Assembly (NCBI GenBank): GCA_018623495.1
Contig: JAAZVP010000022.1
Span: forward strand, 1-40,520
Source: Halothiobacillus sp.
GTDB taxonomy: Bacteria > Pseudomonadota > Gammaproteobacteria > JAAZVP01
Length of the DNA stretch: 40,520 bases
Direction of reading: 5' to 3'
Position 1 is the stretch's first letter. Each line of letters starts with the position of its first letter. This document shows, in pieces, positions 1 to 40,520 of the stretch. The notes beneath the pieces were generated by a model. It was not told the DNA's origin, searched no databases, and saw nothing but the letters and a program-made list of their open reading frames with translations. Both the position numbers and the translations under genes were made by a program.

Positions 1-81
1 CCAGTAATGCTGCAGGGCGAAGACCAGGCCCTGGAAGGTGGACAGATCGAAACTCGTATCGACAGGGGCTCTTACCGACAT
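1..81 (-). CDS. glyQ: Glycyl-tRNA synthetase alpha subunit, N-terminal fragment
   Basis: Only the first 27 codons are inside the window; the gene runs off the left edge. The translation starts MSVRAPVDTSFDL and continues STFQGLVFALQHYW, which matches the conserved opening of GlyQ (TFQGL...LQ.YW, as in E. coli). GlyQ carries the catalytic aminoacylation domain of the alpha2beta2 glycyl-tRNA synthetase in the cytoplasm. The ATG at 79-81 is the only start that gives this alignment; the ribosome binding site upstream is weak. It lies downstream of cbbR in the same direction and is separated from it by a repeat-bearing gap, so it is probably a separate transcription unit. The fragment is too short to judge anything further. 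Confidence 0.85.
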   Translation of the reverse strand, partial: MSVRAPVDTSFDLSTFQGLVFALQHYW

Positions 82-383
82 CCGCTCGGCACGCTCGCGT
101 GTTGAACCAGGCCCGAAAGTATACAGAAGGGGGGTGTCTGGTGCGTAGGGGTAGTGCGTAGTGCGTAGTACGCAGTGGGTAGTGGGTAGTTTGATGCGGG
201 ATGCGCCCCCGGTTTTGTAGACACCGATCCGTTCGGGTAACGGAGAGGTGTCGTGCAACTCAAGACACGACGGCGATTTCCGGGGCCTTCAAGCGCGAGG
301 TCGTCCAGGCTTCCCTGGACACGCCACCAACGGCTGTACGCCCGGGCCGACCGACACGACCGGCAACGCACGAGCCACGGGAC
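82..383. other. Intergenic region between cbbR and glyQ
   Basis: No convincing gene is seen here. The stretch should hold the glyQ promoter (minus strand). It contains a heptamer tandem repeat (listed separately) and an imperfect hairpin at 220-252: outer arms GACACC/GGTGTC, inner arms CCGTT/AACGG, separated by small symmetric internal loops. The hairpin has no adjacent T-run on either strand, so it is not a canonical intrinsic terminator, although it could sit at the 3' end of the cbbR transcript. Confidence 0.5.
151..192. repeat. Heptanucleotide tandem repeat, six copies
   Basis: Six consecutive 7-bp units can be read: GTAGTGC, GTAGTGC, GTAGTAC, GCAGTGG, GTAGTGG, GTAGTTT. The period is exactly seven and the first two copies are identical. 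A related degenerate 7-bp array lies upstream of ung, and CAGTGGGTAG occurs in both arrays (on the minus strand of the second). Arrays of this kind in intergenic DNA are usually noncoding and variable in copy number; no function can be read from the sequence. Confidence 0.75.
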
Positions 384-1334
384 CTAGCCCAGCTTGATGT
401 AGCTGGTGCCCTTCTCGCGCAGGAACTCGAGGAAATGGCGGGCGACCACCGACAGCTCCTTGCCCCGGGGATAGACGATGTTCCACTGGCGTTCCAGGGG
501 GAAGCCCTGCACGTCCAGCGTGGCGATCGGGCTGTTCTCGCCCTCGAGGTTGAGCGCGTGCTGGGAGACCACGGCCAGCCCCAGGCCGCCCACCACGGCA
601 TGCTTGATGGCCTCGTTGGAATCGAGGACCATGCGCTGCCGGATCGGCAGGCCGTGCTCGGTGAACAGCCGCTCCACCGTCGAGCGGATGCCGGAACCCT
701 CCTCGCGCAGGATGAAGGACTCGCGGGCCAGTCGCTCCAGGGGGATGTCCTGCTCCTCCGCAAGGGGATGGGAACGCGGCGCGATCACCACCAGGGGATT
801 GGGGGCGAAGGGGATCACCTCCAGGTCCAGGTTGCTCGGCGGCACGTGCCCGCTGATGTAGAGGTCGCTGAGATTGTTCTCCAGCCGCTGGAGCAACCCC
901 TTGCGGTTGGTGACCTTGAGCTCGAGGTCGATCTCCGGGAACTGCCGGGCGAACTCGCCCATCGCCACCGGCGCGAAGTACTTGGCGGTGGTGATCACCG
1001 AGACCCGCAGGCGACCGCGCTTGAGCCCCCCGAGGTCGGCGATCGACATCTCGAGGTTGGCGAGCGTGTCGATCACCTCGCGGCAGCTGCGCGCCGCCAT
1101 TTCGCCGGCCTCGGTGAGATAGATCTTGCGACCCACCTGCTCGTAGAGGGGCATGCCCACTGCCTCGCAGAAGGTCTTCACCTGGGCCGACACGGTGGGC
1201 TGGGTCAGGTAGAGCTCCTCGGCGGTGCGGGTGAAGCTCAGGTTCCGGGCCACCGCCTCGAAGACCTGGATCTGGCGCAACGTCGCGTGCCGGATCAGGT
1301 GATGGGTGGCGACACCCTTGCGCTTTCTGTTCAC
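384..1334 (-). CDS. cbbR: LysR-type transcriptional regulator CbbR
   Basis: A 316-residue LysR-family protein. The N-terminal winged helix-turn-helix covers about residues 10-68 (RHATLRQIQVFEAVARNLSF, then TRTAEELYLTQPTVSAQVK), followed by a linker helix and a two-lobed effector-binding domain from about residue 90. The sequence type and its place beside Rubisco and DAB genes identify it as CbbR, the activator of Calvin-cycle operons that responds to metabolites such as RuBP or NADPH in relatives. The start is taken as GTG at 1332-1334 because GGGGAGGG lies just upstream; the alternative TTG at 1353-1355 would include the Shine-Dalgarno itself in the coding region. It is transcribed in the same direction as dabBA and about 130 bp after dabA, so it may be read partly from the dab promoter. 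Unlike many cbbR genes it is not divergent from cbbL. Confidence 0.9.
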   Translation of the reverse strand: MNRKRKGVATHHLIRHATLRQIQVFEAVARNLSFTRTAEELYLTQPTVSAQVKTFCEAVGMPLYEQVGRKIYLTEAGEMAARSCREVIDTLANLEMSIADLGGLKRGRLRVSVITTAKYFAPVAMGEFARQFPEIDLELKVTNRKGLLQRLENNLSDLYISGHVPPSNLDLEVIPFAPNPLVVIAPRSHPLAEEQDIPLERLARESFILREEGSGIRSTVERLFTEHGLPIRQRMVLDSNEAIKHAVVGGLGLAVVSQHALNLEGENSPIATLDVQGFPLERQWNIVYPRGKELSVVARHFLEFLREKGTSYIKLG

Positions 1335-1463
1335 GAGCCCTCCCCGGCTCCACAAGCCTGTCGGTTCATGCAGGAATCGACCGCGAAAGCGGGACGACAG
1401 CCACCGCGGGCACTCGTTCTCGTTGCCCTCGCCTCGAAGGACCGTCTCACCGTCCCCTCCCGC

Positions 1464-3977
1464 CTAGGCGGCTGCCACCGCGGCCGGGCCGCGGGGGTTC
1501 CAGGGTTGCCAACGGCCGTCGGGATAGCGCCGCCGGACCGCCCCGTCGTCGTCGATCTGGAACAGGTAGAGCCACTCGTTCTCCACCAGTCGACGTACCG
1601 TGTCGTTGCCGGCGATGACCCGGTCCATGGCCTCGCGCGGGGCCTGGATGAACACGCTCAGGCGCAGGGGCTCGTGGACCCAGCGTCGGCCGTCGTGCAG
1701 CGACTGCAGGGCGAGGCCGATGCGCAGGTCACCGCCGTTGCCCTCCAGCACGCCCACCCGGCCGCCGACCACGTTGTGCAGCACCTTGTTGCCGGCCCCC
1801 AGGCGCCCATTGTCCACCGTGGAACCGTAGTACTGCAGATTGATCCAGTTGGCCACCACCATCGGCGCGCTCATGATCAATTCCAGCACACCGAAGCCGT
1901 CGTCGTGGCGCCAGTCGTACTCGTGCAGGAAGGCCCGGCCGTCGAGTCGCAGGTCGCGGGTACGCCCCCGGGGCGCGGCGATGAAGGCCGCGTTGCCGGC
2001 CAGGCCCCACTCGGGGCGCACCTGCGACCAGTCGTGCGCGCGCTCGTGGGCCGCCCGGCGGGCGGTTTCGCGGTCGCGGGCGGCGTCGTCCAGCAGGGTC
2101 ATGCGCTCCAGCCGCGCCAGGTCTCCCGCCCGGGCCAGCCGCTCCTCCAGTGACCGCAGGGCCGCCTGCCGGTCCGCCGGCACATCCTGGGTATCCAGCA
2201 GCTCCACCGCGTCGGTGGTGGTGTCGTGCAGGGCCGCGAGGAAGTGGGTGTCCGCCGGGACGCGAATCCCCTCTTCGACCAGCTCGGCACGGACCTGCGG
2301 ATCGTTGAGCAGGGCCGCGGCGATGCGGGCACTGGCCTCGCCGGTCTGCCCGCCGCAGGCGCCGCAATCCAGCCCGGCCCGCTGGGGGTTGTTGACCGTG
2401 GTGCTGCCGTGACCCACCAGCACCACCAGCGGCGCCAGGCCCTCGGTCAGGCCCATGCCGCGCAGGATGAAGGCCGCCAGCGCGGCACGCTGCTCCGGCG
2501 GAATGCCGGCGGCATCCACCTCGCCACCGGGGCAGTGGGCTTCCAGGCTGGGCCCCAGGCTGCGCGCCGCAGACGCCCGCAGGCCGGCACGTTCGGGGGC
2601 CGGCACGGTGCGGGTGAGGCCGAGGCTGTCGGCGACCAGCTTGGGTGCGTAGAACAGCCCGGCAGACTCGACGAAGGAAAAGCAGGAGGCCGCGGAGAGC
2701 TTGAACTGCTTCCAGGCCTTGCCGATGCCGAGGTTGATGCGCCGGCGTTCCAGCAGGTCGTCGGTCCCCTCCCCGCGGGGCACCTCGCAGACCCGGTAGG
2801 CGGGGTTGAGCAGCACCGGCAGGTGGGCCCGTGCCTGGCCGGCGCCGAGGGGCACGTACTCGGTGCCCACGCCGAAGAAGCCGGCGAAACCGAGGGTCTC
2901 GCAGGTCGGGTCGACGGTCTCCAGCGCCCGGCGGAAGACCTCGGAGCGAACGTCGATGCAGAAGGCGGCCTGGACCGCGGGCCGACGCTCCTCGGCCGTC
3001 GCCTCCGGCCCGCCCAGCTGGCCGATGAGCCGGCGCTGGTAGTGGTACTCCAGCGCCCGCTGGAGGATCCCGTCGACGGTCAGGGAGCGCAGCTGCTCCG
3101 GCCCCGGGCGAGTGGGGTGGCGCTCCAGCGCGTCCTGCCAGCGGCGCACGACCGCACCGCCCTCGAAGGCGTTGAACAGGATCGCGTCCCAGGCGACGCG
3201 CATGGCCAGCAGGTCGACGATGTCGTCGCTGGTGCCACCGCCCATCTCCGCCTGCCAGCGCTTGAGCCGGGTCCAGCTGGCCCAGCCACCGATGTCCTTG
3301 AGCGCGGCGAAGAGATAATCCTCCAGCAGCGCGTCGGGGATGCCCAGCCAGTCGAGCATCGTGGCGATGGCCGCGCGGGGATCGGACGGCAGGGACTCGA
3401 TGGTCTCGCGGATGCCGGTGATGCCGGCGGCCCGCGGGCTCAGGTCGATGGCGGTGTACTCGCGCCAGGCCGTGAACAGCGAGTCGCCCATCGCCGGCAT
3501 GTGCCAGATGGCCTGCCCCTGGTCGTAGTAGCCGGCGCAGAAATGGCCGATCTGCTCCACCACGAACTCGGAGTAGGGCGGCTCGTTGGGCACGTCCAGG
3601 GCGTGGGCCAGCAGCGGCAGGGGGGCGGCGGCCGGGGACTCGCGGCGGATCTCGGCTTCCACGTCGGCAAGCGTCAGGCCGCTGCCGGAATCGGCCAGCA
3701 CGGCCTCGAGATCCGCGCGGGTGATGCGCCCGGAATCGAGCTGCTCGCGGAACCAGGCCCGGTCCATGTACATGTACTCCCCGGCCACCTGCAGCTGGTA
3801 GGCGGCCACGGCTTCGAAATGCTGGCCGGCGAAACCCAGGTAGGGGTTCACCGCCACCATCGAATCCAGCGGCCAGACCGGCGCGATGCGCCCGCAGGCG
3901 CCGTCCACCGCCCGGCGCACGGCCTCGCCCCGGCCAGTGCCGGCGGGCGAGGGGATGTCCTGGACTTGGGCATTCAT
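1464..3977 (-). CDS. dabA: DabA, probable inorganic-carbon transporter subunit (DUF2309)
   Basis: An 837-residue protein of the DUF2309/DabA family, the cytoplasmic carbonic-anhydrase-like half of the DAB (DabAB) energy-coupled carbon accumulation complex. The beta-carbonic-anhydrase-like zinc ligands are visible: C340 and D342 in FCIDVRSE, H523 in VVLVGHGS and C538 in GLDCGACGG. This matches the C-D / H-C arrangement of the Halothiobacillus protein. The start is ATG at 3975-3977 (MNAQVQDIPS) behind GAGGAGGG at 8-nt spacing; the open frame continues upstream for 127 codons inside dabB but lacks family similarity there. dabA follows dabB by 34 nt. In the family, DabA with DabB is thought to convert CO2 to bicarbonate vectorially using the cation gradient, raising cytosolic bicarbonate for the carboxysome. 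Confidence 0.93.
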   Translation of the reverse strand: MNAQVQDIPSPAGTGRGEAVRRAVDGACGRIAPVWPLDSMVAVNPYLGFAGQHFEAVAAYQLQVAGEYMYMDRAWFREQLDSGRITRADLEAVLADSGSGLTLADVEAEIRRESPAAAPLPLLAHALDVPNEPPYSEFVVEQIGHFCAGYYDQGQAIWHMPAMGDSLFTAWREYTAIDLSPRAAGITGIRETIESLPSDPRAAIATMLDWLGIPDALLEDYLFAALKDIGGWASWTRLKRWQAEMGGGTSDDIVDLLAMRVAWDAILFNAFEGGAVVRRWQDALERHPTRPGPEQLRSLTVDGILQRALEYHYQRRLIGQLGGPEATAEERRPAVQAAFCIDVRSEVFRRALETVDPTCETLGFAGFFGVGTEYVPLGAGQARAHLPVLLNPAYRVCEVPRGEGTDDLLERRRINLGIGKAWKQFKLSAASCFSFVESAGLFYAPKLVADSLGLTRTVPAPERAGLRASAARSLGPSLEAHCPGGEVDAAGIPPEQRAALAAFILRGMGLTEGLAPLVVLVGHGSTTVNNPQRAGLDCGACGGQTGEASARIAAALLNDPQVRAELVEEGIRVPADTHFLAALHDTTTDAVELLDTQDVPADRQAALRSLEERLARAGDLARLERMTLLDDAARDRETARRAAHERAHDWSQVRPEWGLAGNAAFIAAPRGRTRDLRLDGRAFLHEYDWRHDDGFGVLELIMSAPMVVANWINLQYYGSTVDNGRLGAGNKVLHNVVGGRVGVLEGNGGDLRIGLALQSLHDGRRWVHEPLRLSVFIQAPREAMDRVIAGNDTVRRLVENEWLYLFQIDDDGAVRRRYPDGRWQPWNPRGPAAVAAA

Positions 3978-4011
3978 GACTCGACCCTCCTCGTTCTTGC
4001 CCGCCACCACC

Positions 4012-5658
4012 TCAGGCCCCGCGGGACATCGGCCCCCGGCTGCGCCCGCTGCGCGGCCCGACCCGGTGCGGCCAGAGGTGATAGACCAGCCGCTCCATCC
4101 AGTGATCCACGTACAGCCCGTTGTAGAGATGCACGAACAGCCGCCGGACCCGGGGACTGCTGCCCCCCGGGATGACCACGGCCTGGACGAAGGACAGCCC
4201 CACAAAGACCAGCGCGACCAGCGCGAGGAACAGGTACTCCGCGACGCTCGCCTGCGCGGGGATCCCGCCGAGATCGGCAGCGAACACCAGGGTGAACAGG
4301 TGGTGGAAACCGAAGTAGACGGTCGCCACCAGCGCGCTGATGGGCACCACCCGGGCAAGGATCGCCCCGCTGCCCTGCAGGGCCAGCCCCTGGAGCACCG
4401 GCTGGGCGATGGCCACGGCCACGATCGTGCCCAGCGCGATCAGCGCCGGCTCGTGGGCCACGGTGATGCCCAGCAGCGCGCCGATGCCGAAGCTGGCCAC
4501 GCCGCCGGCGACCACCACCAGCAGCCAGTGACGGGCCGCCAGTCGTCGCTGCACGGGCACGCCCGGCGAACGCAGCACGTCGACGATGCTGCCCGAGGCC
4601 AGAAAGGCATGGGCCTTGTAGAGCGAGTGGGCCATCAGGTGCAGCAGCGCCAGGGTGAACAGGCCCAGCCCCAGCTCCAGGAGCATGAAGCCCAGCTGGG
4701 CGGCGGTGGACCAGGCCAGCGAGCTCTTGATCGCGGTCTGGGTGAGCATCGCCAGCGACCCGAGCACGGCGGTGGTCAGGCCGAACAGGGCCAGGGCCAC
4801 CAGCGCCACGCCGTCGGCCAGCAGCAACTCGGGGGTGCGCAGCACCAGCAGGGCGCCGGAGTAGACGATGCCCGCGTGGAGCAGGGCCGAGACCTGGGTG
4901 GGCGCCTCCATCACCTGCAGCAGCCAGCCGTGGAAGGGAAACTGGGCGCTCTTGAAGATGGTCGCGGCGACGACCAGCCAGGCGGCCAGGTGCAGGGTCC
5001 AGGGCAGCTCGCCGTCGAGCTCGGCCACCCCGGTGGCGATGCCGTCGAAGGACAGGGTCCCCAGCGCCGAGCCGACGCAGACCACGGCGGCGAGCATGGA
5101 GACATCCGCCAGGCGGGTCATGAGCATCTTCTTGTGCGCCGCCATCACCGCCTTGGGCCGGCCGGGATAGAAGGTCAGCAGCTGGTTGAGCGCCAGCCCG
5201 GTGAGGGTGATGGCCAGCGCGAACATCAACAGGTTGCCGGCCACCACCACGCTCGTGAACAGCCCGGCGGTCAGCGCCAGCAGGCGGAAGAAGCGGCCCT
5301 GGTCGCGATCGCCGTCGAGGTAGTTGACCGAGAAGCGGGCCACCAGCGAGACCAGCAGCGTCACCAGGGTGAGCACCGCCAGCGTGACGCGGTCCACCTG
5401 GACCGCGAGCGCCAGCTGGCCGATGCCGGCCGGCAGGTCCACGGCGGCGAAACGCACCGCGGCCCGGTCACCGGCGGCGAAACTCGCGATGGCGCCGAGT
5501 GCGCCCAGCAGGCCGGTGACGGCGGCGGCCTGCACCAACCAGCCCATGACCCGCGGGCTGCGGTTGGCGAGCCGGCTGGGCAGCAGGCCGACGAGCAGCA
5601 GCAGTGCCGGCGCCAGTGCCAGCAGATAACCTGTGATCGGGGTTCCTGCCGTGTGCAT
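4012..5658 (-). CDS. dabB: DabB, NuoL-like membrane subunit of the DAB carbon pump
   Basis: A 548-residue, highly hydrophobic protein of the proton-conducting membrane transporter family (NuoL/MrpA-like), with about a dozen membrane segments. Family motifs are clear: EAPTQVSALLHAGIVYSGAL, then TQTAIKSSLAWSTAAQLGFM and HLMAHSLYKAHAFLASGS. They contain the charged and histidine residues used in ion translocation. The start is ATG at 5656-5658 (MHTAGTPITG), preceded by GGGAGAGACAG; an in-frame ATG 19 codons upstream has no membrane-protein similarity before it. It is the first gene of a dabB-dabA unit with its own 298-bp upstream region, and the pair sits just downstream of the carboxysome operon. 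The role inferred from the family is coupling the proton or sodium gradient to DabA-catalysed bicarbonate accumulation. Confidence 0.92.
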   Translation of the reverse strand: MHTAGTPITGYLLALAPALLLLVGLLPSRLANRSPRVMGWLVQAAAVTGLLGALGAIASFAAGDRAAVRFAAVDLPAGIGQLALAVQVDRVTLAVLTLVTLLVSLVARFSVNYLDGDRDQGRFFRLLALTAGLFTSVVVAGNLLMFALAITLTGLALNQLLTFYPGRPKAVMAAHKKMLMTRLADVSMLAAVVCVGSALGTLSFDGIATGVAELDGELPWTLHLAAWLVVAATIFKSAQFPFHGWLLQVMEAPTQVSALLHAGIVYSGALLVLRTPELLLADGVALVALALFGLTTAVLGSLAMLTQTAIKSSLAWSTAAQLGFMLLELGLGLFTLALLHLMAHSLYKAHAFLASGSIVDVLRSPGVPVQRRLAARHWLLVVVAGGVASFGIGALLGITVAHEPALIALGTIVAVAIAQPVLQGLALQGSGAILARVVPISALVATVYFGFHHLFTLVFAADLGGIPAQASVAEYLFLALVALVFVGLSFVQAVVIPGGSSPRVRRLFVHLYNGLYVDHWMERLVYHLWPHRVGPRSGRSRGPMSRGA

Positions 5659-5740
5659 AACCTGTCTCTCCCGGCTGTCGTCGGGGCCTGCCCCGACGCC
5701 GAAGGCCTCCTGCAAAACACTAGTCAGGCCCGCGGGCCGC

Positions 5741-5754
5741 GACTAATTCGGATG
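5741..5754 (-). promoter_or_regulatory. Candidate CbbR operator upstream of dabB
   Basis: On the plus strand this reads GACTAATTCGGATG. The same element with one change, GACTAATTGGGATG, occurs upstream of cbbL. It lies 83 nt upstream of the dabB start. Together with TAGTC at 5741-5745 (minus strand) it forms an interrupted dyad TAGTC-N15-GACTA with CTAGTCA at about 5720, a spacing plausible for a LysR-type site. The rest of the 5659-5956 gap shows no gene; it holds several GC-rich palindromes such as ATAGCCCCGGGGCTAT. Confidence 0.55.
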
Positions 5755-5956
5755 TTCCCGGGATTGCATAGCCCCGGGGCTATACCATTTCCACCATTTT
5801 CCGCACGGGATTGATCCGTTTTCGTCCGCGCGCACCGCTCCCCGCCCGCCGGTCGCGGCGGGAAAACGGGAAGCAAACGACGATGAGTGACGCGGACGCC
5901 GGGAACCGCCCGCGGGTCGGCCGGGCACCGGGTGACGGCCCGGACGGGCCGCCGGC

Positions 5957-6235
5957 TCAGTCGGGCCAGACCCGCGGGTGGCGAGCGGGCAACCGCTCCG
6001 GCGCCGCGGCCGGCTGCTTCTTCGCCGGCTTGCGCGCGGCGGTCGAGGCCGGCTTCCGGCGGGTGGTCGAACGCCGACTGCCGGAGGCCGCCCGCTTGCG
6101 GGTGGCCGTCGACCTGGCGGAGGTCGACCCGCCGCCCGCGCCGGAGGCGGTCGCGGGCTTGTCGGCGGCCGGGGCCTTCTCCGCGCCGGTCCCGGCGTCG
6201 GCCGCCGGGGTGCTGGATTCCTTGGGATCGCTCAT
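5957..6235 (-). CDS. Small disordered Ala/Arg/Lys-rich carboxysome-operon protein, possible McdB-like
   Basis: A 92-residue protein, MSDPKESSTPAADAG at the start and HPRVWPD at the end. The composition is almost entirely Ala, Ser, Thr, Pro, Lys and Arg with a basic middle (TRKRAASGSRRSTTRRKPA), so it should be intrinsically disordered. Start ATG at 6233-6235 overlaps the acRAF-like stop as ATGA, so translation is coupled. It is the last gene of the carboxysome operon. Alpha-type McdB proteins, which together with the ParA-type ATPase McdA space carboxysomes on the nucleoid, are also small, disordered and carry a conserved tryptophan near the C-terminus; here the only Trp is third from the end. 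No mcdA is present in the window, and the high basic charge is also compatible with a nucleic-acid-binding tail, so the assignment is tentative. Confidence 0.6.
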   Translation of the reverse strand: MSDPKESSTPAADAGTGAEKAPAADKPATASGAGGGSTSARSTATRKRAASGSRRSTTRRKPASTAARKPAKKQPAAAPERLPARHPRVWPD

Positions 6236-6501
6236 GATCGGTCTCCCGCTTGGCTCTGGCGATGGAAACTCGCCTCGATGCGATCGGCGAGCATGTAGTC
6301 CTCGTCGGCGAGCGTCTCGCCGCGCGGATAGATCATCACGCTGGCGTAGTCGCGGCCGAAGCTGACGTTGGGGTGGTGCTCGAGTCGCTCGCACTCCTCG
6401 GCCATGTCGTCGAGGAAGTCGCGCAGCCCGGAATAGCTGTCGAAGACGAAACGCGCCTCCAGGCTGGCCGGGCGCTCACGGGCTCTCCAGTGGGAATTCA
6501 T
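6232..6501 (-). CDS. acRAF-like protein (pterin-4a-carbinolamine dehydratase fold), Rubisco assembly
   Basis: An 89-residue protein of the pterin-4a-carbinolamine dehydratase-like family found in alpha-carboxysome operons, where the homologue acRAF helps Rubisco folding or assembly rather than pterin metabolism. The characteristic core is RLEHHPNVSFGRDYASVMIY, preceded by the helix FDSYSGLRDFLDDMAEECE; the HHPN segment corresponds to the family signature. The start is ATG at 6499-6501 with GGAGG nine bases upstream, only two bases after the ferritin-like gene's stop. A TTG three codons earlier would leave no ribosome binding site. The gene overlaps the following small disordered protein by four bases. 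Family assignment is firm; the Rubisco role is inferred from operon position and known homologues. Confidence 0.85.
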   Translation of the reverse strand: MNSHWRARERPASLEARFVFDSYSGLRDFLDDMAEECERLEHHPNVSFGRDYASVMIYPRGETLADEDYMLADRIEASFHRQSQAGDRS

Positions 6502-6503
6502 GG

Positions 6504-7049
6504 CTACCAACCTCCATTCCAGGCACGGGCGTCGGGCCGGGGGCGCTGATGCTCGGCGAGCCAGCGACCCACCCGTTCCAGCTGGGTCTGCTCCTCCTGG
6601 TGCAGCCGGGCGAACAACTGGTGGTCCTCGCCGGCGCCGATGTTGGCGCAGTACTGGCTGGCCTCGGCGTAGATGGCGATCAGTTCCGCTTCCCGCTGCT
6701 CGCAGCTGCGCAGGGCCTCGAGAATGTCGCCCGCCGGCGTCGCCGGGCGGAGAACGGAGCCGGAGGGCAGGGCGCCGTGCGCCACCATCCGGTCGGTGAT
6801 CTGCGAGGCATGCGTGAATTCCTCGTTGGCCAGGGCGACGAAACCCTCGGCGAACTCGCCTTCCCCGCGCGCGTTGGCCAGCGAGGCCTGCGCCAGGTAG
6901 TGCTGCCCGGCCGAGAATTCCAGGCTCAGTGCCCGCCCCAGGTAGCCGAGGATGCGCGGGTTCATCCGGGCGTCCGTCTCCATGCCGTGGCGCGGGTAGA
7001 CCCCGACTCCCGGCATCACGGAACCCCGCATGGGTGAACGCATTCGCAT
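6504..7049 (-). CDS. Carboxysome-operon ferritin/bacterioferritin-like protein
   Basis: A 181-residue ferritin-like four-helix protein, the type that accompanies csoS1 genes in alpha-carboxysome operons of autotrophs. Helix pattern and probable di-iron ligands are visible: E44 in LSLEFSAGQHY, E77 and H80 in NEEFTH, a Glu at 117 or 120 and E153 in QEEQTQ. The second bridging His expected three residues after E153 is replaced by Gln156, and the bacterioferritin haem Met position next to E77 is Phe, so haem binding is unlikely. The roughly 28-residue N-terminal tail before MNPRILGYLG is not part of the fold. ATG at 7047-7049 has GAGGAGG at 5-6 nt. Its role in carboxysome biology is not known to me; iron or redox buffering near the shell is a guess. 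Confidence 0.78.
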   Translation of the reverse strand: MRMRSPMRGSVMPGVGVYPRHGMETDARMNPRILGYLGRALSLEFSAGQHYLAQASLANARGEGEFAEGFVALANEEFTHASQITDRMVAHGALPSGSVLRPATPAGDILEALRSCEQREAELIAIYAEASQYCANIGAGEDHQLFARLHQEEQTQLERVGRWLAEHQRPRPDARAWNGGW

Positions 7050-7104
7050 GTCAGCCTCCTCAAGGCTCGGGCCGACCCCGGCGGGGCCCGCCCGGTTTCA
7101 CGGT

Positions 7105-7416
7105 TCAGGTACGCGCGTTGGCGGGGGTACCCGAGGACTCGAGCACCGGCTCGACTTCCTTGTGCGGGCGGGCAATGATGTGCGCCGCCACCAGGCCGTC
7201 GCCCACGCGCTCGCAGGCATCGGCACCGGCACGCACGGCCGCGTTCACCGCGCCCGTCTCGCCGCGGACCATGACGGCCACGTAGCCGCCACCCACGAAC
7301 TCCCGCGAGACCAGCCGCACCTCGGCGGCCTTGGTCATGGCGTCGGCCGCCTCGATGGCGGGCACCAGGCCACGGGTCTCGATCATTCCCAGTGCGATAC
7401 CGTATTCGTTGCTCAT
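7105..7416 (-). CDS. csoS1B: Carboxysome shell hexamer protein CsoS1B-type
   Basis: A 103-residue single-BMC-domain shell protein. The fold core runs from GIALGMIETRGLVPAIEAAD through VRAGADACERVGDGLVAAHI to RPHKEVEPVL. Compared with its two upstream paralogues it differs at several positions (AAEVRLVSREF, VAVMVRG) and has a longer tail, ESSGTPANART, which fits the CsoS1B position and its usual C-terminal extension. BMC hexamers tile the facets of the carboxysome; the small central pore lets bicarbonate and RuBP through. It is third of three tandem csoS1 genes. The A/B/C lettering follows gene order in Halothiobacillus and is less certain than the family. Confidence 0.92.
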   Translation of the reverse strand: MSNEYGIALGMIETRGLVPAIEAADAMTKAAEVRLVSREFVGGGYVAVMVRGETGAVNAAVRAGADACERVGDGLVAAHIIARPHKEVEPVLESSGTPANART

Positions 7417-7445
7417 CGTCGTCTCTCCGAAAAACGCAACACCCG

Positions 7446-7745
7446 TTATTCGTTACCGGCCGCGTTGCCGAGCACGGGCTCGACCTCGCGGTGCGGACGG
7501 GCAATGATGTGGGCAGCCACCAGGCCGTCACCCACGCGTTCGCAGGCATCCGCGCCGGCGCGGACCGCCGCGTTCACGGCGCCGGTCTCGCCGCGCACCA
7601 GCACGGTCACGTAACCGCCACCGACGAACTCCCGGCCGACGAGGCGCACCTCGGAGGCCTTGGTCATCGCGTCCGCCGCCTCGATCGCCGGAACCAGGCC
7701 GCGGGTCTCGATCATTCCCAGTGCAATGCCGTATTCGTTAGCCAT
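7446..7745 (-). CDS. csoS1A: Carboxysome shell hexamer protein CsoS1A-type
   Basis: A 99-residue BMC-domain shell protein, nearly identical to the neighbouring csoS1C product: differences are confined to residue 3 (Asn versus Glu), Lys/Arg in RPHREVEP and the last seven residues. ATG at 7743-7745 (MANEYGIALG) follows GGAG at an acceptable distance; an ATG five codons upstream would overlap that site. As the major facet protein type it forms hexameric sheets. The near identity of the tandem copies suggests recent duplication or gene conversion. Confidence 0.93.
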   Translation of the reverse strand: MANEYGIALGMIETRGLVPAIEAADAMTKASEVRLVGREFVGGGYVTVLVRGETGAVNAAVRAGADACERVGDGLVAAHIIARPHREVEPVLGNAAGNE

Positions 7746-7793
7746 CTCGTCCATCTCCAATCGTGGTGAAAATCAGCACGGGTCCGGCGCGCT

Positions 7794-8093
7794 TCACGCG
7801 CCGGCCGCTTGGTTCTTGAGCACCGGCTCCACCTCCTTGTGGGGGCGGGCGATGATGTGGGCGGCCACCAGGCCGTCACCGACGCGTTCGCAGGCATCCG
7901 CGCCGGCGCGGACCGCCGCGTTCACGGCACCGGTCTCGCCGCGCACCAGCACGGTGACGTAGCCGCCGCCGACGAATTCGCGACCGACGAGGCGCACCTC
8001 GGAGGCCTTGGTCATGGCATCCGCCGCCTCGATGGCGGGAACCAGGCCGCGGGTTTCGATCATTCCCAGTGCAATGCCGTATTCTTCAGCCAT
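7794..8093 (-). CDS. csoS1C: Carboxysome shell hexamer protein CsoS1C-type
   Basis: A 99-residue BMC-domain protein, MAEEYGIALG to KNQAAGA, first of three tandem csoS1 genes immediately after csoS4B (16-nt gap). All BMC core motifs are intact, including EFVGGGYVTVLVRGETGAV. Function as for the adjacent copies: structural hexamers of the polyhedral shell. The number of near-identical copies would support high shell-protein dosage relative to the pentamer genes upstream. Confidence 0.93.
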   Translation of the reverse strand: MAEEYGIALGMIETRGLVPAIEAADAMTKASEVRLVGREFVGGGYVTVLVRGETGAVNAAVRAGADACERVGDGLVAAHIIARPHKEVEPVLKNQAAGA

Positions 8094-8109
8094 TTCTCTC
8101 TCTCCACGG

Positions 8110-8385
8110 TCAGGTGTTTGGGTTTGCGGTTTCGGTGTTGTCGGGGCGCCAGTCGTCGATGACGCCGGCCACCGTCAGATCGGTCAGCAGCTTGGCGTCG
8201 CCCGCCGCCGTGCGGGCCGCCGAGTTGGCGATGGTGAACACCCAGTCGCCCAGGCGGGCGTTGACCGGATCCATCGCCACGGTCACCTCGCCCTTGATGC
8301 CGACCAGGACCTTGAGCGGCATGCTTCCCATGCCCTCCAGGCGTCGGGTCATCACCAGCGGCTGCTTGACCTGGTGGATGTTCAT
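8110..8385 (-). CDS. csoS4B: Carboxysome vertex pentamer protein CsoS4B
   Basis: A 91-residue CcmL/EutN-family (BMC-P) protein. Family features: LKVLVGIKGEVTVAMDPVNA, GDWVFTIANSAARTAA and the C-terminal strand LTVAGVIDDW. Pentamers of this family cap the twelve vertices of the icosahedral shell. Its start lies five bases after the csoS4A stop, with GGGAGGG overlapping the end of csoS4A, so the two pentamer genes are probably translated together. The C-terminal tail RPDNTETANPNT is longer than in CsoS4A. Confidence 0.92.
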   Translation of the reverse strand: MNIHQVKQPLVMTRRLEGMGSMPLKVLVGIKGEVTVAMDPVNARLGDWVFTIANSAARTAAGDAKLLTDLTVAGVIDDWRPDNTETANPNT

Positions 8386-8389
8386 GGAC

Positions 8390-8638
8390 TCAGCCCTCCC
8401 AGTGGTCGATGATCCCGACGATCGTCAGATCGCTGGGAAAACCCTTGACGCCGGTGGCGTCGCGCGCCGCCGAGCTGCCCACGCAGACCACCCAGTCGCC
8501 CGGCTTGCAGCCCACCGGGTCGATGGCGACCATCGGTGTTCCGCCTTCCCGCTCCCGCACGACCAGCAGCGGCTTGTGCTCCATCTCGGCGATGCGGTTG
8601 GTGGACACCAGGGTCCGCTCCACTTGAAAGATCTTCAT
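8390..8638 (-). CDS. csoS4A: Carboxysome vertex pentamer protein CsoS4A
   Basis: An 82-residue CcmL/EutN-family protein beginning MKIFQVERTLVSTNRI, the typical CsoS4A start; eight upstream in-frame codons are not conserved and would overlap csoS3. The core PMVAIDPVGCKPGDWVVCVG, then SSAARDATG and LTIVGIIDHW, match the BMC-P pentamer family. The start codon comes one base after the csoS3 stop, indicating translational coupling. It acts structurally at the shell vertices together with CsoS4B. Confidence 0.93.
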   Translation of the reverse strand: MKIFQVERTLVSTNRIAEMEHKPLLVVREREGGTPMVAIDPVGCKPGDWVVCVGSSAARDATGVKGFPSDLTIVGIIDHWEG

Positions 8639-8639
8639 C

Positions 8640-10199
8640 TCAGTGTCCCTCCGCCGGATCATCCAGCTCGAGTGACGAGCCCACCTGCTCGGACGGTGCC
8701 AGCCCGGAGGCGTCGCGCAGCGTCCGCAGCGTCGCCAGCAGCCCCTTGCGCGAGGGCTCGGGGTAGCGGGCGTGCAGGGCGTCCTCGATCCGCTTCGAGC
8801 GGGCCTCGGCGCGGTCGCGCGAGCCGGGTACCCGGCCGTCGTAGTCGCAGCGGATCACGATGGGCACGGGCAGCCCGCGGGCCACGTTGAGCTTGCCGAA
8901 GATCTTGTTGCCCACGTCGACGTCCGCGGCCCCTTCCTCGAGCGTCTCGAGAAAGGCGTAGTAGGTGAGGTTGCGCAGCTGCACCTCCTCGAAGCCGTTG
9001 CCCACGCCGATGAAGCGCTCCGCGTGCCCGATGTCGTCGTAGCGGCCGCCGTGGCAGTCGCGCACGTACTCGAGCTGGGCGAAGTTGTTCTCCACCAGCC
9101 AGGCCACCAGCTCGCCCATGCCCTCGACCGGCGGCGTCGCGTGGCGCTTCTCCGCGCCCTCGAACACCTCCAGCCGGAGGGTTTCGCGGGCCGCGGCGGC
9201 CTCCATGCCCAGCGTCCGCTCGTAGAGCGCACGGCTGTCGACGTAGCGGTCGAGGCCGATCTCGCCGTCGGCATCCGGCACGTGCACCCGGATGCTGTCG
9301 TCGTCGGTATCCACCCCGATCAAGAGGGTGTCGACCATCGCGCCGCAGCAGAAGCGGTTCTCGATCGCCTCGCGCATGCTCCGGAGCCGCTCCAGCGCCG
9401 CACTCGCGGCGGCGTGATCGTCCGAGCCGTGGGCCGCGCAGCCCTGGTGCGCCGGGTCGCTGGAGGAGTAGTGGTACACCGCCAGCTTGAGATAGCGCGT
9501 GGGCGCGTCGGCCGTGTTGGGCTCGCCGCTGCGAAAGCGCAGGTGCTCCACGGCCACCCAGTTGCGCACGCTCTCGCTGATGTCGAACAGCGCCCCGGCA
9601 TGGGCCTTGCGGCGCACCGCCCGGTAGGGCAGCCGGAGCACGTAGCTGACCACGTGGGCCAGCCGGCCGTCGGAGCAGGGGGCGATGCCCACGGCGTGGA
9701 AACCCAGTTCCAGCAGCCGCCGGCGCACCGCCTGGTCCTGCTGCCCGCCCAGGGGGTCTTCCTCGAAGAACTCCCGGGAGAGGCGCTTGAAGCGCTCGAA
9801 CACGCAGAAGGCGTAGAGCGAGCGGACATCCAGGCCGCCGGTCCAGGCGGGCTCGAGCAGCCGCCGGGGCAGCTCGTGGCCGAGCTCACGCCGGGCCAGG
9901 TCCTGGGCGAGATCGACGAAGTCCTCCCGGAACTGGTGGCTGGCGATCCGGCGCAGCACGGTCTCGATGTCGTCGAAACCGGCCTTGGTGCGCCGCTCGT
10001 AGTCCCACAACCGGCGGTTGTGCTCGGTGTCGACCAGGGCGTGGCGCCGGGTCGGCCGACCGGCCTCCGGGCGCCGGACCAGCGGGCCGCTCCCCGCACG
10101 AGCCCCCTGATGGCCGGCCGGGCCACGGGAAGCGCCGCGTTGGCGGGGCGGCGCACCGGGTCGCCAGAACAGCGACCTTTCTCGTGGTTGACGTCTCAT
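8640..10199 (-). CDS. csoS3: Carboxysomal carbonic anhydrase CsoSCA (CsoS3)
   Basis: A 519-residue epsilon/beta-type carbonic anhydrase of the carboxysome interior, which dehydrates bicarbonate to CO2 next to Rubisco. Active-site residues are present at positions close to the Halothiobacillus enzyme: C175, D177 and R179 in APCSDGR, H243 in AVYHYSSS and C254 in HQGCAAHG. The first 50 or so residues are a basic, Gly/Arg/Pro-rich disordered tail, which in the family tethers the enzyme to Rubisco. The remainder contains the defunct second beta-CA-like domain typical of CsoSCA. ATG at 10197-10199 has AGGAG about 10 nt upstream, 25 nt after the csoS2 stop. Confidence 0.94.
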   Translation of the reverse strand: MRRQPRERSLFWRPGAPPRQRGASRGPAGHQGARAGSGPLVRRPEAGRPTRRHALVDTEHNRRLWDYERRTKAGFDDIETVLRRIASHQFREDFVDLAQDLARRELGHELPRRLLEPAWTGGLDVRSLYAFCVFERFKRLSREFFEEDPLGGQQDQAVRRRLLELGFHAVGIAPCSDGRLAHVVSYVLRLPYRAVRRKAHAGALFDISESVRNWVAVEHLRFRSGEPNTADAPTRYLKLAVYHYSSSDPAHQGCAAHGSDDHAAASAALERLRSMREAIENRFCCGAMVDTLLIGVDTDDDSIRVHVPDADGEIGLDRYVDSRALYERTLGMEAAAARETLRLEVFEGAEKRHATPPVEGMGELVAWLVENNFAQLEYVRDCHGGRYDDIGHAERFIGVGNGFEEVQLRNLTYYAFLETLEEGAADVDVGNKIFGKLNVARGLPVPIVIRCDYDGRVPGSRDRAEARSKRIEDALHARYPEPSRKGLLATLRTLRDASGLAPSEQVGSSLELDDPAEGH

Positions 10200-10224
10200 C
10201 AGAGCAGGCTCCTCTCGTCAGGGA

Positions 10225-12372
10225 TCAGCCGCGGGCGCCGCCGGATACCGTCACCATCGCGCCGGCATCGGTGTTGCCCGAGGATCCGCTGATCCGCGTC
10301 TCGGGGGTCTCGTGACCCTCGACCGGGCGGTAGTGCGCGGCACCCGCGAAGGCGGCTCCCGGCGTACCCCGGTGCGACGGGTTGCGCCGCTGGGCCCAGG
10401 GGCCCTCGGTGCCGGTCACGCGGTCCCCGCGGTCCCAGGCATCGCCGGTGATGCTGGCGCCGGTGTCGGAGCCCTCGCCGGTGACCCGTCCCGTGGGGGA
10501 ACCGGCAGGCGCCGCCGGGCGCTGACCACCGAGACCCCCCTCGTCGCCGGTCACCTTGCCGGTGCCGTTGGCGAAGGCGCCGGTGAAGCTGGCGCGCGGT
10601 GCGCTTGCCGCCGCCGGCGGGACCGCCTGGGCGCCGCCATCGAGCGCGATGGGGAAGTCCGGTTCGCCGGGTTCCGCGGCACCGCTGGCGCCGCACACCG
10701 CGGCGGTCTCCGCCTGGGCGTGGTAGGGCGTGCCGGTGACCGGCTCGCAGGCGCCCCGGTGGGCCCCCGTCAGGCCGGCCGGGCCGGCCTGGGTGCCGGA
10801 GATCGCGTGCCCCGGCGCGGAGTAGCGCGGTGCCGCGTCCTGCATGGACTCCACCTGGGTGGCGTCGCAGGCCTGGCGGGCCTGTTCCATGCCCATGTAG
10901 GGGGTCCCGGTGACCCGCTGGCAACGCCCCGGCTCGGCGCCGGTCATGCCTTCGCCCTCGCCGGTCCGTGAACCGGTCAGGCGCTGGCCGCCCTGGGTGA
11001 AGGAACCCGTCACCTTGTTGGCGGTAGGTGCCGGCTCGGTCTGGCACTTGGCGCGCACTTCCTCGGCGCCCTGGTAGGGGGTGCCGCTGACGGTGGCGCA
11101 GTAACCGGGCTCGTCACCGGTCACGGGACGGTCCAGGCCGGCCTGCGTGCCGGTGACCCGGGCACCGCTGGCGGTCTCGGACTCCGCGACCTTGGTCGGG
11201 GCCTTCGAGGCCACCGGCATGACCGCCGGACGCGCCTCGCCGCTGGGTCCGCGGGAGTAGCCACCGCCGCCGCCCACGTGCTGGCTGCCGGTGACGCTGG
11301 CACCCCCCGCCTTCTCGCCGCCGGTGACCCGGTTGCCGGACTCGGCCGGGCGGGCCGCCGGGGCGGTCGCGGGCTTGCGCTGGCGCGGCTCACCGCCACC
11401 CTGCGTGCCGCAGAATAGCTCGCTCTGGTCGGCCGGCAGGTACTCGGTGCCGGTGACCGCGGCGCACTGGCCGGACAGATCACCGGTGGTCCGCGCGCTG
11501 CGGCCCACCTCGGTGCCGCTCACCTGCCGTCCCCCGCGGGTGTGGGTCACGCCCACCTTGCTCGGGCCGGCCTCGAGCTCGGTACCGCAGGCGGCGCGGA
11601 AGTCGTCGGCGCCGAGATACTCGGTGCCGGTGACCGACCGGCATTCGCCGGCCTCCCCGCCGGTGACGGTCTCGCGGCGGCCGACCATGGTCCCGGAGAC
11701 GGTCTGGCCGTGGCCGGTTTCGCCTTCGCCGACCTTGGCGGGCGCACTCTCCGGCTGGCTGGCCTTGCGACGGCGCCGCAGGGGGCGGCTGCCACTGTTG
11801 TTGCAGTTGGTCTTGCCGTGGGCGCAGCGCTCGGCGCGCACCTGCTTGGCCACCTCGCGACCGGAGGCCTCGGGGTTGGCCATGCGGGTGAGGGTGCCGG
11901 CGGTGCCGGCCTGCCCCTGCTGGGCCTCGACGGCGCTCTTGCCCAGGGCCTGGGCCTTGCGCCGGGCCTTGGAACGCAGGCGCGCGGGCGAGTCGACCGC
12001 GGCCAGGGTCCCCGGCGCCGGGCGCCGGTTTCCGCGCCGCTCGCGGCGGGCATTCAAGGCCGGCTGCTCGACCGGGCGCTGGCGCGCCCGACGCGGCCGA
12101 CGTGCCGGCCGCTCCTCCCGCGGCGCCTCGTCGGTCGCTTCCTCGCGGGTCTCGGCTGGCGGATCAGCGGGCCGGGCCGGCTGCGCCTCGGCACCGAAGA
12201 CCTGCCGCCGGCGATGGGCCCGAGCGGCTTCCCGGCCGCCGGCGACACCCGCCTGGGGGCCGCCGGAAGGCTGGGCGTTGCCGCCGGTCAGGGCCTGCTT
12301 GCCCTTGACCTGGGCCCGCCGGCGCGCGATGGCCGCGGCACGGGCGGACCGGGTTCGGGTGTTGTCGCTCAT
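10225..12372 (-). CDS. csoS2: Carboxysome scaffold protein CsoS2
   Basis: A 715-residue intrinsically disordered scaffold linking Rubisco to the shell. The basic N-terminal region (about 1-205) has Rubisco-binding repeats of the type ARRRAQVKGKQAL (15-28) and SKARRKAQALGKSA (134-147), with degenerate copies between and after. The middle holds five full M-type repeats, each ending VTGTEY or V(T/S)GTPY flanked by a Cys pair: C244/C262, C303/C321, C425/C443, C484/C502, C542/C560, always 18 apart. A partial repeat lies at about 347-366. The C-terminal region (about 590-715) has VTGD/ITGD units and ends VTVSGGARG, the shell-binding peptide type. It is shorter than the roughly 870-residue Halothiobacillus protein. 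Start ATG at 12370-12372 follows GGGGAGG. Confidence 0.93.
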   Translation of the reverse strand: MSDNTRTRSARAAAIARRRAQVKGKQALTGGNAQPSGGPQAGVAGGREAARAHRRRQVFGAEAQPARPADPPAETREEATDEAPREERPARRPRRARQRPVEQPALNARRERRGNRRPAPGTLAAVDSPARLRSKARRKAQALGKSAVEAQQGQAGTAGTLTRMANPEASGREVAKQVRAERCAHGKTNCNNSGSRPLRRRRKASQPESAPAKVGEGETGHGQTVSGTMVGRRETVTGGEAGECRSVTGTEYLGADDFRAACGTELEAGPSKVGVTHTRGGRQVSGTEVGRSARTTGDLSGQCAAVTGTEYLPADQSELFCGTQGGGEPRQRKPATAPAARPAESGNRVTGGEKAGGASVTGSQHVGGGGGYSRGPSGEARPAVMPVASKAPTKVAESETASGARVTGTQAGLDRPVTGDEPGYCATVSGTPYQGAEEVRAKCQTEPAPTANKVTGSFTQGGQRLTGSRTGEGEGMTGAEPGRCQRVTGTPYMGMEQARQACDATQVESMQDAAPRYSAPGHAISGTQAGPAGLTGAHRGACEPVTGTPYHAQAETAAVCGASGAAEPGEPDFPIALDGGAQAVPPAAASAPRASFTGAFANGTGKVTGDEGGLGGQRPAAPAGSPTGRVTGEGSDTGASITGDAWDRGDRVTGTEGPWAQRRNPSHRGTPGAAFAGAAHYRPVEGHETPETRISGSSGNTDAGAMVTVSGGARG

Positions 12373-12415
12373 GCGAAACGCCTCCCCTTGGTTGGCTCTG
12401 AAAGGCCCGGGGCCC

Positions 12416-12766
12416 TCACATGCCGCGCGGGCGGTAGACGACGAAGTTGTGACCCTGCGACTGGGTGAAGTCGTCGTAGCCGATCACGCGGATCAGGTGG
12501 TCGGGGTAGGCCTGGCGACAGGCCTCGATCTCGTCGAGCAGGTCGTTGGGGTCCTTCATGCCGAAGAACGGCAGCTTCCACATGCCCCAGAAATGGCTGG
12601 CCGCCTTCTCCGGTGCCTCGTGCTCGATGGCCGGGGTCCAGCCCTGGTCGAGGATGTAACAGATCTGGTCGTAGACCTCGTCCGCCGACATCTGCGGCAG
12701 GAAGGAGAAGGTCTCGAGCGTGTACTGGGTGCGGTAGTCACCCATGTCTCGGGGGTTCATTGCCAT
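12416..12766 (-). CDS. cbbS: Rubisco small subunit, form IA
   Basis: A 116-residue RbcS/CbbS protein. Typical segments are [37 protein letters not shown] and [10 protein letters not shown] followed by [12 protein letters not shown]. The carboxysomal type lacks the long beta-A/B insertion of plant proteins. Four small subunits cap each end of the L8S8 enzyme. ATG at 12764-12766 is preceded by AGGAG at 7 nt; a second Met two codons on is possible. It lies between cbbL and csoS2 with short gaps, as in other cso operons. Confidence 0.95.
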
Positions 12767-12797
12767 GTCGATTCTCCTCTAGCTTCAGGCGACCGCT

Positions 12798-14216
12798 TCA
12801 GCCCGCGGTGTCGAGCTTGTCGACGGTGTCGAATTCGAACTTGATCTCTTTCCAGGTCTCCAGGGCGATGGCCAGCTCGGGGCTGTGCTGCGCCGCTTCG
12901 CGCAGGATGTCGCCAGCCTCGCGCTCCAGGTCGCGACCCTCGTTGCGGGCCTTGACGCAGGCCTCGAGCGCGACCCGGTTGGCCGCCGCACCGGCCGCGT
13001 TGCCCCAGGGGTGACCCTGCGTACCGCCGCCGAACTGCAGGACGGAGTCGTCGCCGAAGATGGAGACCAGTGCCGGCATGTGCCAGACGTGGATACCGCC
13101 GGAAGCGACCGCGAAGACGCCGGGCAACGAGCCCCAGTCCTGGTCGAAGAACACGCCGCGGGAGCGGTCCTCGGGAACGAAGGCCTCGCGCAGCTGGTCG
13201 ACGAAGCCCAGGGTGGACTGGCGGTCGCCCTCGAGCTTGCCCACCACGGTGCCGGTGTGCAGGTGGTCACCCCCGGAGAGGCGCAGGCACTTGGCGAGCA
13301 CCCGGAAATGGATGCCGTGGCGCGGGTGGCGGTCGATGACCGCGTGCATGGCCCGGTGGATGTGGAGCAGCACGCCGTTCTTGCGGCACCACTTGGCCAG
13401 CGCGGTGTTGGCCGAGAAGCCCGCGGTGAGGAAGTCGTGCATGATGATGGGCATGCCCAGTTCCTTGGCGAACTCGGCGCGCTCGATCATCTGCTCGGAG
13501 TCCGGCGCGGTGACGTTGAGGTAGTGCCCCTTGGTCTCGCCGGTCTCCTCGGTGGCCTTGTGCACGGCCTCGGCGACGAACTCGAACCGGTTCTGCCAGC
13601 GCATGAAGGGCTGGGAGTTGACGTTCTCGTCGTCCTTGGTGAAGTCCAGGCCACCGCGCAGGCACTCGTAGACCGCCCGGCCGTAGTTCTTGGCGGACAG
13701 GCCCAGCTTGGGCTTGATGGTGCAGCCCAGCAGGGGACGGCCGTACTTGTTGATCTTGTCCCGCTCGACCTGGATGCCGCTGGGCGGCCCGATGCAGGTC
13801 TTGATGTAGGCGAGGGGGAAGCGGATGTCCTCCAGGCGCAGGGAACGAATGGCCTTGAAGCCGAAGACGTTGCCCACCAGGGAGGTGAGGACGTTGACCA
13901 CCGAGCCTTCCTCGAAGAGATCGAGAGGATAGGCGATGAAGGCGTAGAAGGCCTCCTTGTCGCCGGGCACGTCCTCGATCCGGTAGGCGCGACCCTTGTA
14001 GAACTCGATGTCGGTCAGCAGGTCGGTCCAGACGGTGGTCCAGGTGCCGGTGGAGCTTTCGGCAGCCACGGCCGCGGCCGCCTCATCACGCGGAACACCT
14101 TCCTGCGGCACGATCTTGAAGCAGGCCAGGAGGTCTGAGTCCAGGGGTACGTAGTCCGGGGTCCAGTAGGACAGCTTGTAGTCCTGTACCCCCGCATCAA
14201 AGGTCTGGTTTGCCAT
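12798..14216 (-). CDS. cbbL: Rubisco large subunit, form IA
   Basis: A 472-residue form I large subunit, catalysing RuBP carboxylation. Active-site motifs are complete: the lysines of [11 protein letters not shown] (K168, K170), the carbamylated lysine K194 with D196 and E197 in [17 protein letters not shown] around 285-291, loop-6 K327 in TVVGKLEGD, and the glycine-rich phosphate site [12 protein letters not shown]. The start is ATG at 14214-14216 ([18 protein letters not shown]) behind GAGGGGAGAG; in-frame codons upstream are promoter DNA. It is first in the carboxysome operon, so the whole set to about 5957 is probably one transcript. Confidence 0.97.
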
Positions 14217-14282
14217 GTTGCTCTCCCCTCGTTGCAAGGTGGTTGCGAGTTCGAGGCAAGCATGGTCCAAAGCAACCCCATT

Positions 14283-14296
14283 GACTAATTGGGATG
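14283..14296 (-). promoter_or_regulatory. Candidate CbbR operator in the cbbL promoter region
   Basis: Plus strand GACTAATTGGGATG, matching the dabB upstream element at 13 of 14 positions, 67 nt upstream of the cbbL start. TGACT occurs twice here with a 13-nt step (14282-14286 and 14295-14299), a direct-repeat layout compatible with a LysR-type multimer. AT-rich DNA (about 14305-14332, AATATCAATATATATTGG) follows upstream, consistent with a regulated promoter. The remaining 14217-14534 interval between the divergent cbbL and pdxH genes shows no gene. Confidence 0.55.
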
Positions 14297-14534
14297 ACTG
14301 ATGCGCTACATTGAGCAATATCAATATATATTGGCCGTGCCCATTCAAATCCCCGGAAACCGCCGCGGCGGCCTATGAAACCCCCATAGACGGCAATCGA
14401 TCGAAGGGATCGACGGGATTCCCGGTTTCCCCCGGAAACCCGCGGGCAATACCGGGCCCCGGGATTGCGCGGATACCGGCGGGCCCGCCCCGGACCGTGG
14501 CCCCGGACGGGGCAACGCGGTTAGACTTGCGGAC

Positions 14535-15182
14535 ATGAAAGACGTCATCGACCACCGCGACACCCGCCGCGAATACATTGCCGGCGAGCTCCGCCGCCGA
14601 GACCTGGACGCCGACCCCGTCCGCCAGTTCTCCCGCTGGCTGGACGAGGCCCATGCCAACGACGCCGTGGATGCCACGGCCCTGTCCCTGGCCACGGCCA
14701 CGAAGGACGGCCGGCCCAGCGTGCGGATCGTGCTCCTGAAACACTTCGACCGCGAAGGCTTCTGCTGGTACACCGACAAGCGCAGCCCGGCCGGCCAGCA
14801 GATCACGGAGAACCCCTGGGCGGAGATGATGTTCTTCTGGTCCGGGCTGGACCGGCAGGTACGCATCCATGGCCGGGTGAAGGACCTGCCCGACGAGGAC
14901 GCCGAGGCCTACTACCGCAAGCGGCCCTTCGGCAGCCGGATCAGCGCCCTGGCCTCCCAGCAGAGCGCGGTGATCCCCGACCGGGACTACCTGGAGAAGA
15001 CTGCCCGGGACCTGGAGACGCGCTACGCCGACGGCGAGGTCCCCCGCAACACCGCCTGGGGCGGCTACCGGCTGATCCCGGAAGTCATCGAGTTCTGGCA
15101 GGGCCGACCCAACCGCCTCCACGACCGCTTCCGCTATCGCCGGGAAGGCGACGAATGGATCATCGAGCGGTTGTCGCCCTAA
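14535..15182 (+). CDS. pdxH: Pyridoxamine/pyridoxine 5'-phosphate oxidase
   Basis: A 215-residue FMN-dependent oxidase of the last step of pyridoxal 5'-phosphate synthesis. Family motifs: DATALSLATATKDGRPSVRI and VLLKHFDREGFCWYT for FMN binding, QVRIHGRVKDLP, YYRKRPFGSRISALASQQS, and the C-terminal signature IEFWQGRPNRLHDRFRY. Length and motif order match E. coli PdxH. The start ATG is 14535-14537; no strong Shine-Dalgarno is visible. It is divergent from cbbL and otherwise stands alone, followed by a repeat-rich region. Housekeeping function, no oddities seen. Confidence 0.95.
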   Translation: MKDVIDHRDTRREYIAGELRRRDLDADPVRQFSRWLDEAHANDAVDATALSLATATKDGRPSVRIVLLKHFDREGFCWYTDKRSPAGQQITENPWAEMMFFWSGLDRQVRIHGRVKDLPDEDAEAYYRKRPFGSRISALASQQSAVIPDRDYLEKTARDLETRYADGEVPRNTAWGGYRLIPEVIEFWQGRPNRLHDRFRYRREGDEWIIERLSP

Positions 15183-15190
15183 AAGTTGGT

Positions 15191-15383
15191 TCTTCGCATT
15201 TTGCCGTGAAGCAGGGGGCCTGTAAGCGACGTGATCGGGATTTCGCGCACCGTTTGGGCCGAGGCTTTTTTCGACACTTGCTGCCAGGTGCGCGAGGCAC
15301 TTTCTATTGCTTGCCCAATAGAAAGTACCCTTCGATCCGGGCACCCCGGCGCCTTGGCCCTTCGGGCGAACCTCGTCGCCGGA
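15191..15383. repeat. Dispersed ~190-bp repeat, copy A
   Basis: This stretch downstream of pdxH is closely repeated at 40327-40520, downstream of glnA. Long exact blocks include the segment from CGACGTGATCGGGATTTCGC through CGTTTGGGCCGA, and CGACACTTGCTGCCAGG. Differences are point changes and short indels near the middle. Inside lies a perfect hairpin, ACTTTCTATTG - CTTGCC - CAATAGAAAGT (about 15299-15326), conserved in both copies. Both copies are in the same orientation, directly downstream of a gene. No protein-coding signature was recognised in either strand, and no transposase is near. Confidence 0.85.
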
Positions 15384-15481
15384 GGCTTGCTGTCGGGCAC
15401 GGCCCGACACGACGTCGTGTCGTGACGGGCCTCGGAGCGACGTCCGTGTCGCTCCGACCCGGCAATCCTCCGGCGACGAGG
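15371..15481. repeat. Long inverted repeat enclosing three nested hairpins
   Basis: CCTCGTCGCCGGAGG (15371-15385) is perfectly complementary to CCTCCGGCGACGAGG (15467-15481). Between the arms lie GTCGGGC-ACG-GCCCGAC (15392-15408), the 18-bp perfect palindrome CGACACGACGTCGTGTCG (15405-15422), and TCGGAGCGAC-GTCCGT-GTCGCTCCGA (15432-15457). The left arm is also the last part of copy B at the right window edge, so the structured section probably belongs to the same repeat unit. It may be a folded RNA or a noncoding mobile repeat; the sequence alone does not say. Confidence 0.7.
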
Positions 15482-15647
15482 CAAGGCGCAGGGGCCCCGA
15501 GGGTGCAACGATCAAGAATCCGAGAAGACCGAACCAACGGTAAATGGCCTGGGGCACCTTGCGCCCTTGGCGCCTTGGCGAGAGACATTACCCTCTGCTG
15601 TGTCCTGGCGAGGGATGTCACGCTAAAGTGCGATGAACCTAAAAGTC

Positions 15648-15815
15648 ACAGTCGACAGTCAAAACCATGAGTTCACAGCTGACCGTTAACAGTGGACAGA
15701 TGGGGGCGTGAAAACCCCAGCTCGACGCCTTGATACCCGGCGGATACCGCTACATCCGTAAACTGTCGACTGTAGACTGTCCACTTCTACCCACTGAGCG
15801 CTGAACCCTGAACGC
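15648..15815. repeat. Degenerate heptamer repeats and inverted copies upstream of ung
   Basis: ACAGTCGACAGT at 15648-15659 recurs inverted as ACTGTCGACTGT at 15762-15773. From about 15760 the DNA steps in sevens: AAACTGT, CGACTGT, AGACTGT, then TGAGCGC, TGAACCC, TGAACGC just before ung. The rest of 15482-15647 has no recognisable gene; short open frames there lack any protein signature. The repeat type resembles the heptamer array at 151-192. Confidence 0.55.
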
Positions 15816-15819
15816 TGCC

Positions 15820-16500
15820 ATGCCCTCCGACCGCATCCAACTCGAACCCGGCTGGAAGGCCGCCCTGCGCGAGGAATTCGACAAGGACTACATGCAGGCC
15901 CTGCGCCGGTTCCTGGTCGCCGAGCGCCAGGCGGGCAAGACCATCCATCCGGCCACTGACGAGTGGTTCAATGCCTTCAATTCGACACCGCTGGACCGGG
16001 TGAAGGTGGTCATCCTGGGGCAGGACCCCTACCCCACGCCGGGACATGCCCACGGGTTGTGCTTCTCGGTGCGTCCCGAGGTCAGCCCCCTGCCCAAGTC
16101 GCTGATCAACATCTACCGGGAGCTCAGGGATGACCTGGGCATCGAGAACCGGACCGGCTATCTGCAGGGCTGGGCGGAGCAGGGCGTGCTGCTGTTGAAC
16201 TCGGTGCTCACCGTGGAGAGCGGTCAGCCGGCCAGCCATCGCAACCAGGGCTGGGAGCGTTTCACCGACCGGGCGGTGGAGATACTGAATGCTTCCGAGC
16301 GGCCCCTGGCCTTCGTCCTGTGGGGCAGCTACGCCCAGAAGAAGGGCCGGGTCATCGACCGCAACCGCCACCGGGTCCTCCAGGCCCCGCATCCCTCGCC
16401 GCTCTCCGCCCACCGGGGGTTCTTCGGCTCCCGTCCCTTCTCCCGGATCAACGGTTTCCTGGAACAGACCGGGCAGCGCCCCATCGACTGGCAGCTCTGA
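15820..16500 (+). CDS. ung: Uracil-DNA glycosylase, family 1
   Basis: A 226-residue base-excision-repair enzyme that removes uracil from DNA. The water-activating motif is [18 protein letters not shown] with catalytic Asp69, and the C-terminal minor-groove loop is [17 protein letters not shown] with His191; [11 protein letters not shown] is the uracil-binding strand region. Length is usual for UNG. The ATG at 15820 lacks a clear Shine-Dalgarno and is preceded directly by heptamer repeats, but the N-terminal [20 protein letters not shown] is family-like, so the start is probably right or within a few codons. It converges with the HPP gene, whose end is three bases away. Confidence 0.95.
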
Positions 16501-16503
16501 CCC

Positions 16504-17322
16504 TCAGGCTTCGGGATCCTGTTTCCCGGTCACGTTCAGGGACACCCGGCAGGCGGGCAGGGATTGGTCGGTCGGATGATGCTTGTGCACCGCTCCCTCG
16601 TCCGCCCGGACCGCCCGCGCCCCCAGGTCGAGATGGATGGCCGCCTTCGCATGGTGCTCCGCGGCCCGGGCCAGGATCTGGCGCAGCTCGTCCGGCGTCA
16701 CGTCGACGATGATGTTCATTCCTTGCAGGGCGTGCTCGATGTCCGCGTTGTCCACCGGCGCTGATGCGCCTTGCTGCCGGTAAGGCATCAGGCCCACCGG
16801 GTAGCGCCGCCAGGCGAAGGGGTAGTTGACCAGGATGGCCAGGACCAGGATCAGGCCCGCATTCAGCATCACCGGCACCAGCACATAACCGAACCCCAGG
16901 GCCGTCACCGCCGGCCCGCCGATGACTGCCGTCAGGGCCGTGGCCCCGCCGGGCGGATGCACGCACCGCAGGGCATGCATGGCCCCCAGGGCAAGACCCA
17001 CGGCCACCGCGGCGGCCAGGGCCGGCTGGGGGATCCACTGGGCGCAGGCCACCCCGATCAGGGCGGATACCAGATGCCCGCCCAACAACGGCCAGGGCTG
17101 GGACAACGGCCCGTGGGGCACGCCGAAGAGCAGCACCGCGGATGCCCCCATGGAGGCCACCATCCAGGCCGCCCCCGATTCCCCGACCACCGCGGCACTG
17201 ACGAGGTAGACCCCGAGGATCCCGGCAAAACCACCGAGGATGGAGGCGAGCTTCTCGGCCAGGCTCACCCGGTTGGTCGCCGGTCCGACGAGATTGCGCC
17301 CCTGCCGGAGCCCGTGTTTCAT
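16504..17322 (-). CDS. HPP-family integral membrane protein
   Basis: A 272-residue protein with four or five membrane segments in residues about 25-180 and the family signature CVHPPGGATAL near residue 120. It also has GASAVLLFGVPHGPLSQP, typical of the HPP domain. Many HPP proteins carry CBS domains at the C-terminus; here there is a soluble tail of about 85 residues beginning NADIEHALQGMNIIVDVTPD, rich in His near HHAKAA and HKHHPTDQ, without a recognisable CBS pair. Plant and cyanobacterial relatives have been linked to nitrite transport, but the substrate of bacterial members is generally unknown. It is divergent from modA with a 355-bp gap. The start follows GGGGGGACAGG. Confidence 0.82.
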   Translation of the reverse strand: MKHGLRQGRNLVGPATNRVSLAEKLASILGGFAGILGVYLVSAAVVGESGAAWMVASMGASAVLLFGVPHGPLSQPWPLLGGHLVSALIGVACAQWIPQPALAAAVAVGLALGAMHALRCVHPPGGATALTAVIGGPAVTALGFGYVLVPVMLNAGLILVLAILVNYPFAWRRYPVGLMPYRQQGASAPVDNADIEHALQGMNIIVDVTPDELRQILARAAEHHAKAAIHLDLGARAVRADEGAVHKHHPTDQSLPACRVSLNVTGKQDPEA

Positions 17323-17677
17323 GACCTGTCCCCCCGGCCCTGTCTCGGAAGGGGTTCCCGCGGGAACGACACCCGGTGGCCGCCTGCCGACCGGCCCCCG
17401 CTCGCACCCGCCACCATCCGAAGGGCCATCTCACCTTCGCGACGCCCTCCGATCATGGGACAAACCCGGTCTCGGGACCAATCGGGATGCCCGATGGCCC
17501 CTGCCGGGACCCGTCAATACCCGGCCGGGAGCGCGCATATCGGTGATATCTGCATATCGAGACTTGCAAACACAGAATCCACCCCGAGTCAAGATTGTCG
17601 CTGAAAAAATTTTGTTGCTAGCGTTCGCGCCGCGCTTTCGATATTTCTGCCTGAACATAACGAGAGGAAGCCTTCCC
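17323..17677. promoter_or_regulatory. Divergent promoter region of the HPP gene and modA
   Basis: No gene is seen in this gap. Its first half is GC-rich; the half next to modA is AT-rich and carries direct repeats CATATCG (17536-17542 and 17553-17559) around a GATATC palindrome, a possible binding site for an unidentified regulator. The ModE-like site lies at its right end. No pair of promoter hexamers stood out clearly enough to mark. Confidence 0.45.
17639..17662 (+). promoter_or_regulatory. Candidate ModE operator upstream of modA
   Basis: The sequence is CGATAT, twelve bases, ATAACG. ModE, the molybdate-responsive repressor, binds dyads of the form CGnTAT-N12-ATAnCG upstream of modABC in enterobacteria, and both halves and the spacing agree. 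The site ends at the Shine-Dalgarno GAGAGGAAG of modA, a position that would block initiation when molybdate-loaded ModE binds. No modE gene is in the window. Confidence 0.6.
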
Positions 17678-18433
17678 ATGCGCGGAATCAGCAAGCTCAT
17701 CCTGGCGGCGACCGCCGCCCTGTTCGTCGGGGCGGCCCACGCCGGCGAGGTCAAGATCGCCGTGGCCTCCAACTTCCTGGCCACCATGGAACAGCTGGCC
17801 GACGACTTCGAGGAAGAAACCGGCCATACCGCCCGGGTCTCCGGCGGGTCCACCGGCAAGCTCTTTGCCCAGATCCAGCACGGCGCGCCCTTCGATGTCT
17901 TCTTCGCCGCCGACGTCTCCCGCCCGGAAAAGCTGGAGGCGGCCGGCATGATCGAGGACGGCTCCCGCTTCACCTATGCCGTGGGCCAGATCGCCCTGTG
18001 GAGCCCCGAGCCGGGCGTGGCCAAGGACGGGGAGAAGGCGCTGAAGGAACAGGACTTCGAGCACCTGGCCATCGCCAACCCCAAGACCGCCCCCTACGGC
18101 CTGGCAGCGAAGCACGTGCTGGAGCACTACGGCGTGTGGAATGACGTCGTCGACAGGACCGTGCGCGGCGAGAACATCGGCCAGACCTTCCAGTTCGTGA
18201 AGACCGGCAACGCCGAGATCGGCTTCGTGGCCCTCTCCCAGATCCACAACCCCAACAAGCCGGTGAGCGGCGACCACTGGCTGCCCAGCCGGGATCTCTA
18301 TCCCAAGGTCGAGCAGCAGGCGGTGATCCTGGAATCCGCCGCCGACAACGACGCGGCGCACGCGTTCATGGACTTCGTGCGCTCGGCCAAGGCCGCCGAG
18401 GTCATCGAGTCCTACGGCTATGCCATCCCCTGA
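17678..18433 (+). CDS. modA: Molybdate ABC transporter, periplasmic binding protein
   Basis: A 251-residue binding protein. Signal peptide MRGISKLILAATAALFVGAAHA, cleaved before GEVKIAVASNFLATMEQLAD. ModA family features are VKIAVASNF at the start of the mature protein, GGSTGKLFAQIQHGAPFDVFFAAD (the oxyanion-binding loop) and ANPKTAPYGLAAKHVLE. It delivers molybdate or tungstate to ModBC. The start is ATG at 17678, seven bases after GAGAGGAAG; longer in-frame starts would run through the operator. First gene of modABC. A 198-bp gap with hairpins separates it from modB, which is unusual for this operon. Confidence 0.95.
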   Translation: MRGISKLILAATAALFVGAAHAGEVKIAVASNFLATMEQLADDFEEETGHTARVSGGSTGKLFAQIQHGAPFDVFFAADVSRPEKLEAAGMIEDGSRFTYAVGQIALWSPEPGVAKDGEKALKEQDFEHLAIANPKTAPYGLAAKHVLEHYGVWNDVVDRTVRGENIGQTFQFVKTGNAEIGFVALSQIHNPNKPVSGDHWLPSRDLYPKVEQQAVILESAADNDAAHAFMDFVRSAKAAEVIESYGYAIP

Positions 18434-18451
18434 ATGGCGCCACCCGGTTCC

Positions 18452-18554
18452 CTCTCCCCATTGGGGAGAGCACCCTAAAGGGCATAAAGGCTAGGGGTGA
18501 GGGGGAAAGGCTCGAATCCCCCTCATCCTGACCTTCTCCCCGAGGGGGAGAAGG
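18452..18554. repeat. Intergenic repeat with three stem-loops between modA and modB
   Basis: Three consecutive stems: CTCTCCCC-ATT-GGGGAGAG (18452-18470), TGAGGGGGA (18498-18506) pairing with TCCCCCTCA (18517-18525), and CCTTCTCCCC-GAG-GGGGAGAAGG (18532-18554). The composition resembles the C/T-rich noncoding repeats scattered between genes of many gammaproteobacteria. None is followed by a T-run, so transcription should continue to modB, but the folds could stabilise the modA part of the message and raise binding protein over membrane subunits. Confidence 0.7.
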
Positions 18555-18631
18555 AACGAAAACGCACTGCCAAGCATCCGCATTCCGGGTGCTTCGCACT
18601 GCGAAACCCATGACAGGCTGATGGACCACCA

Positions 18632-19324
18632 ATGATCGAACTCTTCGGCGTGGAACTCGACCTGGCCCCGGTGTGGCTGACCCTCAAGGTCGCTGCCCTG
18701 ACCACGGTCATCCTGATCGTCATCGGCAGCCCCATCGGCTGGTGGCTGGCCCGCTCGAAATCCCGGCTGGGCGTGGTCTTCGAGGCCGTGGTGGCCCTGC
18801 CGCTGGTGCTGCCACCCACGGTGCTGGGCTTCTATCTGCTGATCGGGCTGGGGCCGCACGGCCCCATCGGCTCCATGTGGTCCCTGGTCTCCGAGAACAA
18901 CCTGACCTTCAGCTTCGCCGGCCTGGTCATCGCCTCGGTGTTCTATTCGCTGCCGTTTGCCGTGCAGCCGTTGATGCATGCCTTCGAATCCATCGGCGAG
19001 CGCCGGCTGGAGGCCGCGGCCACGCTGGGGGCCAGTCCCATGGACCGCTTTTTCAGCGTGGTGCTGCCGCTGTCCCAGCGGGGCTATCTCACCGCGGCGA
19101 CCCTGGCCTTCGCCCACACCGTGGGGGAATTCGGGGTCATCCTGATGATCGGCGGCAACATCCCCGGCCAGACCCAGGTCGTCTCCATCGCCATCTACGA
19201 CCACGTGGAGGTCATGGAATACACCCAGGCCCACATCCTCTCGGCGGGGATGATGCTCTTCTCCTTCGCCGTGCTGCTGATCGTCTACGGGCTCAACCGC
19301 CGGATGGAGGTCAAGATCGGATGA
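18632..19324 (+). CDS. modB: Molybdate ABC transporter, permease
   Basis: A 230-residue inner-membrane permease with five or six membrane segments. The ATPase-contacting EAA loop is EAAATLGASPMDRFFSVVLP, and ALPLVLPPTVLGFYLL and HTVGEFGVILMIGGNIPGQT are characteristic ModB segments. It forms a dimer with two ModC subunits to move molybdate into the cytoplasm. The start ATG at 18632 has only a weak ribosome binding site, which together with the preceding hairpins suggests lower expression than modA. Its stop overlaps the modC start (ATGA). Confidence 0.94.
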   Translation: MIELFGVELDLAPVWLTLKVAALTTVILIVIGSPIGWWLARSKSRLGVVFEAVVALPLVLPPTVLGFYLLIGLGPHGPIGSMWSLVSENNLTFSFAGLVIASVFYSLPFAVQPLMHAFESIGERRLEAAATLGASPMDRFFSVVLPLSQRGYLTAATLAFAHTVGEFGVILMIGGNIPGQTQVVSIAIYDHVEVMEYTQAHILSAGMMLFSFAVLLIVYGLNRRMEVKIG

Positions 19325-20412
19325 ATACGGACAACAACCGCACCATCCGCGCCCGCTTCCATCTCGATTTCGGCGCATTCGCCCTGGACACCGGCGAGTT
19401 CAGCCTGCCCGGCTCCGGCGTGACCGCCATCTTCGGTCACTCCGGCTCGGGCAAGACCACGCTGCTGCGCTGCATGGCGGGCCTGGAGCAGGGGGAGGGT
19501 TATTTGCGATTCGGCGAGGACACCTGGCAGGACGCGAACCGGAAATTCCTGCCGGTCCACCAGCGCCCGCTGGCCTATGTCTTCCAGGAGGCCACCCTGT
19601 TTCCGCACATGGACGTGCGCCGCAACCTGGAATACGGCCTGCGCCGCATCCCGAAGGAGCGGCGCCGCATCACCCCGGAGCAGGCCATCGAGTGGACCGG
19701 CGTGGGCCATCTCCTGGACCGCTCACCGGTGCGCCTCTCCGGCGGGGAGCGCCAGCGGGTGGCCATCGCCCGAGCGCTGCTGACCAGCCCGCGGCTGCTG
19801 CTGATGGACGAACCCCTCTCGGCGCTGGACATCCGCTCCAAGCGCGAGATCCTGCCCTATCTCGAACGCCTGCACCGGGAGCTCGACATCCCCGTGCTCT
19901 ATGTCACCCATTCCCCGGCCGAGGTGGAGCGCCTGGCCGACCAGGTGGTGTTCATGGAGGACGGGCGCATCACTGCCATCGAGACCCTGGCGGAGGCCAC
20001 CAGCCGCATCGATTCGCCGCTGTTCTTCGACGAGGGACCGGTCACCGTCATCGAGGCAAACGTGGATCACCATGACGATGCCTACCACCTGACCCGGGTC
20101 ACCTTCGGCGACCACGGCCTGTGGCTGCCCCGACAGCCGCTCGAACCGGGCACGGCCCTCCGGGTACGCATCCTGGCCCGGGACGTGAGCCTGATCCGCA
20201 GTGCTCCGGAGGAGACCAGCATCCTCAATGTCCTGCCGGTGATCATCACCGGGATGGAGCCCACTGGTCCCGGCAAGCTGGCCGTCACCACCGAAACCCG
20301 GGACGGCCAGACCCTTCTGACCGAGATCACCCGCAAATCCGCCGAGACCCTGGGACTGGAGATCGGACAGCACGTCCATGCCCAGATCAAGGCCGTGGCC
20401 ATGATGGAGTAG
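19321..20412 (+). CDS. modC: Molybdate ABC transporter, ATP-binding protein
   Basis: A 363-residue ABC ATPase. Walker A is GHSGSGKT (39-46), the signature is LSGGERQRVAIARAL (139-153), and Walker B is LLLMDEPLSALD (159-170). The C-terminal part, from about residue 290 (SILNVLPVIITGMEP), is a TOBE/Mop domain that binds molybdate and lets ModC sense cytoplasmic molybdenum. Start ATG at 19321 overlaps the modB stop. It powers the ModAB complex. Length and domain order match E. coli ModC. Confidence 0.95.
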   Translation: MNTDNNRTIRARFHLDFGAFALDTGEFSLPGSGVTAIFGHSGSGKTTLLRCMAGLEQGEGYLRFGEDTWQDANRKFLPVHQRPLAYVFQEATLFPHMDVRRNLEYGLRRIPKERRRITPEQAIEWTGVGHLLDRSPVRLSGGERQRVAIARALLTSPRLLLMDEPLSALDIRSKREILPYLERLHRELDIPVLYVTHSPAEVERLADQVVFMEDGRITAIETLAEATSRIDSPLFFDEGPVTVIEANVDHHDDAYHLTRVTFGDHGLWLPRQPLEPGTALRVRILARDVSLIRSAPEETSILNVLPVIITGMEPTGPGKLAVTTETRDGQTLLTEITRKSAETLGLEIGQHVHAQIKAVAMME

Positions 20413-20418
20413 GCCGAG

Positions 20419-21210
20419 ATGAAAGCCCGCAATCTCCAATCATTCGCCGCCGGCGGGGCCATCGGCACCCTGGGCGGGCTCATGGGCCTGGGCGGCGCCG
20501 AGTTCCGGCTGCCCGTGCTCAAGGGGCTGTTCCGCTTCGCCACCCTCGAGGCCATCTTGCTCAACCTGGCCACCAGCCTGGTCCTGGTGGCCTTCGCCCT
20601 GCTGTTTCGTAGCCAGGCCGTGACCCCCGCCGAGCTCTGGGGGCATGCAGGTCTGGTGCTCAATCTTCTGGCCGGGTCCCTGGCGGGCTCGTGGATCGGG
20701 GCGCATATCGCCAGCCGCATCCACGCCCGCCACCTGGACCTGGCCGTCATGGTTCTGCTGATCGGGTTGTCCATCGTCCTGATGGCCGAGCCCTTCCTCC
20801 ACCTCTCCGGTGGGGGGCCGTTGTTCGACGACCGACTCCTCCTCGCCATTCTCGGTGTCGCCGCGGGGCTCGGCATCGGCCTGGTCAGCAGCCTTCTCGG
20901 CGTGGCGGGCGGGGAACTGCTGATCCCCACCTTCATGTTGCTCTACGGGGTGGACATCAAGCTGGCCGGCAGCCTGGCCCTGGCCGTTTCCCTGCCCACC
21001 CTGGTGGTCGGCCTGCTGCGCTATCGCCGGTCCGACGATTTCCCCGTCATCCGGCGCGAGCGCCGCTTTCTCGCCGCCATGGCCACCGGCTCCATCCTGG
21101 GCGCGGCCATCGGCGGGCTGATGCTGGGCCTGGTGCCCTCGAAATGGCTGACGCTGGGGCTGGGGATCATCCTGCTGATCTCGGCGATCAAGCTGTTTCG
21201 CGGTCACTGA
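20419..21210 (+). CDS. TauE/SafE-family membrane permease
   Basis: A 263-residue protein with about eight membrane segments in two related halves. Glycine-rich stretches AAGGAIGTLGGLMGLGGAEF and GLVSSLLGVAGGELLIPTF are the paired TauE/SafE signature. Members export or import small organosulfur compounds, sulfite or related anions; the substrate cannot be read here. It starts seven bases after modC with a Shine-Dalgarno (GGAG) overlapping the modC stop, so it is in the mod operon. Given its neighbours it could handle a sulfur-containing or metal-related anion such as a thiomolybdate, but this is speculation. Confidence 0.85.
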   Translation: MKARNLQSFAAGGAIGTLGGLMGLGGAEFRLPVLKGLFRFATLEAILLNLATSLVLVAFALLFRSQAVTPAELWGHAGLVLNLLAGSLAGSWIGAHIASRIHARHLDLAVMVLLIGLSIVLMAEPFLHLSGGGPLFDDRLLLAILGVAAGLGIGLVSSLLGVAGGELLIPTFMLLYGVDIKLAGSLALAVSLPTLVVGLLRYRRSDDFPVIRRERRFLAAMATGSILGAAIGGLMLGLVPSKWLTLGLGIILLISAIKLFRGH

Positions 21211-21237
21211 GGGCTCGGAAACCAAGGGAGTGGATCA

Positions 21238-22218
21238 ATGCGACTGGGACTGTTCCTGATCATGGAAAACTGGGATGGCGACATCCCCCGGGCCTATGCC
21301 GAGCACATGGAGACCATCCGCCAGGCCGACTGCGTGGGCATCGACGAGCTCTGGCTGGCCGAACACCACTTCAACGACTACTCGGTGAGTCCCTCCCTGA
21401 GCGCCCTGCTGGCCTATGCCGCGGGCATCACCAGCCGCATCGACATCGGGGCCGCGGCCTATCTGCTGCCATTTCACGATCCGGTGACCATCGCCGAGGA
21501 CGTGGCCACCCTGGATATCCTGAGCCACGGCCGGATGCTCTTCGGCGCGGCCAAGGGCGGCCCGTTCGAGCGCCAGAAGGCCCAGTTCGGGGTGGAGGGC
21601 GACGAGGCCCGGGAACGGATGCTCGAGGGGCTCGACCTGGTCCGCCGCCTGCTGGCCGAGACGTCGGTGGATTTCTCCGGCAAGCATTATTCCGCCGAGG
21701 GCCTGACCGTCTATCCCCGGCCCGTGCAGCCTCGGGTCCCGACTTTCATCGCCAGCCGGGACGAGACGGCCATCGCCCTTGCCGCCCGCCACGGCTTCGG
21801 CCTGATGGCCGCCCATGCCTGGGATCTCGACCGCCTGCGCAACCAGCGCGATACCTACCGGGAACACCATCCCGAGGGCACGGCCCCGGAGCTGATGGCG
21901 TCGCGCAGCTTCCTGGTGGCCGAGACCGACCAGGCCGCCCGGGAGGCGGCCCGGCCCCATATCCGCCGGTTCCGGAAACGCATGAGCCGACAGGGCTTCG
22001 GCCAACGGGGCGAGGATGATTTCTTCAACGAGGAGCGGCTGCTGGCCAACGGGGTCATCGGCTCGCCCGAGACCTGCCGCCAAAGGTTGGCGGAACTCGC
22101 CGAGGCCGGCGTGACCCGCGTGGCCCTGAAGCCCGCCACCCGCGACCACGTCCGGGCCCGGGAGTGCCTGGCGGCGGCCGCCAGCGATCTCAAGCCCGCC
22201 ATGGAGGCCTGTGCATGA
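21238..22218 (+). CDS. Luciferase-like flavin-dependent monooxygenase (LLM class)
   Basis: A 326-residue TIM-barrel oxidoreductase of the bacterial luciferase superfamily. The start MRLGLFLIMENWDGD, the active-site strand IDELWLAEHHFNDYSVSPS and the segment TIAEDVATLDILSHGRMLFG are family landmarks. Such enzymes use reduced flavin and oxygen to oxidise organic substrates; related members cleave sulfonates, aldehydes or metal chelators (the EDTA and NTA monooxygenases belong to this class). GGGAG precedes the ATG. The stop overlaps the start of the FecCD-type permease gene as ATGA, so it is translated together with the transporter and may act on the imported chelator. The substrate is unknown. 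Confidence 0.82.
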   Translation: MRLGLFLIMENWDGDIPRAYAEHMETIRQADCVGIDELWLAEHHFNDYSVSPSLSALLAYAAGITSRIDIGAAAYLLPFHDPVTIAEDVATLDILSHGRMLFGAAKGGPFERQKAQFGVEGDEARERMLEGLDLVRRLLAETSVDFSGKHYSAEGLTVYPRPVQPRVPTFIASRDETAIALAARHGFGLMAAHAWDLDRLRNQRDTYREHHPEGTAPELMASRSFLVAETDQAAREAARPHIRRFRKRMSRQGFGQRGEDDFFNEERLLANGVIGSPETCRQRLAELAEAGVTRVALKPATRDHVRARECLAAAASDLKPAMEACA

Positions 22219-23291
22219 ACCAGGCCGTTCGAAGACGGGCCCCTGCAAGCCGGGGACAGCCCACCGGGACACCCGCGGCCACCGTGGCCCGGTCGCGCAA
22301 TATCGCCGCTCGCCCGGCGCTGCTCTTCCCGTTGCTGCTGGGGGCCATGGCCTTTTCCCTCACCCTGGGACGCTATCCCCTGGAGCTCGGCCAGCTCTTC
22401 CAGGCCCTGCTGGGCCAGCTGGATGGCGAGCAGGCAAAACTGGTCTCCGACCTGGTGATGGAGATCCGCCTGCCGCGGGTGCTGGCCGCGGTGCTGATCG
22501 GCATGTCCCTGGCAGTCTCGGGGGCGGCCTTCCAGTCCATGTTCATGAACCCCCTGGTCTCGCCGGGGGTACTGGGCGTGCTCTCCGGGGCCAGCTTCGG
22601 CGCGGCGGTGGGCATGGTGGCCTCCGGCCACTGGATCGTGGTCCAGCTCTGCGCCTTCGGCTTCGGCATGGCCGCGGTGGGCATCGCCCTGCTGATCGGG
22701 CGCATCCAGCGTCAGAACGCCCTGATCCTGCTGATCCTGGGCGGGATCATCAGCGGGGCCTTCTTCAATGCCCTGCTGTCGGTGGTCAAGTACGTGGCCG
22801 ACCCCTACGACGACCTGCCGGCCATCGTCTACTGGCTGATGGGCTCGCTGGCCACCGTGGACAAGGACACGGTCCTGCTGCTGGCCATCCCCATGGTCAT
22901 CGGGATCGGGGTCATCGCCTCGCTGGGCCGGGCCCTGAATGCCCTGTCCATGGGCGAGGACGAGGCCCGCAGCCTGGGCATCCCGGTGCGGGCGGTGAGA
23001 CTGACGGTGATCCTCGCCGCCACCCTGATCAGTGCCCTGACGGTGGTGATGGGCGGGATGATCGGCTGGGTGGGCCTGGTGGTCCCCCATATCGCACGGC
23101 TGCTGGTGGGCCCGGACAACCGGGTGCTGATCCCGGCCTCGGCCATGATCGGCGGGATCTACCTGCTGCTGGTGGACAACGTCTCCCGGCTGGCCTTCAG
23201 CGTGGAGGTGCCCATCGGCATCCTCACCGCGCTGATCGGTATTCCCTTCTTCGCCTGGGCACTGAGAAACGTCAAACGGGGGTGGGGCTGA
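22215..23291 (+). CDS. FecCD-family ABC transporter permease for a metal chelate
   Basis: A 358-residue permease of the FecCD/BtuC type with about ten membrane segments after a roughly 40-residue N-terminal extension rich in Arg/Ala/Pro. Family motifs include EIRLPRVLAAVLIGMSLAVS with GAAFQSMFMNPLVSPGVLGV, and near the end GWVGLVVPHIARLLVGPDNR. The family imports siderophores, haem, cobalamin and, in the MolBCA system of Haemophilus, molybdate/tungstate. ATG at 22215 overlaps the monooxygenase stop. It is the only permease of its class in the window and must serve three binding proteins downstream. Confidence 0.9.
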   Translation: MNQAVRRRAPASRGQPTGTPAATVARSRNIAARPALLFPLLLGAMAFSLTLGRYPLELGQLFQALLGQLDGEQAKLVSDLVMEIRLPRVLAAVLIGMSLAVSGAAFQSMFMNPLVSPGVLGVLSGASFGAAVGMVASGHWIVVQLCAFGFGMAAVGIALLIGRIQRQNALILLILGGIISGAFFNALLSVVKYVADPYDDLPAIVYWLMGSLATVDKDTVLLLAIPMVIGIGVIASLGRALNALSMGEDEARSLGIPVRAVRLTVILAATLISALTVVMGGMIGWVGLVVPHIARLLVGPDNRVLIPASAMIGGIYLLLVDNVSRLAFSVEVPIGILTALIGIPFFAWALRNVKRGWG

Positions 23292-24070
23292 TGCTGGAAG
23301 TCGAGAACCTCCATGCCGGCTATGACCGCACGCGCATCCTGCACGGGATCGACTTCTCGGTGGAGGCCGGGGAGTCCGTCGCCCTGCTGGGCCCCAATGG
23401 CTGCGGCAAGACCACCCTGCTGCGCACCCTGCTGGGGCTGCATCCCGCTTCCGATGGCGAGGTCCGCCTCGACGGACGACCGATAGCCGGCATGCCGGAC
23501 AAGGAGCGGGCCAGGGCCGTGGCCTACATCCCCCAGGTCCACGCCGGGGCCTTCGGCCACCGGGTGGTGGACGTGGCCATGCTGGGCCGCAGCCCCCACC
23601 GGGGCCTGTTCGAACCCTTCACCGACGACGACCGCGAGATCGCCGAGCAGGCCCTGGAGCGGGTGGGCATCGCCGATCTTGCCGAACGTCCCTATACCCA
23701 GGTCAGCGGCGGCCAGCGCCAGCTGACCCTGATCGCCCGGGCCCTGGTGCAGAACGCCCGGCTGTTCGTCATGGACGAGCCGGTCAACGGCCTGGACTTC
23801 GGCAACCAGTTGCGTCTTCTGGACCTGGTCCGGAGCCTTTCCGACCAGGGGCTGACCGTCATCCAGACCACCCACTACCCGGACCACGCCCTGTACAGCG
23901 CCGACCGGGTGATCCTCCTGCACGAGGGCCAGGTCATGGCCAACGGGCCGCCGGAAGCCGCCATGACGCCCGAACGGCTGGCCCGCCTCTACGGCGTGGA
24001 GGCCCGGCTGGCCCGGGTGGGTGAGCGCACCGTCTGCATCCCCGAAAGACTGGCAGCGCCACCGCCCTAG
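23291..24070 (+). CDS. ABC transporter ATP-binding protein paired with the FecCD permease
   Basis: A 259-residue ATPase of the FepC/BtuD/MolC class. Walker A is GPNGCGKT near residue 34, the Q-loop YIPQ, the signature VSGGQRQLTLIARAL, and Walker B LFVMDEPVNGLD. The start codon shares one base with the permease stop (TGATG). With that permease it makes the inner-membrane pump that takes substrate from a class III binding protein. The family alone does not fix the substrate; the mod genes before and after favour molybdenum or tungsten. Confidence 0.9.
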   Translation: MLEVENLHAGYDRTRILHGIDFSVEAGESVALLGPNGCGKTTLLRTLLGLHPASDGEVRLDGRPIAGMPDKERARAVAYIPQVHAGAFGHRVVDVAMLGRSPHRGLFEPFTDDDREIAEQALERVGIADLAERPYTQVSGGQRQLTLIARALVQNARLFVMDEPVNGLDFGNQLRLLDLVRSLSDQGLTVIQTTHYPDHALYSADRVILLHEGQVMANGPPEAAMTPERLARLYGVEARLARVGERTVCIPERLAAPPP

Positions 24071-24127
24071 GGCACCTCACAACCCCCATCGAGCGGCCTC
24101 GGCCGCCAACGATACGGGCTCTGGAAG

Positions 24128-24160
24128 ATTCGCGGCCGGGAGGCCGCTCCCACGGGCCAA
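24128..24160. repeat. REP-like palindromic element
   Basis: GATTCGCGGCCGGGAGGCCG continues into CTCCCACGGG, with the hairpin GCGGCC-GGGA-GGCCGC at 24132-24147. It closely resembles the REP elements common in pseudomonads and relatives. It sits in the 168-bp gap between the ATPase and the first receptor gene; no Fur-type or ModE-type box was recognised in that gap. Confidence 0.55.
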
Positions 24161-24238
24161 GGGCCCCGTGCGTCCTGATCGCCGGGCTATCGGCCGCGCT
24201 ATTCCCGGCAAAACACAACGAAAACAAGGATTCGAACC

Positions 24239-26188
24239 ATGAGGCACCGCAAGACACTCGTAACCGCCTGCTCCCTGTCCCTTGGCCTGGCTGCGGGCAC
24301 CGGCCATGCCGAGCAACTGGATACCGTGGAAGTCACCGACACCCCCCGCATCCAGGACCACCAGGCGCGGCTCGCCGGCGGCATCGACGGCTCACGACCC
24401 CTGACCCTGCCCGCGGCCAGCGCCACGCTGGTCGACCAGATCGACCGGGAGACCATCGAGCGCCTGCCGGTGACCAACAGCTTCGACCTGGTGGACTACG
24501 CCAACGGCGTCTTCTCCCAGTTCCAGGGCCGCAAGATCCCTTTCTTCGCCAATGTCCGGGGCGATCAGTCCCTGGGCATCATCGTCGACGGCGTCTACCT
24601 GCCCTCGCACATCGCCAGCCGGATACTGACCGACCTCCCGCTCTCGGCCATCGAGCGGGTGAGCGTGGTGCGTGATTCCACGGCCCTGAACCTGGGCCCG
24701 CTCACCGCCGACAACGGCGGCTTTCTGGTCATCGAGACCCGTCGACACGATGCCTTCGGCGCCGAGTTGCGGGCCGGGGCGGAGAACTTCGGCCGGGGCT
24801 TTGCCGACATCAACGTCGGCACCCGCAAGGGGGCTTTCGACGGCACCGCCACCCTCGCCGTGGACCACCGCGACGGCCGGGACGGCTGGAACCAGGGCTA
24901 TGCCAACCACGGGGCCTACCTGCGTGGCGGCTGGCAGGGCCGCGCCACCCGGGTCCAGGCCACCCTGTTCGTCGACGATAGCTCACGGGAGGTGCAGCGC
25001 AGCACGCCCGACAGCAACCCCCGGATCTACAACGCCCGCTGGGAGCAGGACCCCATCCGCAGCATCGTGGGCGGGCTGACCGTCCACCACCGCTGGTCGG
25101 ACCACCAGCAGACGGTCCTGCGCTACAGCCAGGCCTACAACCGCACCGATCTCGAGCAGCGCTCCTGGAGCGATCCGGATTTCTTCAACGTCGACAAGAC
25201 CCAGTACCGCTTCCGCAATCTCTCCGCGGTCCACACCATCACCGGCACGAATCGCTCGCTGCGCTTCGGCCTGTCCGAGAACCGCCACGTCACGCCCACC
25301 GGGATGCTCTACTACCACGGCTGGGAGAAGGACGAACAAGTGCTGGGCGGCTTCGTCCAGGGCGAGATGCGCATCGGGGACTGGCACCTCGACGCCGGCC
25401 TGCGCCGGGACAAGCACTACCATGACGTCGGCTACGAACAGGTGGGCCGGCAGCGCAGCCGCATCGAGGACGAGTCCGACCCGGCCCTCGACGCCCTGTC
25501 TCTCGGCGCGCGCCGCGACATCGGCGAGACCCGGACCGTCACCGCCCGGCTGCTCTACAGCGAGCAAAACCAGGACGACTTCGAGACCAGCTCCGGCGAA
25601 TCCCTGGACCAGGAACAGCGGCTCAACTACGAGCTCGGTTACCAGGCCCGCGTCTCCTCGCTGTTCGTCCCCCGGGCCACGATCTACTGGCACAACCTGA
25701 AAAACGCCCGATTTGTGGCCGACGTGCGGCCCGAGTACGACAACTCCGGCAACCTGATCGAATCCCACAACGTCTACGCCGCCTCCGACCGCAGTCTCTA
25801 CGGCACGGAGCTCCAGGTCCGCGGGGCCAGCGGCCGGCTCAGCTACACCGTCAACTACAGCTACGCCCGCTCGGACGACGACGATGCCGATGAGCGCACC
25901 CCGCATCACCGGGCCAGCGCCCACGGCACCTACGCGTTCGGCCAGTGGAGCGCCACCGTGGGCGGGCGCTACCTCGACGAGTTCCTCTCCGGCAACAAGG
26001 CCGGCATGGGCGAGGCCGGCGGCTTCACCGTGGTGGACGCCTCCCTGGACTATCGGATCCCCCGGGGCGACCGGGAGCACCACGTGACGGTCTACGGCCG
26101 CAACCTCGGCGACCGCGAGTACGAGTCCATGTACACCTTCGCCAACGAAGGTGCGGTGTACGGCATCCAGTACCGGCTGGCGTTGTGA
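24239..26188 (+). CDS. TonB-dependent outer-membrane receptor 1
   Basis: A 649-residue receptor. Signal peptide about MRHRKTLVTACSLSLGLAAG with cleavage near GHA-EQLD, then a TonB box (LDTVEVTDT). The plug domain follows to about residue 165 (DQIDRETIERLPVTNSFDLV, IIVDGVYLPS, IERVSVVRDSTAL). The remainder is a 22-strand barrel ending YGRNLGDREYESMYTF and a terminal aromatic-rich strand. It carries a scarce chelate across the outer membrane using TonB energy. It follows the permease and ATPase genes and precedes a binding protein by eleven bases, so these form one import route. Substrate unknown; molybdenum chelate inferred from context. Confidence 0.88.
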   Translation: MRHRKTLVTACSLSLGLAAGTGHAEQLDTVEVTDTPRIQDHQARLAGGIDGSRPLTLPAASATLVDQIDRETIERLPVTNSFDLVDYANGVFSQFQGRKIPFFANVRGDQSLGIIVDGVYLPSHIASRILTDLPLSAIERVSVVRDSTALNLGPLTADNGGFLVIETRRHDAFGAELRAGAENFGRGFADINVGTRKGAFDGTATLAVDHRDGRDGWNQGYANHGAYLRGGWQGRATRVQATLFVDDSSREVQRSTPDSNPRIYNARWEQDPIRSIVGGLTVHHRWSDHQQTVLRYSQAYNRTDLEQRSWSDPDFFNVDKTQYRFRNLSAVHTITGTNRSLRFGLSENRHVTPTGMLYYHGWEKDEQVLGGFVQGEMRIGDWHLDAGLRRDKHYHDVGYEQVGRQRSRIEDESDPALDALSLGARRDIGETRTVTARLLYSEQNQDDFETSSGESLDQEQRLNYELGYQARVSSLFVPRATIYWHNLKNARFVADVRPEYDNSGNLIESHNVYAASDRSLYGTELQVRGASGRLSYTVNYSYARSDDDDADERTPHHRASAHGTYAFGQWSATVGGRYLDEFLSGNKAGMGEAGGFTVVDASLDYRIPRGDREHHVTVYGRNLGDREYESMYTFANEGAVYGIQYRLAL

Positions 26189-26199
26189 GGAGGGCCGTC

Positions 26200-27222
26200 A
26201 TGATCCGCGGAGCGATTCTTGCCACGCTGCTTGCCTGGACGCTCACCGCCCAGGCCGGGCCTTGCCGGTCCGACGGCCCCGTGCCGGAGACGATCTACGG
26301 GGCCTCGCCGCCGGTGACCTACCTGCTGTATTCCCTGGCCCCGGAAAGGCTGGCGGGACTGAACTTCCCGCCCAATGCCCGGGAACGGCGCTTCCTGCAT
26401 CCCGCGGTACTGGACCTGCCCGTGATCGGCGGCTGGTTCGGCCAGGGGCGCACGCCCAACCTGGAGACCCTGCTGGATGTCGATCCGGGCCTGGTGGTCA
26501 CCTCCGCCCACCGCAAGGGCGACGGCCGGATCATCGACACCCTGGACCGCCTGGGACTGGCCACCTGCCAGCTCACCCTCGACCGGCTGGAGGACTACCC
26601 GGCGGCCTATCGCACCATGGGCGAGCGGCTGGGCCTGCCCGAGCGCGGCAAGGCCCTGGCCCGCTACGTGGAGGACGCGCTGGCCCGGGCCGAAACGGTG
26701 ACCGGGGCCATCCCCGCGGATGAACGGCCCACGGTCTATTACGCCGAGGGCCCCGACGGCCTGCAGACCGAGTGCCACCGCTCCTGGCACGCCATGCTGA
26801 TCCCCCGGGCGGGGGGCCTCAACCCGCACCGCTGCGGGCAGCGCTACGGCTTCGGCCGCGAGCGCATCCCCTTCGAGCAGCTGCTCACTTATGACCCCGA
26901 CGTGATCCTGGCCGGCAATCCCGCGCTGCTCGACCACATCGAGAACGATGCCCGCTGGCAGCACCTGCGCGCCGTCCGGGAAGGGCGGGTGTGGGTCATC
27001 CCCCAGGCCCCGTTCAACTGGTTCGACCGTCCGCCCTCGTTCATGCGCGTGCTCGGCCTGCAGTGGCTGCTCCATCGCCTCTACCCCGAACGGGCCGCAG
27101 GCGACCCGGTCGAGATCACCCGCGATTTCTACCGGCAGTTCCTGGGCGTGGACCTCGATGCGGCCACTGCCCGGGCCCTGATCGACGGACGACCCATTCA
27201 AAGGAAAAAAGAGGAGAAATGA
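26200..27222 (+). CDS. Class III (FhuD/TroA-like) periplasmic binding protein 1
   Basis: A 340-residue binding protein. Signal peptide MIRGAILATLLAWTLTAQA, mature start GPCRSDG. It shares with binding protein 2 (31501-32535) the blocks IGGWFGQGRTPNLETL, VYYAEGP.GL.T.CH.S.HA and NWFDRPPSFMR followed by GLQWL..LYPER, so the two are paralogues of one subfamily. The two-lobed fold with a single linking helix is typical of FecCD partners. The Cys/His in TECHRSWHA and the Cys in NPHRCG are possible ligand contacts. Start ATG at 26200 after GAGGAGGG. It should hand substrate to the FecCD permease. Confidence 0.85.
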   Translation: MIRGAILATLLAWTLTAQAGPCRSDGPVPETIYGASPPVTYLLYSLAPERLAGLNFPPNARERRFLHPAVLDLPVIGGWFGQGRTPNLETLLDVDPGLVVTSAHRKGDGRIIDTLDRLGLATCQLTLDRLEDYPAAYRTMGERLGLPERGKALARYVEDALARAETVTGAIPADERPTVYYAEGPDGLQTECHRSWHAMLIPRAGGLNPHRCGQRYGFGRERIPFEQLLTYDPDVILAGNPALLDHIENDARWQHLRAVREGRVWVIPQAPFNWFDRPPSFMRVLGLQWLLHRLYPERAAGDPVEITRDFYRQFLGVDLDAATARALIDGRPIQRKKEEK

Positions 27223-27224
27223 TC

Positions 27225-29186
27225 ATGAGAAAGACACCCCTGGCCATCGGCCTCCTGCTCGCCATCGGCGCCGCGCAGGCCGCCGACAGCGAGACCTTCG
27301 AACTGGGCGTGGTGGAGGTCAACAGCGAGGCTGTGGACCATCCCCAGACCACCGCCGTGGACGTGCTGGACCGCCGGCAGATGGAAAAGCACGAGCGCCA
27401 CGACGTGGCCCATGCCCTGGACATGCTCCCGGGCGTGACCCTCGACCAGAAGGGCAACCGCGGGGAATACACCGCGCTGGTACGCGGCTTCGACTCCCGC
27501 CAGGTGCCGGTCTTCATCGACGGCATCCCGGTCTACGTCCCCTACGACGGCAACGTGGACCTGGGCCGCTTCATGACCGGTAACCTCGCCGAGATCCGCG
27601 TCACCAAGGGGCTCTCCTCGGTGATCTACGGACCCAACGCCCTGGGCGGGACCATCGACCTGGTCAGCCGCCGTCCGCTGTCCGCGTTCGAGGCCAGCGG
27701 GGCAGTGGGCACCCGCTTTGATCGCGAGGGTGACCGGGCGGTCAACCACGGCCGGATCAACCTGGGCAGCAACCAGGGCAGCTGGTACGCCCAGGCCGGC
27801 GTCAGCTACCGCGACCGGGACCACTTCCGCGTCGCCGACGACTTCGATGCCGTCGACGGAGAGCGGGAGAACTCGGACCTCGAGGACCGCTCCGCCAGCC
27901 TCAAGCTCGCCTACACCCCCAACGCCACCGACGAGTACGCCCTGGCCTACTACAACCAGCAGGCGGAGAAGGGCCAGCCGCCCTACGTGGGGGAGGACCC
28001 CAAATTCAAGGTACGCCAGTGGCGCTGGCCGGAATGGGACAAGGAAGGGATCTACTTCATCTCGCACACGGCCCTGGGCGAGACCGGCTATGTGGAAAGC
28101 CGGCTCTACCATGACAAGTTCGACAACACCCTGATCGGCTACAAGGACGACACCTACACCGACTACCGGTGGCGCAGCGTCTACGACGACCACACCACCG
28201 GGGCCAGCCTGGAAGGCGGCTGGCAGGCCGGCCGCCATGCCATCCGCCTGGCCGGTCACTACAAACGCGACTACCACGAAGAAATCGATCCCGACGCCCC
28301 GGCCGACCCGCACCCGGAATACGAGGACGAGACCGTCTCCGTCGCAGCCGAGGACACGGTGACCTTCACCGAACGGCTCAAGGTCACCTTCGGGGCCAGC
28401 GTCGACCGCCAGGACACGGTTACCGCGAAAGACTTCGACAACGCCACCTTCGGCGAGCTGGAGACCGGCGCCGACGAGGCAGCCAACCTCCAGGCCCAGC
28501 TGCATTACGCCCTGGACCCCAATCACGACCTCTTCGCCGAAGCCGGCCAACGCACCCGCTTCGCCACCATCAAGGAGCGCTACTCGCGCAGTTTCGGCCG
28601 CAAGAAGCCCAATCCCGACCTGGAAGCCGAGACCGCCAACCACTTCGAGCTGGGCCTCGACGGCATGGATCCCGGCCGGCACCACTACCGGGTGGCCGTG
28701 TTCTACAGCGCCCTGGAGGATGCCATCGAGCGCGGCGCGACGGACGACCCGAACTACGAGTTCCAGCTGCAGAACGTGGGCGAGGCCGACCACTACGGCA
28801 TCGAGTTCTCCGGCGGCATGAACCTCGGTGCCCGGACCCGCCTGGCCGGCAACTACAGCTACGTGCGCAAGGACCTGGAAGGCGACCTGGTCGCCACCGA
28901 CATGCCCGAACACCAGGCCTTCGCCGAGATCGAGCACGACCTAGGGGACCGCTGGACGCTGATGGGCACCGCCGAGTACGCCAGCGAGCGCTACGCCTTC
29001 AGCTACACCGACGACGAACACGTCGCCGACGGCTACACCCTGCTGGGTCTCCAGGCCCGCTACCAGCGCAGCCAATGGGACCTCACCGCCGGCATCGACA
29101 ACCTGGCCGACGCGGACTACGCGCTCGAGGAAGGCTTCCCCGAGCCCGGCCGGACCTTCTACGTCACCGCCGGTTTCCGACTTTAA
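27225..29186 (+). CDS. TonB-dependent outer-membrane receptor 2
   Basis: A 653-residue receptor. Signal peptide MRKTPLAIGLLLAIGAAQA, then ADSETF and the TonB box region LGVVEVNSEAV. Plug motifs are DVLDRRQMEKHERHDVAHAL, LVRGFDSRQVPVFIDGIPVY and GLSSVIYGPNALGGTIDLVS; the barrel ends with IDNLADADYALEEGFPEPGR and a final Phe-rich strand. The start is taken as the ATG at 27225 with GAGGAG eight bases upstream; an ATG two codons earlier overlaps the previous stop but leaves only two bases to the ribosome binding site. The plug is of the classic type, with clear similarity to siderophore and vitamin receptors. Confidence 0.88.
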   Translation: MRKTPLAIGLLLAIGAAQAADSETFELGVVEVNSEAVDHPQTTAVDVLDRRQMEKHERHDVAHALDMLPGVTLDQKGNRGEYTALVRGFDSRQVPVFIDGIPVYVPYDGNVDLGRFMTGNLAEIRVTKGLSSVIYGPNALGGTIDLVSRRPLSAFEASGAVGTRFDREGDRAVNHGRINLGSNQGSWYAQAGVSYRDRDHFRVADDFDAVDGERENSDLEDRSASLKLAYTPNATDEYALAYYNQQAEKGQPPYVGEDPKFKVRQWRWPEWDKEGIYFISHTALGETGYVESRLYHDKFDNTLIGYKDDTYTDYRWRSVYDDHTTGASLEGGWQAGRHAIRLAGHYKRDYHEEIDPDAPADPHPEYEDETVSVAAEDTVTFTERLKVTFGASVDRQDTVTAKDFDNATFGELETGADEAANLQAQLHYALDPNHDLFAEAGQRTRFATIKERYSRSFGRKKPNPDLEAETANHFELGLDGMDPGRHHYRVAVFYSALEDAIERGATDDPNYEFQLQNVGEADHYGIEFSGGMNLGARTRLAGNYSYVRKDLEGDLVATDMPEHQAFAEIEHDLGDRWTLMGTAEYASERYAFSYTDDEHVADGYTLLGLQARYQRSQWDLTAGIDNLADADYALEEGFPEPGRTFYVTAGFRL

Positions 29187-29196
29187 GCCGGCCTGG

Positions 29197-29215
29197 CCCG
29201 GGCCTTCCGCCCGGG
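29197..29215. other. Hairpin between receptors 2 and 3
   Basis: CCCGGGC-CTTCC-GCCCGGG forms a 7-bp stem 10 bases after the receptor 2 stop. There is no T-run, so it is not a standard terminator; it may trim or stabilise the message between the two receptor genes. Confidence 0.4.
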
Positions 29216-29267
29216 TCCTGTACCTATCGGTATGTCTCAAGGGAATAACGAAAGAAAAGGGATCGAT

Positions 29268-31487
29268 ATGTTGAGAAAACGCAGCCGCCTCTTTTTCACG
29301 GGCGTGGCCCTGTGCGCCAGCCAGGCCGTGCTGGCCGAGGCCCTGGAGCCCATCACCGTGAACGGCCACGCCCCCACGGCCAACGGGGTGACCGCCGCCG
29401 AGTCGCCCGTGGGCACCCGGGAGGACGTCTCCCGCGAGTCCATCGCCATCCAGGGCGGCGCCGAGCAGACCAGCCACTACAAGGCCATCCGCATGGTGCC
29501 GGGGGTGGACGTCACCTCGCCCGATCCCTTCGGCATGGAGTCCACGCTGCGCATCCGTGGCAAGAACCACTCCAACCACGGCCGTACCGGCGAGACCGTG
29601 GAAGGCCTGCCGATCAAGGGCATCGGCCCGGGACTGGGGATCATCGTGGACCTGGAGAACACCCAGGGCATCGGCGTGACCAAGGGGCCGGTCCCCGCCG
29701 ACGAGGGCTTCGGCTTCGGCAACGACGTGGGCATGGTCGACCTGCGCCTGCGCCGGCCCGCCGAGCGCTTCGGCGGCACCGCCAAGCAGGCCCTGGGCAT
29801 TGATGACTTCACCCGCACCTTCGTTCGCATGGACAGTGGCCGGATGGGGGATGTCGGCCAGGCCTTCGTCTCCGGCTCCTACACCGAGGCAGACAAGTGG
29901 AAGGGCGAGGGCGGCTCCCCGGACGGGCGCAAGAACCTGGCCTTCGGCCTGACCGGCACCCCCGAGCAACCCGTGGACTGGGAGATCTTCGGCCTCTACA
30001 ACGACCTGGAAAAACACGAGTACCGGGGACTGACCTATCCCCAGATCCAGGATCTCGGGGACAACATCGACTTCGACTACAACGACGAACTCACCGGCGA
30101 TCCGGCGAAGGACGTCAACTACTACGACTACAACCGCGAGGAGTTGGAGGCCTGGACCCTGATGGGCCGGCTCACGGCGCCGGTGGGCGATCAGTCCGAC
30201 ATCACCATCAAGCCGTACTTCTCCCGCGAGGAGGGCTTCCGGCTGTTCGGCAACGGCACCAAGGTGATCCGCTGGCTGATCGAGCATGACACCTATGGCG
30301 CAACGGCGCAGTGGCGCCGGGAGATCGAGAACGGTGAGGTGAAGGTCGGCTACTGGTACGGCGAGCACGAGCCGCCGGGACCGCCCACGGCCATGAAGGC
30401 CCTGAATACCGGCGACCTCTCCTTCGCCAAGTGGGCCCGGCTGGAGAAGGCCACCAACCACGAGTTCCACAGCCCGTTCGTCAGCTTCGACAAGCAGCTG
30501 GGCCGGACGCGTGTGGCCGGCGGGCTAAAGTATCTACGCATGACCTCGCCGGATGTGCGCATCTACGACACCCAGGGCCTGACCGACGCCAGCTACGACG
30601 ACGTCTTCGCCCAGGACCCGGCGGTCACCCTGCACCTGGAGGACCAGACCCACGAGCTCTGGCTGCCCAACCTGGGGATCACCCACCCGCTCTCCGACAA
30701 ACTGTTGCTGCGGGCGAGCTACGGGCGCAACTACTACACGCCCAACTACTCCTTCGGCGGCCAGGTGCTGGCCATGCAGAAGAAACTGTCGGATGAACAG
30801 CTCAATGCCCTCTGGCTGGACCTGGAGCCCGAGATCTCCGACAACATCGACGTCGGCCTGACCTACACCTGGGACCGCGGCTTCGTCGCCCCCACGCTGT
30901 TCGTCTCCGAGGTGGAGAACAAGGGCGGCAACCTGTTCGATCCCGATCTCGGCCTGGAACATCACCAGAACAACGGCGAGGCCCGTTCCTACGGGCTCGA
31001 ACTGGCCGCCGGGTATGAGCTCACACCCAGCCTCACCGCCAATGCCGCCCTGACCTACAACCGCTACGAGTTCACCGAGGACCTGGCCGGTGCCGGCGGC
31101 ACGCCCATCGAGGCCGAGGGCGAGCAGATCCCCAACGTGCCGGAATTCATGGCCAACGTCTCCGCCGACTGGCGCACCCTCGGCTTCACCGTGACCCCGG
31201 TTGTCCGCTACGTGGGCAAGCGCTACAGCGACGTGGAGAACGAGCAAAGCGTCTCGGACCACACCCTGGTGGATCTGACCGTCACCCGGCAGATGCCCGT
31301 GGGGGCGGACCGCCTGCTGACCCTCCAGGCCTCGGTGACCAACCTGTTCGACGAACAGTACATCGCCATCATCGACGCCCCGGACGCCGCCTCGCCCACC
31401 CAGACCGGTGCCGGCAGCGTAGGCAGCACCCGCTATCAGCCGGGCGCACCGCGGGCCTTCTTCGTCACCGCCCAGATCGACTTCTGA
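29268..31487 (+). CDS. TonB-dependent outer-membrane receptor 3
   Basis: A 739-residue receptor, the largest of the three. Signal peptide MLRKRSRLFFTGVALCASQA with cleavage near LAEALEP, TonB box LEPITVNGH, plug with MVPGVDVTSPDPFGMESTLR followed by IRGKNHSNHG and GVTKGPVPADEGFGFGNDVG. The barrel ends LQASVTNLFDEQYIAI and finishes FFVTAQIDF. It belongs to a different subgroup from receptors 1 and 2. ATG at 29268 has AAAGG seven bases upstream; a start 12 codons earlier lacks a signal-like beginning. Binding protein 2 follows after 13 bases, pairing this receptor with it. Confidence 0.87.
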   Translation: MLRKRSRLFFTGVALCASQAVLAEALEPITVNGHAPTANGVTAAESPVGTREDVSRESIAIQGGAEQTSHYKAIRMVPGVDVTSPDPFGMESTLRIRGKNHSNHGRTGETVEGLPIKGIGPGLGIIVDLENTQGIGVTKGPVPADEGFGFGNDVGMVDLRLRRPAERFGGTAKQALGIDDFTRTFVRMDSGRMGDVGQAFVSGSYTEADKWKGEGGSPDGRKNLAFGLTGTPEQPVDWEIFGLYNDLEKHEYRGLTYPQIQDLGDNIDFDYNDELTGDPAKDVNYYDYNREELEAWTLMGRLTAPVGDQSDITIKPYFSREEGFRLFGNGTKVIRWLIEHDTYGATAQWRREIENGEVKVGYWYGEHEPPGPPTAMKALNTGDLSFAKWARLEKATNHEFHSPFVSFDKQLGRTRVAGGLKYLRMTSPDVRIYDTQGLTDASYDDVFAQDPAVTLHLEDQTHELWLPNLGITHPLSDKLLLRASYGRNYYTPNYSFGGQVLAMQKKLSDEQLNALWLDLEPEISDNIDVGLTYTWDRGFVAPTLFVSEVENKGGNLFDPDLGLEHHQNNGEARSYGLELAAGYELTPSLTANAALTYNRYEFTEDLAGAGGTPIEAEGEQIPNVPEFMANVSADWRTLGFTVTPVVRYVGKRYSDVENEQSVSDHTLVDLTVTRQMPVGADRLLTLQASVTNLFDEQYIAIIDAPDAASPTQTGAGSVGSTRYQPGAPRAFFVTAQIDF

Positions 31488-31500
31488 ACAGGAGCCAGAC

Positions 31501-32535
31501 ATGACCATGAAACGAATCATGAAGGGCGGTCTTCTGGCCTCCCTGCTGGCCACGATCCCCGCGGGGGCCGCCGGACCGGATGACGCGGGCAGCGTCTACG
31601 GCTCCTCGCCTCCCGCCGCGATGCTGGTCTATGCCCTCGATCCCGAGTTGCTGGCGGGGACAGTCTATCCCCTCGCGGGCCGGGAGCGACCCTACGTCGA
31701 TCCCCGGATGGCCGAACTCCCCCGCATCGGGGGCTGGTTCGGCCAGGGTCGCACCCCCAACCTGGAGACCCTGATGAGCGTCGAACCCGAGCTGGTGGTG
31801 GCCTGGGACAACCCGGTCTTCGTCGAGCGGATGGGGGATACCGTGGACATCCTCGGCCATGAACTGCTGACCCTGCCCCTGGGCACCGTCACCCAACTGC
31901 CCGATAGCCTGCGCCGACTGGGTCGGGCCGTGGACCGGGAGGAGCGGGCCGAGACCCTGGCCCGATACGCCGAGGACAAGCTTGCCGAGGTCCGGGCCGT
32001 ACGGGAATCCATCCCCGAGGACGAGCGCCTGCGGGTCTACTACGCCGAAGGCCCGGGCGGGCTGAAAACCGATTGCCACCAGTCCTTCCACGCCGAGCTC
32101 GTCGAGCTGGCCGGCGGCTACAACGTCCATCGTTGCCAGCAGCAGACCATCTTCGGCCGCCAGGGCGTGGACCTGGAACAGGTGCTGACCTATGACCCGG
32201 ACGTGGTCCTCGCCTTCAGCCGGAAATTCCACCGGCGCGTCACCGAGGGCGACACGGCCTGGGCCATGGTCCGCGCGGTGGACGAGGGCCGGGTGTACTT
32301 CATCCCCCGCACCCCCTTCTCCTGGTTCGACCGACCGCCGTCCTTCATGCGCCTGATCGGCCTGCAGTGGCTGACCCATACCCTCTATCCCGAGCGCTAC
32401 CCCATCGACCTGGAGGCCGAGGTGCGCGAGTTCTACCGCCTGTTCCTGGACGTGGAGCTCTCCGACGAGGACCTGGCCGGCATCCTCGCCGGAACCAGCG
32501 CCCAGCCCCTGCCGATGCACCGGCGAGCGCCATGA
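31501..32535 (+). CDS. Class III periplasmic binding protein 2
   Basis: A 344-residue paralogue of binding protein 1, with the same blocks IGGWFGQGRTPNLETL, VYYAEGPGGLKTDCHQSFHA and SWFDRPPSFMRLIGLQWL. Signal peptide MTMKRIMKGGLLASLLATIP, with AGAAGPDD at the cleavage region. Conserved Cys and His in TDCHQSFHAE and the Cys in NVHRCQQQ match those of protein 1 and may contact ligand. The ATG at 31501 has AGGAG upstream. Its stop overlaps the start of binding protein 3 (ATGA). Having two similar binding proteins each beside a different receptor suggests that each recognises a variant of one chelate. Confidence 0.85.
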   Translation: MTMKRIMKGGLLASLLATIPAGAAGPDDAGSVYGSSPPAAMLVYALDPELLAGTVYPLAGRERPYVDPRMAELPRIGGWFGQGRTPNLETLMSVEPELVVAWDNPVFVERMGDTVDILGHELLTLPLGTVTQLPDSLRRLGRAVDREERAETLARYAEDKLAEVRAVRESIPEDERLRVYYAEGPGGLKTDCHQSFHAELVELAGGYNVHRCQQQTIFGRQGVDLEQVLTYDPDVVLAFSRKFHRRVTEGDTAWAMVRAVDEGRVYFIPRTPFSWFDRPPSFMRLIGLQWLTHTLYPERYPIDLEAEVREFYRLFLDVELSDEDLAGILAGTSAQPLPMHRRAP

Positions 32536-33569
32536 TCGACCGAGGACGCCGACAGGCCCTGATGACGCTCCTCGCTCTGGCCGTCACCGGGCCGACTCAC
32601 GCCTCGGGGGGACGGGTCATTACCGACATGGCCGGCCGCCGGGTCCGGCTGCCCATCCGCCCCCGGCGCATCGCCACGGTGGGCGGCGTGCCGGCGATGA
32701 ACAGCTTCCTGTTCGCTCTTGGCGCCGGGGAGGCCATCGTCAACGGGCTGCCCAATTTCGCCCGCAAGCCCCAGTGGCGAATGCAGACGGTCCTGGCGCC
32801 GCATCTCGCCAAGCAGCCGGCCACCCAGGGCGCCCACGCCGTGCCCCAAGTGGAGACGCTGCTGCAGCTCCGCCCGGAGGTGGTGTTCACCATGATGCCC
32901 CAGCATCTGCCGTTGCTGGAGCGGGCCGGGCTGCCGGCGGTCTATCTCTCCTGGAAGGAGGCCGAGGCCGAACCGGCCACCAGCATCCGGCACACCATGC
33001 ACCTGATGGGGGAATGCCTGGGACGGGAGGAACAGGCCGCGGCCTATCGGGACTGGTTCGATACCGTGCTCGATAGCGTCACCGAGCGGGTCGACGGGCT
33101 GCCCGATTCGGTCCGGCCCCGGGTGCTGTTCTGTCACCTGCGCACGTTTTCCCAGCAGTTTCGCATCGTCAACGACTGGATCGCTGCCGCCGGCGGGCTG
33201 AGCGTCACCCGGGACCTTCCCCATGACAACGATCACCTGTCGCTGTCGCTGGAGCAGGTCCTGGCCTGGGACCCCGAAGTCCTGCTGCTCTGGAGCCCGG
33301 CCGATCGCGAGCGTCTGGAAAACGACCCGCGGCTGCGGCATCTGCGCGCGGTCCGTGAGGGCCGGGTGCATGTAGCGCCCAGTGGCGCCCATCCCTGGGC
33401 CTCGTGGACCGCCGAGCATCCGCTGATGGTGCGCTGGGCCGCCCAGCATTTCTTCCCCGACCGTTTCTCTCAAGAGGAACTGAGACGAACCGTGCGCGAT
33501 TTCTACACGCACTTCTACCAACACCCCATGGATGTGCGGGCCGTGCAGCGGCTGCTCACGCCCGCCTGA
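32532..33569 (+). CDS. Class III periplasmic binding protein 3, divergent, possible Tat substrate
   Basis: A 345-residue binding protein of the same broad fold but a different subfamily: VITDMAGRRVRLPIRPRRIA is the usual start of FecB/BtuF-type proteins, followed by PQVETLLQLRPEVVFTM and LSLSLEQVLAWDPEVLLLWS with a C-terminal RFSQEELRRTVRDFYTHFY. The leader MIDRGRRQALMTLLALAVTG has consecutive arginines before a hydrophobic stretch, which suggests Tat rather than Sec export. It lacks the GGWFGQGRTPNLETL block of proteins 1 and 2. Translationally coupled to protein 2 and followed by the globin genes. Confidence 0.83.
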   Translation: MIDRGRRQALMTLLALAVTGPTHASGGRVITDMAGRRVRLPIRPRRIATVGGVPAMNSFLFALGAGEAIVNGLPNFARKPQWRMQTVLAPHLAKQPATQGAHAVPQVETLLQLRPEVVFTMMPQHLPLLERAGLPAVYLSWKEAEAEPATSIRHTMHLMGECLGREEQAAAYRDWFDTVLDSVTERVDGLPDSVRPRVLFCHLRTFSQQFRIVNDWIAAAGGLSVTRDLPHDNDHLSLSLEQVLAWDPEVLLLWSPADRERLENDPRLRHLRAVREGRVHVAPSGAHPWASWTAEHPLMVRWAAQHFFPDRFSQEELRRTVRDFYTHFYQHPMDVRAVQRLLTPA

Positions 33570-33582
33570 CAAGGAGATCCTC

Positions 33583-34203
33583 ATGACCAAGACACGCCAA
33601 TCCGCCCCCGTTCACGACGACGACCGGACCCGCGAGGTCCACAGCTTCGAATCCTCGGTCAGGGGCTGCCCGGCGCAGGCCCGCAAGCCCGACTTCGGCG
33701 GCAGCGAGCCCCGGGTCGTACCCGAGATGGTGGATATCGTCTACCCCCATGTGCCCTTCCCCACCCAACGCGTTTTCGAGGCCGCCGGCGAGGCCCTGAT
33801 CCGGGAACTGGTCCATCACCACCACGCCCTGCTGATCCAGAGCCGGGTGGGGCACCTGTTCAGCGACGACGAGGCGCACTTTCTCGAATCCGTGGAACGC
33901 ACCGCGGACTTCTTCGTGGAGATGTTCGGCGGACCGAAGCATTTCACCCCCGTCCACGGCCAGCCCCACCTGCGCGAGCGCCACTTTCCGGTGGCCATCA
34001 CCGAGGCCGATCGCATCACCTGGCTGGAGCTGTTGGCGCAGGCCATGGTGGAGGTGGGCTTCCCCGCCGAGGTTCGCGAGGAGGTCTGGAACTGGGTGGA
34101 GCCGCTCTCCATCCGCATGATCAACCGCCGTACCCGCATGGAAGGGGTGGAGCGCCTGTCTTTCGACGACGTCGCCATCTTCCGGGAGGAGGCCCCGGCA
34201 TGA
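33583..34203 (+). CDS. Truncated-hemoglobin-like protein 1
   Basis: A 206-residue protein with a globin core at about residues 62-182. It carries the group II truncated hemoglobin pattern: FFVEMFGGPKHFTPVHGQPH followed by LRERHFPVAI, with the probable proximal haem ligand His134, then ITWLELLAQAM. An extra N-terminal stretch of about 60 polar residues (including a single Cys29) precedes the globin. At the B10 position, where family members usually have Tyr, I align His81, within HHHH (78-81). AAGGAG precedes the ATG at 33583. Such proteins bind O2, NO or sulfide; having one in a metal-uptake operon is unexpected. Globin identity is by motif; function is open. Confidence 0.72.
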   Translation: MTKTRQSAPVHDDDRTREVHSFESSVRGCPAQARKPDFGGSEPRVVPEMVDIVYPHVPFPTQRVFEAAGEALIRELVHHHHALLIQSRVGHLFSDDEAHFLESVERTADFFVEMFGGPKHFTPVHGQPHLRERHFPVAITEADRITWLELLAQAMVEVGFPAEVREEVWNWVEPLSIRMINRRTRMEGVERLSFDDVAIFREEAPA

Positions 34204-34718
34204 CCGCGAATGCCAACCACCCCCGGGGCTGTCGAGGCCTCCGCCACGGCTTTCCCGAGGCCCCCTTTGCGGGGGCCCATGTCTACGAAATGCTGGGGGA
34301 AGCCACCATCCGCCGGATGGTCACCCGCCACCACGAGCTGCTGTGGCGCAGCCCGTCCGGCCATCTGTTCGGGGAAAACGCGGCTCACTTCCGCCAGGCC
34401 GTGGCCCGTACCGCGGACTACTTCGTGGAGATGCTGGGCGGCCCCAAGCATTACACCCCGGTCCAGGGCAATCCCCGTCTGGGCAAGCGCCACCAGCCCT
34501 TCGCCATCGGCCCCGAAGACCGGGAGACCTGGCTGCGATGCCTGGCCCGGGCCATGCGGGAGGAGGGCATCCCGGCCGAAGTGATGGAGGAGATCTGGGC
34601 CTGGGTGGAACCGCTGTCCATGCGCATGCTCAGTCCCCGGCGTGACCCGGCGAGCCTGGAGCGCATCGAGCTGGAGACGGCCGGGGATGGCCCAGTGGCC
34701 GAGTCGATACGCGCTTGA
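34200..34718 (+). CDS. Truncated-hemoglobin-like protein 2
   Basis: A 172-residue paralogue of the preceding protein, start overlapping its stop (ATGA). The globin core has YFVEMLGGPKHYTPVQGNPR followed by LGKRHQPFAI with probable proximal His98, then RETWLRCLARAM and EEIWAWVEPLSMRML. As in protein 1 the presumed B10 Tyr is replaced by His (His45 in TRHHELLW). It lacks the long N-terminal extension. The two may form a heterodimer or sense/bind a diatomic gas; a role in reduction or release of the imported metal is a guess. It is the last plus-strand gene before modD on the other strand. Confidence 0.72.
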   Translation: MTANANHPRGCRGLRHGFPEAPFAGAHVYEMLGEATIRRMVTRHHELLWRSPSGHLFGENAAHFRQAVARTADYFVEMLGGPKHYTPVQGNPRLGKRHQPFAIGPEDRETWLRCLARAMREEGIPAEVMEEIWAWVEPLSMRMLSPRRDPASLERIELETAGDGPVAESIRA

Positions 34719-34791
34719 AGTGGGAAGCACGAAATGCCAGCCGGGGCGGGCACGGCGCTCATGCGCCTTGGCCCATCCTGCGGGAATGTCC

Positions 34792-35637
34792 TCAACGGGG
34801 CTCCAGGGTCACCCCGATATCGGCAGGCGGGACGTAGTAGACCGAGCTCAGCACCAGGCCGTCGACGCCGGTGGCGGCGTAGTCGGCGACGTTGTCTTCC
34901 CGGATGCCGCCGGCGGCGAGCAGCGTCAGGCCGGGATGGTCGCGGCGCAGGCGCCGGACGTTTTCGGTGAGCTCGTCCACGGGGCGCTTGTCGAACTGGA
35001 TGCCGTCCACTCCGGCGCGGGCGGCCACCAGGGCCTGGTCCAGGTTCTCGACCTCCACCAGGACCTTCTTCTCGGCCACGGCGGCACGATTGGCCCGCAC
35101 CCGCTCCAGGAAGCCTTCCAGCCCGCCGACGAAGTTCAGGTGCTGGTCGAAGGCCAGCACCGTCTCGGAAAGGCCCAGTCGGTGGGGCCAGAGGCCGCCG
35201 GCGCGGATGGCCTTGGTGACCACCTTCTTCACCCCGGGCGGGTGCTTGCGGGTGGTGAAGAGCATGATCTCGGGGTTGGCCCGGCGGGCCTCGGCGAGCA
35301 TGTCCCGGCCGCGGGTGGCGATACCGCAGGCGTATTCCAGCAGGTTGAGGCTGACCTTCCAGGCGCGGTGGAGGGCCCTGGCGGGGCCGTGGGCCGCCAG
35401 CAGCGACTCGCCCTGCTCGGCGTCCTCGCCCGAGGCCCGCAGGTCGATGACCTCGGCGCCCAGGCGCTGGATGATCTGGGCGGCTTCCTCGGTTCCGGAG
35501 ATGCGGGTGGCATGCCGGGCGCGGAAGGTGATGCGGGCCGGGGTGGCATCGATGCCCGCCAGTTCGCTGGTGAGATCCACCAGCGGGGCGTCCTCGTTGA
35601 TCCAGTGATCGATCAGGGGCTGCTCGAAGAAGACCAT
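34792..35637 (-). CDS. modD: ModD, molybdenum utilisation protein (NadC-like)
   Basis: A 281-residue protein of the nicotinate-nucleotide pyrophosphorylase (NadC)-like ModD family. Core features: TRISGTEEAAQIIQRLGAEV, ATRGRDMLAEARRANPEIML, FTTRKHPPGVKKVVTKA, GLWPHRLGLSETVL and a C-terminal barrel part LTLLAAGGIREDNVADYAAT. ModD genes occur with modABC or nif genes; their exact reaction is not settled. In this genome de novo NAD synthesis is a possible alternative but the motif set is ModD-like. Its start is four bases after the molbindin stop, on the strand opposite to the uptake genes and convergent with globin 2. Confidence 0.88.
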   Translation of the reverse strand: MVFFEQPLIDHWINEDAPLVDLTSELAGIDATPARITFRARHATRISGTEEAAQIIQRLGAEVIDLRASGEDAEQGESLLAAHGPARALHRAWKVSLNLLEYACGIATRGRDMLAEARRANPEIMLFTTRKHPPGVKKVVTKAIRAGGLWPHRLGLSETVLAFDQHLNFVGGLEGFLERVRANRAAVAEKKVLVEVENLDQALVAARAGVDGIQFDKRPVDELTENVRRLRRDHPGLTLLAAGGIREDNVADYAATGVDGLVLSSVYYVPPADIGVTLEPR

Positions 35638-35641
35638 CGCC

Positions 35642-36061
35642 TCAGTCCACCCCGATGATTACCGAGGAGGCCTTGATCATGGCGCAGGCCCGCCGGCCTT
35701 CTGCCAGTGCCAGTTCGTCGGCGGAGTCGTTGGTGATCACCGCGGTGACGCGCGTATCGCCCCCCACCTCGAGGACCACCTCGGTGTTCACCGCGCCGCG
35801 CTCGCAACGGATGATCTCGCCGCAGAGGTTGTTGCGCGCGCTGGTGCGCAGGAAGTCATCGTGGAGGATGACCGAGCTGGCCTTGATGATGGCGTAGGCC
35901 GGGCGGCCCTCCTCCAGCCCGAGGGCCTCGGCACTGGTGTTGGTGATCATGGAGACGATCTGCTGCCCGCCGGGAAGGCCGATGACCACCTCGGTGTTCA
36001 CCGCGCCCTGCTTGAGTTCGCGGACCTCGCCCGGGAGCTGATTGCGTGCGCTGACCTTCAT
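35642..36061 (-). CDS. Molbindin: two tandem Mop (TOBE) domains
   Basis: A 139-residue protein made of two Mop domains (about 1-68 and 70-139), each with SARN.L.G.....(K/R)GAVNTEVV and ending AIIKASSVI or AMIKASSVI. This is a ModG/Mop-type cytoplasmic molybdate-binding store that oligomerises to hold several oxyanions. Start ATG at 36059-36061 with AAGGAGG seven bases upstream. It leads the two-gene unit with modD. Its presence downstream of the receptor and binding protein genes closes the island with a dedicated molybdenum-handling protein, the strongest contextual hint for the island's substrate. Confidence 0.92.
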   Translation of the reverse strand: MKVSARNQLPGEVRELKQGAVNTEVVIGLPGGQQIVSMITNTSAEALGLEEGRPAYAIIKASSVILHDDFLRTSARNNLCGEIIRCERGAVNTEVVLEVGGDTRVTAVITNDSADELALAEGRRACAMIKASSVIIGVD

Positions 36062-36222
36062 GCATTGGCCTCCTTGTTGTCGGTCGCCGGCGGCACCCTA
36101 CCGCCGTGGTCGAACCCGGCCCACCTTTGACTCGCCCCGAGGGTTGTGCTAGCCAAACTTTTCCCGACCGCTGCGGTCTGGTAATTTACGCGCTCCGATT
36201 CACGACCGTCCCGTTTTCCCCC

Positions 36223-37269
36223 ATGAGCGAAACTCCCCGCAAGGCCGTGGCCCTGATCTCCGGGGGCCTGGATTCCATGCTCGCCGCCCGGGTGATCCAG
36301 GAGCAGGGTGTCCACGTCGAGGGCATCAACTTCTACACCGGCTTCTGCGTCGAGGGCCATACCCAGGCCCTGCGCAAGAAGGACCGGGACAAGCCCAAGC
36401 GCAACAACGCCCTGTGGGTGGCCGAGCAGCTGGACATGCCCCTCCACATCGTCGACATCGTGGAAGAGTACAAGGACGTGGTGATCAACCCCCGGCACGG
36501 CTACGGGGCGCACCTCAACCCGTGCCTGGACTGCAAGATCTTCATGGTCAACAAGGCCCTGGAGTGGGCGCAGGAGAACGGCTTCGACTTCATCATCACC
36601 GGCGAGGTGATCGGCCAGCGGCCCAAGTCCCAGCGGGCCGACACCATGCCGGTGATCGCCGAGGAGTCCGGTGCCTTCGACCGCCTGCTGCGCCCGCTGT
36701 GCGCGAAGAACCTGCCGCCCACGCTGCCCGAGCGCGAGGGCTGGGTGGACCGCGAGGGACTCCATGACATCACCGGCCGCTCGCGCAAGGTCCAGATGGA
36801 GCTGGCCGAGCGGTTCGGGTTCGACGACTATGCCCAGCCCGCCGGTGGCTGCTGCATGCTCACCAACGAGGAATACTCGCGCAAGCTGACCGACATGTGG
36901 CGCCACCAGGGCGACAAGGACTACGAGCTCGACGATGTCATGTTGCTCAAGGTGGGGCGCCACCTGCGTCCGCGGGACAACTTCAAGGTGATCATCGGCC
37001 GCGAGGAGGGCGAGAACCGCTTCCTGGAGGGCTATCGCAAGCAGTTCACCCACCTCTACCCCACCTCGCACAACGGCCCGTTGACGCTGGTGGACGGCGA
37101 GGCGAGCGACGACGACCTGGAGCTGGCGGCACGGCTGCTGGCGCGTTTCTCCCAGGGCAAGAAGGCCGACTCGGTGACCGTGGACGTGGTCCGCCGGGGC
37201 GGCGAGCCCCGCTCGCTGGAGGTCGCCCCCCTCCGGCCCGCGGAAATCAGCCGCGACTGGTATATTTGA
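36223..37269 (+). CDS. PP-loop ATPase, tRNA/thiouridylase-like sulfur-transfer protein
   Basis: A 348-residue cytoplasmic protein. The PP-loop SGGLDS is at 13-18 (ALISGGLDSMLAARV), the family's adenylate-forming site. Cys101 and Cys104 (NPCLDCKIFM) and the Cys pair 210-211 (PAGGCCML) are probable sulfur-handling or metal-binding residues. The middle segment VIGQRPKSQRADTMPVI and GRSRKVQMELAERFG are conserved in a MnmA/ThiI-related group of unclear function. The start is ATG at 36223 (MSETPRKAV); longer frames run into the promoter. It is followed by a TusA-like carrier, so sulfur relay to an acceptor such as tRNA or a cofactor is likely. Confidence 0.72.
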   Translation: MSETPRKAVALISGGLDSMLAARVIQEQGVHVEGINFYTGFCVEGHTQALRKKDRDKPKRNNALWVAEQLDMPLHIVDIVEEYKDVVINPRHGYGAHLNPCLDCKIFMVNKALEWAQENGFDFIITGEVIGQRPKSQRADTMPVIAEESGAFDRLLRPLCAKNLPPTLPEREGWVDREGLHDITGRSRKVQMELAERFGFDDYAQPAGGCCMLTNEEYSRKLTDMWRHQGDKDYELDDVMLLKVGRHLRPRDNFKVIIGREEGENRFLEGYRKQFTHLYPTSHNGPLTLVDGEASDDDLELAARLLARFSQGKKADSVTVDVVRRGGEPRSLEVAPLRPAEISRDWYI

Positions 37270-37321
37270 ACAACGGGCCGGCGCCGGTCCGCCCGGGCCC
37301 GGCCCTCGATGGAGAACCCCG

Positions 37322-37546
37322 ATGCACCAGGTCGATGCCCGCCGACTGCTCTGCCCCATGCCCGTGATCCGCACCCAGGACGCGGTCCGCGATCTCGAAC
37401 CCGGAGACGAGCTCGAGGTGATCTGTACCGACCCCGGGGTCAAGCACGACATCCCCGTCTGGAGCCGGATCAACGGTCACGAGGTCCTCGAGATCCGCGA
37501 GGCCGACGACGAGATCATCGTCCACCTGCGGGTGGGAGAGCGGTAG
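37322..37546 (+). CDS. TusA-family sulfur carrier protein
   Basis: A 74-residue protein with the TusA signature CPxP (Cys11 in RRLLCPMPVIRTQ) and the fold EPGDELEVICTDPGVKHDIP. TusA proteins carry persulfide sulfur between enzymes in tRNA thiolation, cofactor synthesis and sulfur oxidation. GGAG precedes the ATG at 37322. Lying directly after the PP-loop gene, it is the probable sulfur donor for it; in a sulfur oxidiser it might also serve dissimilatory sulfur transfer, but no rhodanese, DsrE or hdr genes are in view. Confidence 0.9.
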   Translation: MHQVDARRLLCPMPVIRTQDAVRDLEPGDELEVICTDPGVKHDIPVWSRINGHEVLEIREADDEIIVHLRVGER

Positions 37547-37553
37547 ACCGCCC

Positions 37554-38702
37554 ATGAGCGTCAGCGAGGCCCGCCGTCGCCAGGTCATCCAGCGGGTCGG
37601 CTTCGTCAACATGGCGATCAACGCCTCCCTGGCGGCGATCAAGATCGTGGTCGGCTGGCTCACCGGCTCCCAGGCGCTGGTGGCCGACGGCATCCACTCG
37701 GTCTCCGACCTGGGCAGCGACGTGCTGGTGCTGGTGGCCGGCCGCGAGGGCAGCAAGGGGGCCGACGCCGACCACCCCTACGGCCACCAGCGCATCGAGA
37801 CCGCCGGCGTGCTGGTGCTGGCCATCCTGCTCTTCCTCACGGCCGGGGGCATCATCGCCGATGCCTTCCATCGGCTGATCGTCGACACCGAGCTGACCGC
37901 CCCCGGGCGGATGGCCGTCGTCGCCGCCCTGGTCTCCATCGCCGCCAACGAGTTCCTGTTCCACTACGGCCGCTGGGCGGCCCGCCGCATCCGCTCGTCG
38001 CTGCTGCTGGCCAACGCCTGGCACAGCCGCGGGGATGCCGCCTCCTCGATCGTGGTGCTGATCGGCCTGGCCGGCACCCAGTTCGGCATGGTCTACCTGG
38101 ACGCGGTGGCCGCCATCGTGGTCGGCGGCATGATCCTGGCCATGGCCTGGCGGATGGGCCGCGAGAACCTGCGGGAACTGGTGGACACCAGCATCGCCCC
38201 CGCGCGCCTGCAGGCCATCGGTGACGCCATCGAGCTGGTGGAAGGCGTGCGCGGCCAGCACCAGCTCCGGGCCCGCACCATGGGCGGACAGGTGATCGTC
38301 GACGTCCACGTGCGCGTCACCCCCACCATCACCGTCTCCGAGGGCAACCAGGTGGCCGAGAAGGTGATCGATGCCGTCCAGGAACGCTTCGAGGACGTGG
38401 TCGACGTCACCGTCCACATCGACGCCGAGGACGACGCCCGCGAGCGCCTCACCCGCGAATTGCCCTCCCGCAGCGAACTGATGACCGAGCTGCGCTCCGT
38501 ATGGCGGGACGTGGAGGGGGCTGATAAGCTCGAAGACATCCGCATCCACTACCTCGCCGGCCGTGTCCACGTGGAACTGCTGATCCCGCTGTCCGCGGTG
38601 GGTGACCTCGGCGAGGCCGAGGACCTCGGCCGGCAACTGTGCCGGGCCGGCGAACGCATCCCGGCCATCGGCGAGGTGCGCGTCGCCTTCACCATGCCCT
38701 GA
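37554..38702 (+). CDS. Cation diffusion facilitator (CDF) metal exporter
   Basis: A 382-residue inner-membrane protein with six membrane segments followed by an unusually long cytoplasmic tail. The metal-site motifs are [13 protein letters not shown] in TM2 and [12 protein letters not shown] in TM5, matching HxxxD-type CDF sites, with HPYGHQRIE in the loop. The C-terminal part from about residue 215 ([20 protein letters not shown]) is the ferredoxin-like dimerisation domain; the final about 90 residues, [19 protein letters not shown] onward, add a second small domain of the same kind. It exports divalent cations such as Zn, Fe, Mn or Co against protons. Close behind the tusA-like gene, so probably co-transcribed. 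Confidence 0.9.
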
Positions 38703-38726
38703 AACAGGGCAAGGCGGCCCAGCGAA

Positions 38727-38743
38727 TGCACCAAAATGGTGCA
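38727..38743 (+). promoter_or_regulatory. NtrC (NRI) binding site upstream of glnA
   Basis: TGCACCAAAATGGTGCA is a perfect 17-bp dyad matching the NtrC consensus TGCACCA-N3-TGGTGCA. It lies about 60 bp upstream of the sigma-54 promoter core, the normal enhancer position, so glnA should be activated by phosphorylated NtrC under nitrogen limitation. Confidence 0.88.
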
Positions 38744-38783
38744 GGGGGCGCGGCCAGGTCCCGGGAAAAGGCGCCACCGCGGC

Positions 38784-38799
38784 TGGCACGGCTCATGCA
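38784..38799 (+). promoter_or_regulatory. Sigma-54 promoter of glnA
   Basis: TGGCACGGCTCATGCA matches the -24/-12 consensus TGGCACG-N4-TTGCA with one mismatch (A for the first T of TTGCA); GG and GC are correctly spaced. Transcription would begin around 38810, leaving a leader of about 48 bases to the glnA start. Confidence 0.88.
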
Positions 38800-38857
38800 T
38801 TCACCCGGGCAGCGCTCGATTGACGCTGCCGCAAAGCAAACTGTTGGAGGAACCCCG

Positions 38858-40267
38858 ATGACACCCAGCGACGTGCTCAAGATGATCGAGGAGAACGAGG
38901 TCCGCTTCGTCGACCTGCGTTTCACCGACACCAAGGGCAAGCAGCAACACGTGACCATGCCCGCCCACGCCGTCGACGAAGACGACTTCGAGGAAGGCAA
39001 GATGTTCGACGGCTCCTCGATCGCCGGCTGGAAGGGCATCCAGGCCTCGGACATGATCCTGATGCTCGACCCGGCGACGGCCCAGCTGGATCCCTTCACC
39101 GACGAACCCACCGTCAACATCACCTGTGACGTGGTCGAGCCCGCCACCATGCAGGGCTACGAGCGCGATCCCCGCTCCGTGGCCAAGCGTGCCGAGGCCT
39201 ATCTCCAGTCCACCGGCATCGGCGACACCGCCTTCTTCGGCCCGGAGAACGAGTTCTTCATCTTCGAGGACGTCCGCTGGGGCGAGGACATGAGCGGGGC
39301 GTTCTACAAGATCGACTCCGAGGAGGCGCACTGGAACACCGAGCGCGTCTACCCCGACGGCAACCTGGGCCACCGCCCCGGCGTCAAGGGCGGCTACTTC
39401 CCCGTCCCCCCGGTGGACTCCCTGCACGACATCCGCTCCACCATGTGCCTGGCGCTCGAAGAGATGGGCATCAAGACCGAGGTGCACCACCACGAGGTGG
39501 CCACGGCCGGCCAGTGCGAGATCGGCGTGGCGTTCAACACCCTGGTCAAGAAGGCCGACGAGGTCCAGGACCTCAAGTACGTGATCCACAACGTGGCGCA
39601 CAGCTACGGCAAGACGGCCACCTTCATGCCCAAGCCCGTGGTCGGCGACAACGGCTCCGGCATGCACGTGCACATGTCCATCATGAAGGACGGCCAGAAC
39701 CAGATGACCGGTGACGGCTACGGCGGCCTGTCCGAGACCGCCCTGTACTTCATCGGCGGCCTGATCAAGCACTCCCGGGCCCTGAACGCCTTCGCCAACC
39801 CCTCCACCAACAGCTACAAGCGCCTGGTGCCGGGCTTCGAGGCGCCGGTGAAGCTGGCCTACTCCGCGCGCAACCGCTCCGCGGCGATCCGCGTGCCCTA
39901 CATCCCCAACCCCAAGGCACGCCGCATCGAGCTGCGCTATCCCGACTCCAGCGCCAACCCCTACCTGGCCTTCGCCGCCATGCTGATGGCCGGCCTGGAC
40001 GGCATCCAGAACAAGATCCACCCCGGCGACCCGCAGGACAAGAACCTCTACGACCTGCCGCCGGAAGAGGCGGAGTCCATCCCCGAGGTGGCCTTCTCCC
40101 TGGAAGAGGCGCTCAAGGCCCTGGACGCCGACCGCGAGTTCCTGACCGCCGGCGGCGTGTTCACCGACGACCTGATCGACGCCTACATCGAGCTCAAGAC
40201 CGAGGAAGTCACCCGCCTGCGGATGACCACCCACCCGGTCGAGTTCGACATGTACTACTCGGTCTGA
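38858..40267 (+). CDS. glnA: Glutamine synthetase, type I
   Basis: A 469-residue type I-beta glutamine synthetase, the same length as the E. coli enzyme, forming a dodecamer that makes glutamine from glutamate, ammonia and ATP. Motifs: [30 protein letters not shown] for metal binding, the ATP-site [10 protein letters not shown] and [11 protein letters not shown], and [14 protein letters not shown] containing Tyr in the adenylylation site. Start ATG at 38858 has GGAGG in the leader (TTGGAGGAACCCCG). Regulated by NtrC/sigma-54 (sites above) and by adenylylation, as shown by the conserved tyrosine. It stands alone, closed by a terminator. Confidence 0.97.
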
Positions 40268-40293
40268 TCCCCGCGATCGGAACCGTTCCCGGA

Positions 40294-40321
40294 AACGCCC
40301 CTCACCGAGGGGCGTTTTTTT
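40294..40321 (+). terminator. Intrinsic terminator of glnA
   Basis: AACGCCCCTC-ACC-GAGGGGCGTT is a perfect 10-bp stem followed by a run of seven T. It begins 27 bases after the glnA stop. Confidence 0.95.
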
Positions 40322-40326
40322 GTGTT

Positions 40327-40520
40327 TCTTTGCATTTTGCCGTGCAACAGGGGCCTATAAGCGACGTGATCGGGATTTCGCGCACCGTTTGGGCCGAACC
40401 TTTTTTCGACACTTGCTGCCAGGTGCGCGAGGTACTTTCTATTGCTTGCCCAATAGAAAGTACCCAAAGACAAAGGCACCCCGGCACCTTGGCCCTTCGG
40501 GCAAACCTCGTCGCCGGAGG
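40327..40520. repeat. Dispersed repeat, copy B, cut by the window edge
   Basis: Same orientation and nearly the same sequence as 15191-15383, including the perfect hairpin ACTTTCTATTG - CTTGCC - CAATAGAAAGT. It begins just after the glnA terminator and ends at CCTCGTCGCCGGAGG at the window edge, exactly where copy A enters its long inverted repeat, so the element probably continues. Confidence 0.85.

Follow-up and report, generated by a model that had tools for sequence, protein, structure and literature searches.

Two truncated globin genes of a Halothiobacillus species lie in tandem at the end of a long operon which, judged from its gene content, most likely imports molybdenum or tungsten, and their products group with Hell's Gate globin IV (HGbIV), a crystallised protein of the methanotroph Methylacidiphilum infernorum. 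What is new is the genomic context of HGbIV-type globins, not the two adjacent histidines of the distal pocket. We consider it highly probable that the two globins are HGbIV-type proteins and part of a molybdenum-acquisition operon. As a whole, the best explanation, to which we assign a probability of roughly 0.55, is that cytoplasmic HGbIV-type globins process imported molybdenum species together with a luciferase-like (LLM) flavoenzyme. The window analyzed, the whole stretch of 40,520 nucleotides of the contig, contains the operon and its flanking genes (Table 1).

Gene content of the operon and its host

Fifteen genes, all on the forward strand, run from modA to globin 2, none of them separated from the next by more than 198 bases, and globin 1 starts 13 bases after the last binding-protein gene. 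The FecCD/MolB-type permease scored 224 bits against HI1471 (2nq2), 165 bits against the next entry and about 149 bits against BtuC. Substrate-binding protein 2 matched HI_1472 (MolA) with an E-value of 3e-13 but matched 4pag, a chain to which no substrate is assigned here, at 8e-78; its plasmid homologues adjoined molybdenum genes in three of the four plasmids examined (Azospirillum, Shinella and Indioceanicola), and the homologue on the Paracoccus plasmid adjoined a TonB receptor without molybdenum genes. Previous studies showed that MolBC-A imports molybdate and that MolA binds molybdate and tungstate (PMC4031551). The transporter of the operon resembles MolBC-A of Haemophilus influenzae (HI1470/71/72) in the homology of its permease and binding protein, whereas the Halothiobacillus run adds three TonB receptors, three binding proteins and modABC. 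The initial annotation had placed the globins within a metal-uptake operon beside chelate importers. The operon is borne out, the globins being the last two genes of the run that begins with modA, and so is the uptake system; the unspecified chelate, however, gives way to molybdenum or tungsten as the most likely cargo, as modABC, the MolB-like permease, ModD and the molbindin indicate. A Rfam riboswitch controlling the operon was considered and dropped; the only match upstream was to TwoAYGGAY.

Table 1. Positions and assignments of the operon genes and of the two molybdenum genes that follow on the opposite strand
Feature	Coordinates	Strand	Basis or remark
modA, molybdate-binding protein	17516..18433 (start uncertain)	+	NCBIfam TIGR01256, 211.6 bits, cut-off 62.5
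modB-type permease	18632..19324	+	Pfam BPD_transp_1, operon position
modC-type ATPase	19321..20412	+	ORF, 4-base overlap with modB; named from sequence and context only
TauE/SafE family anion permease	20419..21210	+	homology
LLM (luciferase-like) flavin-dependent oxidoreductase	21238..22218	+	subfamily members adjoin Mo-linked or TonB/MolBC genes
FecCD/MolB-type permease	22164..23291 (true start probably slightly downstream)	+	best PDB match HI1471 (MolB)
ATPase partner of MolB-type permease	23300..24070	+	
TonB-dependent receptor 1	24239..26188	+	Pfam Plug
Periplasmic substrate-binding protein 1	26185..27222	+	41% identical to the LLM-adjacent binding protein of L074
TonB-dependent receptor 2, TonB-siderophor-like	27219..29186	+	
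TonB-dependent receptor 3	29268..31487	+	
Periplasmic substrate-binding protein 2, MolA-related	31501..32535	+	homologues beside modA, TOBE, MoeA-type or formate dehydrogenase genes
Periplasmic substrate-binding protein 3	32532..33569	+	Pfam Peripla_BP_2
Globin 1, HGbIV-type, 206 aa	33583..34203	+	Pfam, PDB match, alignment, AlphaFold model
Globin 2, HGbIV-type, 172 aa	34200..34718	+	Pfam, PDB match, alignment
modD	34792..35637	- (convergent with the globins)	NCBIfam TIGR01334 over cut-off
Molbindin, two Mop/TOBE domains	35642..36061	-	NCBIfam TIGR00638 over cut-off, Pfam TOBE

The host genome encodes MoaC and SoxC, which points to a need for molybdenum, and SoxC is the molybdoenzyme identified in it. 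Nitrogenase was dropped from consideration because no PF00148 match was present in the genome, and bis-MGD molybdoenzymes were dropped because the single PF00384 match was NuoG. The soxC gene stands with a soxD-like cytochrome gene elsewhere in the genome (L101) and carboxysome and RubisCO genes lie upstream of the operon (8640-14348, reverse strand), the picture of a carbon-fixing sulfur oxidiser; the order of the host had no other genome in the comparison set. An element of 199 bases occurs at 15187-15385 and again at 40323-40520 with 91% identity, possibly an intergenic repeat dispersed in the genome, and its first copy abuts the TwoAYGGAY RNA match (15373-15484, reverse strand, 56 bits).

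The globin pair and Hell's Gate globin IV

Both products matched the Pfam family Bac_globin (PF01152; globin 1, 64.2 bits; globin 2, 79.6 bits; cut-off 21), and the assembly, estimated to be 99% complete, contains no PF01152 gene besides these two. The homology E-values, 1e-17 to 1e-40, mean that a chance match of the pair is not at issue. The two proteins share 53% identity over 145 aa. Their genes overlap by ATGA at 34200-34203, as the initial annotation had described for a coupled tandem, and a Shine-Dalgarno-like sequence (AAGGAG, GGAGG) precedes each of them; a search for a terminator directly after globin 2 found none. Inspection by eye revealed no signal peptide, and both globins are presumably cytoplasmic.

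Helix positions were numbered after M. tuberculosis trHbO, a sequence that served this numbering only, and 59 ordinary group II globins (trHbII) from Pseudomonadota genomes served as comparison rows. The GGP turn and the proximal R-H (F8) that had been recognized as a group II pattern are present in both globins, as is Trp G8 (globin 1, F8 His134 and G8 Trp147; globin 2, F8 His98 and G8 Trp111), and Tyr B10, which is typical of group II truncated haemoglobins but does not strictly define them, is absent from both. Tyr B10 usually stabilises bound O2. Both proteins carry His-His at B9-B10 (globin 1, His80-His81; globin 2, His44-His45), while the ordinary rows carry Phe B9 in 57 of 59 and Tyr B10 in 58 of 59; the histidine that had been proposed at B10 from a hand alignment is therefore confirmed. 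Position E11 is Thr in both globins, and globin 1 has Phe93 at the CD corner. In the large alignment the CD1 column of the HGbIV rows was shifted by a gapped loop, and an ungapped HGbIV alignment was used for it instead.

The best PDB match of both globins by sequence was 4nk1/4nk2, Hell's Gate globin IV with bound phosphate (globin 1, 142 bits; globin 2, 105 bits; next best entries, 53 and 64 bits), and globin 1 was 43% identical to HGbIV over the aligned part. By residue count in the pairwise alignment, His70(B9)-His71(B10) of HGbIV fall on His80-His81 of globin 1 without gaps, and the histidine pair of globin 2 also aligns ungapped with them. According to a paper later than the primary HGbIV report (PMC4476040), HGbIV has unique extensions at both termini, its distal site is large and polar, with a specifically conserved His70(B9)-His71(B10) motif placed to bind phosphate, and the protein is hexacoordinated as purified. 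The initial annotation was right to expect an unusual distal pocket. HGbIV, the nearest solved relative, has the same histidine pair and is there reported as hexacoordinated; the pocket type with His B10 is not new, being already known from HGbIV. The AlphaFold model of globin 1 had a mean pLDDT of 66, with core helices at about 80-96 and a disordered N terminus, and a fold search with it placed the HGbIV entries on top (E 5e-11; ordinary trHbII, 3e-5). In a maximum-likelihood tree a branch with 100/100 support separates the ordinary globins from a set that comprises the globin pair, HGbIV, a homologue from Methylacidiphilaceae and the nif-linked proteins (see below); a long-branch warning applies to this split.

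HGbIV and the globin pair have in common His-His at B9-B10, Ser/Thr E11, Trp G8 and the F8 His, and HGbIV shares with globin 1 an extended N terminus and an extended C terminus. The alignment of globin 1 reaches HGbIV residue 189, whereas globin 2, unlike HGbIV, lacks the long N-terminal extension, its N terminus being shorter and its C terminus divergent. Globins of the trHbO kind (1ngk, 2bmm, 1ux8, 2xyk) resemble the pair in the 2-on-2 fold, GGP at the EF corner, the R-H proximal region and Trp G8, but have Phe-Tyr instead of His-His at B9-B10 and Leu instead of Thr at E11, and fall in a separate tree group. On these alignments we regard the globin pair as new members of the HGbIV type, a kind already known.

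Globins of this type were found rarely. A profile search of genome contigs with a three-row alignment returned a single further HGbIV-type locus, in a Methylacidiphilaceae MAG (L034 9716-10480), where a single globin gene, the closest relative of HGbIV in the genomes covered, stands directly 3' of a gene cluster for urease, a nickel enzyme, without mod, TonB or LLM neighbours (the urease genes were named by eye from translations), in contrast to the translationally coupled tandem that ends a molybdenum operon in Halothiobacillus. No other HGbIV-type globin was found in 369 Gammaproteobacteria, 398 mixed Pseudomonadota, 279 Alphaproteobacteria and 274 relatives (overlapping samples, one of them searched without a positive control), and none was found in viral contigs; the best matches retrieved from those genome samples were rejected as ordinary trHbII.

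Relatives beside nifQ and the LLM enzyme

A tblastn search of 72,556 plasmids with globin 1 matched 'hypothetical proteins' of two Paraburkholderia nif clusters, each encoded by the gene that immediately follows nifQ. Among 300 Burkholderiaceae genomes, 12 from three genera had such a relative, directly after nifQ in every case. Downstream mod genes were present in 10 of these 12 loci: eight had a full-length LLM gene together with the mod genes (closely packed in seven, interrupted by an insertion of about 7 kb in the eighth), two had mod genes without LLM, and the remaining two had damaged globin copies and LLM remnants without mod genes. The nifQ-linked proteins (e.g. WP_208645435.1) scored 47-92 bits against HGbIV-type globins and 29-44 bits against the best ordinary trHbII. 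They resemble the HGbIV type in sequence kinship, N- and C-terminal extensions and His B9, which is kept in undamaged copies, and their neighbours are LLM and modBAC genes. They differ from the globin pair in having Met at B10, Gly in place of the proximal His, no Pfam globin match and extra conserved cysteines, including an N-terminal motif (TPCTRACY), and are annotated as hypothetical proteins only (L035 8704-9333; L087-L096). From these substitutions, they are probably not ordinary haem proteins. Both Halothiobacillus globins keep the F8 His and are therefore relatives, not members, of the nif-linked subgroup. Because the nif-linked relatives lack the proximal His, haem gas chemistry cannot be the job of the whole branch.

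The LLM enzyme of the operon scored 185 bits against the nif-mod LLM and 197 bits against a Methylovirgula LLM, and at most 84 bits against the others among the plasmid matches listed. Of 339 Gammaproteobacteria, a single additional genome had a member of this subfamily at E below 1e-40 (L074 10205-11113), in an operon of TonB receptor, binding protein, LLM, MolB and MolC genes without a globin, which indicates that globins are dispensable for an operon of this kind. The settings of the subfamily are TonB/MolBC operons (21238-22218 of the window, and L074), nif-mod clusters and Methylovirgula, where the LLM gene (L067 12001-12984) adjoins a gene annotated as xanthine dehydrogenase. On a plasmid with nodulation genes (L036 9854-11395) and in two genomes (L097, L098), the nifQ-linked gene was diverged or damaged, with an LLM remnant and no modBAC, as if the globin relative, LLM and mod genes decayed together.

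The neighbourhood survey that had been proposed gave a mixed answer: relatives in Burkholderiaceae lie beside nifQ, usually with LLM and modBAC, but in Methylacidiphilaceae the gene comes after a urease operon, and the molybdenum link is accordingly not universal. By common descent, the Burkholderiaceae nif loci are not independent of each other and amount to roughly one event. Given this shared ancestry, the urease locus and the globin-less L074 operon, we treat the molybdenum link as an observation in two lineages and not as a rule.

Possible roles of the globins

In the mechanism that we favour, the globin pair would be transcribed jointly with the molybdate/tungstate operon whose end it forms. 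The three TonB receptors and three binding proteins would feed the MolBC-like importer encoded next to ModABC, and inside the cell the LLM flavoenzyme would reduce or oxygenate an organic ligand or supply electrons. The large polar globin pocket (His B9, His B10, Thr E11 and Trp G8) would bind an oxyanion or ligand near the haem, and the molybdate released would pass to molbindin and cofactor synthesis. Any contact between globin and molybdenum, and the chemistry itself, belong to the conjectural part of this scheme, and that the globins act in a specific oxyanion or chelate step is only a tentative proposal. Since the HGbIV pocket is reported to hold phosphate, an oxyanion, it could also hold molybdate or tungstate.

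The strongest alternative, though an improbable one, is that the globins scavenge gas or peroxide (as NO dioxygenases or against O2 or peroxide), a role put forward for other truncated globins, and protect the sulfur-oxidising cell or the uptake step, the operon providing only their regulation. Both proteins retain the proximal His and Trp G8, which would suit such a role, polar pockets of truncated haemoglobins have been tied to radical and peroxidase chemistry (PMC4720485), and the genome has no other PF01152 globin that could take it on. However, Tyr B10 is gone across the whole HGbIV group, and the relatives at molybdenum loci in nif clusters have lost the haem ligand, which argues against haem gas chemistry as a shared function. 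It is unlikely that the globin branch as such was recruited to molybdenum, with the His pocket binding molybdate, tungstate or a molybdenum complex by the haem and the nif branch being haem-free and handling molybdenum between NifQ and the importer.

A further and quite unlikely reading, which follows the initial annotation, is that the globins are bis-His haem proteins which donate electrons for the reduction of a metal chelate, in the manner of siderophore reductases, or which bind sulfide. HGbIV is indeed reported as hexacoordinate when purified (PMC4476040), the operon encodes a flavin oxidoreductase, and the host is a Sox sulfur oxidiser (SoxC); but the HGbIV crystal has phosphate at the histidine pair and the sources consulted do not name the sixth haem ligand, no reductase domain was seen in the globins, and release of Mo(VI) need not involve reduction. 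Least probable of all is that the globin genes are bystanders inserted by chance at the operon end without a role in metal handling, for although HGbIV-type genes are rare and elsewhere lie beside urease genes and the related L074 operon has no globin, the short spacing from the last binding-protein gene, the overlap between the globin genes, their duplication, after which both copies retain the pocket, and the separate occurrence in nif clusters of this globin branch together with the LLM subfamily and mod genes all speak against it.

The processing of imported molybdenum species by the globins and the LLM enzyme remains our preferred reading. A limited literature search found no earlier description of the tandem arrangement, the molybdenum operon or the nifQ-linked kinship, and in the literature searched HGbIV, whose crystal has an anion at the double-histidine pocket, had been assigned no role. 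The molybdenum-operon setting, together with relatives between nifQ and modBAC, gives a concrete hypothesis, and diazotrophic Paraburkholderia offer tractable hosts. Taken together, our results suggest that an odd branch of the globins serves molybdenum handling; if this is true, molybdenum would be a new cargo for the globin fold, and the branch would supply a missing step in the delivery of molybdenum to nitrogenase and molybdoenzymes.
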